The position numbers were made by a program, and so were the translations under genes. DNA of 62,740 bases from NCBI GenBank assembly GCA_028277845.1, contig JANQFL010000046.1, positions 1-62,740 on the forward strand. The letters run 5' to 3'. Below the pieces are notes generated by a model. The model had not been told where the DNA came from. It did no database searches and saw only the letters and a list, made by a program, of their open reading frames with translations. How positions within the stretch are numbered: position 1 is the first letter of the stretch; every line of letters begins with the position of its first letter. Shown in pieces: positions 1-62,740 of the stretch. Source of the stretch: Sneathiellales bacterium (lineage in GTDB: Bacteria; Pseudomonadota; Alphaproteobacteria; JANQFL01).

Positions 1-183
1 AGCCGCCGGATTTGGCGCCAAGACGCCCGTCCCACAAAAGCGCAATGGGGGTTTCTGAGCGGGCGCCCCCCACGGCGTTAGACGGCTTGCGCGATGCCCG
101 GCATCGCGCGGCCCCGTCTTCCTGGTGGATGGGCAGGCCGCCCGAGAAACAGAATGGATTCCATCTAAAGAGGAACTGCTCTA
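1..183 (+). mobile_element. MITE copy 1 (right part only, cut by window start)
   Basis: The first 183 bases match the right two thirds of the full element at 43925-44221, starting where base 1 aligns with base 44026. The match runs through a GC-rich body to a terminal repeat ending in a TA dinucleotide at 182-183. This copy lacks about 15 bases present in the other copy near its right end (around base 128). The left end lies outside the window. The element encodes no transposase here, so it is a non-autonomous repeat. Confidence 0.85.
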
Positions 184-879
184 AGAGCCGGAATCGGCGC
201 CACTGGGTTGGACGCCCGGATTGGTGGGGTCGCGGTCCTGGGACAACTCCATAATTCCCCGCTCGTCCCAACGGCCTTCGGGCCGCAGGAGTTGCATGGG
301 ATCGCTTTCCAACGACAAAGACCGGCCGCCGCCTTCGACGGTGCACAGCACCTCGTAGTAGACGTGGTCGGAGAAATGGAACGGCTTTGAGATCGGCTTC
401 ATGCCGAACTTGCGGTAGAACGAAAGCAGGCGTTCCTGGGAATGGCCGTAAATCTTCCGGTATCCCTTGTACTTGATCAGGGCGATGGCGTAGCCGAACA
501 GCGGCGCGCCCAGACCCCGGCCCTGATAAGGCGCGCGTATGGCCACCCGTTCGATCTTGGCGAATTCGCCGAAATAGCGGATGCGCAACGCGCCGACGGG
601 TTCGTCGTCCTCGCGCAACAGGACATGGGTCGCCGAGTGGTCGTTGCCGTCGAACTCCTCGGGATAGGGCGAGTTCTGTTCGCCGATATAGACCAGCCCC
701 CGCACCATCATGCACTGAAACTGGTCGTCCAGCGTCCGGGCGACGCCGATAGTATAGCGGTCGTCCAGAGTCCGTTCCCAATAGGCCGGATCGTCGATGT
801 GCTCGTAGCAGCCGGGCGTATCGTCGTTGCCGGCATTGAATGAGGAATCACGGGCTCTCGCCTGTTCTGCGGATTGCAT
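181..879 (-). CDS. GNAT family N-acetyltransferase
   Basis: This is a 232-residue cytoplasmic protein of the GNAT superfamily, which transfers acyl groups from acyl-CoA. The acetyl-CoA loop is visible as RAPYQGRGLG, preceded by the usual beta strand KIERVAI and followed by the helix and the YRKFGM motif typical of strand 6-7. The start at 879 is chosen because AAGGAG sits six bases upstream; an in-frame start at 894 has no such site. The stop codon TAG overlaps the TA end of the MITE at 181-183, so the insertion may have trimmed the original C terminus. It lies 163 bases downstream of the importer operon on the same strand and might be its last gene. The substrate is unknown. LuxI synthases share this fold, but I see no LuxI-specific motif. 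Confidence 0.85.
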   Translation of the reverse strand: MQSAEQARARDSSFNAGNDDTPGCYEHIDDPAYWERTLDDRYTIGVARTLDDQFQCMMVRGLVYIGEQNSPYPEEFDGNDHSATHVLLREDDEPVGALRIRYFGEFAKIERVAIRAPYQGRGLGAPLFGYAIALIKYKGYRKIYGHSQERLLSFYRKFGMKPISKPFHFSDHVYYEVLCTVEGGGRSLSLESDPMQLLRPEGRWDERGIMELSQDRDPTNPGVQPSGADSGS

Positions 880-1042
880 TGCTACTCCTTGCAATCAGAA
901 CAGCCTTTGCGGAGAGGTCATTCCGATGGACGTCAAATCAGGATGACGAAACGGGTCCAGTATAGGGTATTTTCGGTTGTAGCTGCAGGAAGAAATATCT
1001 CCTGAATTATGAACGCCGTTGGTTCGGGGTGACCGAAAACCC

Positions 1043-2914
1043 TCAGCCCGCCGACCGATCGGCTTTGGCGTCCGTTGCAAAGCATAAAAAGCGATCGAAC
1101 AGCGCATTGAACGCAGCGGGCGCTTCCAGGAACGGCGCGTGTCCGGCGGTGCCGACGTTCCGCGGCGCGCCGCCGAAGATGTTTCCGTAGGTCAGGGTAC
1201 GGCAATACGCGTGATTGATGAACGGATCCGAAGGGCCGTTGATCATGGCGAAAGGGACGCGGCCATCGCGCAGTAGCTGCATCTGACGCGGCCAGTTGAT
1301 GGTTTTCAGTGTCGCGAATACCTGCTCGCGGGCCAGCCCGTCGGTCCGCCACACAGCCTGCCAGACCAAAGGTTCGTACGGCGTGTCGGGCCCGATGGTA
1401 TGGGTCGCATAGTTGCGTTTCTCATAAGGTGAGTGAAAGCGCTTGCCGGCCAGTTCCATGTGGGGTGACGGTATGTAGCCCCGCGGCATGTCGTCGGGGA
1501 ACTTGGTGATCGGCGACGTGCCGCTGATGGCCAAGCCGGCGATCGGATGGCCTTGCGCCGCGTATTCCAACGCGACATAGCCGCCGAGCGACCAGCCGAA
1601 CACGGCCGGTCGCCCCAGCCCGAGTTGATCGACGAGATCGCGCAGGATTTCGGCAAAGGCCTCGACACTGTAGTCGGCGTCCGGGTCCGCGTTGGGCGAC
1701 ACGCCATGTCCCGGCAGGTCGAAGGCGACCAGCCTGTAATGCTCCCGGTACGCGTCGAACTGATGGCGGAACACTTCCTTGCAGGACGAATTGCCGTGTA
1801 CGAAGACGATGGCCGTCCCTTCCCCTCCGGTGTCGCAAACCGATATCCGCCCGTGCCGCGTGTCGATCAACCGGTCGGTCGCGCCCATGACCGCCTTCCG
1901 GTCCGCGGCGCCGAACCGCCGCCGCCAATGTGCGACGGCGTTTGTCTTGAACCGGTTGACCAACCCCCAGCATTCCTGCAGGGCCGCGAACAGCCCGCCC
2001 GGATAAACGACCACCACGCCGACGATCAGTACGGCGATGATGATGTTGCGCCAGGCGCCGAAGTCCCCCAACCATTCCGTCACGACGGTAATGACGAAGG
2101 CCGCGATCAACGAGCCCCAGATGGTCGACACGCCCCCCAGCAACAGAATGGACAAGGTGATGGTCAGAAAGCCGAGACCGAACACATCCGGTGACGCGAC
2201 GCGCAGATAGGCACCGTAAAACCCACCGGCCAGGCCCGGGAAAACCGCCGACATGCAAAGCGTCAACAGGCGGATCCTGCCCTCCGACACGCCGCGGGAG
2301 ATGGCATAGTATTTGTTGTCCCGCAGCGCCTTGATGGCCCGGCCGAGCGACGAGCGTTCCAGCTTGTACAAATACACGGTCGAACACACGGTCAACAGCA
2401 GGGCGAGGTAGTAATACCCGATCCGGCCGTCCGCAGAGAGCTTGTATCCGGCGATCGTCAGGCGCGGCAGCAGTACCATGCCACTGGTGCCGCCGGTATA
2501 GTCCGATTGGCTGACGACGATCTGCAGCAGCAGTTGCGCCGCGGCGATGGTGACCAGGATGACGTAGATCCCTTCCAGCCGCAGGATGGGGATGGCCAGC
2601 AAGGCGGCAAAACCAACGGCCAGGACCGGGCCCGATGCCAGGGCGAGCCAAGGCTCCAGACCCAAGACCTTGGCCGTAATCCCGTAACCGTATAAACCGA
2701 TGGCGAAGAAGGTCATGTGGGCAAAGTTGACGATCCCGCCATAGCCCAGTGACAGATCCCAATTCGAGGCCAGAACGGCATAAATGAAGACCAGGATGAG
2801 AGCATGCCTGGCATAGGTTTCCGTGAAGACCAACGGAACGACCGCCAGCACGGCCATGACGGCCACGATCGGCCAGAACCCGTTGGTGCGTTGAAACGGC
2901 GGGGCGTACTTCAT
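1043..2914 (-). CDS. LivM-type ABC permease fused to an alpha/beta hydrolase
   Basis: One uninterrupted 623-residue reading frame carries two domains. Residues 1 to about 320 are a LivM-type branched-chain amino acid family permease with roughly nine hydrophobic segments and the family signature around GYGGIVNFAHMTFFAIG. After a basic linker, residues 345-612 form an alpha/beta hydrolase with oxyanion motif HGNS (373-376), nucleophile Ser442 in GWSLGG, acid Asp563 in GPSDPF and His592 in GTAGHAP, so the triad is complete. LivM C termini can also be fused to ATPases, so the hydrolase should be cytoplasmic. An internal ATG at 1888, with AAGG upstream, could also yield a free hydrolase. It is the last gene of the importer operon, 12 bases after the LivH-type permease. 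A permease-hydrolase fusion is unusual; substrate unknown. Confidence 0.9.
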   Translation of the reverse strand: MKYAPPFQRTNGFWPIVAVMAVLAVVPLVFTETYARHALILVFIYAVLASNWDLSLGYGGIVNFAHMTFFAIGLYGYGITAKVLGLEPWLALASGPVLAVGFAALLAIPILRLEGIYVILVTIAAAQLLLQIVVSQSDYTGGTSGMVLLPRLTIAGYKLSADGRIGYYYLALLLTVCSTVYLYKLERSSLGRAIKALRDNKYYAISRGVSEGRIRLLTLCMSAVFPGLAGGFYGAYLRVASPDVFGLGFLTITLSILLLGGVSTIWGSLIAAFVITVVTEWLGDFGAWRNIIIAVLIVGVVVVYPGGLFAALQECWGLVNRFKTNAVAHWRRRFGAADRKAVMGATDRLIDTRHGRISVCDTGGEGTAIVFVHGNSSCKEVFRHQFDAYREHYRLVAFDLPGHGVSPNADPDADYSVEAFAEILRDLVDQLGLGRPAVFGWSLGGYVALEYAAQGHPIAGLAISGTSPITKFPDDMPRGYIPSPHMELAGKRFHSPYEKRNYATHTIGPDTPYEPLVWQAVWRTDGLAREQVFATLKTINWPRQMQLLRDGRVPFAMINGPSDPFINHAYCRTLTYGNIFGGAPRNVGTAGHAPFLEAPAAFNALFDRFLCFATDAKADRSAG

Positions 2915-2926
2915 GACGGCTCCGCC

Positions 2927-3814
2927 TTAGAGTGTCTTGACCCGGCGGCCGAACAGACCCTCCGGCCTGATCAGCAGGACGACAATCATCAGTCCGAACA
3001 ACACGGCCGGCGTCCAGTAAAGGCCGAGGAAATACGAGGAGAAGGATTCAGCGATGCCGACGATGAATGCGGCATAGATAGGACTGGTAAACCGTGCCAC
3101 GCCCCCCAGGATGACAACCACCAGAGACTTCATCAACGGATCGGCGCCAAAAGCCGGGTTCATGAAACGCAGCGAGCCTATGAAAATACCGGCCAGTGCC
3201 GCCGTAGCCGCCGACAGGCCGATAGCGGCGGCGAACAAACGCGATACGTTGAAGCCCATCAATTCGGCCGCTTCGCGGTTCTGGGCGACAGCCCGCATGG
3301 CCCGGCCATAGGACGTACGCCGCAAAAACAACGCCAAAGCCAGCAGCGCGACCAGCGCAATTCCGAGCACCACGAAATCGTGCACGCCGATGGTGGCGCC
3401 AAACAATTCGAACTTGCTTCCGATGGGCGGTGCGATCTGCTTGTCACGTGGACCCCACGTCAAAAGGATGCCGTTTTCCAGCAGCGATGCCGCCGCCAAC
3501 GTGGTGATGACCGCCAGCAGCACCAGATTGGCGTTACGTTCGAAAGGCTTGATCAGGACATAGTGGGATGCGAAGCCGACGCAGAACATGACCACCATGG
3601 CGACAGCGGCCCCGAGCATGAAACCAAGGCCGCCTGAGGCCTGCTGCGACACTTCCCAGGCGATATAGGCGCCAAGGGCCACAAACGTGCCGTGGGCGAA
3701 ATTGAATACGCCCAACGTCGTCCATACCACCGCCAAACCGGTCGCCATGAGGGCATAGAGACCGCCCAGCAGAATACCCGACGTCAGGATAAACAGAAGC
3801 GTGTCCAACGCCAT
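2927..3814 (-). CDS. LivH-type ABC transporter permease
   Basis: This 295-residue inner-membrane protein belongs to the LivH family, the second permease of high-affinity branched-chain amino acid type importers. It shows the diagnostic N-terminal stretch ALMATGLAVVWTTLGVFNFA and the loop NREAAELMGFNV that contacts the ATPase. About eight hydrophobic segments are visible. Its ATG overlaps the stop codon of the upstream LivF-type ATPase (TGATG), indicating translational coupling. It pairs with the LivM-hydrolase fusion to form the membrane channel. The family transports amino acids, amides, urea and small aromatic acids; the sequence does not reveal which. Confidence 0.93.
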   Translation of the reverse strand: MALDTLLFILTSGILLGGLYALMATGLAVVWTTLGVFNFAHGTFVALGAYIAWEVSQQASGGLGFMLGAAVAMVVMFCVGFASHYVLIKPFERNANLVLLAVITTLAAASLLENGILLTWGPRDKQIAPPIGSKFELFGATIGVHDFVVLGIALVALLALALFLRRTSYGRAMRAVAQNREAAELMGFNVSRLFAAAIGLSAATAALAGIFIGSLRFMNPAFGADPLMKSLVVVILGGVARFTSPIYAAFIVGIAESFSSYFLGLYWTPAVLFGLMIVVLLIRPEGLFGRRVKTL

Positions 3815-4599
3815 CAGCCGGCCTTCCCAAACATCATGGCCATGACTTCGTCATGGGACGGCATGGCGTCGCCGGCGATTTCACGGGTGATGGAGCCATG
3901 ATCGAACAGGTACATTCGGTCGACCAGACTGGTCAGGAATTCCAGGTTCTGATCGACAATGATCAACGGCACTTCGCTGTCGCGGATCTTGCCGATGGCC
4001 TCCCCCAATTCGATGCGCAGTTTGGGCGACAGGCCCAGGGTCGGCTCGTCCAGCACGAGTAGGCGCGGCAAGGCCAGCAGGCCCACGGCAATCGACAGCA
4101 TCTGTCTCTCGCCACCCGACAGGTAGCGAATTTTCGAGTGCCAGCGCTCCCGCAGCCGAGGAAACAGCATGTCCACGCGCCGGTGCATGTCCTTGATTCC
4201 GCTTCGCCCCCGTGCCGCGCGGGGGGCGATATCCAGCACTTCCTCGACGGTCAATTCGGGAAACAGGAGATTGCCTTGCATGACGTAAATAAGCCCCTGT
4301 TCCACCACCGTGGCCGCTTTGATGCGGCGCTTGCGGAACAGGTCGTAGTTAAGATGTCGCGACGTGCGTGCGGCCATCCGTCCGGCGGCATTCAAGCGAT
4401 TTCCCGCGAAAACAATGTCCCCTTCCCACGGATCGATAACGCCGGCGATCGTCTTCAGCAGCGTTGTCTTGCCGTGGCCGTTGGGTCCGAACAAACCGAC
4501 GGATTCGTTCTCATAAATCGTCAGGTCGATGCCTCGGAATACCGACACCGGCGGATACCCGCCACTCAAACCGCGCAATTCCAGCAACGGCGCGGTCAT
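3814..4599 (-). CDS. LivF-type ABC transporter ATP-binding protein
   Basis: This 261-residue ATPase has Walker A GPNGHGKTT (about residues 39-47), the signature LSGGERQ, Walker B LLVLDEPTLGL and an H-loop at VDQN. These are all expected of the LivF subunit. Between Walker A and the Q-loop it has about 20 extra residues (around AARTSRHLNYDLFRKRR) compared with ordinary LivF. The ATG overlaps the stop of the LivG-type gene by four bases, and its own stop overlaps the LivH start. It powers import together with the LivG-type partner, whose signature motif is degenerate, so this subunit may contribute most of the conserved ATP-site residues. Confidence 0.93.
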   Translation of the reverse strand: MTAPLLELRGLSGGYPPVSVFRGIDLTIYENESVGLFGPNGHGKTTLLKTIAGVIDPWEGDIVFAGNRLNAAGRMAARTSRHLNYDLFRKRRIKAATVVEQGLIYVMQGNLLFPELTVEEVLDIAPRAARGRSGIKDMHRRVDMLFPRLRERWHSKIRYLSGGERQMLSIAVGLLALPRLLVLDEPTLGLSPKLRIELGEAIGKIRDSEVPLIIVDQNLEFLTSLVDRMYLFDHGSITREIAGDAMPSHDEVMAMMFGKAG

Positions 4600-5321
4600 G
4601 CCGGTTGTCCGAGGTACGCGGCGATGACGGCGGGATCGCGGGTCACTTCGGCGGGATCGCCTTCGGCAATGATGTTGCCTTGCTCCATGACCAGCAGCCG
4701 GGAGGATACGGACATCAGCAGCGGCAAAACGTGTTCGATCAGCATGATGGCGATACCGCGCCCGTTGAGCCTGAGAATGGTTTCACGCACCCAGTCGATT
4801 TCATGTTCGACCAACGACGACGCCGGCTCATCCAGCAACAGGAGCTTTGGGTTCTGCGCCACCGCCGTCGCGATCATCAATTGCTTTTGATAGAATACCG
4901 GCATGGTCGCCGCCGGCATGTTGTGGAAGTTGCGCGGAAAGCCAACGATATCGGATACCTCGTCGGCCAGGCGTTCCGCCTCACGGCCACGGATGCCAAG
5001 AGTCTGCTCGATGGCCACGAGAATGTTGTCGATACAGGACAGGGACTGGAAAACGGCCTCTCGCTGGAACGTGCGGACGATACCCAGCCGGGTGATCCGG
5101 TTGTCGGCCAGATGCTCGACCCGGCGGCCCCGAAACGTCACCACCCCTGCGTCGGCGCCGAAGGGAATCCGGCTGATCAGGTTGAACAGAGTCGATTTGC
5201 CGGACCCGTTGGGCCCGGCAATACCGAGAATTTCGCCGTCCTCGACATCGAACGAGAGGCCGTTGACGGCGACCAAGGCGCCGAACGCCTTGGTCAGGTT
5301 GCGGACTTCGAGAAGCGCCAC
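4596..5321 (-). CDS. LivG-type ABC transporter ATP-binding protein with degenerate signature motif
   Basis: This 241-residue ATPase has a good Walker A (GPNGSGKSTL, about residues 36-45), Walker B LLLLDEPASSL and H-loop IEHV, as in LivG. The position of the ABC signature, normally LSYGQ or LSGGQ, reads MPVFYQ just before KQLMIATAVAQNP. This suggests an asymmetric pair in which one composite ATP site is weak. It is the first ATPase gene after the binding-protein gene and overlaps the next gene by four bases. The rest of the fold is intact, so I read it as functional rather than decayed. Confidence 0.92.
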   Translation of the reverse strand: MALLEVRNLTKAFGALVAVNGLSFDVEDGEILGIAGPNGSGKSTLFNLISRIPFGADAGVVTFRGRRVEHLADNRITRLGIVRTFQREAVFQSLSCIDNILVAIEQTLGIRGREAERLADEVSDIVGFPRNFHNMPAATMPVFYQKQLMIATAVAQNPKLLLLDEPASSLVEHEIDWVRETILRLNGRGIAIMLIEHVLPLLMSVSSRLLVMEQGNIIAEGDPAEVTRDPAVIAAYLGQPA

Positions 5322-5344
5322 CGCTTAAACACAGTCCGCGCAAA

Positions 5345-6586
5345 TCAATTCTTCATCCAGACGGGTTTTTTGAATGTCCCCGCCTTGAACCTGTCGGGGC
5401 TGATCATGACGCCGGCGCCGTCCTGCAATTGGAAGAACGTCACCGGAATGAGGTTCAGCCCCTGCTTGGCGACGTGGGTCTTTTGGTCGAATTCGAGAAA
5501 GCCCGCCGTGATCGGCCGCTTGATCCGGCCGATGGCCTTGCCGATCGCCGTATGGTCGGTGGGGTCCCCCACTGTCGCCAGCGCCTCGAAATACAGCGTC
5601 GTCATTTCGTAAAGACCGGTGCCGTAAGCACCGGAATCGATGCCGTATTCCTTTTTGTAGCGCGCGCTGACCTCCTTGCCGCGCGGATGGGCGTCGACGT
5701 TCAAGGTGGCGCCGATGGCGTTGTACAGAATACCGTTGGATTTCTCCTTGGTCAGCTTGACGAATTCGGGCACCAACGGAGCGTACTGCAGGAACACCAC
5801 CGAGTCGGTCGGGTTTTCGCGAAACTGATTTGTGAACAGGGCCGCGTTGGACGGGATGTAGTCCGTGTTGATCACCACATCCGGCGGGTTCTCCCGCACC
5901 TTGGCCAGCATCGGCCGCCAATCGCTGACCGGGCCGAACGGTACCAGTTCGTCGACCGTCACTGTCCAGCCCGCCTTCTTGAAGGCGACCTTCATGCCTT
6001 CCGAGATGGTTTTGGAATACGGATTGTCCGACGAAATGATCGCCACCGTCTTGTTCTTCAACGGGAAGTGCCCCGCTGCCGACAAGGCTTCGATGGTCGG
6101 CGTCACATCGGTTTCGTAACCCTTGAAATCGGCGGTGAACGACCAGCAGCAATTGAAGGCGTCCGGGTCCTTGGACACGATGGCGGCGAACTGGGGCGAC
6201 GGGCCGGCGGCCAAATACGGCATGTTGGCTTCGGCCATCAGTTCCACCTCGAACATCGACAGGCTGGCATAGCCGGTGAGAATGACGTGCACGCCCTCTG
6301 TCGAGAGCAGCCGTTCCGCCGCCGACGAGACCTTGGCGGCGGAGTGGTCGACCACATCGGCGGTCACGACTTCGAACGTGTGTCCGGCCACGCCGCCCTT
6401 CGCGTTGGCTTCCTTGACGGCCAGTTTGACGCCGCGGACAAATTCCTCTCCGTCAGATGCGGTGGGGCCGGTCAACGGCGCCAGTACACCGATCTTGACC
6501 GAGTCGGCGAGCGCCGTCGCCGTAGTCAGGATTGTCAGTGAAGCAAAGGCCGCAACGATCGCCAATGCCCGTGTTACTTTGCACAT
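5345..6586 (-). CDS. Periplasmic substrate-binding protein of a Liv-type ABC importer
   Basis: This 413-residue exported protein starts with a signal peptide (basic MCKVTR, hydrophobic core, cleavage near ATALA-DS). It continues as a type I periplasmic binding protein with the family opening KIGVLAPLTGPTASDGEEFVRG. The start at 6586 has AGGAGG seven bases upstream; a longer frame beginning at 6631 lacks a site and would bury the signal peptide. It leads the importer operon and is transcribed away from the LuxR gene. It would deliver the ligand to the LivH-type permease and the LivM-hydrolase fusion. The pocket residues cannot be matched by eye to leucine, amide or urea binders, so the ligand is open. 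Confidence 0.93.
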   Translation of the reverse strand: MCKVTRALAIVAAFASLTILTTATALADSVKIGVLAPLTGPTASDGEEFVRGVKLAVKEANAKGGVAGHTFEVVTADVVDHSAAKVSSAAERLLSTEGVHVILTGYASLSMFEVELMAEANMPYLAAGPSPQFAAIVSKDPDAFNCCWSFTADFKGYETDVTPTIEALSAAGHFPLKNKTVAIISSDNPYSKTISEGMKVAFKKAGWTVTVDELVPFGPVSDWRPMLAKVRENPPDVVINTDYIPSNAALFTNQFRENPTDSVVFLQYAPLVPEFVKLTKEKSNGILYNAIGATLNVDAHPRGKEVSARYKKEYGIDSGAYGTGLYEMTTLYFEALATVGDPTDHTAIGKAIGRIKRPITAGFLEFDQKTHVAKQGLNLIPVTFFQLQDGAGVMISPDRFKAGTFKKPVWMKN

Positions 6587-6799
6587 GATGTGCCTCCTTG
6601 ATGGTGCGACAGGCGCAAATCGGATATTCAAGGCAGGCTACAAATCGCGGAGCTTGGCTCACAATTGCAAAGGTTTGCTATTTTCGTGCACAGGCACACC
6701 GATTTTGGCTAAAATTCCCTATGGGACAATGCCCGCACTTGTGTCGGTGTGCGGATCGGTCCGAGGAACGGCTTGCCGAGGGGAAAGCAAGGGGGATAC
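6587..6799. promoter_or_regulatory. Divergent promoter region between LuxR solo and importer operon
   Basis: This intergenic region separates two divergent starts. It is locally AT-richer and contains two short inverted repeats close together: GCAAA-N2-TTTGC at 6667-6678 and GTGC-N4-GCAC at 6686-6697. Neither is a textbook lux box, but their position midway between the two starts fits an operator for the LuxR regulator. Ribosome binding sites are clear on both sides (AGGAGG for the binding protein, AAGGGGG for the regulator). Confidence 0.5.
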
Positions 6800-7531
6800 A
6801 TGAGACCCTGGCTGGAGGAGAGCGATTATCGGGATAGCGATACGGCGGCCGATGTCGACACCCGCATGCGCGGTCTGGTCGAAGCCCTCGGCCTGGATCA
6901 TTTCTCCTACATGGTGTTGAGCCCGCCGCGCGACGTACCCTTCACCATCGAAAACACCATCCGCACCAGTTATCCCGAAGAATGGATCGGCCGCTACGCC
7001 GAATTGCGTTATTTCGAGGTCGATCCGGTCGCCGCCCTTTCGAAAACCTCGACACAGCCGTTCTATTGGGGCCAAGGCCGGTTTCTACGCGGTTTCAAGA
7101 AACTCCAGCGCATCGTATTCGATGAGGCCCGCTGCTTCGATATCTCCTACGGTCTGGCCATACCCATGCGCGGACCGGCGGGCGAAACGGGTGTGTTCAA
7201 CGTCGTATCGTCGAACCGGCGCTATCTGCATGAAGTGACGCGTGGCAAACACGCGCGCCTTTTTTCCGCGGCCTTCGGCACCCACGAACGCATCATGCGC
7301 CAGGAAATGGCCTGCGCCGACACCGGAGAGAACGCCGTCGAACTCTCCCTGCGTGAACGGGAATGCCTGCAATGGACCATGGAGGGCAAGACCGCCCGGG
7401 ACATCGCCACGATCCTCGGATTGTCCGTGTCGACAGTCAATCACCACGCCTCCTCCGCCGTTCGCAAGCTCGGCGCCCTTAACAAACACCACGCCGCCGT
7501 CAAGGCCATGAAGCAGGGATTGATACGGTAG
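6800..7531 (+). CDS. LuxR family transcriptional regulator with autoinducer-binding domain (solo)
   Basis: This 243-residue regulator has an N-terminal autoinducer-binding domain and a C-terminal LuxR helix-turn-helix. Trp62, Tyr66, Asp75, Pro76, Trp90 and Gly118 reproduce the six conserved AHL-pocket residues of TraR (57, 61, 70, 71, 85, 113) with identical spacing. In the DNA-binding domain Glu186, Leu190 and Gly196 match TraR 178, 182 and 188. All nine quorum-sensing signature residues are therefore present. The start at 6800 follows AAGGGGG; an upstream ATG at 6749 has no site. No luxI lies in the window, so it is a solo here. It faces the importer operon divergently and is the obvious candidate to control it. 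Confidence 0.93.
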   Translation: MRPWLEESDYRDSDTAADVDTRMRGLVEALGLDHFSYMVLSPPRDVPFTIENTIRTSYPEEWIGRYAELRYFEVDPVAALSKTSTQPFYWGQGRFLRGFKKLQRIVFDEARCFDISYGLAIPMRGPAGETGVFNVVSSNRRYLHEVTRGKHARLFSAAFGTHERIMRQEMACADTGENAVELSLRERECLQWTMEGKTARDIATILGLSVSTVNHHASSAVRKLGALNKHHAAVKAMKQGLIR

Positions 7532-7573
7532 AGCGTGCGATTGGCTTGAGACTTTCGCCCGCGAATAAACGGG

Positions 7574-7604
7574 GGCCACTCGCTTGAGTGGCCGCCGTCT
7601 TTTC
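7574..7604 (+). terminator. Rho-independent terminator after luxR
   Basis: A perfect 8-base-pair stem GGCCACTC / GAGTGGCC with a GCTT loop (7574-7593) is followed within a few bases by TCTTTT. It sits 43 bases after the luxR stop and just before the convergent katA gene. Confidence 0.8.
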
Positions 7605-7630
7605 ACGGCCTCGTGCAGACAGAGGGGCGA

Positions 7631-9076
7631 TTATGCCTGCGGCTGGCCGAGACGCCGGGCGATGCCGGCGCCGTAAGCCGGATCGGCCTGGGCGAAGTGG
7701 CCGATCTGTGTGCGGACGATATGCTCCGGCACACCCTGCATGGCGCCGGCAATGGCATCCATCAGGCGCTCCCGTTCGTCCGCCGGCATCAGGCGGAACA
7801 GGTTGCCGGCCTGGGTGTAATCGTCGTTACCCGCGCGGTGGTCGTGGCGGTCGGCGACGTCGCCAATGGCCAGGGGCGGTTCCTTGGCCGCCGGGTCTTC
7901 CAAGGGTCCGCCGACCGAGTTGGGCTCGTAGTTGACGCCGCCGCCGCCATTGCCGTCGAAGCGCATGGCGCCATCGCGGTTGTAGCTGTGCATCGGGCAC
8001 TTGGGCGCGTTGACCGGCAGGCTCTGGTAATTCACCCCCACCCGGTAGCGATGCGCATCGGCGTAGGAGAAGACGCGGAACTGCAGCATCTTGTCCGGGC
8101 TGTGGCCGATGCCCGGCGGCACGTTGGCCGGCGAGAACGCCGCCTGCTCGACCTCGGCGTGGTAGTTGTCCGGGTTGCGGTTCAATTCCAGTTCACCGAT
8201 CTCGATCAGCGGATAGTCCGCGTGCGGCCATACCTTGGTCAGATCGAACGGATTGTAGGACGTGTTGTCCGCCTCGGCCTCCGGCATGATCTGCACGCAC
8301 ACCCGCCATTTGGGGTGATCACCGTTCTCGATCGCTTCATAGAGGTCGCGCTGGTGGCTCTCCCGGTCATTGCCGATCAGGTCGGCGGACTGGGCTTCGC
8401 TGATGGTCTCGATGCCTTGCCGGGTCTTGAAGTGGAATTTCACCCAGAAGCGCTCCCCATCGGCATTGATCAACGAGTAGGTGTGCGAACCGTAGCCGTT
8501 CATGTGGCGGTAGGTACGCGGCAGGCCGCGGTCCGAGAACAGGATGGTGATCTGGTGCAGGGCCTCGGGCGATTGCGACCAAAAATCCCACATGGCGGTG
8601 GCGTTGCGCAGATTGGTGCGCGGGTCGCGCTTCTGGGTATGGATGAAATCGGGAAATTTGTACGGGTCGCGTACAAAGAACACCGGCGTATTGTTGCCGA
8701 CCAGGTCCCAATTGCCTTCCTCGGTGTAGAACTTGACGGCAAAACCCCGCACGTCCCGTTCGGCATCGGCCGCCCCCTTCTCGCCCGCGACGGTGGAAAA
8801 ACGCAGCAACACGCCGGTTTGCTTGCCGACTTCAGAGAACAGCTTGGCCTTGGAATAGGCGCTGATGTCGTTGGTCACCGTGAAGGTGCCATAGGCGGCG
8901 GACCCCTTGGCGTGCACCACCCGTTCGGGGATGCGCTCGCGATTGAAGTGGGCGTGTTTTTCGAACAGCTGCCAGTCCTGCACCAGCAACGGGCCGCGCG
9001 GCCCCGCGGTCAGGCTATTCTGGTTGTCACCGACGGGAATACCGGCGGCGGTGGTCAATGTGGGACGGTCGGCCAT
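7631..9076 (-). CDS. katA: Catalase, monofunctional small-subunit haem type
   Basis: This 481-residue enzyme breaks down hydrogen peroxide to water and oxygen. The haem catalase core is unmistakable: distal His in [12 protein letters not shown], the catalytic Asn in [19 protein letters not shown], and the proximal Tyr region [14 protein letters not shown]. Length and the absence of a C-terminal flavodoxin-like domain place it among small-subunit (clade 3) catalases, which bind NADPH. It has no signal peptide, so it is probably cytoplasmic. AAGGAG lies eight bases before the ATG. The OxyR gene lies directly upstream on the same strand, and an OxyR-like palindrome lies between them, so peroxide induction is expected. 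Confidence 0.98.
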
Positions 9077-9194
9077 GATGATCTCCTTCTCCGTGTTCGA
9101 TCGTGGGCCTCCAACCGGGCCGGCCCGTCGATCTGCCTGACCCCATAATCGGGCGTCGGCGGAGAAAGAGAAAATTCATTGATACAATCATTTT

Positions 9195-9211
9195 GATAGT
9201 GAATATCTATC
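9195..9211. promoter_or_regulatory. Probable OxyR operator upstream of katA
   Basis: The palindrome GATAG-N7-CTATC (ATAG-N7-CTAT) matches one half of the OxyR tetranucleotide pattern ATAG-N7-CTAT-N7-ATAG-N7-CTAT. It lies about 120 bases upstream of the katA start and just after the oxyR stop. Flanking quarter-sites are weaker (CAAT to the left, TATC to the right). Confidence 0.6.
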
Positions 9212-9219
9212 GTTGAATA

Positions 9220-10131
9220 TCATGCGGCGACCGGCGCCACCACCTGCGGCACGCAGCGACGAACCACATCCGCCAGCAATGTCATACCTTCGGCCTTGGG
9301 CGACGAAGCCCGCCAGATCAGTCCGATACGGCGATGGGCCGTCTTGTCCATCGGAATCAGACGGGTATCGGCATCGGCGCCATCGATCACGGCCAGGGCC
9401 GGAAGCAGGGTACTGCCTAAACCGGCACCGACCATCTGACGCAGGGTTTCCAGGCCCGTGGCCCGCACATCTGCGCCCGGCCCCTCCGGTTTCGGATCCT
9501 GCAGGCCGCACACGGCCAGGGCCTGATCCCTCAAGCAATGACCATCGGCCAGCAACAACAGGGATTCGTCGCCGAGATCGTGGCTGCCAAGGCGCTTGCG
9601 CGCGGACAGCCGGTGTTCGATGTTGCAGGCGAATACGAACGGTTCGTCGAATAACGGCGTTGTCGCCAGCCTGGGCCCGCCGACCGGCAAGGCCAGTAAG
9701 GCGGCGTCAAGATGGTGGTTGCGTAAGCTGGCCATCAGATTGTCCGTCAAATCCTCCCGGATGACCGGAACGCATTCGGCGTATTCGCGTTTCAGGACGG
9801 GAATCAGCCAGGGCAGCAGATAAGGACCCAGCGTGGGAATGATCCCGAGATGAAACGGCCCGTCCAGGGGACCGGCCTGTCGTTTGGCCAGATCGACGAT
9901 CCCGTCGGCCTCGGCCAGGACCCGCCGGGCCCGGTCGACGATCTGCGCGCCGAGACCGGTGAGGTTCACCGACTTGTTGGTACGCTCGAACAGCACGACG
10001 CCCAGTTCCTCCTCGAGCTTTTTTAACTGTACCGAGAGCGTGGGCTGACTGACATGGCAGGCGTCCGCCGCCCGGCCGAAATGGCCGCAATCGGCCAGCG
10101 CCACCAGATACCGTAAATCGCGCAGATTCAT
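9220..10131 (-). CDS. oxyR: LysR-type peroxide sensor regulator OxyR
   Basis: This 303-residue LysR-type regulator has an N-terminal winged helix-turn-helix (FGRAADACHVSQPTLSVQLKKLE) and a periplasmic-binding-like effector domain. The motif GHCLRDQALAVC holds the two redox cysteines in the context of E. coli OxyR Cys199 and Cys208, which form the disulfide on peroxide exposure. The ATG at 10131 gives the family N terminus MNLRDLRYLVA; a frame opening at 10155 adds eight unlikely residues. It lies upstream of katA on the same strand, and a strong palindrome sits before its start, suggesting autoregulation. Confidence 0.96.
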   Translation of the reverse strand: MNLRDLRYLVALADCGHFGRAADACHVSQPTLSVQLKKLEEELGVVLFERTNKSVNLTGLGAQIVDRARRVLAEADGIVDLAKRQAGPLDGPFHLGIIPTLGPYLLPWLIPVLKREYAECVPVIREDLTDNLMASLRNHHLDAALLALPVGGPRLATTPLFDEPFVFACNIEHRLSARKRLGSHDLGDESLLLLADGHCLRDQALAVCGLQDPKPEGPGADVRATGLETLRQMVGAGLGSTLLPALAVIDGADADTRLIPMDKTAHRRIGLIWRASSPKAEGMTLLADVVRRCVPQVVAPVAA

Positions 10132-10155
10132 CGCGGATCGCCTTGTCTCGAACAT

Positions 10156-10188
10156 TGATAACTATGCTCTATCGTAAGATAGATATCA
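10156..10188. promoter_or_regulatory. Palindromic operator upstream of oxyR
   Basis: A long imperfect palindrome, TGATAACTAT-N13-ATAGATATCA, has ten-base arms differing at one position. Inside it lies a perfect CTATC-N4-GATAG. It starts 25 bases upstream of the oxyR ATG and shares the ATAG/CTAT vocabulary of the katA site, as expected for an autoregulated LysR gene. Confidence 0.6.
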
Positions 10189-10247
10189 ATAATTCTCAAC
10201 AATGGATCAAAATCGTGGATGAAACCACCGCTTGCGGCGGCATCGGC

Positions 10248-10703
10248 TTACCGGCAGAGGGTATCGCGGTGACGGTATCCCGGACTGCGTATGGCGAACG
10301 GACGCCGGTACTCGCGGCAAAACCGGCCCGTCTTCGGACGGACGGTCGGTTCCGCCGCCAGCGTACTGCCAAGGCTCTCGCGGGCCGTCGAGCGAGGAAT
10401 GCCCGCCGGCTTGCCGTACAGCGACGTGTTCGGCTCCTTTTGCAATGGCAACGGCACGACACCGGTGTAAAAGGTGTTCTCGTAGGGGGAGATCCTTGCC
10501 GTTTCCGGCAGCGGCTCGGATTTTGACCAGTTGGTGTCTTTCACCGGCTTGTTCCACTCCAGTTCCGGGGAGGATGCCACGGGGACCGTTTCCGAATAGC
10601 CGGTACGCTCCATTTTGTCCGGCGGCAGCATATGGCAGGCCGTCAATCCCAACGAACCCACCAATACCGCCGTCACCCGTTTGCAGGCAAGCCATGTGGT
10701 CAT
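10248..10703 (-). CDS. Lipoprotein with C-terminal CREY domain
   Basis: This 151-residue protein starts with a lipoprotein signal ending in the lipobox LTAC, so it should be anchored to the cell envelope. The middle is Pro/Ser-rich and low in structure. The last about 27 residues contain GRFCREYRR ... DTLCR, a short two-cysteine domain shared with the next two genes and known from the C termini of 17-kDa / RT0821-type surface proteins. The ATG at 10703 is preferred over a GTG two codons upstream. It is the last gene of the ECF sigma operon. Its function is unknown; envelope stress is a reasonable guess from context. Confidence 0.75.
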   Translation of the reverse strand: MTTWLACKRVTAVLVGSLGLTACHMLPPDKMERTGYSETVPVASSPELEWNKPVKDTNWSKSEPLPETARISPYENTFYTGVVPLPLQKEPNTSLYGKPAGIPRSTARESLGSTLAAEPTVRPKTGRFCREYRRPFAIRSPGYRHRDTLCR

Positions 10704-10781
10704 CGACACACCTCGTTATAGAGGGGATGTATGAACGTCAGGCACTGCGATCAAGCCGCCGGCGCAGATCTTTCCAAACGG

Positions 10782-11678
10782 TCAACGTATCTCCGACAGG
10801 CGCCGCCATCTGCCGTCCGCCGCCTTACACAGTGTGCCGTTGGCGCGGTAATCCCGCCCGTCCAATCCGATGATCCGCCGGTATTCGCGGCAGAACCGGC
10901 CGGAAGCTATCTTATACGTACGGATCGGCGTGATGGTGACGGCGAAACCGTTCTTGCTGCCGCGATGGGCGCTGCCGCTCGGAACCGTCTGCAAGACCGA
11001 TTGTAGTTCGTTGTTGTAGAAAGTGCGTTGAAGCGCGGTCAGCTTCGGCAGTTTGAGCCGGAATGACGTCAACGCCCGGGTTCGCGTGGCGCGCGAGGTC
11101 GATGTATCGGTGTACAGCACGTAATGGCCGACTCGCGGTGCGTAATACCACGTGCGTTCGCCGAAATACTTGCCGGTGACATTGCTATGGCGCAAACATG
11201 AAATCGGCGTGGTATCAAACGTCCCGGCGGGAACGGTGACTGTTTCGGTTGCACGTACGCTGCACCGCCAATGATAGACATACAGTTTGTCATCTACGCC
11301 GTCTTTCGCCACGCTCCTGGTCGCGTAGGTGAACCAGACACCCCGCCCTGCCTGTAGCGGCCAAATTTCTCCCGGACGCATCGTCAGGGTTTCAAGGTTG
11401 CCGCTGCGGGTCCTGCTTTCCCATTTCCGGTTTGGCGTCACGAAATCGCGATGGCCGGTCCAACGGTAACCATTGCCGCGCCGCCAGGCGACCCAGTCAC
11501 CGTCCACGGACACGACGTGCTCGGTCCGGCCGTTGTCGTATGTAAAACGGTCGCCCACGGCATAGGTCGGTAATGGGACGGCCGGCTGCTTTGTGTCGAC
11601 GGCCGGTTCCTGGCACCCCGCCAACCCGGCCAGACCCACCATGAGGCTCAAAGGCCACATCCGCCATGGGCCAAACAT
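10782..11678 (-). CDS. Lipoprotein with C-terminal CREY domain (long form)
   Basis: This 298-residue protein carries a lipoprotein signal (lipobox LAGC about residues 19-22). A central region of about 190 residues is rich in beta-type sequence (YAVGDRFTYDNGRTEHVVSV, TVPAGTFDTTPISCLRHS). It ends with the same cysteine domain as its neighbours: GRFCREYRR ... GTLCKAADGRWR. The ATG overlaps the stop of the anti-sigma gene (TGATG), so the two are translationally coupled. I do not recognise the central region; it resembles the outer-membrane-lipoprotein carrier-like beta folds only superficially. An envelope location under ECF control is the supported statement. Confidence 0.8.
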   Translation of the reverse strand: MFGPWRMWPLSLMVGLAGLAGCQEPAVDTKQPAVPLPTYAVGDRFTYDNGRTEHVVSVDGDWVAWRRGNGYRWTGHRDFVTPNRKWESRTRSGNLETLTMRPGEIWPLQAGRGVWFTYATRSVAKDGVDDKLYVYHWRCSVRATETVTVPAGTFDTTPISCLRHSNVTGKYFGERTWYYAPRVGHYVLYTDTSTSRATRTRALTSFRLKLPKLTALQRTFYNNELQSVLQTVPSGSAHRGSKNGFAVTITPIRTYKIASGRFCREYRRIIGLDGRDYRANGTLCKAADGRWRRLSEIR

Positions 11679-12361
11679 CAAAGCGCTCCCTTCATGCCGC
11701 CATCGAGCGCCGCCGGGCCGGACGGGACGAGGACGTAGGTGTTGCGCCAGACTTTGTCGTCATGCCGGCAGGCGATGCCGTACTGCACGCTCATGGCGCC
11801 CTCGCGGGACAATTCATCACGGTATTCCCGGCAGTATTGACCTTTCCTGTTCTTAAACGTGCGGATCGGCACGATTCGGCCTTGCACCGCATGTTCGCTG
11901 GTCCAGTCCATGGCTTTACCGCTGACGAGGGTCGTCAGCGCCGACTGAACGGCCTCGTGGCGGTAACGTTCGACGGTGGCCCGCTGAGCCATCAACTCCG
12001 CTTCGAAGGCGTCGAAGCGATACGTCGCAGCAAGGAACCCGCCACCGCCTCCGACCAGCAGAAGCAGCAAACCCGCGGCGATGGCCGACAGGGACCTGAC
12101 CCAGCCACCGTTTGTCGGGAACCGGCGAACGGGTAGGTGCGGACGACCTGCACCGATGGCGTCAATCAAACGTTCGGGTATCGGCGCATGACCATAGGGC
12201 AATACGGCGGAGCGCACCACGGACGCGGTCTCCCGGTATTTGGCGACAGTCGCCCGGGCCTCGTAATTCCGTTCGAGCTGAGCCTCGACCAATCGGGCGG
12301 TTTGCTCGTCCAATTCGCCGTCGACATATGCCATCAGCGTCGTGTCATCGAGAGCAACCAT
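11678..12361 (-). CDS. Transmembrane anti-sigma factor with extracytoplasmic CREY domain
   Basis: This 227-residue single-pass protein lies three bases downstream of the ECF sigma gene. The cytoplasmic N terminus has the anti-sigma opening LMAYVDGELDEQTARLVEAQL, without the HxxxCxxC zinc motif. A membrane segment (SLSAIAAGLLLLLVGGGGGF) falls near residue 100. The outer part ends with KGQYCREYRDEL ... GIACRHDDKVWRN, the same domain found in the two lipoproteins encoded next. It should hold the sigma factor inactive until an envelope signal arrives. The shared outer domain suggests that sensor and products meet the same partner. Confidence 0.88.
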   Translation of the reverse strand: MVALDDTTLMAYVDGELDEQTARLVEAQLERNYEARATVAKYRETASVVRSAVLPYGHAPIPERLIDAIGAGRPHLPVRRFPTNGGWVRSLSAIAAGLLLLLVGGGGGFLAATYRFDAFEAELMAQRATVERYRHEAVQSALTTLVSGKAMDWTSEHAVQGRIVPIRTFKNRKGQYCREYRDELSREGAMSVQYGIACRHDDKVWRNTYVLVPSGPAALDGGMKGAL

Positions 12362-12364
12362 GAT

Positions 12365-12889
12365 CTACCTCGCAGTTTCGGTCGCCGGTGGGGTTCGCGG
12401 CGTGTCGTCGCCGTGCAAAATCTCGTGCAAACGCAACCGGGCCCGGGACAAACGGCTCATGACCGTACCGACGGGAATTTGCAGACTGTCCGCCGTCTCG
12501 CGGTAACTCAAACCGTCGACGCACACCATCAGCAGCACGGCGCGCTGATCTTCCGGTAATTGCAGAATACCGGCCTGCACGATGCCCAAATCCGTCCTGC
12601 TGTCCATCTCCCTGGCGCCGTCTATGGCGGATTCAGCCTGCCATCCGGTTTCATCGGCGTGGCGATTCCGTACATTGGCCGCACGAAGCTGATCGCGATG
12701 CAGGTTCTGAATGATGCGGAACATCCAGCTATCCAGGCGGGTACCGGGTTGCCATTTGTGCTGATGAGCGATCGCCCGGCTACAGGCTTCCTGCACCAGG
12801 TCATCCGCCAAGGCGAGTTCACCGCACAGCCCGGCCGCAAAGCGGCGCAGACGCGGCAGCAACGCTATCAATTCATCGCGGAAATCCAT
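12365..12889 (-). CDS. ECF-type RNA polymerase sigma factor
   Basis: This 174-residue protein has the two-region layout of extracytoplasmic-function sigma factors. Region 2 is visible as ADDLVQEACSRA ... LDSWMFRIIQNLHRDQLR, and region 4 as LPEDQRAVLLMVCVDGLSYRETADSLQIPVGTVMSRLSRAR. It heads the operon with its anti-sigma and two lipoproteins. A promoter of ECF type (GGGAATAA-N14-CGTT) lies about 74-96 bases upstream on its own strand, so it is probably autoregulated. Confidence 0.95.
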   Translation of the reverse strand: MDFRDELIALLPRLRRFAAGLCGELALADDLVQEACSRAIAHQHKWQPGTRLDSWMFRIIQNLHRDQLRAANVRNRHADETGWQAESAIDGAREMDSRTDLGIVQAGILQLPEDQRAVLLMVCVDGLSYRETADSLQIPVGTVMSRLSRARLRLHEILHGDDTPRTPPATETAR

Positions 12890-12959
12890 CGCCTTAGACT
12901 GGTACTCCGAACGATCTGGACCGGTTATCCGCTACAATCTCCCCGGAAAACACTATAAC

Positions 12960-12985
12960 AACGTACGGTGCCCCGCCTTATTCCC
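12960..12985 (-). promoter_or_regulatory. ECF promoter for the sigma operon
   Basis: On the minus strand GGGAATAA (12978-12985) is followed after 14 bases by CGTTGT (CGTT at 12960-12963). The same pair of boxes occurs on the plus strand 32 bases away, driving the Asp-rich gene. GGAAT-type -35 and CGTT-type -10 boxes at this spacing are typical of ECF sigma factors. Confidence 0.75.
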
Positions 12986-13016
12986 GGTCCTGGAAAAAAA
13001 GTTTTTCCTGCCGGAC

Positions 13017-13043
13017 GGGAATAACAGGGTCTTACGAACCGTT
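13017..13043 (+). promoter_or_regulatory. ECF promoter for the Asp-rich repeat protein
   Basis: GGGAATAA (13017-13024), then 15 bases, then CGTTGT (CGTT at 13040-13043) point toward the gene starting at 13125. Both boxes are identical to those of the divergent sigma-operon promoter, so both are likely read by the sigma factor encoded at 12365-12889. Confidence 0.75.
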
Positions 13044-13124
13044 GTCTCCCGGATATGGCTTGAATGTGCCGTTTATTCCCATGGTGCCTACTTTATTCGG
13101 CCGAACGCCCAAGGAGACATCTCG

Positions 13125-13874
13125 ATGCCTTTCGACAAGAACGATGTTGCGCCTTCGTACCCAGCCCTTTCCTTTACGTCATCCAGCTCAATGCCACGAT
13201 GGGCGCGTTGGACGTCATGCCTGCCCCTGCCGGCATTTCTGATCGCCGGAGCTCTGATCGTCCTACCGGCTGAAATCGACTTCACCTCGACCGGCCCCGT
13301 CGTTTCGGCCACAAAAGCCTGGGCTGATAGCGACGGCGATGGTGACGGAGATGGTGACGGCGACGGTGATGGTGACGGCGACGGCGACGGTGACGGAGAT
13401 GGCGACGGCGACGGTGACGGCGACGGCGATAGTGACGGCGACGGCGATAGCGATGGTGATGGCGATAGTGATGGTGATAGTGATGGTGATAGTGATGGTG
13501 ATAGCGATGGCGACAGTGACGGAGACGACAGCAGCGACGACTCGGACGACGCGCTAGACAGCGACGACTCGGACGACAGTAGCGACGATTCCGATGACAG
13601 CAGCGACGACGCTTCGGACGACGGCGACGACGATTCCGACGACAGCAACGACGATTCCGACGACGCGCTAGACAGCGACGACTCGGACGACGGCGACGAC
13701 GCTTCGGATGACGGCGGTGGGTCCGGAGACTCCGGTGACGACGGTGATTCGAGTGGCTCCAGTGGATCGAGTGGCTCGAGCGAAGGTGTATCCGGCGCCG
13801 CCGCCGATCAGGTCGGACCCAATCTCTCCCCGGCCGAAGAAGCACAGGCAATCGCGGACGGCTTTTCGCAATAA
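13125..13874 (+). CDS. Exported Asp/Ser/Gly-rich repeat protein
   Basis: This 249-residue protein has a hydrophobic segment (CLPLPAFLIAGALIVL) followed by a probable cleavage site after KAWA. Next comes a long run of Asp-Gly and Ser-Asp-Gly-Asp repeats, then Asp-Asp-Ser-Asp blocks. A short non-repetitive tail ends in LSPAEEAQAIADGFSQ. AAGGAG lies eight bases before the ATG. The repeat is extremely acidic and would bind divalent cations such as calcium, but no fixed-register EF-hand or RTX nonapeptide is evident. An ECF promoter sits about 80 bases upstream, divergent from the sigma operon, making it a likely regulon member. The role is unknown; a secreted or surface spacer or cation buffer is a guess. 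Confidence 0.8.
   Translation: MPFDKNDVAPSYPALSFTSSSSMPRWARWTSCLPLPAFLIAGALIVLPAEIDFTSTGPVVSATKAWADSDGDGDGDGDGDGDGDGDGDGDGDGDGDGDGDGDSDGDGDSDGDGDSDGDSDGDSDGDSDGDSDGDDSSDDSDDALDSDDSDDSSDDSDDSSDDASDDGDDDSDDSNDDSDDALDSDDSDDGDDASDDGGGSGDSGDDGDSSGSSGSSGSSEGVSGAAADQVGPNLSPAEEAQAIADGFSQ
13328..13530 (+). repeat. Coding tandem repeat of GA(C/T)GG(C/T) units
   Basis: Six-base units encoding Asp-Gly, drifting into 12- and 18-base units encoding Ser-Asp-Gly-Asp, run without break through the Asp-rich gene. Third-position changes (GAC/GAT, GGC/GGT) vary between units, which points to past slippage plus selection for the amino acids. A separate exact 33-base direct repeat occurs downstream at 13545-13577 and 13659-13691. 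Confidence 0.9.
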
Positions 13875-13903
13875 GATTCAATCACCTAATAGACAGCGTC
13901 GAG

Positions 13904-13940
13904 CGGCGGCTATCCTACGGGTGGCCGCCGTTTCGCTTTG
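13904..13940 (+). terminator. Terminator after the Asp-rich gene
   Basis: CGGCGGC (13904-13910) and GCCGCCG (13924-13930) form a stem with a 13-base loop, followed by TTTCGCTTT. It lies 30 bases after the stop codon. Confidence 0.65.
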
Positions 13941-14060
13941 CAGCCATGGGTACTGCCAATGCCCGTGAGGGCACGCACCGATGTGCCTCCGGTAAGGATT
14001 TGTTAACCATGTTTTGTCAGACTCGGTTCGTTGACCGGCTTATCCCATATGGACCGGACC

Positions 14061-14306
14061 ATGACCGAAAATTCCACCCCACCGGCGAGCGGCTCTGCAT
14101 CCGTCCCCCCCACGGATGGCGCTTTCGGCGACGCGCCGCCGGGTATCAACGGTTTTGGCCTGCTGGGGGCCCTATTGGCGGCCCTACCCGTGGTGGAAAC
14201 GCCGGAAGACGCTCCCGAGAACGAATACTCCTACTCCTCCGAACTACTCTCGAATGGCTCAGTTTCAGGACTCGGCGCTCCCCATACGCCCGAGGACGAA
14301 GCGTAG
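14061..14306 (+). CDS. Small hypothetical protein, Pro/Glu/Ser-rich
   Basis: This is an 81-residue open frame beginning MTENSTPP, with a short hydrophobic patch GLLGALLAALPVV in the middle and an acidic, Pro-rich remainder. There is no recognisable domain, and the ribosome site is weak (GACCGGACC before the ATG; another ATG lies at 14049). Its support is a clean Rho-independent terminator 34 bases after its stop and the absence of any overlapping alternative. I do not recognise it. It may be a real small gene or chance. Confidence 0.4.
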   Translation: MTENSTPPASGSASVPPTDGAFGDAPPGINGFGLLGALLAALPVVETPEDAPENEYSYSSELLSNGSVSGLGAPHTPEDEA

Positions 14307-14339
14307 CCCAACTTTCCAGGCACCAGTCGTAAAGCCAGG

Positions 14340-14370
14340 AACCGGCGGCCCGCAACCGCCGGTTTCTTTT
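14340..14370 (+). terminator. Rho-independent terminator
   Basis: AACCGGCGG (14340-14348) pairs perfectly with CCGCCGGTT (14356-14364) around a seven-base loop and is followed by TCTTTT. It closes the transcription unit that contains the small frame at 14061-14306. Confidence 0.8.
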
Positions 14371-14444
14371 ATGGGCACGCAATGCCGCTTGCCCCGTCGA
14401 CCGGCGCCGGGTTATGAGAACGACGGACAAGAGGAGTGTGCCCG

Positions 14445-14768
14445 ATGTTCATTGCCATGAACCGTTTTCGTGTCAAACGCGGCTGCGAGGATGATTTCGA
14501 AACCATCTGGAAATCCCGTGACACGCATCTGCACACGGTGCCCGGATTTATCGAGTTTCATTTGCTGCGCGGGCCGGAAACCGACGACCATACGCTCTTC
14601 GCGACCCATGCCATATGGGAAACGGAACAGGCGTTCACCGATTGGACTCAGTCCGCGGCATTCCGCAAAGCCCATGCCCAAGCCGGCGGCACCCGTGATT
14701 TCCATGCCGGACCGCCACAATTCGAGGGCTTCACGGTGGTGCAGGAAATCAAGAAGGTGTTGGCCTGA
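14445..14768 (+). CDS. Antibiotic biosynthesis monooxygenase (ABM) domain protein
   Basis: This 107-residue single-domain protein of the dimeric ferredoxin-like ABM fold starts MFIAMNRFRVKRGCEDDFETIW. It has the family motifs VPGFIEFHLLRGPE and ATHAIWETEQAFTDWTQS. Members include HmoA-type haem-degrading enzymes and quinol monooxygenases. Resemblance to HmoA (short length, MNRF start, W near residue 65) makes haem or porphyrin chemistry a fair guess. GAGGAG lies eight bases before the ATG at 14445; a GTG three codons upstream overlaps that site and is less likely. It converges with arsC with two bases between the stop codons. Confidence 0.85.
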   Translation: MFIAMNRFRVKRGCEDDFETIWKSRDTHLHTVPGFIEFHLLRGPETDDHTLFATHAIWETEQAFTDWTQSAAFRKAHAQAGGTRDFHAGPPQFEGFTVVQEIKKVLA

Positions 14769-14770
14769 AT

Positions 14771-15313
14771 CTAAGCGTCGACAGCCGCCGATTCCGGCTT
14801 GTGCGCGCCGATTTTCGAAAGATGTTCCTTCAACGCCATCTGATCGAGTGATGCCAGCGGCAGATTGACGAAAATGTCGATGCGCTGGGTCAGCATGCGG
14901 AGCGTATCGGCGAAGGCGAAACGTTTTTCGGCCTCCGTGCCCTCGGCGGCGGCGGGATCCGGCAGGCCCCAATGGGCGGTCATGGGTTGGCCGGGCCAGA
15001 TCGGGCAGACCTCGTTGGCGGCATTGTCGCAAACGGTGAAGACAAAATCGAGTTCCGGTGCATCCGGCCCCTCGAATTCCGACCAGTTCTTGGAGCGCAG
15101 GTCTTCAATGGGGTAGTTCTGGCTGCTCAGCAGTTCCAGCGCCAATGGATTGACCTGACCGACCGGGTCGGAACCGGCGCTGTAGGCCTTGAACCGCCCC
15201 TGCCCCAACCGGTTGAGCACGCACTCGGCCAGAATGCTGCGCGCCGAATTGCCCGTGCACAGGAACAAGACATTGTAGACCTTCTGCTCCGATCGCCGCG
15301 ACGTTTCGCTCAT
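14771..15313 (-). CDS. arsC: Arsenate reductase, low-molecular-weight phosphatase (thioredoxin-coupled) type
   Basis: This 180-residue enzyme reduces arsenate to arsenite in the cytoplasm. The phosphate loop C-x5-R is visible in FLCTGNSARS near residue 20. A second cysteine pair lies in VFTVCDNAANEVCPIWPG, in the place of the redox cysteines of thioredoxin-coupled ArsC. The ATG at 15313 follows GAGAAGGA; a frame opening at 15376 has no site. No arsR, arsB or acr3 is adjacent, so its regulation and export partner are not visible here. Confidence 0.93.
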   Translation of the reverse strand: MSETSRRSEQKVYNVLFLCTGNSARSILAECVLNRLGQGRFKAYSAGSDPVGQVNPLALELLSSQNYPIEDLRSKNWSEFEGPDAPELDFVFTVCDNAANEVCPIWPGQPMTAHWGLPDPAAAEGTEAEKRFAFADTLRMLTQRIDIFVNLPLASLDQMALKEHLSKIGAHKPESAAVDA

Positions 15314-15431
15314 GATCCTTCTCCCAACCCGGCCGTCACAGTGCCTGAATATGGCGCCGCACGCTATCCGAGGCATGTGACGGTTTTGTTACGGATCGAA
15401 ATTGCCCGCCGGACGGACAGAGGCGGTCGGT

Positions 15432-17711
15432 CTATTTCTGTGGCGCCTCGGCCGGCGCAGTCTGTCCGGCGGCCTCGGCAGCGGCGGCGGCGATGGCCTG
15501 CTGCTGATCCGGCGTCAAGGACGGCGCCTCGTCGCTGTCGAGCCGGACCCGTACCTCGCGGCGGGCGAATTCGATGCCGTTTTCCTCGAACGCCTTTTGC
15601 ACCCGGCTGTAGATTTCCTTGCGCAGGGTGAATTGCGTGCCGGGCTTGGCCATGAATTTGCCGCGCACCACGATTCCCACATCACCCACTTCCAGCACGC
15701 CCTGGCTTTTGAACGGCTGCAGAAGATCGTCTGCGAATTCGGGGACCTGCATCAGGTCGGCGCCGATCTTCTTGAAAATCTTTTTCACCTTGGTCAGGTC
15801 GGTGTCGAAAGGCACGGTAAAGCGCATCTTCATGATCACCCAGTCGCGGGAATAGTTGGTGATCTTGGGAATTTCACCGAACGGAATGGTGTGTACCGGA
15901 CCGCGGTGGTGGCGCAACTGCAGGGACCGGATCGAGATCTTTTCGACCGTACCCAAGGTGCCGTCGATATCCACGTACTCGCCGGTGCGGAAGGCGTCGT
16001 CGATCAGGAAGAAGATGCCAGACACAACGTCGGCGACCAGTTTCTGGGCACCGAAACCGATGGCCAGGCCGATGATGCCCGCGCCGGCCAGAAGTGGCGT
16101 GATGTCGATACCGATATTGCCGAGCGCCAGCAGGACGGTGATGACGATGATGGCCGACTGCAACGCCCAGCGCACCAGCGGCAACACCGTCGACAAGCGG
16201 GAACCGCCCAGGCCGCCGCCCTCGCCGCCGCCGGGTTCCTCGGAATGCATATCGACGCCCAGCGCCGTCTGCTCGTCCGCCAGCTTGCGGTTGACCAGCA
16301 GGGTGACGACTTCATAGGCCAGATATCCGGCGCCGAGTATGGCCAGGACTTCAAGCAGCCGCCCCGCCGCCCGGGCACCGAAGCCGGCACTGGCCAGATT
16401 GGCGAAATCGATCTCCCAAATCTGGCCGATGGCGATCACGACGAGACCGAAGACAATGGCCCGGCCGATGCGGATATAGCTGCGCTTGGTGGCGGTGTAG
16501 GCGGCCTCGGCGACGACGCCCTCGCCTTTCATTTCCGATACGAGATGCCGCACCAGGCCACGGATCAGCGTGTCCATCGCCGGCGCCATGGCCAGCAGCA
16601 GCAGGGTCAGATAATGCTGGCCGTTGATCACGAGATGAAACAGTTCCTGTGAGACCAGGATCTCAACCAGCAGCCAGGTCAGTCCACAGGCGATCATCAG
16701 TGCGTAGGGATAGGCTTTGGCGACCCAGGCCTCGGCGGGGGTCACGTTGGCGTCGGGGCCGCGCAGCATCAGGGACAGGCCTTCGCGGAAGTGATAGGCC
16801 ATGAACCCGAGATAGGCGAGCGTCGCCATATTGAGCCAGAAACCCAGCCGCAGTTCGCCAAGGGCGGCGCCGTTGCGGGCGTTGAAGTCCAGGATGGCGA
16901 TCTGGAATCCGATCAACAACACCCAGAGGATTTGGTGCCGGTGCAATCGCCGTGCGGTATCGTCATCGGTATGGACGAGGCGCAGATGGGGACGGTACGG
17001 CGCGATCAGAACGCGCGACATGGCGGCCATGGCCATGGGCAGCGCCACGAGATTGAACACCACCATGCGGGCGAACGGCAAATCGCTCTCCGACATCATC
17101 ATGCGCACCAAGGACACCGTGACGATGAGGAGTGCGGCGAGGCTCGACACGTCGATGAAGAGACGCCGGCCAAGAAAACGCAAGGTTTCGCGCAGGTTTT
17201 CCTGCCCGGTCACACTGGCAAGACTGTCGCGCCAGCGGTTGGTGACGCGATGCATCGCCCACACCGCCACGGCGCCGGCCGTCAGCGCGATAAAAAGCTG
17301 GGCAAGAAACGTGGCCGTGCCGGCGCCCCCGCGCTTGTCGTAAAACGCCGCAAATGTCGCCGACTGCGCCTTGACCAAGTTGGGCAGACGCTGGACAGCG
17401 TCGAACACGGATCCGGCAACGCCGGTCGCCGCGCTTTCGACAAAGGCCACGAAATCGGTATGGGATTCTTCCACGCCGTTCCGTTTGATGGCCTGGGCGT
17501 CCAGCCGGTACAGCAGCAATTCCCGCACCTGCTGGTCGGACAGGCGAGAAACCAGATCGCGAATCAGCTCGGGCGACGCGTCATCGGGAATGCGCAGGGT
17601 TTCCGTTGCGGCGTCACTGCCGGTGCCCGGTAACGTTTGCGCCAACGATGCGGGCGCCGGGCCCAAAAGACACACCACCGCAAGCACACCTAGAACACGC
17701 ACCAACGCCAT
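15432..17711 (-). CDS. Large MscS-family mechanosensitive channel
   Basis: This 759-residue inner-membrane protein has an N-terminal signal-like segment and a periplasmic domain of about 150 residues (helical, TLRIPDDASPELIRDLVSRLSDQQ). About ten membrane helices follow, then the MscS core with the pore helix and vestibule motif GAGIIGLAIGFGAQKLVADVVSGIFFLIDD. A cytoplasmic beta and alpha/beta domain ends in a Pro/Ala-rich tail. Such channels release solutes on hypo-osmotic shock. The start at 17711 follows GGGGAGGGG. A polyglycine insert (GGGEGGGLGGS) lies before the core. Confidence 0.93.
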   Translation of the reverse strand: MALVRVLGVLAVVCLLGPAPASLAQTLPGTGSDAATETLRIPDDASPELIRDLVSRLSDQQVRELLLYRLDAQAIKRNGVEESHTDFVAFVESAATGVAGSVFDAVQRLPNLVKAQSATFAAFYDKRGGAGTATFLAQLFIALTAGAVAVWAMHRVTNRWRDSLASVTGQENLRETLRFLGRRLFIDVSSLAALLIVTVSLVRMMMSESDLPFARMVVFNLVALPMAMAAMSRVLIAPYRPHLRLVHTDDDTARRLHRHQILWVLLIGFQIAILDFNARNGAALGELRLGFWLNMATLAYLGFMAYHFREGLSLMLRGPDANVTPAEAWVAKAYPYALMIACGLTWLLVEILVSQELFHLVINGQHYLTLLLLAMAPAMDTLIRGLVRHLVSEMKGEGVVAEAAYTATKRSYIRIGRAIVFGLVVIAIGQIWEIDFANLASAGFGARAAGRLLEVLAILGAGYLAYEVVTLLVNRKLADEQTALGVDMHSEEPGGGEGGGLGGSRLSTVLPLVRWALQSAIIVITVLLALGNIGIDITPLLAGAGIIGLAIGFGAQKLVADVVSGIFFLIDDAFRTGEYVDIDGTLGTVEKISIRSLQLRHHRGPVHTIPFGEIPKITNYSRDWVIMKMRFTVPFDTDLTKVKKIFKKIGADLMQVPEFADDLLQPFKSQGVLEVGDVGIVVRGKFMAKPGTQFTLRKEIYSRVQKAFEENGIEFARREVRVRLDSDEAPSLTPDQQQAIAAAAAEAAGQTAPAEAPQK

Positions 17712-17803
17712 AACCCCTCCCCGCTGCCGTCGTGACAGGGCCAATACCCGTCTCTGACTTCAAGTTTGACCCTACTGATACCGCCCTGGCAATGGCGGAC
17801 TGT

Positions 17804-18397
17804 CTAGAACACCAGTGCAAACGCGACGGACAGCACCAATAATACGGCAAAGCCTATGTTGATAGCCCGGTTGATCCCGGGCGTGCGGAAATATCGCGTC
17901 AGGGCTGCGCCGGTGAACAGCCAGACGATGTTGACCAGCGCGATGATGACCGCCAGCACAAGAACCTTGGTGACCACGTCCAAAGCCAAGTGCTCCCGGA
18001 TCAGCACGAAACTGGAGAACAAGGCGGCCATGGCGGCATAGGCCTTGGGATTGACCAGTGACTGGAACACGCCACCCGCGAAGGACGGCTGGCGCCGTTC
18101 GGTTGTCTCGTCGGACAAGGGCGGGGCTGTCGCGATGCGGTAGGCCAGATAGGCGAAGTAGGCAACGGCGATCGCGGTAATCACCGGTGTCGCACCGGGC
18201 ACGGCAAACAGAACGCCCAGCACGCCGGAGGCCGTGATGGCCATGACCAGCACCATACCGATCAGCAGGCCGTTCATGTACCAGACGCCGCGGCGGGCAC
18301 CGAACGCGGCGCCCGCGGCAGCCAACCCGAGCGTGTTGGGTCCGGGGCTGCCCGTCAGAGCAATTCCCGCCAAAATGAAGCCGAACCAGCCATCCAT
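17804..18397 (-). CDS. LysE/RhtB family exporter
   Basis: This 197-residue membrane protein has about six hydrophobic segments and the LysE-family opening GFILAGIALTGSPGPNTLGLAAAGAAFG. The SPGP motif is diagnostic. Members export amino acids or homoserine lactone-type molecules. GGGGAGG lies a few bases before the ATG at 18397. It lies upstream of the channel gene on the same strand with a 92-base gap, probably as a separate unit. The substrate cannot be told from sequence. Confidence 0.92.
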   Translation of the reverse strand: MDGWFGFILAGIALTGSPGPNTLGLAAAGAAFGARRGVWYMNGLLIGMVLVMAITASGVLGVLFAVPGATPVITAIAVAYFAYLAYRIATAPPLSDETTERRQPSFAGGVFQSLVNPKAYAAMAALFSSFVLIREHLALDVVTKVLVLAVIIALVNIVWLFTGAALTRYFRTPGINRAINIGFAVLLVLSVAFALVF

Positions 18398-18577
18398 GCC
18401 GTGCCTCCCCTCAAGCACCCGTTATCGCCGCCTTGCCGGCGGTCTGTCGATCCGTTGTTTCAATATAGGAATCCATCGCATGGCCTTCCAGACGTGGCGC
18501 CATCATGACCTCCCGGGTAATTGAGATCGTGATCCCGCCTCCTCTACCCTGCCATGGATTTCAACAAGGAGCATGGC

Positions 18578-19411
18578 ATGCAACGGATCGACCTGCCGCA
18601 AGGTCCCATCGAGTATTCGGATACGGGCGACGGTCCGGTGTTGCTATTCGTACACGGCCTGCTGGTTGACGGCAGCTTGTGGCACGGTGTTGCCGCAGAT
18701 CTGTCGCGGCGACATCGCTGTATCGTGCCCAATTGGCCGATGGGATCCCATCGCCTGCCGATGAACGCGGACGCGGATCAGTCGCCCGCCGGAATCGCCC
18801 GGTTGGTCGCCGAATTCATGTCGGCACTGGATCTGCGCGATGTCACCCTGGTGGGCAACGACACCGGTGGCGCGGTTTCGCAAATCGTCGCGGCCGATCA
18901 TGGGGAACGCCTGTCCGCGCTTGTCCTGACCAATTGCGATGCGTTGGAGATATTTCCGCCCAAGGGCTTCGACCATCTGCCCACCGTCGCCCGCGTACCC
19001 GGCGCGACCCGGCTGTTGCTGACGATCATGTTGATGTTTCCGCCCTTACGCCGGTTGCCGACGGCTTACGGTGCGCTCACCCGGACACGCCTGCCGCAAG
19101 ACCTGCTCAGGCGATGGGTCGAACCGGCCGCCCGCGACGGCCGTATTTGCCGCGATCTGGTCAAGGTCATGCGCGGGATTCATCCGTCCGTGACCATGTC
19201 CGCGGCCGAACGGCTTGGTGGATTCCACAAGCCGGCCCTGCTGCTGTGGTCGCGCGACGATCCGTTCTTCACCCTGCCGTTGGCCGAACGGCTGCAACAG
19301 ACGCTGCCCATGGCTCAAATACGCGAAGTGTCCGACGCCAAAACGTTCGGCGCCCTCGACCAACCCGGAATCCTGGCCGAGGAAATCGCCGCCTTTGCCG
19401 CCGGCGTCTAG
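18578..19411 (+). CDS. Alpha/beta hydrolase lacking the usual catalytic histidine
   Basis: This 277-residue protein of the haloalkane dehalogenase / epoxide hydrolase branch has oxyanion motif HGLL and nucleophile Asp95 in GNDTGG. The acid-region motif WSRDDPFF is present. At the position where the catalytic His normally precedes the terminal helix (GHxxQxExP), the sequence reads AKTFGALDQP, with no His. Either His is supplied elsewhere or the protein is not a classical hydrolase. AAGGAG is upstream of the ATG at 18578. It converges with the beta-lactamase-fold gene, overlapping it by four bases. Confidence 0.85.
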   Translation: MQRIDLPQGPIEYSDTGDGPVLLFVHGLLVDGSLWHGVAADLSRRHRCIVPNWPMGSHRLPMNADADQSPAGIARLVAEFMSALDLRDVTLVGNDTGGAVSQIVAADHGERLSALVLTNCDALEIFPPKGFDHLPTVARVPGATRLLLTIMLMFPPLRRLPTAYGALTRTRLPQDLLRRWVEPAARDGRICRDLVKVMRGIHPSVTMSAAERLGGFHKPALLLWSRDDPFFTLPLAERLQQTLPMAQIREVSDAKTFGALDQPGILAEEIAAFAAGV

Positions 19412-20643
19412 CTATCCGGGCTAAGATGCCTGGCGATGGCCTGGAACATGGCCACCGACTGGAAGTCCATGTGCGGATCGGTCAGGAACTCGGGGTAGGC
19501 GGAATGCCGGGCGATGACCACGCCGCGCTTGGGACTGATGTAGAGAAACTGGCCATAGATGCCGATGGCGGTGAAGTCGCCGCCGTCGTCCTTGATCGGC
19601 AGCCACCACTGGTTCTTATAGCCAAAGCCGTAACTGGATTTCTTGTTGTCCTTACCGGGCATCAAATGCGGTGCGTCCGGAGTCGTGGATTCCCTGATCC
19701 AGGCGGGTGACACCAGTTGTTCACCCAGGTGGTTCCTGCCGCCGTTGAGCATAACCAGGCCGATCCGGGTCAGGTCACGCAGCGTCATATGCAGACCGCC
19801 GAACACCAGCGGCTGCCCCACCGTATCGACCGACAGAAAGGCGTCGTACTCGGCGCCCAGTTTGTTCCATAGACGGGTCTTGAGAAATTCCTGGTAGCTT
19901 TTTCCCGTGACGGATCGCAGCACCATGCCCAACACGTGGGTATCGATGCTGGCATAGCGGTTATAGGTGCCCGGCTCCAGTTCCCGCGGCACGGTCTTGG
20001 TGAACTCGTCGAGCGAACCCGTCAGCAGCGCCACCACCGACTGCACCAAGTCGGACTCGAGGTCGCCGTAATCTTCGTTCCAGCGGACACCCGACGACAT
20101 ATTCATCACGTTCTGAATGGTAGCGCCGTCATAGCCGGTGCCTTTCAGTTCCGGCACGTATTTCACCACCGGGTCGTCGAGGCTGTCGATCCTGCCGTCC
20201 TCAAGGGCCATACCCATCAGAATCGATGCCACCGATTTCGAAACCGACATCAGGATCGACTGCGTCGACGGGCCATTTCCGCGCCGGTACTCCTCGTGCA
20301 CGATATTGCCGCCGGCGTAAACGATCAGTCCGGTGGTGTGGAACTTCTCCAGATACTCCGCCGTGTTGAGCATCTGACCTTCGTAGTCGAACTTCTCCGG
20401 TAGCGCATCGGCACGTTCGGCCTTGGACAACGCCGATACGTCTCCCGTCTTCGCCAGGGTAATCGCCGGATACTGTTTGTAGAAACTGCGGAAATTCTCG
20501 TCGATGACGTCGGGTTCGAAGGCGTTGGCGTAAGCCATCACGGCCCGGATCTCGTTGATGTCTTTCCAGAAAACCCCAATGCCGATGCCGACGATGACCA
20601 CCGACGCGCCCAGCACATAGGCCAGGATTTTGACTTTCTTCAC
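19408..20643 (-). CDS. Beta-lactamase-fold serine hydrolase (class C / 6-aminohexanoate-dimer hydrolase type)
   Basis: This 411-residue protein has an N-terminal membrane anchor (VKILAYVLGASVVIVGIGIGV), then a beta-lactamase-fold domain with the SxxK motif SVSK (in QSILMSVSKS), a tyrosine motif region RYASIDTH and a C-terminal HSAYPEF in place of the KTG box. The family includes esterases, DD-peptidases and amide oligomer hydrolases; true antibiotic resistance is unlikely. GTG at 20643 is preferred as start because the membrane anchor begins there and GGGGGAAGC precedes it. The longer frame up to 20874 has a non-coding look. The catalytic domain should face the periplasm. Confidence 0.88.
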   Translation of the reverse strand: MKKVKILAYVLGASVVIVGIGIGVFWKDINEIRAVMAYANAFEPDVIDENFRSFYKQYPAITLAKTGDVSALSKAERADALPEKFDYEGQMLNTAEYLEKFHTTGLIVYAGGNIVHEEYRRGNGPSTQSILMSVSKSVASILMGMALEDGRIDSLDDPVVKYVPELKGTGYDGATIQNVMNMSSGVRWNEDYGDLESDLVQSVVALLTGSLDEFTKTVPRELEPGTYNRYASIDTHVLGMVLRSVTGKSYQEFLKTRLWNKLGAEYDAFLSVDTVGQPLVFGGLHMTLRDLTRIGLVMLNGGRNHLGEQLVSPAWIRESTTPDAPHLMPGKDNKKSSYGFGYKNQWWLPIKDDGGDFTAIGIYGQFLYISPKRGVVIARHSAYPEFLTDPHMDFQSVAMFQAIARHLSPDS

Positions 20644-20885
20644 GATGCTTCCCCCGTCCCCAATTCCCCGATCGATTGAATTACGTATTCGTAACAATAC
20701 CGCAACTTGGCGATCCATTGCGCCAAATTCCGGAACGGCAAGAGAGCTACCGGAATTCATGCCTTCGTGCGCGCAAATTCCGCACATATGTGACGCATTC
20801 GGCCCGTCGACGGAATTTGATGGTTTGGGCCGTCGCTGTGCTACACTTGCAGCCATAACGTGAATTGGGATCAAGGCATTCCGCG

Positions 20886-21148
20886 ATGGTTGATCTGGTC
20901 ACGATTACTCCCGTCCGGCGACTTCTGGCCGGCCGGCCGATTCTTGCCTGCCTGATGACGTTTGGATCCGATGTGCAAGCCGAACAGCACATATTGCCCA
21001 TCGCCACGACAACGAACACCGTCAACTACGCCGCGGCAAAGTCGTTCATCGATTGGCCGGCGTCACCCCGCATTCAGAAAACACCGGTGCGTTCACGGTG
21101 GACGGCGAACATCTGTTCACACCGGCCGCAACAACAATAAGGCAGTAG
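20886..21148 (+). pseudogene. Decayed TupA-like tungstate-binding protein gene
   Basis: The first part encodes a signal-like N terminus and the family opening HILPIATTTNTVN, as in tungstate-binding TupA proteins. It jumps straight to the C-terminal family region AAKSFIDWPASP, so the whole middle of the protein (normally over 150 residues) is missing. After about base 21078 the reading shifts: in the next frame GAFTVDGEHLFTPAATT continues the TupA C terminus to a stop at 21146-21148. A large deletion plus a frameshift therefore made this a pseudogene. It precedes the hybrid kinase gene by 31 bases, which hints that the kinase once sat in an operon with it. Confidence 0.75.
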
Positions 21149-21179
21149 GCATCCAACTCATGTACCGACAGCGCCCGCA

Positions 21180-23603
21180 ATGACGATTCGTTCAACCATC
21201 ATTCTCGCCGGTCTTTCCTTCATGGTCCTGCTGATGATCGCCGGTTGGTTGGGTGCCATGCAGTACCGGGATTTGATCGACCACGAACGGGCTCTGCTGG
21301 AACGGGAAGCCCATTACCTGGAAGTGCTTCACGCTTCCCAGGTGGCTTTCGAACGCCAAACGGAGCAATGGAAGAATGTCCTGCTTCGCGGTCACGACGA
21401 AACCACCTATCGCGAACATTTATCGCAGTTTTATGTGCAGGAGCGGAAGGTTCTCGAGACCTTGTCGGCATTGAAGGATGCGCTCTCGAAAGAGACCGAC
21501 TACCTAGATTCAAGAACGATCGAAGCGGTCGAGCGGTTTCTCGCGGCCCACACGGATGCCGGCCGCCAGTACCGGGCGGCATTACGGGTCTTCAACGCAT
21601 CCGATTCCGATGCGCCCGCAGTCGCCGAACGAACGGTACGGCAGGTCAACGAACGGCCGCGGAAGTATTTCGATGAGATCGACGACGGCCTGCGCGCACA
21701 CCGGCAAAGGACATCCGACGAACTGACGCATCTCATCCGAGACACGGAACTGCGCCTGATCATGTTTGCCGTCGTACTGCTGGCGGGATTTTTCATATCC
21801 TTCACCTGGGTTCTCAATCAACGCATCGCCCTACCGATTCAGTCGGCCATTCGATCCGCCCGGCGCATTGCGGAACAGGATTTGGATACACCTCTGCAGA
21901 CAGAGCGCCATGATGAAATCGGCAAATTGGTGGACGCATTGGAACACATGCGGTCGACCCTTCTCAAAAGCAACACGGCGCTGGTTCTCGCCCGGGATGA
22001 AGCACAACGGGCGCGTAACGTTCTGGATGACCGCGTCAAGGAACGAACACGCGAACTGGAGGAAAGCGAAGCGCGGTTCCGGGACTTCGTGGCCTATTCC
22101 AATACCGGCATCGCGGTGAGGGATTCGGACGGCCGCTATCTCATCGTCAATGACCGCTATCGAGAACTGCTGGACCTGACCGGCGTTTCACTGATAGGCA
22201 AGACCCCGGCGGATGTTTTGCCGCCCAATCTCGCCAATCAGATAGACGAATTCGACGACAAAGTCTTGTCCGGCGAGCCGCCAACCGAACGCGAGGTCGT
22301 GCTTCGCGGAAATTCCGAACACGAAAGAGTCATTCTGGGTACGCAGTTTGCGATCAAGGGCCCTGACGGGACACCTGTTTCAGTTGGCGCGATGGTTCAG
22401 GACATCACCCAGCGAAAACAGGACGAGGCCAAGAGCCGTCTGTTGGAGGACAGTCTCCGTCAGGCGCAGAAGATGGAAGCGGTTGGCCAGTTGACCGGCG
22501 GCATTGCCCACGACTTCAACAATCTTCTTGCTGTCATCATGGGCAATATCGAAATCCTCAGCGAACAGGCAAAAGACCAGGACGACGTCGCCGATTTCGC
22601 AGAGAGAGCCTTCACAGCCGCCGAACGCGGTGCGGAACTCACGCACCGCTTGCTGGCGTTCTCACGGAAGCAACCGCTTCAACCCGCGCTGATCGACGTC
22701 AATCAGCTGGTGATGGACATGCAGGAACTGCTGGTTCGAACGCTGGGAGAGGATATCGAAATCAGGTTCATCCACGGCGCCGGTCTTTGGCATTGTGAAG
22801 CCGATCCGGGGCAACTCGAAAACGCGGTGCTCAATCTCTGCATCAACGCCCGGGACGCCATGCCCGATGGCGGCATGCTGACCATCGAAACCGCCAATAC
22901 CTCATTCGACAACGAGTATTCCGCAGCACAGGAGGACGTGACACCCGGAGATTATGTCATGATTGCCATCAGCGACACCGGCACGGGCATGAACACGGCC
23001 ACGATAGCCAAGGCGTTCGAACCGTTCTTCACCACCAAGGACGTCGGCAAAGGCAGCGGTCTGGGGCTCAGCATGATCTACGGATTTACCCAGCAATCCG
23101 GCGGCCACGCCCGCATCTATAGCGAACCCGGCGAAGGCACGACCGTGAAGCTGTATTTGCCGCGTAGCACGCAGATCGTCCATGCCCGTCAGCACGATCA
23201 CGATGACACCGCCACCGACATATCCGGCCATGGTGAAACCGTCCTGGTGGTCGAGGACGATGCCGGTGTTCGATCGGTCGCCGTCAAGATCCTCACCGAC
23301 CTGGGTTACAACGTGCTGGAGGCACCCGATGCCCGCAAGGCGTTGGAGTTGATCGACGGCGCGGAGACGGTCGACCTGCTCCTGACGGACGTAATCCTGC
23401 CCGGCGGCATGGGCGGGCGGGGTCTGGCGGAACAGGCCTGCGCGCGCCTGCCCGGCCTGCAGGTCCTGTATATGTCCGGCTATACCGAGAACGCCATCAT
23501 GCATCACGGCCGGCTCGACCCGGGGGTGCAATTGCTGGTCAAACCGTTCCGCCGCGCCACCTTGGCAAGCAAGGTGCGGGAAATCCTCGATTCCCCTGCC
23601 TAG
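21180..23603 (+). CDS. Hybrid sensor histidine kinase (HAMP-PAS-HisKA-HATPase-REC)
   Basis: This 807-residue inner-membrane kinase has a membrane segment at about 7-26, a helical periplasmic sensor domain of about 170 residues, and a second segment at about 196-217. HAMP, a coiled coil and a PAS domain follow. HisKA has the phospho-acceptor in GGIAHDFNNLL. The ATPase boxes are VLNLCINARDAMP, DTGTGM and GKGSGLGLSM. The C-terminal receiver has its acceptor Asp in LLLTDVILPGG and Lys in LLVKPF. Phosphorelay output must go through a separate partner not found here. The start ATG has only a weak ribosome site. The upstream neighbour is a broken TupA-like gene, so its original signal may have been an oxyanion, but this is speculative. 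Confidence 0.93.
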   Translation: MTIRSTIILAGLSFMVLLMIAGWLGAMQYRDLIDHERALLEREAHYLEVLHASQVAFERQTEQWKNVLLRGHDETTYREHLSQFYVQERKVLETLSALKDALSKETDYLDSRTIEAVERFLAAHTDAGRQYRAALRVFNASDSDAPAVAERTVRQVNERPRKYFDEIDDGLRAHRQRTSDELTHLIRDTELRLIMFAVVLLAGFFISFTWVLNQRIALPIQSAIRSARRIAEQDLDTPLQTERHDEIGKLVDALEHMRSTLLKSNTALVLARDEAQRARNVLDDRVKERTRELEESEARFRDFVAYSNTGIAVRDSDGRYLIVNDRYRELLDLTGVSLIGKTPADVLPPNLANQIDEFDDKVLSGEPPTEREVVLRGNSEHERVILGTQFAIKGPDGTPVSVGAMVQDITQRKQDEAKSRLLEDSLRQAQKMEAVGQLTGGIAHDFNNLLAVIMGNIEILSEQAKDQDDVADFAERAFTAAERGAELTHRLLAFSRKQPLQPALIDVNQLVMDMQELLVRTLGEDIEIRFIHGAGLWHCEADPGQLENAVLNLCINARDAMPDGGMLTIETANTSFDNEYSAAQEDVTPGDYVMIAISDTGTGMNTATIAKAFEPFFTTKDVGKGSGLGLSMIYGFTQQSGGHARIYSEPGEGTTVKLYLPRSTQIVHARQHDHDDTATDISGHGETVLVVEDDAGVRSVAVKILTDLGYNVLEAPDARKALELIDGAETVDLLLTDVILPGGMGGRGLAEQACARLPGLQVLYMSGYTENAIMHHGRLDPGVQLLVKPFRRATLASKVREILDSPA

Positions 23604-23655
23604 ATGTGAGCTTTCAGTAAGTTGTCCATTCGGACCGGACCGGGGACGACTGTCG

Positions 23656-23723
23656 CCGCCAGCCTTGGCCTTGGCGCCAATGCGCTCCGTCAGAATGGTT
23701 CCATCCAAGGAGGAATAGCCCTA
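23656..23723 (-). mobile_element. Degenerate MITE end
   Basis: This stretch matches, in reverse orientation, the left end of the full element at 43925-44221. It includes the motif GGCGCCAA followed by GACGGAGCG on the opposite strand, the CATTCTG inner edge of the terminal repeat, and a decayed outer end finishing CCCTAA. Substitutions are scattered, and only about 68 bases remain, so it is an old, truncated copy. Confidence 0.75.
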
Positions 23724-23729
23724 ACCGGA

Positions 23730-23759
23730 AAAAGAACGGCCGCTCCGAAGAGCGGCCGT
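23730..23759 (-). terminator. Terminator after cbiM
   Basis: A perfect ten-base-pair stem ACGGCCGCTC / GAGCGGCCGT (23736-23759) closes with a stable CGAA (minus-strand TTCG) loop. On the minus strand it is followed by TCTTTTT. It is placed 29 bases after the cbiM stop codon. Confidence 0.85.
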
Positions 23760-23787
23760 CCCCTCTCCCTGGCAAGGGCGTTGTCAG

Positions 23788-24453
23788 TCAGGCGATACGC
23801 AGGTCGCGCACGGCGGTCAGCCGGGCAACCAACCTATTGTCCTCGACGGCTTTGAGGCCGCGTACGGCGCCATAGGTGACCAGCGGTTCCAGCGCCACGA
23901 TGGCAAGGTAGGACGCCGTGAAAGTGGCCCAGGCCGAAAACGGCGTCGCCACGTCGCCGATGACCAGCCAAAAGCCGACCATCCCGGTAACACCGGCGTA
24001 GTACATGCCGTCCAGTTTGAGGATACGGGCCCACGACAGGCGCTTGTTCAGGGACTGGTCGAAATACTTGCGGCCGGCGGCGTAGTGCACGCCGATCAAG
24101 GGCAGCATCAACGACAGGCTGTTGACGCCCAGGTGATAGAGGTCACCCGGATTGAACACCAGCCCCTGGAACAGAAGGCCGATACCGAAGCCCAGGAGCG
24201 TCGGCGTGAAGCCGAGCGTCAGGTACATGGCCATGGCGCCGACGAAATGCAACTCCGACGGGCCGACCGGCATGTGGAAGCTTTGCATGAAAACGGTGAA
24301 AATGCCCGCGGCCAACAGTGTCTTGAGCACCACCCAGGGCTTGGCGATGAATTCCTTGATCTGTTCCTTGCAGCCCCAGGCGAAAACGCCGATGGCACCG
24401 GCATTGGCCGCGACCACTTTGGCATGAATGACGTAGCCGGGTTCGATATGCAT
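23788..24453 (-). CDS. cbiM: CbiM-type ECF transporter permease (cobalt), riboswitch-controlled
   Basis: This 221-residue membrane protein begins MHIEPGYVIHAK. The N-terminal Met-His-Ile of CbiM proteins helps form the metal site. About six to seven hydrophobic segments follow, with the family motif SFHMPVGPSELHFVGAM. The ATG at 24453 has AGGAG upstream; an upstream frame extending to 24672 would run through the riboswitch and is not translated. A cobalamin riboswitch precedes the gene, so expression should fall when B12 is abundant, consistent with cobalt uptake for B12. No cbiN, cbiQ or cbiO lies nearby, so energising subunits must be encoded elsewhere. Confidence 0.9.
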   Translation of the reverse strand: MHIEPGYVIHAKVVAANAGAIGVFAWGCKEQIKEFIAKPWVVLKTLLAAGIFTVFMQSFHMPVGPSELHFVGAMAMYLTLGFTPTLLGFGIGLLFQGLVFNPGDLYHLGVNSLSLMLPLIGVHYAAGRKYFDQSLNKRLSWARILKLDGMYYAGVTGMVGFWLVIGDVATPFSAWATFTASYLAIVALEPLVTYGAVRGLKAVEDNRLVARLTAVRDLRIA

Positions 24454-24531
24454 AAAGGTCTCCTTCCCGCACCCACCGTGCGATATGGGCCGCCAGTCTG
24501 TTGATGGCATGCAACCGGCGGCCGAATTGAC

Positions 24532-24715
24532 GACGCGTCCGGGCAGGTTTCCTGGCTCGCGGATCATTGCGCCCCCCGCCTTCCCAGACGTTTTGTGTCC
24601 AGTGGCGCTACGGGGTTTGCTACCGCTTACAGTTGCGGGGGCAGCGACGGGTCGGGCCCCTCGTTTGGTCATCCCTACCGTATTCCCATTTCAATCCCGC
24701 AGGCTTTGCCCGCAT
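24532..24715 (-). promoter_or_regulatory. Cobalamin (adenosylcobalamin-class) riboswitch
   Basis: On the minus strand the conserved elements appear in the right order: GCTGCCCCCGCAACTGTAAG, then GCCACTG (the B12 box, about 24600-24607), then GAGCCAGGAAACCTGCC (about 24543-24560). The region lies directly upstream of cbiM and ends about 80 bases before its start, leaving space for an expression platform that hides the ribosome site. Confidence 0.95.
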
Positions 24716-24760
24716 GGAACCCGGCACACGCGCAGAGTGTGTGAACGCTAGAGCCAGGTA

Positions 24761-24795
24761 AAGCAAAAAAAGACGGCGCCACGTAGGGCGCCGTC
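24761..24795 (-). terminator. Terminator after the chemoreceptor gene
   Basis: GACGGCGCC (24772-24780) pairs perfectly with GGCGCCGTC (24787-24795). On the minus strand the hairpin is followed by a run of seven T (24765-24771). It lies about 30 bases after the stop of the chemoreceptor gene and separates it from the cbiM riboswitch. Confidence 0.9.
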
Positions 24796-24825
24796 CGGTC
24801 GTCACGAGTTGCTTATGAGTCCGAG

Positions 24826-26640
24826 TCAGGCTGCTCTGAGTTCCGACAGGAACGTATTGAACTCGTTGCGCAGGCTGTCGGCCTGTGAGGTCAAGCCGTT
24901 GGCCGCATCGAGTACAGTGACGGCGGCCTGGCCGGCCTGGTTCGCCGCCTGGGTTACGCCGCCGATGTTGCTGTCGATTTCGTTGGTGCCGGTGGCGGCA
25001 TGCTGCACGCTGCTGGCGATTTCACTGGTCGCGGCACTCTGCTCCTCAACCGCCGACGAGATACTGGTCGCCACCTGGCTGACGTCCTCGATCTCCTTGC
25101 GGATTTCCTGGATGGCCGCGGCCGTATCGTTGACCACTTCCTGAACCTCGGTAATCTGCTGCGAGATTTCCTCCGTCGCCTTGCCGGTTTGTGTAGCCAG
25201 GTTCTTGACCTCGGACGCGACAACGGCGAAGCCCTTACCCGCCTCTCCGGCGCGGGCCGCTTCGATGGTTGCGTTCAAGGCCAGCAGGTTGGTCTGCGCA
25301 GCGATGCCGTTGATCAACTCCACCACTTCGCCAATGCTACGCGCCGCCTCGGAAAGCTTGGTTACCGTTTGGGTGGCATGGCCGGCCTTGTCCACGGCAT
25401 TGCGCACGGTGTTATCGGTCTCAACCATCTGGCGGCTGATTTCCTGGATCGAGGCGCCGAGCTGTTCGGCCGCGCCCGCCACCGTCTGTACACTGGAGGA
25501 CGCCTGGGACGACGCGGCCGCGACCGCGGACGCCTGCTGATTGGTCTGCTCTGCAGTGGATGACATCTCCTGGGCCGAAGTCTGCATGCCGGACGCGGCA
25601 TTGGCGATATTGTCGACCGCGTCCTTGACACCGTTTTCCAACTCGTCGGCCATATGCATCAGAGCGGCCTTGCGTTTCTCCTCGGCCCGCGCTTCGGCCT
25701 CGGCCCGTTCGTCGGCCAGCCTTTTGGCTTCAGCGGTGATGCGCTTGAACGAGGCGAATGCCTGCGCCACCTGGCCGATTTCGTCTTTCGACTTCACGTT
25801 GACTTCGACAGACGTATCGCCTTCGGCCAGCGCGTTCAGGGCATGGACGACTCGCGCCAAAGGCGTGGAGACCGACCGGCTGACAACGAACCAGGTCAGC
25901 GCAAAACCGATGACAGCGGCAATGACGGCCACAACGCCGATCAGCTTCAGGGCCTCTTGGTCATGGGCCTTGGCTTCGAGGGCGGCATGTTCGGTGAATT
26001 TCTCGATCTCGTGCAGCAACGCCTGCAGTTCTTTGTCGAGTTTGTCTTCCTCCGCCTCGATGACATGGGTTTTGTCGATGGCTTCGTCGATTTTCCCGTC
26101 CTTGAGCAATGCAAACACTTCCAAAGCGTGCTCGTCGTAATTGGCGTGCTCCGTCTCGATCTGTTTCAGCGCCTCAAGGACGTGGGTGTATTCCTTCAGT
26201 TCGGCCTCGTTACGGGCGTGTCCGATGGCCTGCTCCGCCATTTTCTCACCCTCGATAATCTCGCCATCCACCTGATGCGCAAGTTTCTCGAAAATCTCGA
26301 CGGACTTGGCGAAGTTGACGGCGGCATCTTCGTGCCGCGACATTTCATCGCCGTAGCGTACGGCGCGTTCGAAATGGATCGCCTGTTCCAGTTGATGTGT
26401 CGTGATTCTGGTGATCACCTCGGTCAACGGCATATCCCGGTCGGCGATCGATGACAATTCCTCACCAATCTTGCCGATTTGAACCATGCCGATCGAGGCC
26501 ACGGCCAAAAGCAAGGCAATATTCAGGCTGACAACGGTCAGAAGCTTTTTCTTGACCGTAAATGTACCGAAAACAGTGTTCTTCCGGCGCGCTTTGTCGC
26601 GGCCGTGATCCCCTTTGGACTCCCGCGCGTTGTCCATCAT
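24826..26640 (-). CDS. Methyl-accepting chemotaxis protein
   Basis: This 604-residue inner-membrane chemoreceptor has a membrane segment at about 33-53, a helical periplasmic ligand domain of about 170 residues and a second segment near 232-252. HAMP follows, then a long cytoplasmic signalling coiled coil. The hairpin tip is clear: [20 protein letters not shown], where receptors contact CheW and CheA. Glu/Gln-rich methylation helices flank it. AAGGAG lies directly before the ATG; two ATG codons occur in tandem. The ligand domain is unusually rich in His, Glu and Asp (for example [13 protein letters not shown] and [10 protein letters not shown]), so a metal or proton signal is possible. No other che genes are near. 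Confidence 0.95.
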
Positions 26641-26826
26641 TTTTCTCCTTGCCGCGGAACTGCGGTTCCGGGCTCTCCGACTGACTGAGTTTATCCATTC
26701 GCGTTAATCACGAATTGGAACCATTACACCCTGAGTTCATAACTTTTCGTAAATTATCGGACTTAAACCATTGTTTTTATACGGTTTTTGTGGCTCATGG
26801 ATTAACAACCCCCGGTCATCATTCGC

Positions 26827-26856
26827 CCCACTATTTTAGTGGGTTTTATAGGTTTT
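26827..26856 (+). terminator. Intrinsic terminator in a gene-free region (possible sRNA end)
   Basis: CCCACTA (26827-26833) pairs perfectly with TAGTGGG (26837-26843) and is followed by TTTTATAGGTTTT. No open frame with a ribosome site ends just upstream, and the bases from about 26700 to 26825 are AT-rich. The 472-base gap from 26641 to 27112 holds otherwise only the chemoreceptor promoter region and GC-rich sequence near the next gene, where I see nothing further. Confidence 0.65.
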
Positions 26857-27112
26857 CTATATCTGAAGGCTTATATGACGGCCGTCATAAAACATCCGGT
26901 TTCGTCAGATACCATGCGGGCCATACCAAGCCGACCCGGCATCATCCTGGCGCCGGGATCTGGCGCGGGCCGTGCCGGATACTCTCGTCGGCGGCATCAC
27001 CATGGCGCGGGCGGTCAAGTCACTCGTGGCTGCGGAGGTATTCGCTATCTCGGCGTGCACAGCCGCCATCGCCCCTGCCGGTCCGGCGAGAGGAAACCGG
27101 TACCCTAGGCGA

Positions 27113-28114
27113 CTAGCCCCAATCGAAGGCGCTGGCGTAGGTCGAGAGAGCGGCCGTGCCGCCGGTGTGCAGGAACACTATCCGTCGCCCCCTTGCAAAC
27201 CGGCCGAGCCGAACGAGATCGATCAGCCCGGCCATAGCCTTGCCGCTGTATACCGGATCGAGGATCAGTCCTTCCGTCTCGGCGCACAGCTTGAGGGCCT
27301 CGACCATACCGTCGGTGGGAATGCCGTAACCGGGACCGACATAGCCGTCGATGCATTCGATGGCATCCGGATCCACCTCCCCCGCCACGTCCAGCATATC
27401 GGCCAGGCCTTGCGCGACCTCGGACACCTTCGCGGACAGTTCATCGGCCGTGTCGCTGTCGTTGATGCCGATAACCGGAAGCCGTGCCCGTATGGCTTGC
27501 AAGCCGACAACCAATCCGGCCTGGGTGCCGCCGCTACCGCTGCCATGTATCAGCGCGTCAAAGGTGACGCCTAATTCATTGGCCTGGCTGGTCAATTCCA
27601 TCGCACAATTGGCATATCCCAATGCACCGACCGGATTGGATCCGCCGACGGGTATGACGTAGGGCTTGCGCCCTTCGCCGGCCAGGCGTTCGGCCAGACC
27701 GGCCATCTCGGCATCCCGGTCGACGCCTTTGTCCATGATGTGCACTGTAGCGCCGAGCAGCCGGTCCATCAGCAAGTTGCCACCGACCGGATAGTTGGGA
27801 TCGTGCCAGTCCACCACCCGGGGCAATACCAGTTCGCAGGCGAGACCGTGACGGGCCGCGGCGGCCGCGGTCTGGCGCACGTGATTGGACTGCACGCCAC
27901 CGGCCGTAATGACCGTATCGGCGCCTTGCGCCAACGCATCGGCGATGAGGAATTCCAGCTTCCGCGTTTTGTTGCCGCCGGTGGCCAGTCCGGTGCAGTC
28001 ATCCCGTTTGACCCAAATCTCGGGCCCACCCAACGCTGCGGTTAAACGCGGCAACGGCTCGAGCGGCGTCGGCAGATGGGCGAGCGGCACACGGGGGAAA
28101 CGGGCGAGTTGCAT
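27113..28114 (-). CDS. dcyD: PLP-dependent D-cysteine desulfhydrase / ACC deaminase family enzyme
   Basis: This 333-residue enzyme is a member of the fold-II PLP family shared by D-cysteine desulfhydrase and 1-aminocyclopropane-1-carboxylate deaminase. The PLP lysine is in GGNKTRKLEFL, the phosphate/substrate motif is GGVQSNHVRQTAAAA, and the glycine loop is HGSGSGGTQAG. The first match is to D-cysteine desulfhydrase, which yields pyruvate, H2S and ammonia; ACC deaminase cannot be excluded by eye. The ATG at 28114 is preferred over a TTG 11 codons upstream. A gene for an alpha/beta hydrolase lies 78 bases upstream on the same strand. Confidence 0.85.
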   Translation of the reverse strand: MQLARFPRVPLAHLPTPLEPLPRLTAALGGPEIWVKRDDCTGLATGGNKTRKLEFLIADALAQGADTVITAGGVQSNHVRQTAAAAARHGLACELVLPRVVDWHDPNYPVGGNLLMDRLLGATVHIMDKGVDRDAEMAGLAERLAGEGRKPYVIPVGGSNPVGALGYANCAMELTSQANELGVTFDALIHGSGSGGTQAGLVVGLQAIRARLPVIGINDSDTADELSAKVSEVAQGLADMLDVAGEVDPDAIECIDGYVGPGYGIPTDGMVEALKLCAETEGLILDPVYSGKAMAGLIDLVRLGRFARGRRIVFLHTGGTAALSTYASAFDWG

Positions 28115-28192
28115 GGATGACAAATCCTCAAACGGCACGAAGCGCAATCATACGCACGATACACCAAATCCCATTCGGAAAACGCCCCATGC

Positions 28193-28912
28193 CTATTGCT
28201 CGTCGATCGAATTGTCCATCCAATCGAGCAAGGCCCGCGTAACGTCGTCCGGTCGTTCAACCGGGGCGAAATGACCGGCGTTTTCGATGATGACGAGCCG
28301 GGCGTGGGAAACGTACGCCTTCATGTGCTCATGCTGGGCGACCGAAGCCCAGGCGTCCTGGCGGCCGACCAGCAGCAGCACGGGGCAGGTGACCTTCGGC
28401 AACACCGATTGTGCATCGGGCCGGTCGATCAAAGCCGTCATCTGCCGTTGATGCAGTTCAGGCGTCATGCGCTCGACCATCGCCGTCAGGGTACCCATGA
28501 GAACGGTATCGCCATGGCGGTCGGGATGGACCATGGGTGGCAGCCAACGTTCGGCCAAGGCCGTCATGCCTTCCTTGTAGGCCAGGTCGATCATGACCTG
28601 ACGACGGTCCGCCTCTCCCTCCTTGAGCGGATGCACACCGGTATCCAGCAATGCCAGCCTCTCGATGCGGTCCGGCGCCAGCCGCGTCATCTCCAACGCC
28701 ACCCGCGCGCCCATGGAATGACCGGCGACGGCCAGTCGCCCCGGATGAGACGCCAGCACGTCTTCGGCCATGCGCGTGATCGAGTCCTGGCTGGACAAAT
28801 CGGCGATGGCGACGTCGCCGTATTTACCTAAATGGAAAGCCGCATGCTCCCACACGACGCCGTCGCACAACAAGCCTGGTATGAGAACAATCCGTGAGCG
28901 CTTCGAAGACAT
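28193..28912 (-). CDS. Alpha/beta hydrolase
   Basis: This 239-residue alpha/beta hydrolase has an oxyanion region PGLLCDGVVWE, nucleophile Ser in AGHSMGARVALEMT, acid Asp in VGRQDAWAS and His in NAGHFAPVERPDDV, so the triad is complete. It resembles the MhpC / pimeloyl-ester esterase branch. The ATG at 28912 follows AGGGG. It is co-directional with the PLP enzyme downstream and may be in one transcript with it. The substrate is unknown. Confidence 0.9.
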   Translation of the reverse strand: MSSKRSRIVLIPGLLCDGVVWEHAAFHLGKYGDVAIADLSSQDSITRMAEDVLASHPGRLAVAGHSMGARVALEMTRLAPDRIERLALLDTGVHPLKEGEADRRQVMIDLAYKEGMTALAERWLPPMVHPDRHGDTVLMGTLTAMVERMTPELHQRQMTALIDRPDAQSVLPKVTCPVLLLVGRQDAWASVAQHEHMKAYVSHARLVIIENAGHFAPVERPDDVTRALLDWMDNSIDEQ

Positions 28913-28987
28913 GCCCCTAGTGTGACACACCGGCCGGGCGTCCGTCGCCAGTATTGGCGGGTTTGACCGGCTTGTTACGCGTCCCTC

Positions 28988-29269
28988 CTATTCCCCTGCC
29001 GGAACCTTGCCGCGTGCGGTGCGGGTCCTGGCCAGGGCACGGCGCAATTTGCGCGGCAGATAGGGTTCCGCCCGCTTGAGCAAACGATCGAGGCCGGCAA
29101 ACCGGCGGCGCACGCCAGTAACCCATCGTGCCACCCGCTCGCTGATCATCAACAGCAGGCCGAGGCCGGTGGCGATCAATATCAGGCCGGTGGGAATAGG
29201 TAGCCACAAGGTCAACAGACCGACGACCAAACACATGATTGCAGAGATTTTGATGATGGCGACGCGCAA
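28988..29269 (-). CDS. Small membrane protein with basic C-terminal tail
   Basis: This is a protein of up to 93 residues with two adjacent hydrophobic segments (ISAIMCLVVGLLTLWLPIP and TGLILIATGLGLLLMI) and a strongly Arg/Lys-rich tail (RRRFAGLDRLLKRAEPYLPRKLRRALAR). The longest frame opens with TTG; an ATG at 29236 would remove the first 11 residues. The layout resembles PGPGW-type small transmembrane proteins. Function is unknown. Confidence 0.65.
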   Translation of the reverse strand: MRVAIIKISAIMCLVVGLLTLWLPIPTGLILIATGLGLLLMISERVARWVTGVRRRFAGLDRLLKRAEPYLPRKLRRALARTRTARGKVPAGE

Positions 29270-29395
29270 GGAACGGCCCGGAGTGTTGGATGGAACGAGC
29301 CTTACTAGGACACGGACGTGACGGTTGTGTGGCGACGCGCGGCGCCAAGACGATGGCCAACGGCTTGCGCCATCCGCGCTCTTCGGCCGGCTCCG

Positions 29396-29902
29396 TCAGG
29401 TCTTGAAGACCGGCGCCAGTTTGGAGGCGCCCGCCGCCGCCGCGGCGGGCGTGCCCAGGACATACCGTTCGCCGGCAAACCAGCGCACCACATCCACGAC
29501 ATCCAGGGCAACGCAGACCAAGGTCGACCAGAAGACGACGTGCAGCCAGATCAGGTAAACCTGGTCGTCGGCGAACGCAACCGATGGGCCAAGCATGTCG
29601 GTGAACAGCCGCAATCCGAGATAGGCCAGATAGGGCACCCAGGGCAGATGAATCAATCCGGTCAGGCGCGTCAAACCGCGTTGTTCGCGGATCATCACCG
29701 AGACGATCGGCACGACGGCCAGATAGGAGACCACCGCCCAGATCGCTTCCGCCCTTGGCAGATAATAGAACCCGATCCAGTAAACCGCATTCAGGGCCCA
29801 CAGCCAGGTCATCACCCAGGTCTTCATGGACCGCCAGGACTGAAAGGCGGCGGCGTTGTCTGAAAGGCTGTCGTCGAAGACGGATGGCAAGGGGGCATGC
29901 AT
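29396..29902 (-). CDS. Four-helix hypothetical membrane protein
   Basis: This 168-residue protein has four hydrophobic segments: WVMTWLWALNAVYWIGFYY, IWAVVSYLAVVPIVSVM, LPWVPYLAYLGLRLF and LIWLHVVFWSTLVCVALDVV. An N-terminal soluble stretch of about 25 residues precedes them, and a short Ala-rich C-terminal part contains ERYVLG. I do not recognise the family. The ATG has no strong ribosome site. It is co-directional with the genes on both sides, with gaps of about 90-125 bases. Confidence 0.7.
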   Translation of the reverse strand: MHAPLPSVFDDSLSDNAAAFQSWRSMKTWVMTWLWALNAVYWIGFYYLPRAEAIWAVVSYLAVVPIVSVMIREQRGLTRLTGLIHLPWVPYLAYLGLRLFTDMLGPSVAFADDQVYLIWLHVVFWSTLVCVALDVVDVVRWFAGERYVLGTPAAAAAGASKLAPVFKT

Positions 29903-29992
29903 GAGGGCTGTTCCGTGGCGCTTGATGCCCCGATTGTGCTTATCACGGGAAGCGAAACAATTCCCTGCGAGGTAAGGGCGGCACGCTGCCGC

Positions 29993-30841
29993 CTACCAGA
30001 GGTTCAATGCCGCCAGCTTGTTGCCGCAGGTGCGGCGCAATTCCGAATCGCGCCGAAAACGGCCGAGGTACGGGTCGATTTTGTCCCTGTAGTCCGTGAC
30101 GAACTGGTCGATTTCAGTCTGGTTACCGCGTTTGCAATACACCTTGGCCAGGTTGATCAAAGTGTTGGTGCGGCCGGTATCGATGCGGTAAGCCTGCAAC
30201 AGGTCCTTTTCCGCCATGACCAGATTGCCGGCCCGGAAATAGGCGTAGCCCCGGTATTCGAGGGCATTCACATTATCGCCTTCCATCTTCAGCGCCTGGC
30301 TGTATTCCTTGATGGCATCGGAAAACTGCCCGCGCAGGCGATGGGCGATTCCCGTGCGGATATGCTCGTTGACCTTGGTCATCTTCCTGTGCTGGGTGAT
30401 CAGGACCAGATAACGGGGCGCGACCGTACTGCCCTGGGTCTTGGCCTTGAGAAATACCTTTTCGGCATCGTTGATACGACCGGCCACAAAATGGTTGATC
30501 CCCATGTTATTGCGGATTTTCACCGTCAGGGATTTGTTGTCCGTCTTCTCGGCTTCCTTCAAGGCCTGCCGATACAACTGATCGGACCGCGTGCTGCGTC
30601 CTTTGCGGTATTCAAGCCATCCCTGGGCGTTGAGGAGCTTGGCCCGCTGCTCGCCGGCAGGCGCCGCCTTGGAAGCCGAACTGAGAACGGTGATGGCCCG
30701 GTTGACCTCACCCGCCTTCATAAGGGTGCGGGCTTTCTCGAGTGACTCTCCGCGCGCCGAACCGGCGGCGAACACCAGAATGGCGGCCATCGTCAGCAAC
30801 CCGGCGATCACCGGCCAGTGCCTGAACCTGTGCATGCTCAT
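29993..30841 (-). CDS. Exported TPR-repeat protein
   Basis: This 282-residue protein has a signal peptide (MSMHRFRHWPVIAGLLTMAAILVFAAGSARG). Tetratricopeptide repeats follow, for example AKLLNAQGWLEYRKGRSTRS and NALEYRGYAYFRAGNLVMAEKDL. TPR domains hold protein complexes together, so a periplasmic scaffold role is likely. The ATG overlaps the stop of the upstream gene, so the two are translationally coupled. The C-terminal part has a conserved-looking Cys (RRTCGNKLAAL). Confidence 0.8.
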   Translation of the reverse strand: MSMHRFRHWPVIAGLLTMAAILVFAAGSARGESLEKARTLMKAGEVNRAITVLSSASKAAPAGEQRAKLLNAQGWLEYRKGRSTRSDQLYRQALKEAEKTDNKSLTVKIRNNMGINHFVAGRINDAEKVFLKAKTQGSTVAPRYLVLITQHRKMTKVNEHIRTGIAHRLRGQFSDAIKEYSQALKMEGDNVNALEYRGYAYFRAGNLVMAEKDLLQAYRIDTGRTNTLINLAKVYCKRGNQTEIDQFVTDYRDKIDPYLGRFRRDSELRRTCGNKLAALNLW

Positions 30842-30842
30842 G

Positions 30843-31358
30843 TCAGAACCCCACACCCAGTGCCCGTGCCTCGGTATCGGCGACATACTGGCGGAACTGG
30901 CTTTGCACATCCTCGACTTGGCGTTTGAGATCGTTCATTTCGGTAACCAGCGGATGATTGAGGATACGGACGACGTGTTCCTCCTTCACCGACAGTTTGA
31001 CCTTGCCTTCGCCGTCAAGCGGCTGCAGTTCCTCCTGCAGCTTGATCTCCGGCTGTACGCCCTCGGGCGGTGAAATCGACAGGATGATTTTGCTGGACGG
31101 ATCGATGATGGCCATGGCCAGTCCGCCGGCGAAAAACAACACGCTGACCAGCAGGAAGATGCGTGCATTGAAGACGAGGGACTCGGCCATCTCCGCCCAG
31201 TTTTCGAACATCTTGGGCGACGAGAACTGGTTCATGTCGACGGCCAGCAATTCACTTTGGAATTTGTTGAGCAGACGATAGCCCATGCCGAACAGAATCA
31301 CGGCGAAGCCGGGCAGTCCGTATTCGAGCAAATCGAGAACGGGAATCGTGTCAGGCAT
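30843..31358 (-). CDS. Hypothetical two-helix membrane protein coupled to the TPR gene
   Basis: This 171-residue protein has two hydrophobic segments, LLEYGLPGFAVILFGMGYRLL near the N terminus and NARIFLLVSVLFFAGGLAMAII at about residue 65. The remainder is soluble and acidic to basic, with a probable coiled coil at the C terminus (EMNDLKRQVEDVQSQFRQYVAD). I do not recognise it. The start at 31358 removes a GC-rich upstream stretch without coding look. It overlaps the TPR gene, which makes a membrane-anchored two-component assembly plausible. Confidence 0.75.
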   Translation of the reverse strand: MPDTIPVLDLLEYGLPGFAVILFGMGYRLLNKFQSELLAVDMNQFSSPKMFENWAEMAESLVFNARIFLLVSVLFFAGGLAMAIIDPSSKIILSISPPEGVQPEIKLQEELQPLDGEGKVKLSVKEEHVVRILNHPLVTEMNDLKRQVEDVQSQFRQYVADTEARALGVGF

Positions 31359-31600
31359 GCATGCCTCCGGTACCGGTCGGCGACGCGGCGAATTCGCACA
31401 GGGGACGCGGCGCGGCCACGCTCGCTCGGACAATCTTGCCCCAATAAGCAATCGGATACTGGAAGTGCGGTGGCTCCCCGGGACGTTACACGTCCTCGAC
31501 GCCACTCGGCGAAAGTGTAGGTCCGGCAGGTCCCATACTCAACAATTTTCACGCGAACCGGAAGGCAGACAGGCCTCCCATAGATTGGCATTCCACGGGT

Positions 31601-32449
31601 TTAGAGGGTAAATCCGCACCGCCAGTTAGGATAGCGCGGCACCCAACCCAACTCGGAGTTGATACGGGTGTTGGACACGCGGAAGGACGGCAGACCGGCC
31701 GGGCCGCCTCGTTTGGGGGTATCCGCGTTTTCCAAAGCCGCAATGCCGTCGAACAATGTGCCGACGGGAACCGGTTGACTATCGACCGCGTGCCATGTGC
31801 GAAGCCGGGCATCGGCTTCGACAACGGTTTGTACCGCGGCTGCCATATCGGCAACGTGGATCAGCGATATCCATGCGGATCCATCACCGGGCACCGTCAG
31901 AGAGCCATCTCGTGCAGCGGAACGCCACACCCCGTCCATGCCGGTGCCCGGACCGTAGAATATGCCGCCACGTACGATGCGCCAGTCCAGGCCCGATTCC
32001 TGAACCAGCCGTTCCGCATCGAGACTGGACGCCAACGGCCCAGCACCGGACACGGGATCGTCCTCGGTTTGCGGCCGGTCGTCCGCCGTGTTGACGATCA
32101 TTGCGACGCTTTGCTGTACGTAACGCCGGCAGCCGGCTGCTGTACACGCCGAGATGAGATTCATCGTGCCGTCGCGGCGGATGCTGTCGTTGACGCTCCA
32201 GTCGGCGTCGGGGGATGGCGGCGGAATACGCGTGGCAATGTGTAAGGCGGCGTCGCAATCCGCGACCACCGGCTCGAGACTGGCGGCATCGAGGATATCG
32301 GCGGCAACCGCTTCGTAACCTAGGCGAACGAGCCGGACGGCATCCTCGGGTTTGCGGTAAGTGGCCCGAACCTGGTGTCCGGCTGCAGCCAACCGGGGCA
32401 GCAAATGACGGCCCAGCACTCCGGTGGCGCCGACAACGGCAATGCGCAT
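31601..32449 (-). CDS. NAD-dependent epimerase/dehydratase family protein
   Basis: This 282-residue extended short-chain dehydrogenase has the Rossmann glycine motif GATGVLG at the N terminus (VVGATGVLGRHLL). A DxxD-type region ADILDAASLEPVVADCDAALHIA follows. The usual YxxxK is not clearly present (QSVAMIVN ... SLDAERLVQESGLDWRIVRGGIFYGPG), which is common in atypical NAD(P)-binding members. GGGAGG precedes the ATG. It is in an operon with the SnoaL-like gene upstream, opposite the MarR gene. Confidence 0.87.
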   Translation of the reverse strand: MRIAVVGATGVLGRHLLPRLAAAGHQVRATYRKPEDAVRLVRLGYEAVAADILDAASLEPVVADCDAALHIATRIPPPSPDADWSVNDSIRRDGTMNLISACTAAGCRRYVQQSVAMIVNTADDRPQTEDDPVSGAGPLASSLDAERLVQESGLDWRIVRGGIFYGPGTGMDGVWRSAARDGSLTVPGDGSAWISLIHVADMAAAVQTVVEADARLRTWHAVDSQPVPVGTLFDGIAALENADTPKRGGPAGLPSFRVSNTRINSELGWVPRYPNWRCGFTL

Positions 32450-32464
32450 GCGTTGTTCCCTCCC

Positions 32465-32920
32465 CTAGGCGGCCAGCTCGACCGGAAGATCGATGCCCAG
32501 TTGGGTCAGCAGATCGGCGATGTTCCAGTAGAACTTCTCGCCATGCAGCAGGCCGTCGCGCAGTTCCACGAACAAGACCATGGGGATGTCCACCTTCCGC
32601 CCGGTCGGTGCGATGCCGAGAAACGGTCCAACATGCGTGCCCGTAAAACGCAGTTCGACCACCATCTGCTCCGGCGTTACCGTATACCGCGCCGTCGCCT
32701 GCGGCATGACGCCGAAGGCGTCCCACCACATCCGGTAATGGTCCCGCGCGCCCTCCTTGCCGTGCCAGACCTTGCCCAAGGCACAGTCCTCGAAAACGCA
32801 GTCCTCTGTCAGGGTGGCCAGGGTTTCCTCCATCTTGTGGGCCGTCTCGGCCTCCACGTGGCGAACGACGATGGCCGCGTTTTCCGGGGTCAGCGTCACA
32901 TGGTTCGGATTGGAATTCAT
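32465..32920 (-). CDS. SnoaL-like / NTF2-fold protein
   Basis: This 151-residue protein of the SnoaL-like ester cyclase group has the signature stretches EETLATLTEDCVFEDCALGKVWHGKEGARDHYRMWWDAF and FTGTHVGPFLGIAPTGRKV. These small cone-shaped proteins act as cyclases, isomerases or binding proteins for hydrophobic substrates. AGGAG lies ten bases before the ATG. It is the first gene of a two-gene operon with the epimerase family gene and diverges from the MarR regulator, which most likely controls it. Confidence 0.87.
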   Translation of the reverse strand: MNSNPNHVTLTPENAAIVVRHVEAETAHKMEETLATLTEDCVFEDCALGKVWHGKEGARDHYRMWWDAFGVMPQATARYTVTPEQMVVELRFTGTHVGPFLGIAPTGRKVDIPMVLFVELRDGLLHGEKFYWNIADLLTQLGIDLPVELAA

Positions 32921-32947
32921 GCTGTCATGCTCCTGCGATCGGGTTAT

Positions 32948-32981
32948 TATAAGAGTTCGAATATTAATATAAGAGCTCTTA
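32948..32981. promoter_or_regulatory. Probable MarR operator
   Basis: The 65-base gap between the divergent SnoaL-like and MarR genes holds a perfect 12-base palindrome TAAGAGCTCTTA (32970-32981). It also holds two copies of TATAAGAG exactly 20 bases apart (32948-32955 and 32968-32975), about two helical turns. The palindrome lies immediately before the marR ATG, a classic autorepression site. Confidence 0.65.
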
Positions 32982-32985
32982 CATT

Positions 32986-33501
32986 ATGGTCAAGCCGCAG
33001 ACAACACGCAGCAGCAAGACACGCAATAAGAAGGCACGAAAGGCCAAAACCATCGATGAGCCGGGCCAAGGCAAACGTGGCGCCGAAGGCCACATCGCCT
33101 ACATCCTGCGTCAGGCCCAGGTGGCCGTACGCAACGCCGTAGAAAGGGAATTGGCAAGCCTCGACGTCACCCTGCCTCAATACTCGGTCATGACCATGTT
33201 GGCGGCCTACGGTGACCTGTCGGCGGCGGAAACAGCGCGCCTCAGCATGTTGACGCCGCAAACCATGACCGTCATCGTGCGCAACCTGGAACGGGACGGT
33301 TTGATTTCCCGCACCCCCGACCCGGACCACGGCCGCATCCTGCGCCTGAGCCTGACCGACACCGGCCGCGCCACCCTCGCCGCCTGCCGCACGCGCACCC
33401 ATGCCATCGAGGCCCGCATGGTCGAGGGCCTGAGCAAACGGGACGAAGCGACCGTCCGCGCCTGGCTCAGTGACCTGGCGGACGTTTTCGGAACCGAGTG
33501 A
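32986..33501 (+). CDS. MarR family transcriptional regulator
   Basis: This 171-residue regulator has a Lys/Arg-rich N-terminal extension of about 30 residues. The MarR winged helix follows: LTLPQYSVMTMLAAYGDLSAAETARLSMLTPQTMTVIVRNLERDGL in effect, with wing RTPDPDHGRILRLSLTDTG. It diverges from the SnoaL-like/epimerase operon, and a palindrome lies between. It likely represses both units until a small aromatic or hydrophobic ligand binds. The basic N-terminal extension is longer than usual. Confidence 0.92.
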   Translation: MVKPQTTRSSKTRNKKARKAKTIDEPGQGKRGAEGHIAYILRQAQVAVRNAVERELASLDVTLPQYSVMTMLAAYGDLSAAETARLSMLTPQTMTVIVRNLERDGLISRTPDPDHGRILRLSLTDTGRATLAACRTRTHAIEARMVEGLSKRDEATVRAWLSDLADVFGTE

Positions 33502-33631
33502 CTCTTGATCGAGGAGTCGGCGCCGGAGAACCGGTCCGGTGAACGCTCGCTACTGATTCTCTCATATGCCTCATAAATTTATTCGTTTATCTTAACGTAT
33601 TCTATCCCGTTCTTACTGGTCCGGAGGAGCC

Positions 33632-34339
33632 GTGCACACTATCGTGGCAAAGATCTGGCTGGGTATGATTGCGCTGCTGATATCGATGTCGGTGACCGTC
33701 GCATCTGAAAGCCCGTGTGATGGATTGGCGCTGCGGCCCGGACTGCCGTCCAGCCAACAGCCGTTTTATGGATGCGTCGAGAAGAACGCCGCCATGCGTG
33801 CCGCCGACGAGAAATTTCTGGCGCAGGTCGAACAGATAGGCAAAACCCGCGAGCAAGCGGCCGAGCGCGCCATATTGCGTGGTTGGCAATTTGTGCGTCG
33901 TGGCGACATGGCTTCCGCTATGCGGCGGTTCAACCAGGCCTGGCTTTTAGTGCCGGGCAACCCCGATTCCCTACACGGGTTTGCCGCGGTCTTGGCCTCC
34001 CGGGATGGTAATCTGCTGGGCGCCGAGGTTCTTTTCGAGCGCGCCGTCAGCCATCCGGACGCCGCCAGCATGGCCTGGGCGGATTATGGCCGCTTCATGC
34101 TGATTATCGGCCGCACCGAGGAAGGTATTGCGTTATTGCGCAAGGTTCTGGAACGAGATCCGAAGACACCGGATGTCTACATGCTTCTGGCCAACGGCGA
34201 ATACGACCGCGGCGACACCGCCAAAGCCTGTGCCTATGCACGCAAAGCGATGGACCGGGGCGATCAGCTTGGTGCGCATTTGGTCAGCCGGTTTTGCGGC
34301 AAGACTACGCCGGCCGAAACCGGCTCAGCTAACCGGTGA
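33632..34339 (+). CDS. Exported TPR-like repeat protein
   Basis: This 235-residue protein has a signal peptide (KIWLGMIALLISMSVTVASES) and several TPR-like helical pairs, for example RAILRGWQFVRRGDMASAMRRFNQAWLLVPGNPDS and LLANGEYDRGDTAKACAYARKAMDRGD. The start is GTG at 33632 with GGAGGAG just upstream. It is probably periplasmic and a scaffold. Its 3' end overlaps by 11 bases the stop end of a decayed MATE gene on the other strand. Function is not known. Confidence 0.8.
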   Translation: MHTIVAKIWLGMIALLISMSVTVASESPCDGLALRPGLPSSQQPFYGCVEKNAAMRAADEKFLAQVEQIGKTREQAAERAILRGWQFVRRGDMASAMRRFNQAWLLVPGNPDSLHGFAAVLASRDGNLLGAEVLFERAVSHPDAASMAWADYGRFMLIIGRTEEGIALLRKVLERDPKTPDVYMLLANGEYDRGDTAKACAYARKAMDRGDQLGAHLVSRFCGKTTPAETGSANR

Positions 34340-34664
34340 CGCCGACAACTCCTGCCCGGCTATGAAACAGCCCAAGCAGCACACCATGACGGCGGTGATT
34401 GTGCAGCAGCACGATCGCGGTCAATCCCAGCATCATCACTCCGGCTACCGCCCCGGCATACCAGATACCCATTCCCCGAAGGCGACTGGCATCAGGAAGA
34501 TCAGCGGCAGCGAAAAGACAGAGGCGCGGCAGGCCGAGCAGCGCCGCACGGCGGGCATCGCCGATGGCCTGGAAGAAGGACGAAATGATGTTGAGCGGAC
34601 CAGACAGAAAGAACGTCAACGTCATGACCGGCGGAATGCGCGCAAACTCTGGCCACGGGTTTCC
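34329..34664 (-). pseudogene. C-terminal remnant of a MATE-family efflux pump
   Basis: The minus strand encodes about 111 residues without an upstream start. They include MTLTFFLSGPLNIISSFFQAIGDARRA and GIWYAGAVAGVMMLGLTAIV in overlapping windows, which match the last two to three helices of MATE multidrug transporters (the FFQAIG and GIW motifs are typical). An in-frame stop precedes it at about 34667, and nothing resembling the first ten helices is present upstream, where the GST gene begins. It is therefore a truncated leftover. Confidence 0.7.
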
Positions 34665-34695
34665 TTACGCCTCCTGCGCCGAACAACGCCGGCAC

Positions 34696-35331
34696 CTAGA
34701 CGAACGGCGCCCTGATACCTTCCTGTTCGATGACGCGCGCGACCGATGGCCGGGCCAGCACGCGGTCAAGATACGGGTTCAGGTTCGACCGTTCCCGCGG
34801 GCCGCTGCCGGCCATGTTGGACCAGCGGCAGAGCATGAGCAGGTACGGATCGAGGAGCGTAAACTGATCACCCATCAGCCATGGCCCCGGCCCGACCGCA
34901 TCGTTCATGATATCCATCATGTCCCGCAGCCGCGCCAGGGCCCCGGCCTTGACGGCGGCCTTGCCGTCGTCGGTGTCGGCATAGCGCTCGGGATAAAACC
35001 AGATCAGCAGTTCGGTCTGGACCGTCGTCGCCAGATAGAACAGCCATTTGTGAAACGTGGACCGCGCGGCGCCGCCCGGAGCCGGAGACAATCCGTGTTG
35101 CGGATACTTGTCTGCGATGTGCAGGCAGATGGCCGCCGTCTCGAACAATACCAACTCACCGTCGATCAGGGTTGGAATACGGCCCGACGGATTAAGCCGT
35201 TTGTAGTCCGCCGACTTGTGTCCATCGACCGACCGGTCGACGAGGATCAGTTCGTAATCCGCGCCGGCTTCCTCGAGGCAGACATGCGGCGCGAAACTGG
35301 CGTTGCTGGGATAGTAGTAAAGCTGCACCAT
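34696..35331 (-). CDS. Glutathione S-transferase family protein
   Basis: This 211-residue cytosolic protein has the thioredoxin-like N-terminal domain (QLYYYPSNASFAPHVCLEEAGADYELILVD), cis-Pro in GRIPTLID and glutathione-binding ETAAICLHIADKYP. An all-helical C-terminal domain carries the N-capping motif region LMGDQFTLLDPYLLMLC. The catalytic Ser/Cys near the N terminus (SNASFAP) fits beta-class bacterial enzymes. It conjugates glutathione to electrophiles or has peroxidase activity. The neighbouring MATE remnant suggests a former detoxification pair. Confidence 0.93.
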   Translation of the reverse strand: MVQLYYYPSNASFAPHVCLEEAGADYELILVDRSVDGHKSADYKRLNPSGRIPTLIDGELVLFETAAICLHIADKYPQHGLSPAPGGAARSTFHKWLFYLATTVQTELLIWFYPERYADTDDGKAAVKAGALARLRDMMDIMNDAVGPGPWLMGDQFTLLDPYLLMLCRWSNMAGSGPRERSNLNPYLDRVLARPSVARVIEQEGIRAPFV

Positions 35332-35440
35332 CGGTCTCCATGAACGGCTGTTGGGGTGGTGGTTCTATCCCAGGTTTCCTGACTTGACCACGGCAAACCG
35401 GTTTTGCCGTTATCCTGGTTCTTGCCGACCATAGCCCGGC

Positions 35441-36139
35441 GTGAATAGTCTGTCGTCGACTTCACGACGCGGACGACCGGTGACAGATTTGGTGACGACA
35501 TTACAGATCGGCAAGCTTGACGTTCGCCGCCTGACGTGGCGAACCCTGATCGCCACCGTGATCGCCGGCACCGCCTGGTGGGGGTATGTGCGTTGGTCGG
35601 CGGCGGGCGGTGAACCCTTGCTGAGGGTGGGTGCGGCCGTCATCGGCTCGGTTGCGCTTCTCACCGCCGCATGGTCCGGCACGACTCTGGTTTCGCTGTT
35701 GCTGCACGGTCCCGCCCGCAAATGGTTTCAGTACGCGGTCGCGCTGATCTATCCCCTCGCCGCTTCGACCTATTTCCTCGGCAGCGCCAACACCCTCGAT
35801 CTGGCCTGGTCGGTCGGCGAACTCATCACTGCCGGATCCGCCTTGGCCATAACGGCCGCAGTTGCCGTCGGCTGGTTTGCCGCCCCGGAGCTGCACCAGG
35901 AGCATCCGTTCCGTGGTTTCCTGATCTGGGCGGCCCTGGTGTTCCTGTTCAACTTTACCGGTTTCCACGGAACCTTTTTCGATGACGAAATGTTCGGCGA
36001 GGTTCAATCCATGTTCGTCGACAAGGAATACTCCCGCCTCGCCGCCGGGAAGGGATTCTACGCCATTGCCTTCCTGGTCTACACCTTGGCCGGTTACACG
36101 GGCCTTGCAATCAGACATGCGCGGCTGATCCGACCTTGA
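35441..36139 (+). CDS. Hypothetical membrane protein, about six helices
   Basis: This is a protein of up to 232 residues with about six hydrophobic segments, such as TLIATVIAGTAWWGYVRW, VGAAVIGSVALLTAAW, FQYAVALIYPLAASTYFLG and GFLIWAALVFLFNFTGF. A short loop contains EVQSMFVDKEYSRLAAGKGF. Starts at GTG 35441 or GTG 35480 are both possible; neither has a convincing ribosome site. I do not recognise the family. It diverges from the GST gene. Confidence 0.7.
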   Translation: MNSLSSTSRRGRPVTDLVTTLQIGKLDVRRLTWRTLIATVIAGTAWWGYVRWSAAGGEPLLRVGAAVIGSVALLTAAWSGTTLVSLLLHGPARKWFQYAVALIYPLAASTYFLGSANTLDLAWSVGELITAGSALAITAAVAVGWFAAPELHQEHPFRGFLIWAALVFLFNFTGFHGTFFDDEMFGEVQSMFVDKEYSRLAAGKGFYAIAFLVYTLAGYTGLAIRHARLIRP

Positions 36140-36223
36140 TTTGTTCCCGCATGAACAATCCGGCGTAACACATTAATATCGAACGTTTTTTCGCATTGTT
36201 CAATGTGCGGGATCGGAGGTGTC

Positions 36224-36535
36224 ATGTTTCCGGCCAAAAACTCTCGGCTGTCTCGGCGCCGGCTGCTGACGGCATGCCTTCAAAACCGAGCCGGCTTCAC
36301 GACGGAAATCACCGCCGATCCGAATGGCGGGACGTCGACCGTCACCGTTCGGCATGCGTATGTGTTTCTTTATCCTTCGGTCCACCGCCGTTACGCCAGG
36401 CGCTTGAAGCGAATCAACGAAGTGTATTGTATGAAATTGGCACCGGTTCCACCGCGCGATCCGGTGGCGCGGCAAGCGGAGCAGTCCAGCTTACCCAAAG
36501 CCGATACCGGCCGAAAAACCGGACGTACGATTTGA
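36224..36535 (+). CDS. Doubtful small hypothetical protein
   Basis: This is a 103-residue frame with GGAGG four bases before its ATG. It encodes an Arg-rich product with no domain (for example RRYARRLKRINEVYCMKLAPV). It is the only candidate in the 440-base gap between the membrane protein gene and the TetR gene. The amino acid composition is compatible with a small basic protein but also with chance translation of GC-rich DNA. Apart from this frame I see nothing definite in the gap. Confidence 0.3.
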   Translation: MFPAKNSRLSRRRLLTACLQNRAGFTTEITADPNGGTSTVTVRHAYVFLYPSVHRRYARRLKRINEVYCMKLAPVPPRDPVARQAEQSSLPKADTGRKTGRTI

Positions 36536-36578
36536 AGACTCCGGCGTCTTTGGCACCAACCGATCGCTTCCCGGACGG

Positions 36579-37148
36579 CTATGTCGCCGATGCCGCCCGA
36601 AGGAGTCGCGCCGCGACGGCCTTGGCCCGGCCGGCTGCCGCAGGATCGCCATTGATATGGGCCACCGCGGTTGCGCCTTCATGCAATAGACTGATTTCCT
36701 CAGCCACCAAGCGGGGGTCCGATAGTCCCGCCCCTCTCGCCAATTCCTCGAAATACGCCAGCATCAGGCGTTTGTGCAAGACAGCCTCCTGAAACACGGG
36801 ATTGCTGCGGTCACCGTATTCGCCGGCTGCACTGACGAACGGACAACCGTGAAAGCTCGACGTCGCGAACCACGTCTCGAGGAAATCGAACGTTGCCAGA
36901 AGTTTGTCTTGCGGATCCTTGGCGGCGGCATCGACCGTGGTGCGCATGGTGTCCAGAAACTGCTGGTCAACGCGGCGCAATACCGCAACGACCAGGTCAT
37001 CTTTAGATTTGAAATGGCGGTACAGGGTGGTTTTGGCGATGCCTGATTCGGCGATCACCCGATCAACTCCGGCACCGTGATAGCCGTAACGGTTAAACAA
37101 CTGCGCCGCTACATCGATCAGGTGTTCTCTTTTTTCCGCCCGTTTCAT
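36579..37148 (-). CDS. TetR family transcriptional regulator
   Basis: This 189-residue regulator has the TetR helix-turn-helix at residues about 9-55 (LIDVAAQLFNRYGYHGAGVDRVIAESGIAKTTLYRHFKSKDDL in parts). A ligand domain contains ATSSFHGCPFVSAAGEYGD, similar to the YcdC/TetR_C branch that senses small organic compounds. It is divergent from the cytochrome P460 gene, and a palindromic site lies between, so it most likely represses that gene. Confidence 0.93.
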   Translation of the reverse strand: MKRAEKREHLIDVAAQLFNRYGYHGAGVDRVIAESGIAKTTLYRHFKSKDDLVVAVLRRVDQQFLDTMRTTVDAAAKDPQDKLLATFDFLETWFATSSFHGCPFVSAAGEYGDRSNPVFQEAVLHKRLMLAYFEELARGAGLSDPRLVAEEISLLHEGATAVAHINGDPAAAGRAKAVAARLLRAASAT

Positions 37149-37282
37149 AACCAGATATCTTCATACTTATCTGTTTCGTTTGGTGCAGATCATACCTGCG
37201 ACAAACCCATACCTCCGGCAGCATACATTCATAACTTACTGTTTTTTATCATCTAATCAAGTCACAAATTTGGCATTTGACA

Positions 37283-37334
37283 AACGATACAGATCTTTCT
37301 ACTTGTAATCACAACGATACAGTTCTGTTTCGTT
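37283..37334. promoter_or_regulatory. Probable TetR operator region before the P460 gene
   Basis: A near-perfect palindrome AACGATACAG-TT-CTGTTTCGTT (37313-37334, nine of ten arm positions pair) lies in the TetR/P460 intergenic region. A second copy of AACGATACAG lies 30 bases upstream at 37283-37292. The half-site CTGTTTCGTT recurs at 37171-37180 next to the tetR start. The repeated half-sites suggest cooperative binding across both promoters. Confidence 0.65.
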
Positions 37335-37402
37335 TTATCCGGCCGTGCAACCCGAAACACGGCAGGTCGTTTATCAACCGGCTCAGACTTGAGGAGATAT
37401 CC

Positions 37403-38023
37403 ATGCTTTTGAACTGGTACGCCATTCGGCGTCTGTATCCATTGGCCGTCGCCGGTGCCTTGGGCATCGCCGCCGTCGCCATGGCCGCCACTTACACGCC
37501 CGAAGCAACGGCACAAATGAACAAAGCTGCCGGCGCGGCAATCGCCGACGACGGTTCGACATCCATTCCCGACGGGTTCCGGGAGTGGGTGTTTATCGGC
37601 GCGCCGTTAACCCCCCACGGCCTGAACGATGGACAAGCCGGCTTTCCTGAATTCCACCATGTTTATGTCGAACCGAAGGCCTACGCCGAATTCAAACAAA
37701 CCGGCGTTTTTCCGGAAGGCACGACGATCGTCAAGGAACTGGTGCTTCTGCAAGACGGACAATACGAGGACGGCTCGCGCGATGAAGCGTCCGGCCGGGG
37801 GTTCTTCGCCGACCGCTTTGCCGGTATCGACATCATGGTCAAGGATTCCACCCGGTTCGCTGCGACCAACAACTGGGGCTTCTTCAATTTCGGCCACCAC
37901 GAACCGCCTTATGCCAAATCGGCCAAGGCGGCGTCGGCGGAAAACTGTGCCGATTGCCACACCGCCAATGCGACCCACGACATGGTCTTCACCACATTTT
38001 ATCCGATTCTGAACCGGAAATAG
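37403..38023 (+). CDS. Cytochrome P460 family protein
   Basis: This 206-residue exported haem protein starts with a long signal peptide ending near EATAQ. The C terminus has the c-type haem motif CADCH in NCADCHTANATHDMVFTTFYP, the hallmark of cytochrome P460, and a basic/acidic beta core (GFREWVFIGAPLTPHGLND). P460 enzymes of nitrifiers and methanotrophs oxidise hydroxylamine or nitric oxide in the periplasm; many relatives in other bacteria have unknown roles. GAGGAG lies close to the ATG at 37403. It is controlled, by position, by the divergent TetR regulator. The cross-linking Lys of true P460 cannot be assigned by eye. Confidence 0.9.
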   Translation: MLLNWYAIRRLYPLAVAGALGIAAVAMAATYTPEATAQMNKAAGAAIADDGSTSIPDGFREWVFIGAPLTPHGLNDGQAGFPEFHHVYVEPKAYAEFKQTGVFPEGTTIVKELVLLQDGQYEDGSRDEASGRGFFADRFAGIDIMVKDSTRFAATNNWGFFNFGHHEPPYAKSAKAASAENCADCHTANATHDMVFTTFYPILNRK

Positions 38024-38074
38024 CCGTTCGCCAGAGGCCTCCCGCGCTTCCATGCGTTTCCTTGGAAGCGTCCT

Positions 38075-38112
38075 GCCGCCGCCCCCGCCCCTCGGGCGGC
38101 GGCTACTTTTTT
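38075..38112 (+). terminator. Rho-independent terminator after the P460 gene
   Basis: GCCGCCGCCC (38075-38084) pairs perfectly with GGGCGGCGGC (38094-38103) and is followed by TACTTTTTT. It lies 52 bases after the P460 stop codon. Confidence 0.9.
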
Positions 38113-38131
38113 ACGGTCTTGGAACGCTTGT

Positions 38132-38821
38132 CTATTTTGCCATTTGACCGGCACAAAACCGGGCAAAGTTGTTGCCGTCGTTCATGGTCCATTCGGCTTG
38201 CGGTTTTGCCATCATCGCCTTGCACCAGCCAGCGGGGCCATATTTGGCGATGACGGTCTTAAAGGCCGACTTCAAGGCCGGATCTTCTTTGCGCAAGTCG
38301 GGACAGTGACGTTCCAGAATTTTGGCGTTCGCCCGAATGATACGGCCGTCTTTGCCCAGACGTGTCTTGATTTTCCGCAGACGCATGGCCCGGTACTGAT
38401 CCAACGCACGGGCTTCGTCAAGCGCCTCCGGTGGCGGAAGGGAGCGGCGCCTTTCGGCATTCACCAACAGCGCATCCCGATTGTCTCGTACAGTCTGGCA
38501 CAGAGCCTTGACCTTGCCGGCCGGTGTCGACTTGTTGACCTTGAGCGGTGCGAAATTGACCGCCTCGAGATTGTCGAATGCAGCCACCAGTATCTGCTTG
38601 TGCGTTGCCGGTGCCTCGTCGGCATGCGCCGCGGTTGTTCCCTGCAACGCGGCCGTCAGATGCTTTTCCAGGAAAGCACCGAGATCCATGTCCAGGGCTT
38701 CTGCCCGGCTCAACAAATCCGCGCTGACCTCAACGGTGACCTGCCTTTTTGCGCCGGCATGTGCAGCCATGGGCGCAGCCGCAACGATAGCGGCGATGGT
38801 GATGAATAAGAATGGTCGCAT
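38132..38821 (-). CDS. Exported protein with CcdA-like segment
   Basis: This 229-residue protein has a signal peptide (MRPFLFITIAAIVAAAPMAAHA). The mature part opens with RQVTVEVSADLLSRAEALDMDLGAFLEKHL, which looks like the ribbon-helix-helix and following helix of CcdA-type antitoxins. The rest is basic and helical with four cysteines (KALCQTV, ERHCPDL, GWCKAMM, RFCAGQ). AGGAG precedes the ATG at 38821. A DNA-binding antitoxin fold behind a signal peptide makes no obvious sense, so the likeness may be structural coincidence. Function unknown. Confidence 0.75.
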   Translation of the reverse strand: MRPFLFITIAAIVAAAPMAAHAGAKRQVTVEVSADLLSRAEALDMDLGAFLEKHLTAALQGTTAAHADEAPATHKQILVAAFDNLEAVNFAPLKVNKSTPAGKVKALCQTVRDNRDALLVNAERRRSLPPPEALDEARALDQYRAMRLRKIKTRLGKDGRIIRANAKILERHCPDLRKEDPALKSAFKTVIAKYGPAGWCKAMMAKPQAEWTMNDGNNFARFCAGQMAK

Positions 38822-39083
38822 GAGATGGTCTCCTCGCCCAGCCGGAGACAGGAAACGCGACAATCGGCTGGCGCCGGACCTCATTTTGGCAATCTGATCG
38901 TCACGCCATACCCCCAAATGGGGGTGTTCGAATCGCTGTATGCTTGCGCCAACGGGCTACGTGGGCCTAAGATTCGGACGATCGTCCAACGGCCGATCGT
39001 ATTTTTGACCGGGACTCGCATTTCGATACATTCATTTAACGCAGGCAGCCAACTTATATCGCGCTTGCCCAAGGGGACTCGTC

Positions 39084-40388
39084 ATGGAGGCAACCGTCTT
39101 ACGGTTTCTCGGTTTTCTCGGTGCCGAACTCCTGTTCGTGGTGGCCTCGGCCGCCATTGTCATGTCCGTCGGCCTGCTGGTCATGAAATCCGGCGTCATC
39201 CGCGGGCGCTATTTGCTGATCAACGCCCTGTTGTCCACCATCGTCCTGATGCTGTTTTTGACTTTCTTCCTGTGGATCCTGACGGGAGAAGGCTACGCCT
39301 GGTTCTTCCTGGGCATCCTGGCCGTTTCGATCGTGCTGATGGGTGTGGTGGAACTGGTGTGGCTTGTCTTCGGTGAACACAATGTGCCATGGGCCGAGCG
39401 CGCCATCTGGCATGCGCATGAGTTGGAAGCGCTCTACCCTTATATCTACAAGCCCGTGCAATATGCCGCCATCGTGGTGCTGCTGATTTACCCGGTCTAC
39501 ATCGGATATCTGTATTTCGGCGAGGCCTTCGGCTCGCCCGAGTGGCATGGCGTGGTCCTGCGGGCGACGTTGATCATGTTCATCGGTACCGGCTACCTGG
39601 TGTCTCTGCCGGGGGCGATCTATGTGATGGTCAACCGCAACATCGCGGAAGGCACCCGCTCGCGTATCTTCATCAATCAACTGATGCATTCGGTCGTGGT
39701 GCTGATGGTTGCGTCGTTCTTTGTCTGGACGCTGGATCCGAACGCCGAAAAGGTGCCGCTGCTTGGTAAATTCATCGCCTTCACGCCCATCGTGCTCTAC
39801 ACCACGGTGGGTTATGTGGTGCTCTTCCTCGTCATCCCCTATGTGGTCGGTCACTACCGCTACAAGGGCTGGAAGTCTGAGCTGGACACCGTTGGTACGA
39901 AATTGGTTGAGGATTTGCAGACCAAAATTCGCTCGCCACTCATCGACAAGGCCGAAGCGGCGCTGGTGCAAACCTCCAACGACATCGAGCTCCATCTGCT
40001 GGCGCAGACACGCGAACGGTCCTACGTGCTGGCCCATGACGCGGCATCGGGCAAAGACGTGGACAATCCCGTATTTCACCTGGCGGCCGAAAAGTCGATC
40101 GTACGCGACCCAAGGTTCGTCCTTACCAAATACCTGACCGACTTGCGGGAGCAAGTGGACGATATCCGCACCGCTCTGGAGGATGCCGCCAACGAAGAAG
40201 ACAAACAGAAGCTACTGAAAGGCTTTGACGACGCGATCGCCAAGGCCACGCCCGCCCATCCGCCGGAAAAATCCGGCAAGCCCTGGCTCCTGGCGGCGAT
40301 CACCGCCGTCGTCGTCGCCATCACCAACCCGATACTCACCGCGTTGGGTAAGAACATGGCCTCGGTGTTCGGCATTCCGCTCGGCTAG
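39084..40388 (+). CDS. Large hypothetical multi-pass membrane protein
   Basis: This 434-residue protein has about eight hydrophobic segments in residues 1-260. A cytoplasmic-looking helical domain follows (TKLVEDLQTKIRSPLIDKAEAALVQTSNDIELHLLAQT and similar), and a last hydrophobic segment lies near the C terminus (WLLAAITAVVVAITNPILTAL). Clear AAGGGG lies before the ATG. I do not recognise it. The architecture (membrane domain plus coiled-coil-like domain) could suit a sensor or scaffold. It begins a set of three co-directional genes. Confidence 0.8.
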   Translation: MEATVLRFLGFLGAELLFVVASAAIVMSVGLLVMKSGVIRGRYLLINALLSTIVLMLFLTFFLWILTGEGYAWFFLGILAVSIVLMGVVELVWLVFGEHNVPWAERAIWHAHELEALYPYIYKPVQYAAIVVLLIYPVYIGYLYFGEAFGSPEWHGVVLRATLIMFIGTGYLVSLPGAIYVMVNRNIAEGTRSRIFINQLMHSVVVLMVASFFVWTLDPNAEKVPLLGKFIAFTPIVLYTTVGYVVLFLVIPYVVGHYRYKGWKSELDTVGTKLVEDLQTKIRSPLIDKAEAALVQTSNDIELHLLAQTRERSYVLAHDAASGKDVDNPVFHLAAEKSIVRDPRFVLTKYLTDLREQVDDIRTALEDAANEEDKQKLLKGFDDAIAKATPAHPPEKSGKPWLLAAITAVVVAITNPILTALGKNMASVFGIPLG

Positions 40389-40462
40389 AGCAATTCAGCC
40401 GCATCATCGGCCGGCGATGTGGTACACTGGCAACGCGGGACAGCGAACCGGAGGACCGGTCC

Positions 40463-40870
40463 ATGCGAAACACGTTTCTTGCTATGTATACCATTCTGGC
40501 GATTCCGTTTCTTGTCGGAGCCGTTTCGGCAAAGGCTGACGAGGTTCATGCACCGGATGCGGCAATCGTGGAAGCCGTGCTGCGGCAGGCACTGGAAAGC
40601 GACAGAACCGATCCGTATGCGCTGGTCGGCTTACGCCATGCCCGGCTGCTTGATTTCACGGTGACCAAGATCGAAACCGAGTATCGGAACCGGTGGAGCG
40701 CCATCGCGACGATCGTGATCGACTATGGTCCGGCCCCTAAGGCGGTCTACGGATTTGAACGCATTCGCGATGAGGAGTTCGTGCTGGTCATCGTCAATCG
40801 GGGGGGTAGTTTTGAACTGAAACGGCTTTATCGCGCCTATGGGGCTCGTTTGTTACCCGCTGCCAAATAA
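40463..40870 (+). CDS. Small exported hypothetical protein
   Basis: This 135-residue protein has a signal peptide (MYTILAIPFLVGAVSAKADE). The mature domain of about 110 residues has alternating strands (VTKIETEYRNRWSAIATIVIDYG, EEFVLVIVNRGGSFELKRLY). GGAGG lies eight bases before the ATG. I do not recognise the domain; it is probably periplasmic. It lies 74 bases after the membrane protein gene and 70 bases before a solute-binding protein gene on the same strand. Confidence 0.75.
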   Translation: MRNTFLAMYTILAIPFLVGAVSAKADEVHAPDAAIVEAVLRQALESDRTDPYALVGLRHARLLDFTVTKIETEYRNRWSAIATIVIDYGPAPKAVYGFERIRDEEFVLVIVNRGGSFELKRLYRAYGARLLPAAK

Positions 40871-40940
40871 TACCGAAACGGTGAACGGCCGCAGCTGTCG
40901 GTTACAAATCAAGAACAGCGGCATCCTCCCGTTTCATCGG

Positions 40941-41705
40941 ATGTTTCACTGGATCAGACGTGCGCTGATTACGGGTTTGTTGTTTGGGCACGTCGTTCAA
41001 GCCAATGCGCAATCTCGACCGGTCGAGGCATCGCCATCCGTCGACAGCATCGCGTTCTCTATCCTGAGCCTGGTACCCTATGCCTTTCAAGACAAGGACG
41101 GCGCGACACGTGGTTATTTCATCGAGAGTGCCCACGCCTTGTTACGGGAAGCCAAAGTCGACTACACATTGATCATCGCCCCGATCAAACGGGTGCTGAA
41201 GGAGGCCAGCGCCGGACGGGTAGACTGCGTGTTTATCGCCAATACGCATGCCACCGAAAAGCACTTCCGGTTTCTTGAACCGTTGGGGCATCAGATACCG
41301 GTCGGCGTAGTCCCAAAACCTGGAATCCACATCAAGTCCTATGAAGACATGGCAAACCTGCGGATCGGTGTTGCGCATGGCGTTGCCGTCAATCGGCGTT
41401 TCGATACCGACACGACCCTGAACAAGATCGCGACACCGGGTTACGCCGGAGGTGTCGATATGCTGGTGCATGATCGGGTTGACGCGATCATGGGGAATAT
41501 CGACAGCTTCCGGTTTCACGCCCGTCAGACGGGATACGAGCCCGACAGTATCTTTGGCGATCCTTTTCTGTTTTCGCGGCTGCCCGTATGGGTCGCGTGC
41601 GGAAACGACCGGCCATCGGACGCCATTGTCCGACGTATCGCGGAGGCCGCCCGCAATCTACGTGACGCGGGAACGTTCACGCGAATCATCGAAAAGTACC
41701 GGTGA
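40941..41705 (+). CDS. Periplasmic solute-binding protein, amino acid (SBP_bac_3) type, no transporter nearby
   Basis: This 254-residue protein has a signal peptide (FHWIRRALITGLLFGHVVQANAQ). A type II periplasmic binding fold of the amino-acid family follows (GYFIESAHALLREAKVDYTLIIAPIKRVLKEASAGRVDCVFI in parts, DMANLRIGVAHGVAVNRRF, LVHDRVDAIMGNI). Permease and ATPase genes are absent, so it may act as a sensor ligand carrier or as a stand-alone protein, as is common for short members. The start at 40941 gives the natural signal peptide; no strong ribosome site. Confidence 0.85.
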   Translation: MFHWIRRALITGLLFGHVVQANAQSRPVEASPSVDSIAFSILSLVPYAFQDKDGATRGYFIESAHALLREAKVDYTLIIAPIKRVLKEASAGRVDCVFIANTHATEKHFRFLEPLGHQIPVGVVPKPGIHIKSYEDMANLRIGVAHGVAVNRRFDTDTTLNKIATPGYAGGVDMLVHDRVDAIMGNIDSFRFHARQTGYEPDSIFGDPFLFSRLPVWVACGNDRPSDAIVRRIAEAARNLRDAGTFTRIIEKYR

Positions 41706-41804
41706 CAACCGAGACAATCCCACTATGCGATCGTGTCGATAAATCCTGATTACGTATCCCGGAACCGATTCAAACGGCCGAATGCCGAAGACTGCCGCAC
41801 GAAC

Positions 41805-42281
41805 CTACGGCATTGGCTGAATGTACGGCGCGTAGACAACCAACGTGATGAAACATCCGGTCAGCACCCCGGATATGAGGAACACGAGCAGGATGTAACG
41901 GAAGATGTTGGCTTCCCTGTCCGATTTGATGGCGCGGATTTCCTTGGCCAGGCTGGAAAAACGAGAGGCGATCATAACAATCTTCTCCCGTTCCGTATTT
42001 TGCCAAACCTGATAGATCACCAAGGCATAGATCGACGCACAGGCCAGAAGAATGGACACCGTGAACAGAGCCTTCATGAACCAGTGATTGGCGCCATAGA
42101 ATTCCTGCAGCACGATCAATGCCGCGAACGCAACGAGGGACGTACCCAGGGTTTTCCACTGCTGTGATTTCGCGAATCGGATGCTGTCCGCCGATTCCCG
42201 ATAAAGCAGGACCAGCTCGGCGTGGGTTAGTTCATCCGCATCGCTGGGTTCCAGTTCTTTGTGATCGTCTTGATCCGCCAT
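41805..42281 (-). CDS. Hypothetical membrane protein (three helices)
   Basis: This 158-residue protein has a soluble acidic N terminus, three hydrophobic segments (TLGTSLVAFAALIVLQEF, ALFTVSILLACASIYALVIYQVW, YILLVFLISGVLTGCFITLVVYA) and a basic loop between the second and third (ASRFSSLAKEIRAIKSDRE). GAGGAG lies close to the ATG. I do not recognise the family. It converges with the solute-binding protein gene. Confidence 0.75.
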   Translation of the reverse strand: MADQDDHKELEPSDADELTHAELVLLYRESADSIRFAKSQQWKTLGTSLVAFAALIVLQEFYGANHWFMKALFTVSILLACASIYALVIYQVWQNTEREKIVMIASRFSSLAKEIRAIKSDREANIFRYILLVFLISGVLTGCFITLVVYAPYIQPMP

Positions 42282-42565
42282 GGATATCTCCTCATGCCCA
42301 ATACAGGCGGCGTCGTGACTCTCCCTGCGGAAATTGCGCCGTTTATTCGGACACTTACGATGGCGTCTGGTGGGGCAACTTTAAGGTTGCACAGGTTGAC
42401 AATGAGTAAACCATGAACGGACGGCCGCCTGTCGGCTGACCGCACATGGTTTCCGGCAATCAACGTCGAACACGCTTCGTTTCCGGCCATGCCCGTGCCT
42501 CTGGAACTTCTGCCGGAAATGTTGGATAAATCGGAAAATTCGTTTGTAGACATAGGAGACGGTCA

Positions 42566-43270
42566 ATGGATCCAGCGGGCAAAAAGGCCATCGTATTCGG
42601 GGGAACCTCGGGCATCGGACTGGCGGCGGCCAAACAACTGGCGGCGCTCGGAGCCGAGGTTATTGCCATCAGCCGCAGTCCCGACAAGGCCGGCGATCTG
42701 CCACCGGGCATCAGTTTGCGGGCCTGCGACGTTCGCGATCGGGCCGCGATGTCAGCGCTTTTCGAAGAATGTGCACCGTTCGACATTCTGGTCAGTGCCG
42801 CCACCGGCGGCGACCGGGCCATGGGGCCGTTCCTCGAAATGGACTTGGATGGATATCAGGCGTCGTTCGACAAACTCTGGGGTTACGCCAATGTGGTGCG
42901 CTTCGGAACCAAACACATGGCGGAGGATGGCACCATCGTCCTTGTCAGCGGCGCTCCCGCCCGCAAGGCGAAGCCCGGTCAGGTCTCCCTGTCATCCGTC
43001 GGCGGCGCCGTCGAGGCATTCGTCCGCGCCGTGGCACCGGAGATCGCGCCACGGCGTCTGAACGTGGTGTCCCCCGGCCTCATCGACACGCCGCTGATGC
43101 CGCTTCAAGGCAAGGAACGGGAAGAAGCCTACGCCCGAATGACTGCCGGTAACGCCATTCCACGGGCCGGAACCGCCGACGAATGCGCCCAGGCCATCGT
43201 ATTCCTCGTTCAGAACGAATTCGTGACGGGAACGACCGTCGATGTCGACGGTGGCTGGCTGATTTCATAG
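42566..43270 (+). CDS. Short-chain dehydrogenase/reductase lacking the catalytic Tyr-Lys pair
   Basis: This 234-residue classical SDR fold has the cofactor motif FGGTSGIGLAAA and the strand-4 region DILVSAATGG. The catalytic Ser position is in IVLVSGAPA. Where the YxxxK motif should be (normally Y-S-A-S-K before the helix AAVEAFVR), the sequence reads SLSSVGGAVEAFVRAVAPEIAP, so both Tyr and Lys are missing. The C-terminal GTTVDVDGGWLIS is typical. It may be a non-oxidoreductase member or an isomerase. AGGAG lies before the ATG. Confidence 0.88.
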   Translation: MDPAGKKAIVFGGTSGIGLAAAKQLAALGAEVIAISRSPDKAGDLPPGISLRACDVRDRAAMSALFEECAPFDILVSAATGGDRAMGPFLEMDLDGYQASFDKLWGYANVVRFGTKHMAEDGTIVLVSGAPARKAKPGQVSLSSVGGAVEAFVRAVAPEIAPRRLNVVSPGLIDTPLMPLQGKEREEAYARMTAGNAIPRAGTADECAQAIVFLVQNEFVTGTTVDVDGGWLIS

Positions 43271-43354
43271 GCAAGCCAACATCGTCGAGACGTGCTCGAG
43301 CCTTGGTGCTCGGCCAAATTGCGCAACCGGGGAACCCGGTTTGCAAATGAAACG

Positions 43355-43397
43355 GCCGCCCGGATGAAATTCCGGGCGCCCGCAGAGTGCTTTTTGA
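43355..43397 (+). terminator. Probable terminator after the SDR gene
   Basis: CGCCCGGA (43357-43364) pairs with TCCGGGCG (43371-43378) around a TGAAAT loop. A T-run (43391-43395) follows after 12 bases, farther than ideal. Confidence 0.5.
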
Positions 43398-43430
43398 AAA
43401 TAGAGAGAGTTGAAATGATCCGCCGCGGCG

Positions 43431-43467
43431 CCGGCCGGATGCGGGAGAGGAAACCGCATCCGGCCGG
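43431..43467. other. Perfect 14-base-pair inverted repeat
   Basis: CCGGCCGGATGCGG and CCGCATCCGGCCGG pair without mismatch around a nine-base loop. No T-run follows on either strand, so it is not a standard terminator. It lies in the 275-base gap between the SDR gene and the microprotein gene; nothing else stands out there beyond the hairpin at 43355. Confidence 0.8.
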
Positions 43468-43545
43468 AGAACCGCGTTAAGATCTAACGAATAGCCGTAC
43501 CTGCATAATCTTTGTATCGCGTCCAAGTGTTTTTGATCGGTCGTT

Positions 43546-43632
43546 TCAGACCATGCTCAGGCCGTACAGTCCGACGAACCAGACGCTCATTCCGACGATC
43601 CAGGTCGTGATGACGATTTCGCGGTGTGCCAT
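43546..43632 (-). CDS. 28-residue single-helix membrane microprotein
   Basis: The frame begins MAHREIVITTWIVG and continues MSVWFVGLYGLSMV to a TGA at 43546-43548. It has a short polar N terminus and one membrane helix rich in Trp, Val and Gly. The ribosome site is among the best in the window: AGGAGG five bases before the ATG at 43632. The size and makeup resemble small subunits that stabilise respiratory or transport complexes, but I recognise no specific one. The nearest large gene on its strand is downstream at 42281, so it appears to be monocistronic. Upstream to the MITE (43633-43924) I see nothing definite. Confidence 0.65.
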   Translation of the reverse strand: MAHREIVITTWIVGMSVWFVGLYGLSMV

Positions 43633-43924
43633 GGTTTCCTCCTATGTCCCTGAGGATCACAATAGCAGCGCCTGTCAATTAGGATGTGTCCGCGATCACA
43701 CTTTTGCGGCTTATTTCCGCGCTTTTTCGTAATACATTTTTTACCATTGCGGGCGCCGTCAACACGCCCGGCAATACCAGCAGGAGCCTGGAGTGTGCCT
43801 CCCTCGGCGGTCATGGCCACCAGCTTGTCTGACACCGATTCCCTTGAAACATGGGCTAACACGCGCCGCCGCATGGCGGAACGAAACGCCAATTCCGCTG
43901 ACGCAATCGTGAAGGGATGACGGC

Positions 43925-44221
43925 TAGAGCAGTTCCTCTTTAGATGGAAACATTCTGACGGAGCGTATTGGCGCCAAGGCCAAGGCTGGCGGTGAAGGCC
44001 ATACCCGGGGTATGGCCGAGACGGCAGCCGCCGGATTTGGCGCCAAGACGCCCATCCCACAAAAGCGCAATGGGGGGTTTCCGAGCGGCCGCCCCCCACG
44101 GCGTGAGACGGCTTGCGCGATGCCCGGCATCGTGCGGCCCCGTCTTCCTGGTGGCCATGTGCGTTTCTTGGCAGGCCGCTCGCGAAACAGAATGGATTCC
44201 ATCTAAAGAGGAATTGCTCTA
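43925..44221 (+). mobile_element. MITE, full copy with IS630-type TA ends
   Basis: A 297-base element is bounded by TA and lies within CTAG on both sides (43924-43927 and 44219-44222), the target preference known for IS630-family transposases. Imperfect terminal inverted repeats of about 32 bases start GAGCAGTTCCTCTTTAGATG on the left (43927 onward), and the right end is its complement with a few changes. The body is GC-rich and contains an internal hairpin GGCCATACCC / GGGTATGGCC. No transposase is encoded. Other copies are at 1-183 and, degenerate, at 23656-23723. Confidence 0.88.
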
Positions 44222-44251
44222 GGTCCGGCCGACGGGTTCGCGTCTCGTTTT

Positions 44252-45142
44252 CTATTCGGTCTTTTTGTCGTCCTGTTTGTCTTTGGCCGTTTCGTCGGCA
44301 CCGGCACCGGTCGGCTTGCCTTCTATATCGAACGTCTGCACTTCGGTGCTGCCGCGGAGTTTCTCCAACATGGCGGTGACGATCTGACGGGCGCCCTTGG
44401 TCCGCAGCTCGTCGACGCTCTCCGCGAAGCTGGGGGGGGTGCCCTCGCGCCGCTCCTCGACCTTGATGATGTGCCAGCCGAACTGTGTCTTGACCGGTTG
44501 CTTCGATACGTCTCCCGGCTTCATGGCAAAGGCGGCGTCGGCAAACGGTTTGACCATTTGCTCGCGCTTGAAGAAATTAAGGTCACCGCCGTTCGGCCCC
44601 GACGGTCCGGTCGACTTGGCCTTTGCCGTTTCGGCAAAATCGGCCCCGGCTTCGATCTCCTTGATGATCGCCTTTGCGTCCTCTTCCTCCTTGACGAGAA
44701 TATGGCGGGCACGCACCTCTTCAACCGGCGGCATCTCGGCGATCATCTTTTCGTAGTCCGCCTTGAGGCGTTCCTCGGTGATTTGCGTCTCGATCAAATT
44801 GGCGATGTAGGTTTCCTGCAACAGCGCTTCCCGAAGGAAGGCCATGCGTTGCCGGTATTCCTCGTTTTCCTCGATGCCGTTTTTTGCTGCCGCGTCGGCC
44901 AGCAGTTTCCGGTCGACCAGCTGGTTCACCAATTGCGGGAAAAGCATCGGCAGCGGTATCTGCCGGTACTGTTGCGGCAACTGATTGTGCAGCATGACCA
45001 CTTGGGACATGCGCAGTTCCTCACCCCCGACAATGGCAACAACCTTGTCTTCTTCCGGTTTCGCGTCGCTGGATTGAGCGAACACGGGACCGGCGGTGCC
45101 CAGGCAGGCGGCGAGTACCGCGACGGCGGCCATGCGTTTCAT
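44252..45142 (-). CDS. Periplasmic parvulin-type peptidyl-prolyl isomerase
   Basis: This 296-residue exported foldase has a signal peptide (MKRMAAVAVLAACLGTAGPVFAQ), a SurA/PrsA-like N-terminal helical chaperone part and a parvulin domain. The parvulin domain reads VRARHILVKEEEDAKAI ... GPNGGDLNFFKREQMVKPFADAAFAMKPGDVS ... FGWHIIKVEER. It catalyses proline isomerisation during folding of envelope proteins. A charged tail (ETAKDKQDDKKTE) follows. AGGAAG precedes the ATG at 45142. Its stop lies 30 bases from the MITE. Confidence 0.95.
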   Translation of the reverse strand: MKRMAAVAVLAACLGTAGPVFAQSSDAKPEEDKVVAIVGGEELRMSQVVMLHNQLPQQYRQIPLPMLFPQLVNQLVDRKLLADAAAKNGIEENEEYRQRMAFLREALLQETYIANLIETQITEERLKADYEKMIAEMPPVEEVRARHILVKEEEDAKAIIKEIEAGADFAETAKAKSTGPSGPNGGDLNFFKREQMVKPFADAAFAMKPGDVSKQPVKTQFGWHIIKVEERREGTPPSFAESVDELRTKGARQIVTAMLEKLRGSTEVQTFDIEGKPTGAGADETAKDKQDDKKTE

Positions 45143-45342
45143 GGAACTTCCTTTCTTATGGAACAGAGTCCGGGCTGCCTGATCAGCAATCCGGGCAACC
45201 AAACTAACAGCGATATGCTGGAAGAGAAATAGAGCGAAAATGGGACAATGTCACGATTTCGAGAGTACAGCTGCCATGCTTTCTTTCGCACGAATCATCC
45301 CCATGTTAGTGACGATCCACTTGAAATCCGGGAACACGCCGC

Positions 45343-45936
45343 ATGAGTACTGATCGCGTCCAGTCCGGCCTCCAAGCCATTGCCGACGCCGTTCTCGACT
45401 TCTGGTTCGCCGGCGAAGCCGGCAGGGATCTCACGGCCAAACGAAAAGAGTGGTTCGTCAAGGACGACGGGTTCGACCGGCAAATTTCGGCGGAATTTAG
45501 CCAGATTCATGCCATGGCCGCGACCGGAGACTTGAACGGCCTGTTGACTTGGGCAGAAGGTTGCCTGGCGCTGACCATTATCCTGGACCAGTTCCCGCGT
45601 AACATGTTCCGCAATAAACCAAGGGCATACGCGACGGACGCGTTGGCGCGGACGGCCGCGCACCATGCCATCGAGCAAGGCTACGATACGGCACTGCCGG
45701 AATTCGCCCGGATGTTTCTTTATTTACCGTTCGAACACAGCGAATCGATCGACGACCAGGAGCGGTGCGTGAAATTGTTTACCGATATGGGCAATAAGGA
45801 CTTGCTGCAGTGGGCTGTGAAACACCGGGATATTGTGGCGCAATTCGGCCGTTTTCCGCACCGGAACGAAGTGCTGGAGCGCGACTCCACAACCGAGGAG
45901 CTGGCCTTCCTCGAGCAACCCGGTTCGTCGTTCTAA
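45343..45936 (+). CDS. DUF924 family protein
   Basis: This 197-residue cytoplasmic helical protein has the DUF924 signatures VLDFWFAGEAGRDLTAKRKEWFVKDDGFD (in parts), ILDQFPRNMFRN and FLYLPFEHSESIDDQE. The family is widespread and conserved but its role is not established. It resembles TPR-like helical folds. It converges with the DksA-like gene with 13 bases between the stop codons. Confidence 0.93.
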   Translation: MSTDRVQSGLQAIADAVLDFWFAGEAGRDLTAKRKEWFVKDDGFDRQISAEFSQIHAMAATGDLNGLLTWAEGCLALTIILDQFPRNMFRNKPRAYATDALARTAAHHAIEQGYDTALPEFARMFLYLPFEHSESIDDQERCVKLFTDMGNKDLLQWAVKHRDIVAQFGRFPHRNEVLERDSTTEELAFLEQPGSSF

Positions 45937-45949
45937 ATGGACCCCCGCG

Positions 45950-46294
45950 CTATTTGGCGCAGTTGATACAGGTGGGCGTGGTGGGATCCGCTTCCAGCCG
46001 GGCCTCCGCCACCTCTTCGCCGCATGAGACACAATATCCGTATTCGTCTTCGTCCATGCGCTTGAGGGCCGCATCGATACGTTGCAGTTCAACCTCGCGT
46101 CGGCGCTCGAGCTCCTTGGCCATGGCCTGGCCCTGCAAGGCATCCATGCGTGACAATCGGCCCAGACGCTGCTGGTCCAGCTCGACGGTCTGACCGTCGT
46201 CTTCGTGGCTCTCGGCCAGGCGCGTCAGTTCCGCCCGCTCATCGAGCAAGCGTTTGCGAAAGAATTTGATGTCCAGCTCGGCACAGTCCGGCAT
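45950..46294 (-). CDS. DksA/TraR family zinc-finger protein
   Basis: This 114-residue protein has a long N-terminal coiled coil (KRLLDERAELTRLAESHEDDG) and a C-terminal C4 zinc finger CVSCGEEVAEARLEADPTTPTCINC. The small TraR/YocK type of DksA relative binds the secondary channel of RNA polymerase and adjusts transcription under stress. It is shorter than E. coli DksA, and the coiled-coil tip carries EDDGQ rather than the classic DxxDxA, so its activity may differ. Confidence 0.92.
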   Translation of the reverse strand: MPDCAELDIKFFRKRLLDERAELTRLAESHEDDGQTVELDQQRLGRLSRMDALQGQAMAKELERRREVELQRIDAALKRMDEDEYGYCVSCGEEVAEARLEADPTTPTCINCAK

Positions 46295-46478
46295 AGCGAT
46301 AACGGTCTGGTTGCGGTGAAAACGCCATCATAGGGGGAAAATCTTAACGGATTTTTCCTGCAGGCAACAAACCGTTAACCATAAATTGTTGCCTCGGCCT
46401 TAAATCGAACGGCACAAACGGTTCCCTTTCCGGCGATTATGCTCTAGAACCACCCGCCGCAGATTACGGAGCAATTGC

Positions 46479-48113
<1,635 letters not shown>

Positions 48114-48135
48114 CCCGATCCGGTATTGTCGCCGG

Positions 48136-48255
48136 CTAATCCGCCGCGATGGCTTGCGCGACCTTGCTGTTCAAGTCGTCACGCGAGAACGGTTTGTCGA
48201 GCGGCAATGTTCCATCCGGAGTTTTCCCTTGGTGTATCGCCGTCGCCGGCAGTCG
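48136..48255 (-). pseudogene. C-terminal remnant of a receiver domain
   Basis: The minus strand encodes ATAIHQGKTPDGTLPLDKPF followed by SRDDLNSKVAQAIAAD and a stop at 48136-48138. This lines up with the end of the receiver domain of hybrid kinases, including the one at 21180-23603 in this window (NAIMHHGRLDPGVQLLVKPF). The conserved Lys-Pro-Phe is present, but no phospho-acceptor Asp or earlier receiver strands precede it. It is therefore a leftover from a deleted gene. Confidence 0.6.
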
Positions 48256-48320
48256 GGGCCTTGAATCGTTGGCGGCCCCGCATGATCCCGGTGATCAACC
48301 GGCGGCTGCACCGTTCATGG

Positions 48321-48710
48321 TCAGCCCGCAAATACGGCGCTGCCGGTGGTTCCGGCAACCGCCAGAAACAGCGTCCACTGAAACATTTTGTACACGGCGC
48401 CGGGGATCTCGGACGTCGACACAACCAAAAGATGGACGCATCCCCACAAGGCATATTGCGCGGCGACGAACGCCACCAGCGGCAAGGCATGCGGCGCGGC
48501 CAGCCCGTTCAGGCCGGCGTAAAACAGCACAAGCGGCGGCAGAACCAGGGATGCCGTGGACATATGCCAGACGAATTCCATGATTCGCTTCGCCGGCGGG
48601 TCGAAGGAAACGGCCAGCATGGGCAGGAAAAACTGCTTGCGGCCGATGGTGCTGTGTCCGATCAGGATGAACGCCGCCAAGGCTCCGGCGATCAGCAGCA
48701 GGATATTCAT
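48321..48710 (-). CDS. Small four-helix membrane protein
   Basis: This 129-residue protein has four hydrophobic segments (NILLLIAGALAAFILIGHSTIG, MEFVWHMSTASLVLPPLVLFYAGL, LPLVAFVAAQYALWGCVHLLVV, FQWTLFLAVAGTTGSAVF). The ATG at 48710 overlaps the stop of the upstream ABM-domain gene by three bases within ATGA, so the two are translationally coupled. I do not recognise the family. Pairing with an ABM protein suggests a membrane partner in oxidation of a quinone-like or lipophilic substrate. Confidence 0.8.
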   Translation of the reverse strand: MNILLLIAGALAAFILIGHSTIGRKQFFLPMLAVSFDPPAKRIMEFVWHMSTASLVLPPLVLFYAGLNGLAAPHALPLVAFVAAQYALWGCVHLLVVSTSEIPGAVYKMFQWTLFLAVAGTTGSAVFAG

Positions 48711-49021
48711 TCGGCGTTCAACCCTGCGGTTTTGGCGTAGCAGTTCAAGCCGTCGTTCTTGGGCGGCCCGCCGGCGAACTCCCGCACCTTGCCGGCGAAT
48801 TCCCCGAACCACGGCTGGCTCTGCAGATGGGCGAGGGTCTCTTCATCGTCCCATTGGCCGTAATGCACGCGACCGACGCCGTCCTTCTTGATGTTGACCT
48901 GATAGGAAAACCGTCCCTGCAGGCGTGCGTCGTTGCCGACATTGGCGATGAAGGTGTTCACCGCGTCCTGCCATGCGGCTTCGTCGCCCGAATAATCGTA
49001 CTCGATCAAGATCCCCGGCAT
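48707..49021 (-). CDS. Small ABM-like domain protein
   Basis: This 104-residue protein with a dimeric ferredoxin-like layout starts MPGILIEYDYSGDEAAWQDAVNTFIANVGND. It contains YQVNIKKDGVGRVHYGQWDDEETLAHLQSQPWFGEF, recalling antibiotic-biosynthesis-monooxygenase relatives. The exact reaction is unknown. It is the first gene of a two-gene operon with the small membrane protein and diverges from a LysR gene that probably regulates it. Confidence 0.75.
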   Translation of the reverse strand: MPGILIEYDYSGDEAAWQDAVNTFIANVGNDARLQGRFSYQVNIKKDGVGRVHYGQWDDEETLAHLQSQPWFGEFAGKVREFAGGPPKNDGLNCYAKTAGLNAE

Positions 49022-49128
49022 GCGCCTCTCCCGTCTCCATACAAACGATACGTCCAGAATACGCGGCTATCCGACAATCAAGTAATTTATTATATATATA
49101 CAGCACTATTCACTGAACTGATTATTAT

Positions 49129-50025
49129 ATGGACTTGAACCTCTATCCCGTGTTTCTGGAAATCCTGCGGCACGGATCGGTCACGCGGGCGGCCGATACG
49201 CTTGGACTGACCCAGCCCGCGGCCAGCAACGCCTTGGCCCGGCTGCGTGGCCAATTGGGCGACCCGCTGTTCATCCGCACCAAATCGGGCATGCAACCGA
49301 CCGATTACGCCAAGACGATTGCGCCGGCGATCGAGCGCGCCATCGGCGGGCTGAACGGCATTGCGCAGGGCAACACGCTGGAAGTGGCGCCGCTGGCCGA
49401 TCTGACCGGCCGGTTTGCCGTCATCATGTCGGACCTGGAAGAGACGCTGTTTCTGTCCGATCTATTGGTCGAATTGAACGCCAAGGCACCCGGTTTGACG
49501 CTCGAAGTGCGTCCTTATCAACGCGCGACGCTGCGCGAGGACATCGAGCGGGGGAAGGCGGATTTCGTCCTCGCGAACGTCACCGTACCTCTGAAAAACG
49601 TGCGCTCGCGGGACATCACGTTTCAGGATTTCGTCTGCATCAGCCGGCACGGACACCCCGGAATCGGTCGGCATCTGGAAATAGATCAATACCTACGGCA
49701 GGGACACATTCTCGTGGCGCCGGACCGGGGCGGCACACGCGGTGTGATCGATTCGGCCCTCAAACATCTGGGCCGCAAGCGCCGCGTCGTGTGCAGCGTG
49801 CCCCACTTCCTGCTGGCCTGCATGCTGGCGGCCAATTCGGATTACCTGCTGACGGTGCCGCGGCTGCTGGCGGAAAAGGCGGCGCGGCACTTCGACCTGA
49901 CCATGCACGAACTGCCGATCGAGGCGGCAGGCTTCACCGTCGGCCTGCACTGGCACCGCGCGCGCGACAACGACCCGGAACACGCCGCACTACGGGGATT
50001 CCTTGTCGATACGTTGACAGGTTGA
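49129..50025 (+). CDS. LysR family transcriptional regulator
   Basis: This 298-residue regulator has the helix-turn-helix ILRHGSVTRAADTLGLTQPAASNALARLRGQLGDPLF at the N terminus, characteristic of the NodD/LinR-like branch (MDLNLYPVF start). An effector domain follows. It is divergent from the ABM/membrane-protein operon across a 107-base AT-rich gap. It probably activates that operon in response to a small aromatic or related ligand. Confidence 0.94.
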   Translation: MDLNLYPVFLEILRHGSVTRAADTLGLTQPAASNALARLRGQLGDPLFIRTKSGMQPTDYAKTIAPAIERAIGGLNGIAQGNTLEVAPLADLTGRFAVIMSDLEETLFLSDLLVELNAKAPGLTLEVRPYQRATLREDIERGKADFVLANVTVPLKNVRSRDITFQDFVCISRHGHPGIGRHLEIDQYLRQGHILVAPDRGGTRGVIDSALKHLGRKRRVVCSVPHFLLACMLAANSDYLLTVPRLLAEKAARHFDLTMHELPIEAAGFTVGLHWHRARDNDPEHAALRGFLVDTLTG

Positions 50026-50131
50026 CAGTCAAGAAAAACGTCAATTCACCCCAACTTCATTTGCAAAAGTTGCAGATACAATAATAACTTCATCTATATA
50101 TTGCAGCCGCTTTACATTTCGGTGATTAGAT

Positions 50132-50521
50132 ATGATGACAAAGCAAGAGTTCCTGAAGGCTTTCCAAAAACACGGGATAAACGTTAAGGACAGTGTGGAA
50201 GAGATAGGGAACTTCGATGACTTGGCTGACGCCGCTTGGAAGGTGAAAACTGCAATGCCAAGTATTGGTTTTGGATCGGTGACAGCAAGGATGAACTGTT
50301 TTTTAGCGGTGTGTAGACATCTCGATACGTTAATCGATGACGGAGAGATTGATTTATCGGGCTCCCAGATTGTTCTCAACATTCTACGACTAAAGGATCG
50401 AAAGTTTCGCAAAGCGATAACGATGTTCGATTTACGGGGAACTCGATTTGGCGTTTTGGAACGTGCTGAGATGCCAAGGTCTGCCAGAGAATACTTAGCA
50501 GGCCTTGAGATATGTCGATAA
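50132..50521 (+). CDS. Hypothetical protein in an AT-rich island
   Basis: This 129-residue cytoplasmic protein is mostly helical with mixed charge and begins MMTKQEFLKAFQKHG. No domain is recognised. Base composition and codon use are clearly AT-richer than in the neighbouring LysR and gpt genes, pointing to horizontal acquisition. It is followed 36 bases later by the HEPN-motif gene on the same strand, so the two probably form one unit. A toxin-antitoxin or defence pair is a guess based only on this pairing. Confidence 0.7.
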   Translation: MMTKQEFLKAFQKHGINVKDSVEEIGNFDDLADAAWKVKTAMPSIGFGSVTARMNCFLAVCRHLDTLIDDGEIDLSGSQIVLNILRLKDRKFRKAITMFDLRGTRFGVLERAEMPRSAREYLAGLEICR

Positions 50522-50557
50522 CACGAGCTAAGCGGTCTATTTCAATATGTTACTTCG

Positions 50558-51157
50558 ATGATCCAGATTCCAAAGTACATTCGCACCAACGAAATAGAAG
50601 ACGTTTTATCCACCGTCGCTTTCATGGCGGACTTGGTTCCACAGCTTGAGGACAATCCAATTTATTGGAAGTGGCTCATACAGGCTGCACATAACGCACT
50701 GCAAGGCTCCCTTGTTTGCGTACTGAGCGGAACCGCAGGAATTGGCGCCTTCCCAGAGAAGTTACAAAGCAAATGGCTGGAATACTTTGAGAAATCGCGC
50801 ACCGATTCCAGCATCACCCCTCCTCCCGAAAGACTAGCACCTTTCAAGGAACTGTTGGCGCGCGCAAGCCAGCAGGAACATATGCACTACCTTGATGGAT
50901 CACCTCTTGTTCTAACGAAAGAAGAAGTATGTGACTTGCATTTCCTCAACGACCTATTGAGGAACAACTTCGTACATTTTACGCCAGGTGGCTGGAGCAT
51001 TGAAGGTGCAGGACTACCACGAATAATCCTTACTGCGATCCGGGTGACCACGTGGATAATGCTGGAACACCCAGCTTGTAGGCTCAAGCTTGAGTGCCGT
51101 CAGGCTTCATCACTTGAAAAACATGCTATCGCAATTCACTCAGTATTGGAGGATTAG
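50558..51157 (+). CDS. HEPN-motif protein in an AT-rich island
   Basis: This 199-residue helical protein has R135-x4-H140 in LLRNNFVHFTPGGWSIEG, the Rx4-6H motif of HEPN nucleases, with a helix preceding it. The N-terminal half has amphipathic helices (YWKWLIQAAHNALQGSLVCVLSG). HEPN proteins often act as RNases in toxin-antitoxin, abortive infection or CRISPR-associated systems, but some are not nucleases. It is AT-rich like its upstream neighbour. The full domain boundaries cannot be confirmed by eye. Confidence 0.7.
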   Translation: MIQIPKYIRTNEIEDVLSTVAFMADLVPQLEDNPIYWKWLIQAAHNALQGSLVCVLSGTAGIGAFPEKLQSKWLEYFEKSRTDSSITPPPERLAPFKELLARASQQEHMHYLDGSPLVLTKEEVCDLHFLNDLLRNNFVHFTPGGWSIEGAGLPRIILTAIRVTTWIMLEHPACRLKLECRQASSLEKHAIAIHSVLED

Positions 51158-51246
51158 CTACATGCTCGACTACTGCGCATGGGCATTCACTTCGACCACG
51201 ATATGCGATTCGTCAAAACTCACTTTCAAACAATGACAAAAAACAC

Positions 51247-51729
51247 TCAGTCGCCTTGCGGCTCTTTCGCAATGGGCTGGACGTATTGCAGCTCCATGTC
51301 CCACGGCAGGTAGATCCAGGTGTCCTGGCTGACCTCGGTGATGAAGGTGTCGACCAGGGGCCGGCCCTCGGGCTTGGCGTAGACCGTGGCGTAATGGGCG
51401 TTGGGCAGCATGGTTTTGACTGCCTTGGCGGTCGCGCCGGTGTCGACCAGGTCGTCCACCACCAGCACATCCGAACCATCGTCCTCGACACCCTTGAGGA
51501 CCTTCGCATCACCCTGGTCCTGATGGTCGTAGGTCACGACGCACACCGTGTCGACCAGGCGCACTTCCAATTCGCGGGCGACGATACAGGCCGGCACCAT
51601 GCCGCCACGGGTGACGCTGACGATGCGGCGCCACGGACCTTGTTCGGCCAGGCGCCAGGCCAGCGCCTTGGCGTCGCGATGCAGTTGATCCCAGGAAACC
51701 GGAAAGGCCTTGCCGTAGCGCTCGTTCAT
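51247..51729 (-). CDS. gpt: Xanthine phosphoribosyltransferase
   Basis: This 160-residue type I phosphoribosyltransferase has the PRPP-binding motif [17 protein letters not shown] and a proximal loop [11 protein letters not shown]. The length and C-terminal [13 protein letters not shown] resemble E. coli Gpt, which converts xanthine or guanine plus PRPP to the mononucleotide. It lies at the end of the purine degradation genes, so it may salvage xanthine. The gene is GC-rich again, directly after the AT-rich island. Confidence 0.93.
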
Positions 51730-51807
51730 GATGGGGCGGCTCCGCGTGCTGAAGTCGTGAACAACATTGACACAGTCTATGCCGCGTTTCGCCGCCCGTG
51801 GTCAACC

Positions 51808-53040
51808 TCAAGTCAGAAGATCGAACACCGACAAGGCGACAACCTCAGTCGCCTTGCGTACGTCGCCCGGCCGCACCCGCTCGTCGGCCCGGTGGGCGTT
51901 GGCCTCCAGGATGGTGCGCGGACCGGCGCCGTACATCACCGTCGGGATGCCGGCGGCAACGTAATGGCGGCCGTCGGCATAGAGCGGCACGCCCTTGCTG
52001 GCGATGGTTTCACCGAACACCCGGCTGGCATGCCCCTCCACGACTGCGGACAAGGCGGCCGTACCGGCAATGGGCTTCATCGGCTCGGCCAGCAGAATAC
52101 GGTCGATGTCAACGGAGATGCCGTCCTCCCCCGCGACCGCGGATTCGATCGCGGCGCGCAAATCAGATTCGGCCTTGGCCGGATCCTCTTCCGGGATCAT
52201 GCGCCTATCCAGCCGTAAGCTGACCCGGTCGGGCACCACGTTGGTGTTGATACCGCCCTCGATGAGCCCGACCACCACAGACGGCGAGCCGATGCCCGGG
52301 ACGGACGACGTCACGCCAGCAAAGGTCTCGTTCTGGGCGTAGATCGCCGCCAGGACCTTGTTGGCGGCGCGCAGGGCGTCATGCCCACTATCCGGCTGGG
52401 CGGCGTGGGCGGAGCGGCCCTTGACCGTCACCTCCAGGTGCAGGCAGCCGTTGTGGGCGGTCACCACGTCGTAACTGAAGCCCGGGCAGATGACGTAGTC
52501 GGGTTTGCTGATGCCTTCATCGAGCAACCATTTCGGCCCAATGACGCCGCCGGCCTCCTCGTCGTAGGTGAAGTGCAGTTCCACGGTGCCGCGCGGTTTG
52601 CTTTCGAGGTTTTCAAGCGCCAGCACGGCAAATGCAAAGGTGGCGAAGTCGGATTTCGATACCGCCGCACCGCGGCCATACAGCCAACCGTCGACGATTT
52701 CGCCGCCGTAGGGGTCGTGCGTCCAACCGTCACCGGGCGGCACCACGTCGCCGTGAGCATTCAATGCCACGACAGGACCGTCACCATAGTTGCGGCGCAC
52801 CACCAGGTTGGTTGCACTGATCATGCCGTTGGCCCGGCACAGACCCTCCGGCACCACATGGCGTTCCACGGCCCAGCCGAAGGCTTCGAGCAACGGCGCC
52901 ACGGCTTCGGCGTGGGGCGTGCAATCGCCGGGCGGATTGTCGGAGGGCACCTTGACCACGGCGCGCAGGAAGTCGATCTGGCGGTCGTGATGGGCGTCGA
53001 GGAATGCGGCAATTGCCGTTTGGGTTTGCTGGTCGGACAT
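51808..53040 (-). CDS. M20 family metallohydrolase (ArgE/DapE type)
   Basis: This 410-residue cytoplasmic di-zinc amidohydrolase has metal ligand motifs LNAHGDVVPPGDGW, YGRGAAVSKSD and TYDEEAGGVIGP, with the typical dimerisation-domain insert near GRSAHAAQPDSGHDA. Relatives remove acyl or carbamoyl groups from amino acids or diaminopimelate precursors. Its ATG at 53040 lies one base after the stop of the allantoate-amidohydrolase-like gene, so the two form an operon. A role in the ureidoglycolate or related step is possible by context only. Confidence 0.88.
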   Translation of the reverse strand: MSDQQTQTAIAAFLDAHHDRQIDFLRAVVKVPSDNPPGDCTPHAEAVAPLLEAFGWAVERHVVPEGLCRANGMISATNLVVRRNYGDGPVVALNAHGDVVPPGDGWTHDPYGGEIVDGWLYGRGAAVSKSDFATFAFAVLALENLESKPRGTVELHFTYDEEAGGVIGPKWLLDEGISKPDYVICPGFSYDVVTAHNGCLHLEVTVKGRSAHAAQPDSGHDALRAANKVLAAIYAQNETFAGVTSSVPGIGSPSVVVGLIEGGINTNVVPDRVSLRLDRRMIPEEDPAKAESDLRAAIESAVAGEDGISVDIDRILLAEPMKPIAGTAALSAVVEGHASRVFGETIASKGVPLYADGRHYVAAGIPTVMYGAGPRTILEANAHRADERVRPGDVRKATEVVALSVFDLLT

Positions 53041-53041
53041 G

Positions 53042-54292
53042 TCAGTCGGCCTTGGGCTGGAAGTCACGGATGAAGCGCAGCAGCACACGTAAGGCGCAGG
53101 CGACATCGTCGGTCGCCACCGCCTCGTCGGGATTGTGGCTGATGCCGCCGGTGCAGCGCAGGAAAAGCATGGCCACATCGGCGAGGCCGGTCAGGGCCAT
53201 GGCGTCGTGGCCGGCGCCGCTCGGCAGTAAATGGCGCGTCGCCGTTTCCGTCTCGATCGCGTCGGCGATGCGGTCACGCAGCCATGGCGCGCACGTGGTG
53301 CTGGGGTTTTCGTGGGTCTTGACGATATCGATGGGCAGGCCGCGGCGCTCGCAGATGTTACGCAGACGCGACAGCACGTCGTCGACGGCCTGCGCGCGCA
53401 CGGCATCGTCGCCGGATCGCATATCGATGCCGAACTTGACGGCGCCGGGGATGACATTGTCGGCCCCGGGAGAAACGTCCAGCCGCCCGACGGTTCCGAC
53501 CATGCCCTGCGTCTCGGTACACACGGTTTCGACCGCCAGAACGCATTCCGCCGCCGCCGCCAGGGCGTCCTGGCGCAACCCCATGGGCACGGTACCGGCA
53601 TGGCCGGCGACGCCGGTGATGGTGACGTGGAAGCGGCTGATGCCGGCGATGGCGGTCACGGCGCCGACCGCCAGCCCTGCGTTCTCCAGCACCGGGCCCT
53701 GTTCGATATGGGCCTCCACATAAGCCAGCACATCGTCCGGCTTGTAGGCGGCATCGCCGACACGTTCGGGATCGAGGCCGAAGTCATGCATGGCCTCGGC
53801 GACGGTCACGCCATCCTCGTCGGTCAGCGTCAGATCACTGTCCTGCAGCGTTCCGGCAACGGCGCTGCTGCCGATGAGGGTGGAGCGGAAGCGTACGCCC
53901 TCCTCTTCGGCAAAGCCGACGATGTCGATGGCGAACGGCAGGCGTTCGCCGGCCCGATGCAAGACGCCGACACAGGCGGCCGCCAGCAACACACCCAGGG
54001 CACCGTCGTATTGGCCGGCATCCCGCACGGTATCCAGGTGGGACCCGAACAGCAGGGTCGGCAGACCGGGTTCGGACCCTTCATACCTGCCGACCATGTT
54101 GCCGACGGCGTCGAGACGGGTGGTCATGCCGCTTTCTTCCATCCACGACTGCACCAGTTCGACGGCCTGGCGATGTTCAGGCGTCAGATAGGTGCGGGTC
54201 AGACAGTCCGGGTCTTCGCTGATCTTGCCCAGTTCGTCGGCCCAGGCCATGACGGTCTCGGCGACGGCGGCGGCATTGTCGGGATCATTCAT
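53042..54292 (-). CDS. allC: Allantoate amidohydrolase / N-carbamoyl amino acid hydrolase family
   Basis: This 416-residue M20-type amidohydrolase of the AllC/Hyu family has metal and substrate motifs FGSHLDTVRDAGQYDGALGVL, GFAEEEGVRF, HIEQGPVLE and HVTITGVAGHAGTVPM. Next to urate oxidase, adenine deaminase and a purine importer, allantoate is the likely substrate (allantoate to ureidoglycine and ammonia). Carbamoyl amino acids cannot be excluded by sequence. The ATG at 54292 follows GAAGGA. It is in an operon with PuuD upstream and an M20 enzyme downstream. Confidence 0.85.
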   Translation of the reverse strand: MNDPDNAAAVAETVMAWADELGKISEDPDCLTRTYLTPEHRQAVELVQSWMEESGMTTRLDAVGNMVGRYEGSEPGLPTLLFGSHLDTVRDAGQYDGALGVLLAAACVGVLHRAGERLPFAIDIVGFAEEEGVRFRSTLIGSSAVAGTLQDSDLTLTDEDGVTVAEAMHDFGLDPERVGDAAYKPDDVLAYVEAHIEQGPVLENAGLAVGAVTAIAGISRFHVTITGVAGHAGTVPMGLRQDALAAAAECVLAVETVCTETQGMVGTVGRLDVSPGADNVIPGAVKFGIDMRSGDDAVRAQAVDDVLSRLRNICERRGLPIDIVKTHENPSTTCAPWLRDRIADAIETETATRHLLPSGAGHDAMALTGLADVAMLFLRCTGGISHNPDEAVATDDVACALRVLLRFIRDFQPKAD

Positions 54293-54316
54293 CGGTTCCG
54301 GTTCCTTCGAATGCAA

Positions 54317-55513
54317 TCAGTCGGGCTGGCCGGCGCGGATCCAGGCACCGATCTGCTGGCGCTCCAATTCGGTCATTTCGGACGTATTGCCCAGCGGCAT
54401 GGCTTGCGAGGTCACCGTTTGGGCCAGTATTCGGACGGCATGGGTGCGCAGATGGTCGACGGATTCAAAGACCACGCCGCCCGGCGGCGCATCAAAGTCG
54501 GGATTGATGGGCTCGGTGGCATGGCACGATACGCAATGTGTCTGCACGATGGCGAAGGCGCCGTCGGCGTCAACCATTTTTTCCTCGTCCAACGTCTCGA
54601 CGTTCCACGGGACCGACACGAAGACGGCGAGGCCAACGGTCAGGACCGTTGCCAGCGGCCATTGCCAGGCGGTGCGGGAACCGCCGCCGCCGGCGTTGCG
54701 GGTGTTGAACCAATCGCGCACGACACCGCCGATGATCAGGACCACGGCAACGATCAGCCAGTTGTATTCGTGCCCGAAGGTCATGGGGTAATGATTGCTG
54801 ATCATCATCAGCAACACCGGCAAGGTGAGATAGTTGTTGTGGGTGGAACGCTGCTTGGCCTGCATGCCCCAGACCGCGTCGGGTGCCTTGCCCGCCAGCA
54901 TGGCGGCGACGGTCTTCTTCTGGTTGGGGATGATGATGAAGAAGACGTTGGCCGACATGATGGTGCCGATCATGGCGCCGACGTGCACGAACGCCGCCCT
55001 GCCGCTGAACACATTGGAAAACAGAAATGCCGCACCGACCACCAATACGAACACCGCCACGGCCAGTGGCCCGGTGCTGTTGCCGAGCGGCGAGCGGCAG
55101 ATCAGATCGTAAACCACCCAACTCACCGCCAGCATGGCGAGGCTGATGGCGATCGCGGCCGCAGGGCCGACGTCCAGTGTCTGCCGGTCGATGAGAAACG
55201 ACTCGGCGCCGAAATAGTAGATGACCGCCATCAGGCAAAAACCGCTGATCCAGGTGGCGTAGGATTCCCATTTGAACCAATGCAGGTGTTCGGGCAGTTG
55301 CTCGGGCGCCACCAGATATTTCTGGGCGTGATAGAAGCCGCCACCGTGCACCATCCAGGTTTCACCGGCGACGCCGTCGGGCAGGCCCTCGCGCTTATTC
55401 AGGCTGAGATCGAGCCAGATGAAAAAGAACGATGAGCCGATCCAGGCGATGCCGACAATAACGTGCACCCACCTGAGCAACAGGTTCGCCCAGTCCAAAA
55501 CCGCCGCGTCCAT
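54317..55513 (-). CDS. puuD: Membrane urate oxidase (urate hydroxylase) PuuD with cytochrome c tail
   Basis: This 398-residue inner-membrane enzyme oxidises urate to 5-hydroxyisourate and passes electrons to its own C-terminal cytochrome c. The membrane part has about eight helices and the family signatures HVIVGIAWIGSSFFFIWLDLSL and GFYHAQKYL. The C-terminal part contains the haem motif CVSCHATEP and an axial-Met region QAMPLGN. The ATG at 55513 begins the family N terminus MDAAVLDWANLLLRW. It is the first gene of an operon with the amidohydrolase genes, divergent from a LysR gene. Confidence 0.95.
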   Translation of the reverse strand: MDAAVLDWANLLLRWVHVIVGIAWIGSSFFFIWLDLSLNKREGLPDGVAGETWMVHGGGFYHAQKYLVAPEQLPEHLHWFKWESYATWISGFCLMAVIYYFGAESFLIDRQTLDVGPAAAIAISLAMLAVSWVVYDLICRSPLGNSTGPLAVAVFVLVVGAAFLFSNVFSGRAAFVHVGAMIGTIMSANVFFIIIPNQKKTVAAMLAGKAPDAVWGMQAKQRSTHNNYLTLPVLLMMISNHYPMTFGHEYNWLIVAVVLIIGGVVRDWFNTRNAGGGGSRTAWQWPLATVLTVGLAVFVSVPWNVETLDEEKMVDADGAFAIVQTHCVSCHATEPINPDFDAPPGGVVFESVDHLRTHAVRILAQTVTSQAMPLGNTSEMTELERQQIGAWIRAGQPD

Positions 55514-55683
55514 GCGTACATGTCTCCGATGTGGAAGGTTGGCCCGCTTGTATGCCCGGCCGCCCCTTCCCTGGCGCCCGCGCGTTTTGTGGTACTCCCT
55601 GTCACGCCAGCATGACACCGGACGATTATGAAGAGAAGTTTGAAAACTGGAAAAACTATCAAAAATTTCTTTACAATGAACGG

Positions 55684-56613
55684 ATGCTGGGAATCGACGA
55701 TATCGCCGTTTTCGTGCGGGTGGCGGAGCTGCGCAATTTCTCCGCCGCCGGGCGGGATTTGCGCCTGTCCGCCGCCGTCGTCAGCAACCGCATCGGTAAT
55801 CTGGAACGCCGCCTTGGAGTGCAACTGCTCAACCGCACCACCCGCCGGGTCGCACTGACGCCGGAGGGCGAGATCTACTACGACCATTGCGTCCGGATCC
55901 TGGAAGAAGTCGAACGGGCGGAGGACGCCATCGTTGCCCAGCGGGCGCAACCGCGGGGGCCGCTCAAAGTCACCGCACCGACGGTGTTCGGCCGCATGCA
56001 CCTGGTGCCGCTGATCCCGCAATTCGCGGCCGACTTTCCGGACATACAGGTGCGCCTCGACCTCTCCGACCAACTGCACGATCTCATCCGTGAGAGCTAC
56101 GACCTGGCGATCCGTGTCGCCGATCTGAAGGATTCCACGGCCATTGTGCGCAAGCTGGCCGACAACAGGCGGTTCCTGTGCGCCGCGCCGTCCTACCTCG
56201 AAAACCACGGCACGCCGAAACAGCCCGATGACTTGCTGGCGCATACCTGCCTGTTGCTGCGCTTCCCCGGATCGCAACAGTTCCGCTGGGTATTGAACGG
56301 CAAGGACGGGCCGGTCACGATCAATGTGTCGGGTGCGATGGATTCGGACAGCGGTGAGGCGATCCGCGACTGGTGCCTGGCCGGTAACGGCATTGCGTTA
56401 TTGTCGGTCTACGAGGCTGGCCACGACATCAAGGACGGTCGGCTCAAGGTCGTGCTGCCCCAGCACCCGCCGCCCGGTCACGGGCTGTACGCGTTGTATC
56501 CCCATGGCCGTTATGTGCCGCCGCGGGTACGGGCATTCATCGATTTTCTGGCCAAGGCCTACGGCGCCAAGGCACCCTGGCTCAAGGGCCTGCCGAAGGG
56601 ACTCAAACCCTGA
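55684..56613 (+). CDS. LysR family transcriptional regulator of the purine cluster
   Basis: This is a 309-residue LysR-type regulator. The helix-turn-helix (FVRVAELRNFSAAGRDLRLSAAVVSNRIGNLERRLGVQLL in parts) is of the AaeR/DsdC-like branch with the motif SLSAAVVS-type. A ligand-binding domain follows. The ATG at 55684 begins at the family N terminus; an in-frame ATG at 55612 would add 24 residues. It diverges from puuD and is convergent, without gap, with the deaminase gene, so it sits between the two halves of the cluster and probably controls them. Confidence 0.92.
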   Translation: MLGIDDIAVFVRVAELRNFSAAGRDLRLSAAVVSNRIGNLERRLGVQLLNRTTRRVALTPEGEIYYDHCVRILEEVERAEDAIVAQRAQPRGPLKVTAPTVFGRMHLVPLIPQFAADFPDIQVRLDLSDQLHDLIRESYDLAIRVADLKDSTAIVRKLADNRRFLCAAPSYLENHGTPKQPDDLLAHTCLLLRFPGSQQFRWVLNGKDGPVTINVSGAMDSDSGEAIRDWCLAGNGIALLSVYEAGHDIKDGRLKVVLPQHPPPGHGLYALYPHGRYVPPRVRAFIDFLAKAYGAKAPWLKGLPKGLKP

Positions 56614-57636
56614 TCAGGTGTCGAATGCCGCCAATGCGGCAGCCTTGGCGTCTTCGGCCATGAACGAGCCGGCGAAGCCGTTGCGCATAACGGCGGTCAC
56701 TTCATCCTTGCCCAGGTTGAGGGCGCTGGAAACGGCGCGCAGATTGTCGTTCATGTAACCGCCGAAATAGGCCGGGTCGTCGGAATTGACCGTCGCCTTC
56801 AGGCCGGCATCGAGCATGCGGCGCAAGGGATGGTCCGCCATGTCCTCGACGACACAGAGGCGCTGGTTGGACAAGGGACAGACGGTCAGGGTCATGCCGT
56901 CGGCGGCCAAGCGGCGCACCAGGGCATCGTCTTCCAACGCCCGGTTGCCATGGTCGACGCGATCGACGCCCAGCACGTCGAGGGCATCCCAGACATATTC
57001 TGGCGGGCCTTCCTCGCCGGCATGGGCCACGAGCAGAAATCCTTCGTCACGGGCGCGGCGGAAGACGTTCTTGAACTTGCTGGGCGGATGGCCGACTTCC
57101 GACGAATCCAGGCCGACGCCGATGATGCGGTCCTGGCGGACCAGGGCCTGGTCGAGGGTGCGTTCGGCATCCGCTTCGTCGAGATGGCGCAGGAAGCACA
57201 TGATCAACTGCGACGTCAGCCCGAATTCGGTTTCGGCATCGGCCGTGGCCCGGTGAATGCCGTCGAGCACGGTTTCGAACGCCACGCCACGCTCGGTGTG
57301 ACCCTGGGGATCGAAGAAGATCTCGGACCGGGTGACGCCGTCGGCGGCGGAGCGGCGCAGATACGCCATGGTCAGGTCGTAAAAATCCTGCTCGGTCTGC
57401 AGGGCCGACATGCCCTGGTAGTAGAGGTCGAGAAAGTCCTGCAGGTTGGAAAAGTCGTAGGCCGCGCGCACCGCTTCGGCGCTGGCGTAGGGCAGGTCGA
57501 CGCCGTTGCGCTGGGCCAGGTCGAACATCATTTCGGGCTCCAAACTGCCTTCGATGTGGATGTGCAGTTCCGCCTTGGGCAGGGTCTGGATCAGGCCTTC
57601 AACTGTATCTGTGTCGCTCACCGCGTCATCTCCCAT
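56614..57636 (-). CDS. Adenine/adenosine deaminase
   Basis: This 340-residue zinc-dependent metallohydrolase of the adenosine deaminase superfamily has HIHIEGSLEPEMM, HAGEEGPPEYVWDAL, RVDHGNRALEDD and VNSDDPAYFGGYM for metal and catalysis. The motif GLDSSEVGHPPSKFKNVF, rather than the GxDxxGxE of classic Add, is characteristic of the adenine deaminase branch. It would make hypoxanthine (or inosine) from adenine (or adenosine) brought in by the adjacent importer. The start is uncertain; ATG at 57636 or a GTG close by fit. Confidence 0.88.
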   Translation of the reverse strand: MGDDAVSDTDTVEGLIQTLPKAELHIHIEGSLEPEMMFDLAQRNGVDLPYASAEAVRAAYDFSNLQDFLDLYYQGMSALQTEQDFYDLTMAYLRRSAADGVTRSEIFFDPQGHTERGVAFETVLDGIHRATADAETEFGLTSQLIMCFLRHLDEADAERTLDQALVRQDRIIGVGLDSSEVGHPPSKFKNVFRRARDEGFLLVAHAGEEGPPEYVWDALDVLGVDRVDHGNRALEDDALVRRLAADGMTLTVCPLSNQRLCVVEDMADHPLRRMLDAGLKATVNSDDPAYFGGYMNDNLRAVSSALNLGKDEVTAVMRNGFAGSFMAEDAKAAALAAFDT

Positions 57637-57736
57637 TCCGTTGTCACCGTGCCCCTTGGAGAAAACCCCGCCCCGGCGAACCGGAGCAGGGTTTGTCACC
57701 GGACGTCACCCTTTGGGTGACGCCAAAGCCGAATGT

Positions 57737-58819
57737 TTAGTTCGGCAGTTTGTCTTCCACGCCTTCGATGTAGAAGTTCATGCCGAGTAGCATGCCGTCA
57801 TCGGCCACTTCGCCGGCCTTGATGACCACTTCGCCCTTCTGGTTCTTGATCGGACCGGTGAAGGGGTGCAGCTTGCCGCTGGAGATGGCGTCGACCGTTT
57901 CCTGGGCCAGCTTGGCCACGTCGGCCGGCATGTTGGTGAACGGCGCCATTTCGACCATGCCGGTGTTGAAACCGCCCCAGGTATCGGCCGACTTCCACGA
58001 ACCGTCGACCACCGCCTTGGCGCGCGCAACGTAATAGCTATCCCAGTTGTCGATGATCGACGTGAGCTGCGCGTTCTTGGCGAAGGCGGCCATGTCGGAC
58101 GCCTGGCCAAAGCCGAGCACGCCACGATTCTGGGCCACCTGCAGCGGTGCCGGCGAATCGGTGTGCTGGGTGATGATGTCGGCACCCTGGTCGATCAGCG
58201 CCTTGGCCGCGTCGCCTTCCTTGCCCGGGTCATACCAGCTGTTGACCCACACCACCTTGATCTTGATGTCCGGGTTGACCGAATGGGCACCCAGCAGGAA
58301 CGAGTTGATGCCCCGCACCACTTCCGGGATCGGGAACGAACCGACATAGCCAACCGTGTTCGTCTTGCTCATCTTGCCGGCGATGACACCGGCCACGTAA
58401 CGGCCTTCGTAGAAGCGGGCCATGTAGGTGCTGACATTCTTGCCGCGCTTGTAACCGGTGGCGTGCTCGAACATCACGCCCGGATTGCGCTTGGCCACCT
58501 TGACGGTGGGATTCATGAAGCCGAACGACGTGGTGAAGATCAGCTTGTGGCCGCTGGCGGCAAGCTGCTGAATGACACGCTCGGCGTCCGGGCCTTCCTT
58601 GACGCTTTCGACGAAGGTGGTTTTCACCTTGTCGCCGAGTGCGTTCTCTACGGCCTGGCGGCCGATGTCGTGGCGGTAGGTCCAGCCGTGGTCGCCGACC
58701 GGGCCGACATAGACGAATCCGACCTTGGTCTGGTCGGCCCATGCTGACGATAGACCGGCCGCCATCAGGCCGGCCGCCAGCAGACCGCCGACTACCCGTG
58801 TGATCCCAAATCGCTTCAT
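57737..58819 (-). CDS. BMP-family substrate-binding protein of a nucleoside ABC importer
   Basis: This 360-residue exported protein has a signal peptide (MKRFGITRVVGGLLAAGLMAAGLSSAWA) and the BMP (basic membrane protein) family opening VGFVYVGPVGDHGWTYRHDIGRQAVE. The family binds purine nucleosides in Brucella and streptococci. GAGGAGG precedes the ATG at 58819. It follows two permease and one ATPase gene on the same strand and would deliver the ligand to them. Confidence 0.93.
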   Translation of the reverse strand: MKRFGITRVVGGLLAAGLMAAGLSSAWADQTKVGFVYVGPVGDHGWTYRHDIGRQAVENALGDKVKTTFVESVKEGPDAERVIQQLAASGHKLIFTTSFGFMNPTVKVAKRNPGVMFEHATGYKRGKNVSTYMARFYEGRYVAGVIAGKMSKTNTVGYVGSFPIPEVVRGINSFLLGAHSVNPDIKIKVVWVNSWYDPGKEGDAAKALIDQGADIITQHTDSPAPLQVAQNRGVLGFGQASDMAAFAKNAQLTSIIDNWDSYYVARAKAVVDGSWKSADTWGGFNTGMVEMAPFTNMPADVAKLAQETVDAISSGKLHPFTGPIKNQKGEVVIKAGEVADDGMLLGMNFYIEGVEDKLPN

Positions 58820-58890
58820 GATTAACCTCCTCGTTGATAACGCTTTGTTTGTACTCAGGTCCCGATTCCGTGATCTTTCGTTGTCCGTGT

Positions 58891-59811
58891 TTAGTGGGCC
58901 GGGCGGAAAGCCTGGCCGATGCAATTGGGGGCGTTGAGCCGAATGCGCACTTTATCGCGGGAAATCAGCACAAGCACCAAAATCGTCGCCAGATAAGGCA
59001 GCATCGACATGAACTGGGACGGGACGTTGATGCCGGCACCCTGGGCATGCAGCTGCAAAATCGTAATGCCGCCGAACATATACGCGCCCAGAAGCAGCCT
59101 TCCCGGCCGCCAAGTGGCGAAAACGACCAGCGCCAGGGCGATCCAGCCCCGCCCTGCCGTCATGTTCTCGGCCCACATGGGCGTATAGGCCAGCGACAGG
59201 TAAGCACCGCCCAGGCCGCACATGGCGCCGCCGAAGATGGTCGCCATGTAGCGGATGGCGATCACCGGATAGCCCAACGCGTGGGCCGAATCGTGGCTTT
59301 CGCCGACCGCCCGCACCACCAGGCCCCAGTGGCTGTGTTTGAGGAACCAGTAGATCGCGGCAATCAGTACGAACGAACCATAGACCATGATGTCCTGGCC
59401 GAACACGATGGGGCCGATGACCGGCAGGGTCGAGATGCCGGGAATGGCCAGTTTGGGCAGCGGCTCGAGGGCGACGCCGACGAACGCGGCGCCGACCAAT
59501 GCGCTGATGCCGACGCCGAAGATGGTCAGGGCCAGTCCGGTAGCCACCTGGTTGGCCAGCAATGACAGTGTCAGGAAACCGAAAATGAATGCCGCGGCGG
59601 CGCCGGCGATGGCGGCCGCGAAGATGGCCAACGTCGCGCTGCCGGTGGAAATGGCGACGGCGAAGCCGGTGATGGCGCCGATCAGCATCATACCCTCGAC
59701 GCCCAGATTGAGCACACCGGACTTCTCCGTGATCAGCTCGCCCGACGCGGCGAACAGCAACGGCGTCGACGCGGTGATCACGGTCAGGACGATTTGAACG
59801 AAGATGTCCAT
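58891..59811 (-). CDS. ABC transporter permease, NupQ/YufQ type
   Basis: This 306-residue integral membrane protein of the BMP-importer permease family has the motif SGELITEKSGVLNLGVEGMMLIGAITGFAVA near the N terminus and about eight hydrophobic segments. It starts in overlap with the stop of the upstream permease gene (TGATG). The C-terminal end falls just before the start of the binding-protein gene, with a 71-base gap that contains the binding-protein ribosome site. Confidence 0.93.
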   Translation of the reverse strand: MDIFVQIVLTVITASTPLLFAASGELITEKSGVLNLGVEGMMLIGAITGFAVAISTGSATLAIFAAAIAGAAAAFIFGFLTLSLLANQVATGLALTIFGVGISALVGAAFVGVALEPLPKLAIPGISTLPVIGPIVFGQDIMVYGSFVLIAAIYWFLKHSHWGLVVRAVGESHDSAHALGYPVIAIRYMATIFGGAMCGLGGAYLSLAYTPMWAENMTAGRGWIALALVVFATWRPGRLLLGAYMFGGITILQLHAQGAGINVPSQFMSMLPYLATILVLVLISRDKVRIRLNAPNCIGQAFRPAH

Positions 59812-60890
59812 CAGGCCGCCCCTCCGTGCCGGACCCGCCAGCCGATGCGGATGCGATAGAGATTGAGAACATCACAGGCCAGCAGGAAGAACAGGATGAT
59901 GCCCTGGAAGATGCCGGCGACCGCCGCGGGCAGGCCGATCTCGATCTGCGCCGTTTCGCCGCCCAGGTAGGTCAAGGCCATCACCAGCCCGGCGAACAAC
60001 ACACCGACCGGGTGCAGCCGGCCGAGGAAGGCGACGATGATGGCGGTAAAGCCGTAACCCGGCGAGATGGTCGGGATGAGCTGGCCGATGGGACCCGAGA
60101 CCTCCGAGACACCGGCCACGCCGGCGAGGCCGCCGCCCAGCAGCAGCACGAACCAGATCAGACGTTTTTCCTTGAAACCGACATAACGCGCCGCCACGGG
60201 CGCGACGCCGACCACCCGCAACTGGAAGCCGATCAGCGCCTTGGCCAGGATCAGCCAGCCGCCGACCACCGCCAGCAGGGCGAGGATGGCGCCGAAGTGC
60301 ATGCGCGAACCCTCGACCAGCGTGGGCATGGTGCCGGCGTCGGGGAATATGCGGGATTCGGGGAAGTTGTAACCCGCCGGGTCGCGCCACGGCCCGTGCA
60401 CCAGGTAGCTGAGGAACAGCAGCGCCACGTAGGTCAGCATCAGACTGGTGAGGATCTCGTTGGCGTTGAACCGGGTCTTGAGCCAGGCCGGAATGGCGGC
60501 CCAGGCCATGCCGCCGAGCGCGCCGAACACGATCATCGTCGGCAGCAGCAACGCGTTTTCGGAATCATGGAACGCCAGCGCCAATCCACCGCCGGCCAGC
60601 GCGCCCATGGTGAACTGGCCCTCGGCGCCGATGTTCCAGACATTGGCCCGGAAGCCCATGGCGAGACCGATGCCGATCATCACCAGCGGCGTCGCCTTGA
60701 CCACCAATTCGGTCAAGCCATACGTGGTGCTGAGCGGCAGGACGAAGTACGTGTACAACGCGACCAGCGGGTCCTTGCCGAGAAAGGCGAAGATGATCAT
60801 GCCGGTGATCATGGTCAGCACCAGGGCCAGCACGGGCGTCAGGTAGATCATCGCCTCGGAGTGCTGTTTGCGCGGTTCGAGCCTAATCAT
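59811..60890 (-). CDS. ABC transporter permease, NupP/YufP type
   Basis: This 359-residue membrane protein has about nine hydrophobic segments and the family loop ANVWNIGAEGQFTMGALAGGGLALAF, where the ATPase docks. It is the first of two permeases. The ATG at 60890 overlaps the end of the ATPase gene by eight bases; a longer frame to 60917 overlaps further. Together with the second permease it forms the channel of a nucleoside-type importer. Confidence 0.93.
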   Translation of the reverse strand: MIRLEPRKQHSEAMIYLTPVLALVLTMITGMIIFAFLGKDPLVALYTYFVLPLSTTYGLTELVVKATPLVMIGIGLAMGFRANVWNIGAEGQFTMGALAGGGLALAFHDSENALLLPTMIVFGALGGMAWAAIPAWLKTRFNANEILTSLMLTYVALLFLSYLVHGPWRDPAGYNFPESRIFPDAGTMPTLVEGSRMHFGAILALLAVVGGWLILAKALIGFQLRVVGVAPVAARYVGFKEKRLIWFVLLLGGGLAGVAGVSEVSGPIGQLIPTISPGYGFTAIIVAFLGRLHPVGVLFAGLVMALTYLGGETAQIEIGLPAAVAGIFQGIILFFLLACDVLNLYRIRIGWRVRHGGAA

Positions 60891-62490
60891 GACCGGCCTC
60901 CGCCAGTGCCGGGGCATCCTGCCCGGTACCGTCGCTGCCCGCCAGGTCGTGCAGGCCGCCCATCAGCAGGCCGATCTCGTCGACCGTCACCGACTTGATG
61001 CCGCGGGTGTCCGACAGACGGCCCTCGGAAATTACGGCGACCCGGTCGCAGATGGCGAAGATTTCATCCAAATCCTGGGAAATGACCAGCACCGCCGCGC
61101 CGTTGGCCGCCAGGTCGAGCAACGCCTGATGGATGGCCGACGCCGCCCCGGCGTCGACGCCCCAGGTCGGCTGACAAATGACCAGCACGTTGGGCCGTTG
61201 AATGATTTCGCGCCCGACCACGAACTTCTGCAGATTGCCGCCCGACAGGCTGCCGGCATCGGACCCCGAACCGGACGTGCGCACATCGAACTGGCTGATG
61301 ATGTCCTCAGCGAAATCGCGGGTCTTGCCGCCGTCGATGATGCCGCGCCGGACTAGGCCCATGCGGCGGAACGCCGTCAGCAGGGCGTTCTCCGTCAGCG
61401 GCATGCTGGGCACGGCGCCATGGCCGTTGCGCTCTTCCGGCACGAAGGCGGCGCCCAGGGAGCGCCGGGTCTTGGGACCCTTGTGGGCGATGGGCTGTTC
61501 GTCGATGACGATGGCGTCCATGTTGTCGGGCACCACCGATTCGCCGGTCAGCACCGCCATCAATTCGGTCTGGCCGTTGCCGGCGATGCCGGCGATGCCG
61601 AGGATCTCCCCCGACGACACGGAAAACGAGACATCGTCCAAGTCGGTGCCGAACTGATCCTCCGACTGCAGGCTGAGGTGCGAGACCACGAGACGATGAA
61701 TGCTTTCGCCGTCCCGGCCCGCCCGGTTGGGCGCCTGCAGCTTCTCGCCGATCATCATTTCCGCCATGGACCGGGCGGTTTCGACCCGCGGGTCGCAGTC
61801 GGCCACAACCTTGCCGCCGCGCAGGATCGTCGCCGTTTCGCACAGCGCCTTCACTTCCTCCAGCTTGTGGGAGATGTACAGGATGGCGCAGCCCTCGGCA
61901 GCCAGCTGGCGCAGGGTCTCGAACAGGCGCTCCACCTCCTGCGGCGTCAGCACCGACGTGGGTTCGTCCAGGATCAGCAGTTTCGGGTTCTGCAGCAGGC
62001 AGCGCACGATCTCGATGCGCTGGCGTTCACCGACGGACAGGGAGTGCACGTGCCGGTCGGGGTCGAGCGGCAAACCGTAGCTGTGGGAGACCTCGAGCAC
62101 CTTGTCGCGCAGCTTGGTCCGGTCGCGCTCGTCGGTGGCGGCCAGGGCGATGTTTTCCAGCACGGTCAGCGAATCGAACAGCGAGAAATGCTGGAACACC
62201 ATGCCGATGCCCATGTGCCGCGCGGACGACGGGCCTGCGATGCTGACGTCCTTGCCCAGCCAGGCAATGCGGCCTTCGTCGGCCTTGAGCACGCCGTAAA
62301 TGATTTTGACCAGGGTGCTCTTGCCGGCGCCGTTTTCGCCGAGCAGCGCGTGCACCTCGCCGGGCATGATCCGGAAGCTGATCTGGTCGTTGGCCAGACA
62401 GCCGGGGAATTCCTTGGTGATGTTGCTCAACTCGAGCAGCGGGGTGCCCGATTGAGTGTTGTCCGTCCGGTGCGACGGCGCCGCATCCAT
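60883..62490 (-). CDS. ABC transporter ATP-binding protein with two nucleotide domains (NupO/YufO type)
   Basis: This 535-residue protein contains two ABC domains. The first has Walker A GENGAGKST, signature LSVGERQRIEI and Walker B LLILDEPTSVL. The second has the degenerate Walker A GIAGNGQTEL typical of sugar/nucleoside importers, plus signature LSGGNLQKFVVG. The ATG at 62490 has GAGG about ten bases upstream. It is the first gene of the importer operon (ATPase, two permeases, BMP binding protein, deaminase). Confidence 0.95.
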   Translation of the reverse strand: MDAAPSHRTDNTQSGTPLLELSNITKEFPGCLANDQISFRIMPGEVHALLGENGAGKSTLVKIIYGVLKADEGRIAWLGKDVSIAGPSSARHMGIGMVFQHFSLFDSLTVLENIALAATDERDRTKLRDKVLEVSHSYGLPLDPDRHVHSLSVGERQRIEIVRCLLQNPKLLILDEPTSVLTPQEVERLFETLRQLAAEGCAILYISHKLEEVKALCETATILRGGKVVADCDPRVETARSMAEMMIGEKLQAPNRAGRDGESIHRLVVSHLSLQSEDQFGTDLDDVSFSVSSGEILGIAGIAGNGQTELMAVLTGESVVPDNMDAIVIDEQPIAHKGPKTRRSLGAAFVPEERNGHGAVPSMPLTENALLTAFRRMGLVRRGIIDGGKTRDFAEDIISQFDVRTSGSGSDAGSLSGGNLQKFVVGREIIQRPNVLVICQPTWGVDAGAASAIHQALLDLAANGAAVLVISQDLDEIFAICDRVAVISEGRLSDTRGIKSVTVDEIGLLMGGLHDLAGSDGTGQDAPALAEAGHD

Positions 62491-62565
62491 AATGTTCAAG
62501 CCTCGCCTGTTTTTGTTTTTGGCACTTTCGGCGTCCCGCCAATGGGGACCAACGGGCCGCCTTCG

Positions 62566-62740
62566 TCAATAGGGAATTTTGTCCTCCTTGTTCTCCCACT
62601 CGTCGAACACCGCCAAGGCATCGTCCAGCGGCACATGAGTCATGGGAATATTCCGGTCCTCCGGTGATTTCGCCACCTCGTCGTAGATCAGCGAATCGTC
62701 GAAATCGATTCGCGCCGCGTCATCGCGTGTATTGGCGTAA
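62566..62740 (-). CDS. C-terminal end of an unidentified gene (cut by window)
   Basis: The minus strand holds 57 codons of an open frame entering from the right edge and ending TGA at 62566. It encodes YANTRDDAARIDFDDSLIYD and a tail ending in EWENKEDKIPY. The composition is acidic and coding-like. I do not recognise the family. It lies 75 bases upstream of the importer ATPase on the same strand, so it may be the preceding gene in the purine operon. Confidence 0.7.
   Translation of the reverse strand, partial: YANTRDDAARIDFDDSLIYDEVAKSPEDRNIPMTHVPLDDALAVFDEWENKEDKIPY

Follow-up and report, generated by a model that had tools for sequence, protein, structure and literature searches.

A gene for a LuxR-type regulator lies divergent from an operon of five genes for a Liv-type importer, in which the LivM permease carries a C-terminal alpha/beta-hydrolase domain related to the lactonase AidH, and the same six-gene divergon, with an identical 18-bp site in the shared promoter, is present in three further alphaproteobacteria. 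The window, i.e. the whole stretch of DNA analysed (62,740 nucleotides), comes from a Sneathiellales bacterium. We consider it rather likely that the divergon is a self-contained unit for the detection, uptake and destruction of N-acyl-homoserine lactones (AHLs), where the ligand, the transport, the induction, the enzyme activity and the role are what we infer. In its most specific form, to which we give about an even chance, this reading holds that the genes encode a dedicated AHL importer with a permease-attached AHL lactonase, induced by AHLs through a solo LuxR, and thus an energy-driven capture and destruction of the signal ("vectorial quorum quenching"). The combination appears to be undescribed in the open-access literature searched, where we found no earlier description of a Liv-type importer with a LuxR solo or of an AHL lactonase with an ABC permease.

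Table 1. Features of the divergent regulator-importer locus (positions in the window).
Feature	Position	Strand	Basis or remarks
Solo LuxR-type regulator, 243 aa	6800..7531	+	Pfam Autoind_bind 3e-24 and GerE HTH 7e-15
Candidate operator CAATTGCAAAGGTTTGCT, inner dyad GCAAA-GG-TTTGC, centre 6672.5	6662..6679	.	Identical in 4 divergent promoters
Periplasmic binding protein (Peripla_BP_6), signal peptide	5345..6586	-	ATG 6586, AAGGAGG upstream; Pfam
LivG-like ATPase (livG)	4596..5321	-	Pfam, NCBIfam
LivF-like ATPase (livF)	3814..4599	-	Pfam, NCBIfam
LivH-like permease (livH)	2927..3814	-	Pfam, NCBIfam
LivM-hydrolase fusion, 623 aa	1043..2914	-	BPD_transp_2 2e-34 and Abhydrolase_6 1e-23, one frame
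AidH-family hydrolase domain, approximately residues 345-614	1073..1882	-	PDB sequence search, residue mapping, Foldseek

Open reading frames and Pfam matches across 1043-7531 agree with the layout given in the preliminary description, in which the LuxR gene faces genes for the binding protein, LivG, LivF, LivH and the LivM-hydrolase. Overlaps or gaps of 1-23 bp between the importer genes indicate that they form one operon. The fusion of hydrolase and permease, also claimed there, is found in frame in five genomes (this one and those with loci L012, L013, L014 and L020) and is therefore not an assembly or frameshift artefact; among plasmids no match to it was obtained. Conservation of gene order, on which the preliminary description had staked its reading, holds in L012, L013 and L014, with protein identities of 61-65% for LuxR and 72-80% for the importer and with different flanking genes. 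A GNAT gene downstream of the livM-hydrolase (181-894) was considered as a cryptic AHL synthase and placed outside the unit, as it gives ordinary GNAT Pfam and NCBIfam matches and is not conserved in L012-L014.

The fused hydrolase has its best match among all solved structures in AidH, an Ochrobactrum AHL lactonase that works without metal (PDB 4g5x, 4g8b, 4g9e), with an E value of 3e-55 (191 bits) in the PDB sequence search, the next family following at 4e-14 (56 bits). Foldseek ranks 1-8 were likewise all AidH, with AlphaFold models of low mean confidence (51-52) whose usable part is the hydrolase core. Besides the fold, the domain shares with AidH the catalytic Ser102 (S442) and His248 (H592), the oxyanion Asn33 (N375) and Leu103 (L443), Tyr160 (Y502), which contacts the lactone (residue roles according to PMC3532132), the cap-domain Met144, and Trp101 and Phe221; the mapping places these in the motifs HGN375 and GWS442L443GG. 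It differs in the acid of the triad, Glu219 being replaced by Asp (D563), in having Leu for Phe192 and Tyr for Phe138, and in being attached to an importer permease whereas AidH is free. Identity to AidH is 34-38%, and the family tree, whose deep forks are not resolved, does not group it most closely with AidH. Stand-alone AidH-like proteins of unassigned substrate (L048-L058) keep most of the same residues, and residue retention therefore establishes the family and not AHL specificity. It is as a member of this AHL-lactonase-like family that the fused domain is predicted to hydrolyse AHLs. In the stretches compared, no stand-alone AidH-like gene adjoined this importer or a close relative of this LuxR, and the only protein of the genome passing E 1e-28 to the fused domain is the one adjoining its single AHL-type LuxR. 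The topology puts the hydrolase domain in the cytoplasm: the coupling loop, which is cytoplasmic, is followed by four hydrophobic segments and then by a linker rich in Lys/Arg (7 K/R in residues 310-344).

The six AHL-pocket residues noted earlier in the regulator (W62, Y66, D75, P76, W90 and G118) are all present and are invariant across the four LuxR orthologues; the numbering is from ATG 6800, a start that agrees with those in L012-L014. The best solved relatives are RhlR, QscR, LasR and SdiA. The regulator is the sole Autoind_bind protein of its genome, and the absence of luxI was borne out, with no LuxI (PF00765) in the genome at 98.5% completeness. Elsewhere, genome G399 has a LuxI on a different contig and G398 a PF00765 match just above the cut-off. 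Judged by its domains, its pocket residues and the lack of a cognate LuxI, the protein is a putative AHL-responsive solo LuxR. In the class sample, LuxR relatives at 30-40% identity do not adjoin this importer.

The 18-bp sequence CAATTGCAAAGGTTTGCT is identical in 4/4 divergent promoters, as against 7% invariant columns elsewhere in the region. Each divergon-bearing genome has one perfect copy, and the LuxR-less genome G033 has none. It is probably through this site, a candidate operator, that LuxR switches on the importer. By eye, the 18-mer matched neither a lux-box or las-box consensus nor a sigma-54 -24/-12 promoter. A conserved -10 hexamer on the importer side, 30 bp from the dyad centre, is too weak to claim (shuffle P ~0.06), and an outer dyad around centre 12 (score 22/48 against a mean of 12) is suggestive only.

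In the mechanism that we propose, the periplasmic binding protein would capture a neighbour-made N-acyl-homoserine lactone or a close lactone, and LivHM/LivGF would pump it into the cell, where it would bind the solo LuxR, which would then act at the 18-bp site and raise importer expression. LivM, through the AidH-type domain of its cytoplasmic tail, could open the lactone ring during entry, yielding a charged, trapped acyl-homoserine and drawing down the external signal; ring opening would also remove the inducer, so that the circuit would turn itself off. The unit may serve nutrient scavenging, quorum quenching or both. The usual view is that AHLs enter cells by diffusion. An exception is the outer-membrane FadL route for long-chain AHLs (PMC9938287). 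If our proposal is true, the unit would give bacteria a high-affinity means of eavesdropping on their neighbours, feeding on them and silencing them, and it would be a ready test case for active AHL import and a possible quorum-quenching tool.

The preliminary description read the locus as a system that senses, imports and hydrolyses an AHL-like or host-derived amide or ester signal. Gene order, the 18-bp site and the AidH-family domain support the AHL-like part, with ligand, transport and activity as predictions, and the host-derived part is less supported, as Y66 is kept and the enzyme is not of the iminopeptidase type (24 bits with the NCBIfam model against a cut-off of 260). The same circuit could still work on another cargo, a non-AHL lactone (for instance one from plants or algae), an ester or an amide (for instance one resembling a lactam), which we regard as possible though unlikely. 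Members of the AidH-like family with unassigned substrates have the same residues, and LuxR solos with a full pocket can be AHL-independent, as in CarR and MalR, which have the full set of pocket residues and yet do not need AHL (PMC4981722). Genes next to L012 and L014 resemble, by inspection, hydantoinase and purine-catabolism genes, and at L087 a relative of the importer that lacks the fusion has behind it a gene for an amidase akin to NylA, a cyclic-amide hydrolase. However, QsdB, which is also related to NylA, acts as an AHL amidase (PMC3676327), and the amidase at L087 is for that reason no clear pointer away from AHLs; at our locus a canonical AHL pocket and an enzyme of an AHL-lactonase family meet in one divergon.

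An importer-hydrolase for housekeeping nutrient uptake, with LuxR using AHLs only as a crowding cue for timing and with ligand and cargo differing, seems improbable to us. LuxR solos often control unrelated neighbour genes (PMC10134790), and L020 shows that a LuxR is not a prerequisite for the presence of the importer-hydrolase, the regulator being absent from the whole of genome G033, which has the fusion. On the other hand, the enzyme family fits the predicted LuxR ligand, and the LuxR-less copy has Phe at the lactone-contacting Tyr160, along with Leu at Met144. That LuxR and the importer are adjacent by chance, with no regulatory link, is very hard to credit even though the full arrangement was found at four loci only, because the six-gene order recurs in three other alphaproteobacteria at 61-80% identity with differing flanks, and a perfect 18-bp footprint, one per genome, lies between LuxR and the importer.

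AHL capture and destruction as proposed here would resemble the PipR system, in which experiments have revealed a loop made up of a LuxR solo, an ABC-type importer and hydrolases that destroy the cargo, the importer being required for the response and peptidase mutants over-responding (PMC4981722). The parallel with PipR/OryR solos (pipR-pipA-aapA-F in Pseudomonas sp. GM79), drawn earlier, stands as a working principle, as in both cases the genes next to a solo LuxR encode an ABC importer and a hydrolase of the alpha/beta type. Membership of that family was rejected: OryR/PipR-type solos have Trp in the position of the conserved Tyr, which is numbered Y61 after TraR (PMC4981722), whereas the corresponding Y66 is kept in all four orthologues, and the hydrolase is AidH-like and permease-fused instead of a separate iminopeptidase. 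The importer is also Liv-type and not peptide-type as in PipR. If true, our proposal would widen the PipR principle of sensing, importing and destroying from plant compounds to a classical bacterial signal class.

In QsdH of Pseudoalteromonas byunsanensis, too, an AHL lactonase is linked covalently to a transporter of the inner membrane, as the activity here is predicted to be, but there the enzyme is of the GDSL type, the transporter is an RND efflux pump and the lactonase lies on its periplasmic side, and the available part of the source describes no LuxR gene or importer alongside (PMC3466314). AHL-inducible AHL breakdown, as we suggest here, is found in the Rhodococcus qsd operon (QsdR, QsdA, QsdC), which has instead a TetR-type repressor, the QsdA lactonase and an acyl-CoA ligase, with no importer named in the available part of the source (PMC6262395). 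Like Liv/Urt-type (HAAT) importers, the present one has five components (a Peripla_BP_6 binding protein, two ATPases and two permeases); unlike them, it has an additional catalytic domain on LivM. Identity as a LivFGHM/LivJ branched-chain amino-acid importer is not supported, since all components score far below the cut-offs of the curated NCBIfam equivalog models of Liv and Urt proteins (in bits, 114 against 366 for the LivM part, 173 against 362 for LivG, 118 against 379 for LivH and 63 against 477 for the binding protein). The closest solved relative of the binding protein is 3h5l (E 1e-44).

The divergon is real and conserved and probably functions as a single unit. All of its parts named in the preliminary description were recovered by ORF calling and Pfam, and the tiny junctions between the importer genes (overlaps of 4 bp and 1 bp, a gap of 12 bp) are consistent with a single transcript. 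For the binding protein, the ATG at 6586 is the most probable start, judging from the upstream AAGGAGG and the orthologues, which disfavour the TTG start of a mechanical ORF list. livM-hydrolase is followed, after about 150 bp and in the same orientation, by a GNAT acetyltransferase gene (181-894, minus strand) that does not accompany the unit in the related loci L012-L014; apparently unrelated catalase and OxyR-like LysR regulator genes (7631-10155, minus strand) are convergent with luxR.

Genes of the divergon in the window (ORF calling and Pfam)
Gene	Position	Strand	Remark
luxR	6800-7531	+	divergent to importer operon
binding protein	5345-6586	-	
LivG	4596-5321	-	
LivF	3814-4599	-	
LivH	2927-3814	-	
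LivM-hydrolase	1043-2914	-	

A GTDB genome scan returned three close LuxR relatives (61-65% identity; L012, L013 and L014), each with the entire divergon in identical order and importer proteins 72-80% identical, so the gene order on which the preliminary description depended is kept; since exact peptide seeds were used, the four loci are a lower bound. The LivM-hydrolase fusion occurred in only two of 385 genomes sampled evenly across the class, the window's own and G033. This sporadic occurrence, together with flanking genes that differ on either side of the divergon, suggests that the unit is probably mobile as a cassette. By eye, L012 carries directly after luxR a second HTH gene (9772-11313, plus strand) with a LuxR-type C-terminus and a long N-terminal region, and beyond it genes of a peptide-type ABC importer together with some that resemble hydantoinase genes; L014 has purine-breakdown-like genes on the luxR side (12187-14801, plus strand; guanine deaminase-like at 13494-14801).

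In G033 (locus L020) the binding protein, LivG, LivF, LivH and LivM-hydrolase are present (fusion 54% identical), with no LuxR beside them and no PF03472 protein anywhere in the genome. LivM is unfused in the distant relatives L087 (binding protein 42%, LivM 48% identity) and L088 (34% and 29%). This graded series suggests that a plain importer may have gained the hydrolase and then LuxR.

The six AHL-pocket residues previously claimed (W62, Y66, D75, P76, W90, G118) are all present and invariant in the four orthologues. LuxR is the sole PF03472 protein of its genome (98.5% complete), where, as also proposed, no LuxI (PF00765) was found. Alignment of the four intergenic regions between luxR and the binding-protein gene (206-214 bp) is poor, with 7% invariant columns, outside an 18-bp block, CAATTGCAAAGGTTTGCT, which all four share without a single difference and which contains the inverted repeat GCAAA-GG-TTTGC. 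In whole-genome scans (up to three mismatches) each of the four genomes had exactly one perfect copy, at the divergent promoter, and the G033 importer promoter had none; this is strong evidence that some factor binds the block and that the block goes with LuxR. We infer that this factor is LuxR, and it is almost certain that LuxR and importer form one regulated unit. The block does not fit the consensus of a recognised lux-box. Two further features, a -10-like hexamer equidistant in all four promoters and a covarying outer dyad, are no more than suggestive. The window's genome has a single additional site, with three mismatches. G399, whose luxI lies at C2 483883-484401, has two further sites with two mismatches each (C2:493985-494002, about 10 kb from luxI, and C22:35633-35650), possibly reflecting a wider regulon or cross-talk. 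Upstream of the LuxR-less importer (L020 15327-15717), a weak five-mismatch match, CAACCGGCAAGGTTTGCG, may be a decayed site or chance.

The fused enzyme belongs to the AidH family: against all solved structures it matched AidH, an N-acyl-homoserine lactonase, with 191 bits (E 3e-55; next family 56 bits), and eight AidH chains ranked top in Foldseek with a predicted model, of which the hydrolase core is mostly confident and the membrane part and cap region are of low confidence. It appears catalytically complete, as Ser102, His248 and Glu219 correspond to S442, H592 and D563. Among the functional residues of AidH (PMC3532132), Asn33, Leu103, Trp101, Tyr160, Met144, Phe189 and Phe221 are kept (N375, L443, W441, Y502, M486, F533, F565), and Met77, Phe138, Met188 and Phe192 are replaced by V, Y, V and L. 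Tyr160 contacts the ring oxygen of the lactone and its loss sharply lowers activity (PMC3532132); this position is Tyr in all four LuxR-linked copies and Phe in the G033 copy. The same residues are retained in many stand-alone AidH-like proteins whose substrates are not established (L048-L058), and the deep branching order of the family tree is not settled. The fused enzyme is thus plausibly, not certainly, an AHL lactonase, and hydropathy and charge would place it on the cytoplasmic side.

LuxR-inducible lactone import and ring opening is the best-supported model: LuxR would induce the importer, which would capture an AHL or close lactone to be opened upon entry. Scored against the curated models of Liv (amino-acid) and Urt (urea) transporters, the importer proteins stay far under the cut-offs. 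We consider an AHL or close lactone the somewhat likelier cargo. The earlier proposal of sensing, import and hydrolysis was right in direction, with the AHL reading now better supported than that of a host signal. The suggested parallel to PipR/OryR solos holds for the working principle, as PipR, whose importer is required for the response and whose peptidase mutants over-respond, gives an experimental precedent for this logic (PMC4981722), but the retained Tyr and the absent iminopeptidase rule out family membership. An AHL lactonase attached to a membrane transporter has a precedent in QsdH, although the transporter there is an efflux pump and the enzyme periplasmic (PMC3466314); AHL-inducible AHL breakdown, via a TetR-type repressor, has one in the Rhodococcus qsd operon (PMC6262395). 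No solo with adjacent Liv importer and lactonase appeared in the consulted passages of LuxR-solo reviews (PMC10134790, PMC4338825) or in targeted open-access literature searches.

Directly behind the unfused importer relative at L087 lies an amidase-signature gene (3750-5195, minus strand), nearest among solved structures to NylA (E 7e-91); it is a lead only, since NylA itself does not cleave AHLs. The AHL amidase QsdB is a member of the NylA sub-cluster, and a neighbouring ORF on its fosmid was annotated as a putative 'inner-membrane translocator' (PMC3676327).

Follow-up and report, generated by a model that had tools for sequence, protein, structure and literature searches.

The locus described here raises the question of whether a transporter permease that runs in frame into a complete hydrolase is a genuine protein and, if so, what such a combination does for the cell. 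In the window, by which we mean the whole 62,740-nucleotide stretch that was analyzed, a single uninterrupted open reading frame extends on the minus strand from 2914 to 1043 and encodes 623 amino acids. Residues 1-303 (2006-2914) form a LivM-type permease part, with a BPD_transp_2 domain at residues 38-300 (PF02653; E 1.8e-34), and residues 347-611 (1082-1876) form an AidH-like lactonase domain, within which Pfam places Abhydrolase_6/1 at residues 368-604 (E 1.3e-23). The preliminary description of this DNA had read the frame as a fusion, allowing that a frameshift or an assembly error might have joined two genes, or that the fusion might be absent from close relatives. All 23 relatives that we compared, 22 loci found by scanning a single genome for each species and one (L009) from a further genome, carry LivM and hydrolase in one frame without a frameshift, with per-domain identities of 44-81%. 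Five further fused loci (L086 and L145-L148) were judged to be in frame because open frames of 636-913 amino acids cover both domains, which brings the number of distinct fused loci, window included, to 29. In a tree of the hydrolase, all 29 fused domains fall into one clade with 100/100 support. Because the frame is intact in 23/23 relatives and the 29 domains are monophyletic, these observations indicate one old fusion and not an artefact; the same in-frame junction recurs in assemblies other than our own, assembly error was ruled out, and we give the merging of two genes by a misassembly or frameshift practically no probability. The LivM-hydrolase fusion is thus real and goes back to one old event. 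It is spread over several alphaproteobacterial families and is rare, being found in 2 of 385 genomes of the class at E <= 1e-100, one of them the genome of the window. In a sample of 398 genomes of the phylum, the full-length fusion occurred only in that genome and in one other (G450), and no fusion was found outside the class.

The two halves are joined by a basic helical linker of about 45 residues (residues 304-346, 1877-2005), delimited by alignment, charge count and two helices (307-334 and 336-343) in a predicted model. In the window protein it contains 8 K/R against 3 D/E, and the K/R count lies between 7 and 12 in each of the 24 aligned fusions (the window and its 23 relatives). Since the complete hydrolase follows the last permease helix through a basic linker, it most likely lies on the cytoplasmic side, as had been suggested when an enzyme at the cytoplasmic mouth of the channel was first proposed. 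The accompanying idea, that import is coupled to hydrolysis, we retain as a sensible reading of a conserved in-frame fusion. A further suggestion, that an internal ATG releases a free hydrolase, was not supported. The ATG exists (Met343, 1886-1888 on the minus strand) and is preceded by GGAAGG, but the corresponding column holds Met in only 15 of the 24 fusions, with Thr in 6 and Leu in 3, so a separate hydrolase product is no conserved feature, and we rejected it as a general one. That the window gene itself yields two products, the full-length protein and a free hydrolase starting at this codon, would be in keeping with the GGAAGG and with the occurrence of LivM and AidH as unfused neighbors in L136 and L137; with a codon other than Met in 9/24 fusions, we consider it very unlikely.

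To whom the hydrolase is related is clear from both sequence and fold. Among PDB proteins, phmmer matched the AidH entries with E values between 3e-55 and 1e-54 (4g5x, 3.1e-55), and the next match was a putative hydrolase at E 4e-14. The AlphaFold model of the fusion has a mean pLDDT of 72.6, with hydrolase blocks mostly at 80-97, cap-region blocks at 72-86 and lower values in the permease, a half that was predicted with low confidence and left out of the analysis. Foldseek ranks 1-8 are all AidH (TMt 0.90-0.92), followed by a match at E 5e-12; 4g8b superimposes on the hydrolase model with TMt 0.92 and rmsd 2.0, and the model has the AidH fold with its cap domain. Proline iminopeptidase models from NCBIfam matched the hydrolase only far below their cut-off. 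AidH of Ochrobactrum sp. T63 was shown by mass spectrometry and substrate complexes to be a lactonase of N-acyl-homoserine lactones (AHLs), with Ser102, His248 and Glu219 as its triad and Tyr160 hydrogen-bonded to the lactone ring (available sections of PMC3532132). The counterparts in the fusion, all encoded on the minus strand, are the nucleophile Ser442 (1589-1591), the base His592 (1139-1141) and the acid Asp563 (1226-1228), each invariant in 24/24 fusions, so that the triad already noted in the window is present in every aligned fusion, and Tyr502 (1409-1411), which is Tyr in 21/24 and Phe in 3 and corresponds to Tyr160. Also identical to AidH in 24/24 are H31, G32, N33, S34, W101, S102 and L103, as well as R179, T180, D181, G182, F221 and H248. 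Fold, nucleophile, histidine, the HGNS oxyanion motif and the RTDGxAR motif are common to both, and no metal site is expected; AidH, however, is a free enzyme with a Glu as its acid, whereas the fused hydrolase is joined to a permease and uses Asp. Three pocket differences are fixed in 24/24 fusions (H106Y, F138Y and E219D), and together with the replacement of Tyr160 by Phe in 3/24 they are the reason why we name the domain AidH-like and not AidH. The fused hydrolase is thus a predicted AHL lactonase; given the fixed pocket differences and an identity to AidH of only 33-38%, its acyl group or whole substrate may differ.

It is the surroundings, namely the operon, a LuxR-type regulator and a palindrome, none of them considered in the preliminary description, that give the fusion its meaning. 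Upstream of it on the minus strand lie genes for a LivH-type permease (2927-3814, PF02653), a LivF-type ATPase (3814-4599, PF00005; UrtE/LivF-like in NCBIfam, below the cut-off), a LivG-type ATPase (4596-5321, PF00005 and PF12399) and a periplasmic solute-binding protein (SBP) with a signal-like N-terminal helix (5345-6586, PF13458). A BPD_transp_2 permease with LivH, LivG, LivF and SBP partners constitutes the HAAT/LivM importer set, and in every locus whose contig extends far enough the genes follow the order SBP-LivG-LivF-LivH-fusion. In its genes and domain families the operon matches the LivFGHMK-type (HAAT) branched-chain amino acid transporters, but its LivM bears a C-terminal lactonase-like domain, it reaches none of the cut-offs that NCBIfam sets at equivalog or subfamily level for LivM, LivH, LivF and LivG, and the solved structure closest to its SBP, 3h5l, is a protein without a known ligand. 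Sequence and fold searches gave SBP neighbors with mixed ligands (pyroglutamate, aromatics and a fatty acid). Of the gene clusters common to at least four loci, all but the transporter genes, the fusion and LuxR are overlapping shadow ORFs.

Divergent from the SBP gene, a LuxR-type solo regulator is encoded on the plus strand at 6800-7531 (PF03472 and PF00196, the Autoind_bind and GerE domains); its ATG start was set by comparison with relatives, in a frame open from a GTG at 6749. A LuxR with an autoinducer-binding domain occupies this position in 24 of the 28 fused loci that could be judged, being absent from L032, L070, L086 and L147, and L028 is cut off. The residues W57, Y61, D70, P71, W85 and G113 (TraR numbering), which we take to be the canonical AHL-pocket set of LuxR-type receptors, are kept in 21/21 aligned LuxR proteins and in RhlR. 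This is the only PF03472 protein in the genome of the window, which is 98.5% complete and gave no match to the LuxI synthase family (PF00765). Although the control genomes of this search were silent, it did detect synthases in 13 of the 23 genomes searched, so the absence of LuxI is credible. In the plant-responsive class of LuxR proteins, W57 and/or Y61 are replaced, according to the portions available of PMC7301841 and PMC4981722; we rejected membership in this OryR/PipR-like class, since both residues are kept here and the hydrolase is AidH-like. The regulator is therefore best classified, from its residues, as an AHL-type solo receptor, and AHL binding is predicted. In L136, a second canonical LuxR-type regulator (153-887) was observed; the unfused SBP-LivGFHM-AidH cluster of that locus lies about 3.2 kb downstream of it.

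Between luxR and the SBP gene we identified a lux-box-like palindrome, TAGCAAACCTTTGCAATTG (6662-6680, read on the minus strand), with arms GCAAA/TTTGC. A putative -35-like TTGTGA (6659-6664) and a -10-like TAGCCT (6635-6640), the latter assigned from its position relative to the palindrome and both on the minus strand, would place the center of the palindrome near -43. This is the usual binding place of LuxR-type activators. The sites of 15 loci from the larger subgroup, chosen because the site was visible by eye, were used to build a matrix, and in 15/15 leave-one-out tests the palindrome ranked first among all positions of its own locus; near-identical loci (L022/L023/L025 and L030/L031) were withheld together. 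The fused locus L145, outside the training set, has an identical palindrome, and a second subgroup of five loci has a related site, TTTTGCAAGATYTRCCAGT. Neither type was found in L040, L146 and L148, which are fused and bear a LuxR. Upstream of the SBP gene, the palindrome was not found in 14/14 unfused loci, in 4/4 fused loci without LuxR or in 4/4 loci without AidH; across these three sets, the best chance score, 19.0, came from elsewhere in L032. A regulon search of the genome of the window with a two-mismatch pattern returned one perfect match, its own reverse reading and one two-mismatch match, against three for the reversed-pattern control, and thus no second good site.

The reading that we favor, with moderate confidence, is that of an AHL import-and-hydrolysis system controlled by a LuxR solo, with the fusion as its membrane component, by which the cell would probably sense the signals of other bacteria, take them up and degrade them. 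AHL is the presumed substrate on the grounds of homology, receptor residues and gene association. The LuxR-type solo would bind, inside the cell, an AHL that other bacteria produce and then activate the divergent operon through the palindrome ahead of it. AHL reaching the periplasm would be captured by the SBP and pass through a channel formed by LivH and the LivM half, driven by LivG and LivF; at its cytoplasmic mouth, the lactone ring would be opened by the AidH-like half. Ring opening would trap the molecule as acyl-homoserine, abolish it as a signal and possibly supply it to catabolism, and hydrolysis of the AHL would turn the operon off again. Activation rather than repression, the direction of transport and metabolic trapping are what we infer from this arrangement. 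AHLs can cross membranes by diffusion and are generally treated as freely diffusing (PMC4981722, in the text available). Importing a permeable signal would make sense if its external concentration were very low or its chain long, and the signal would stay trapped because the charged acyl-homoserine cannot diffuse back out.

AidH-like genes that are not fused bear on how firmly AHL can be named. With AidH as the query, 53 places were found in 46 of 247 genomes of one Rhizobiaceae-like family, and context was inspected for 39: 10 are fused, including 5 that the first scan had counted among the relatives, 14 are unfused beside a transporter and 15 lack a complete transporter. The 14 unfused genes (L084, L085, L124-L129, L131, L133, L134 and L136-L138), in Rhizobiaceae-type loci, are AidH orthologues that adjoin the same transporter subfamily, with AidH divergent in 11, following LivM in line in 2 and upstream in line in 1. 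They share 46-73% identity with AidH, 13 of them at least 54%, and all the AidH pocket residues compared are present in the divergent cousins L084 and L085. All 14 clusters contain an M20 deacylase-type gene, and RpiR-type (8), N-formylglutamate amidohydrolase-type (7), isochorismatase-type (5) and glutamine-synthetase-like (5) genes also occur, family names having been checked on one representative each (PF01546 for M20). The M20 enzyme could cleave N-acyl-homoserine, and these loci are possibly a native cluster for AidH in the catabolism of AHLs or N-acyl compounds. Among the 15 loci without a complete transporter are L132, with a partial SBP, and L122 and L123, 90% matches to AidH for which no transporter was found within the fetched flanks. 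Likewise, 11 standalone AidH-like genes from the class sample (13 places less the two fused) had no transporter in the stretches fetched, some of which are short contigs. Conversely, the same transporter subfamily occurs without any AidH-like enzyme in L044 and L087-L090, so the subfamily may originally have carried a different N-acyl or amide compound; in four of these (L087, L089, L090 and L044) the transporter was observed beside M20 deacylase-type genes. In the hydrolase tree, a clade of 14 rows (100/98) takes in AidH together with 11 transporter-linked genes. The fused clade does not nest with this group, so the fused and unfused associations may be separate. In the LivM tree, the fused clade is sister to one with divergent AidH (100/98).

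A substrate other than AHL, be it a different acyl group or a different ester or lactone altogether, is a less probable reading, and the changes fixed in the fusions at tunnel positions of AidH, the AidH loci without transporter and the transporters without AidH leave room for it. LuxR solos with all conserved AHL residues, such as CarR and MalR, may need no AHL (PMC4981722, from the sections at hand), roseobacters have N-acyl alanine methyl esters that are analogues of AHLs (PMC11580390, likewise in part), and the ligands of the SBP's fold neighbors would also allow it. Against this, the residues specific to AidH, including Tyr160 in 21/24, and the canonical LuxR pocket in 21/21 both point to AHLs, and AidH orthologues accompany the same transporter. 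A more distant alternative is that the system imports N-acyl or N-formyl amino compounds as nutrients, aided by an esterase, and that its control by LuxR is incidental and not for signaling. The M20, N-formylglutamate amidohydrolase, isochorismatase, glutamine-synthetase-like and RpiR genes of the unfused relatives would suit such a role, as would those transporter relatives that lack AidH. None of these genes, however, is conserved near the fused form, whose constant neighbors are the transporter genes and LuxR only. Moreover, HqiA, an isochorismatase-family enzyme, is a proven AHL lactonase (PMC5430456, as far as the text available goes), so part of the unfused gene set also fits AHL breakdown, and we regard the nutrient importer as unlikely.

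The nearest studied logic to the proposed AHL import-and-hydrolysis system, by analogy, is that of PipR-AapABCDEF-PipA in Pseudomonas GM79, where a LuxR-type solo likewise lies beside genes for an ABC importer and hydrolases. There, PipR cannot respond without its ABC transporter, and the response is weakened by hydrolases that are believed to terminate the signal (PMC4981722, in part). That system differs in its peptide-type transporter, its peptidases, its ethanolamine-derivative ligand and the lack of a fusion, and where the LuxR described here keeps the AHL tyrosine, PipR has the OryR-type Trp. The FadL protein of sinorhizobia takes up long-chain AHLs and so provides dedicated uptake at the outer membrane (PMC9938287, available portion) but, unlike the system described here, is a channel without an ATP-driven inner-membrane step or a hydrolase. 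Among the subgroups named in the available part of a survey of LuxR solos (PMC10134790), none has this gene set. In the open-licence papers searched, we came across neither a LivM-hydrolase fusion nor an ABC importer for AHLs, alone or fused to a lactonase. The Lsr system for AI-2 likewise imports a quorum signal by a dedicated route and processes it inside the cell; it differs in signal, transporter family and enzyme chemistry. The chances seem to us about even that this is the first dedicated AHL ABC importer with a built-in lactonase, through which bacteria without a synthase sense, import and destroy their neighbors' signals with one LuxR-controlled unit. Since one conserved operon links an AHL-type receptor to an ATP-driven importer that is fused with an AidH-like lactonase, inner-membrane import of AHLs becomes directly testable, as does quenching as a dedicated eavesdrop-and-consume trait. 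The operon also bears on the role of quorum-quenching enzymes such as AidH in their native hosts, and the unfused AidH-transporter pairs of Rhizobiaceae-type genomes offer a second system for the same questions.

Finally, some genes around the operon and elsewhere in the genome were noted. Convergent with luxR lies what is presumably a catalase-like gene (7631-9076). Directly downstream of the operon, a GNAT acetyltransferase gene (181-879) is not conserved in the relatives; it falls outside the clusters common to at least four loci and was rejected as part of the module. On another contig of the same genome (C12), a second LivM-type operon (L020, 4332-6240) has an unfused alpha/beta hydrolase gene directly after livM, a comparable pairing of import and hydrolysis, but the product of this gene scores far below the AidH-like kin.
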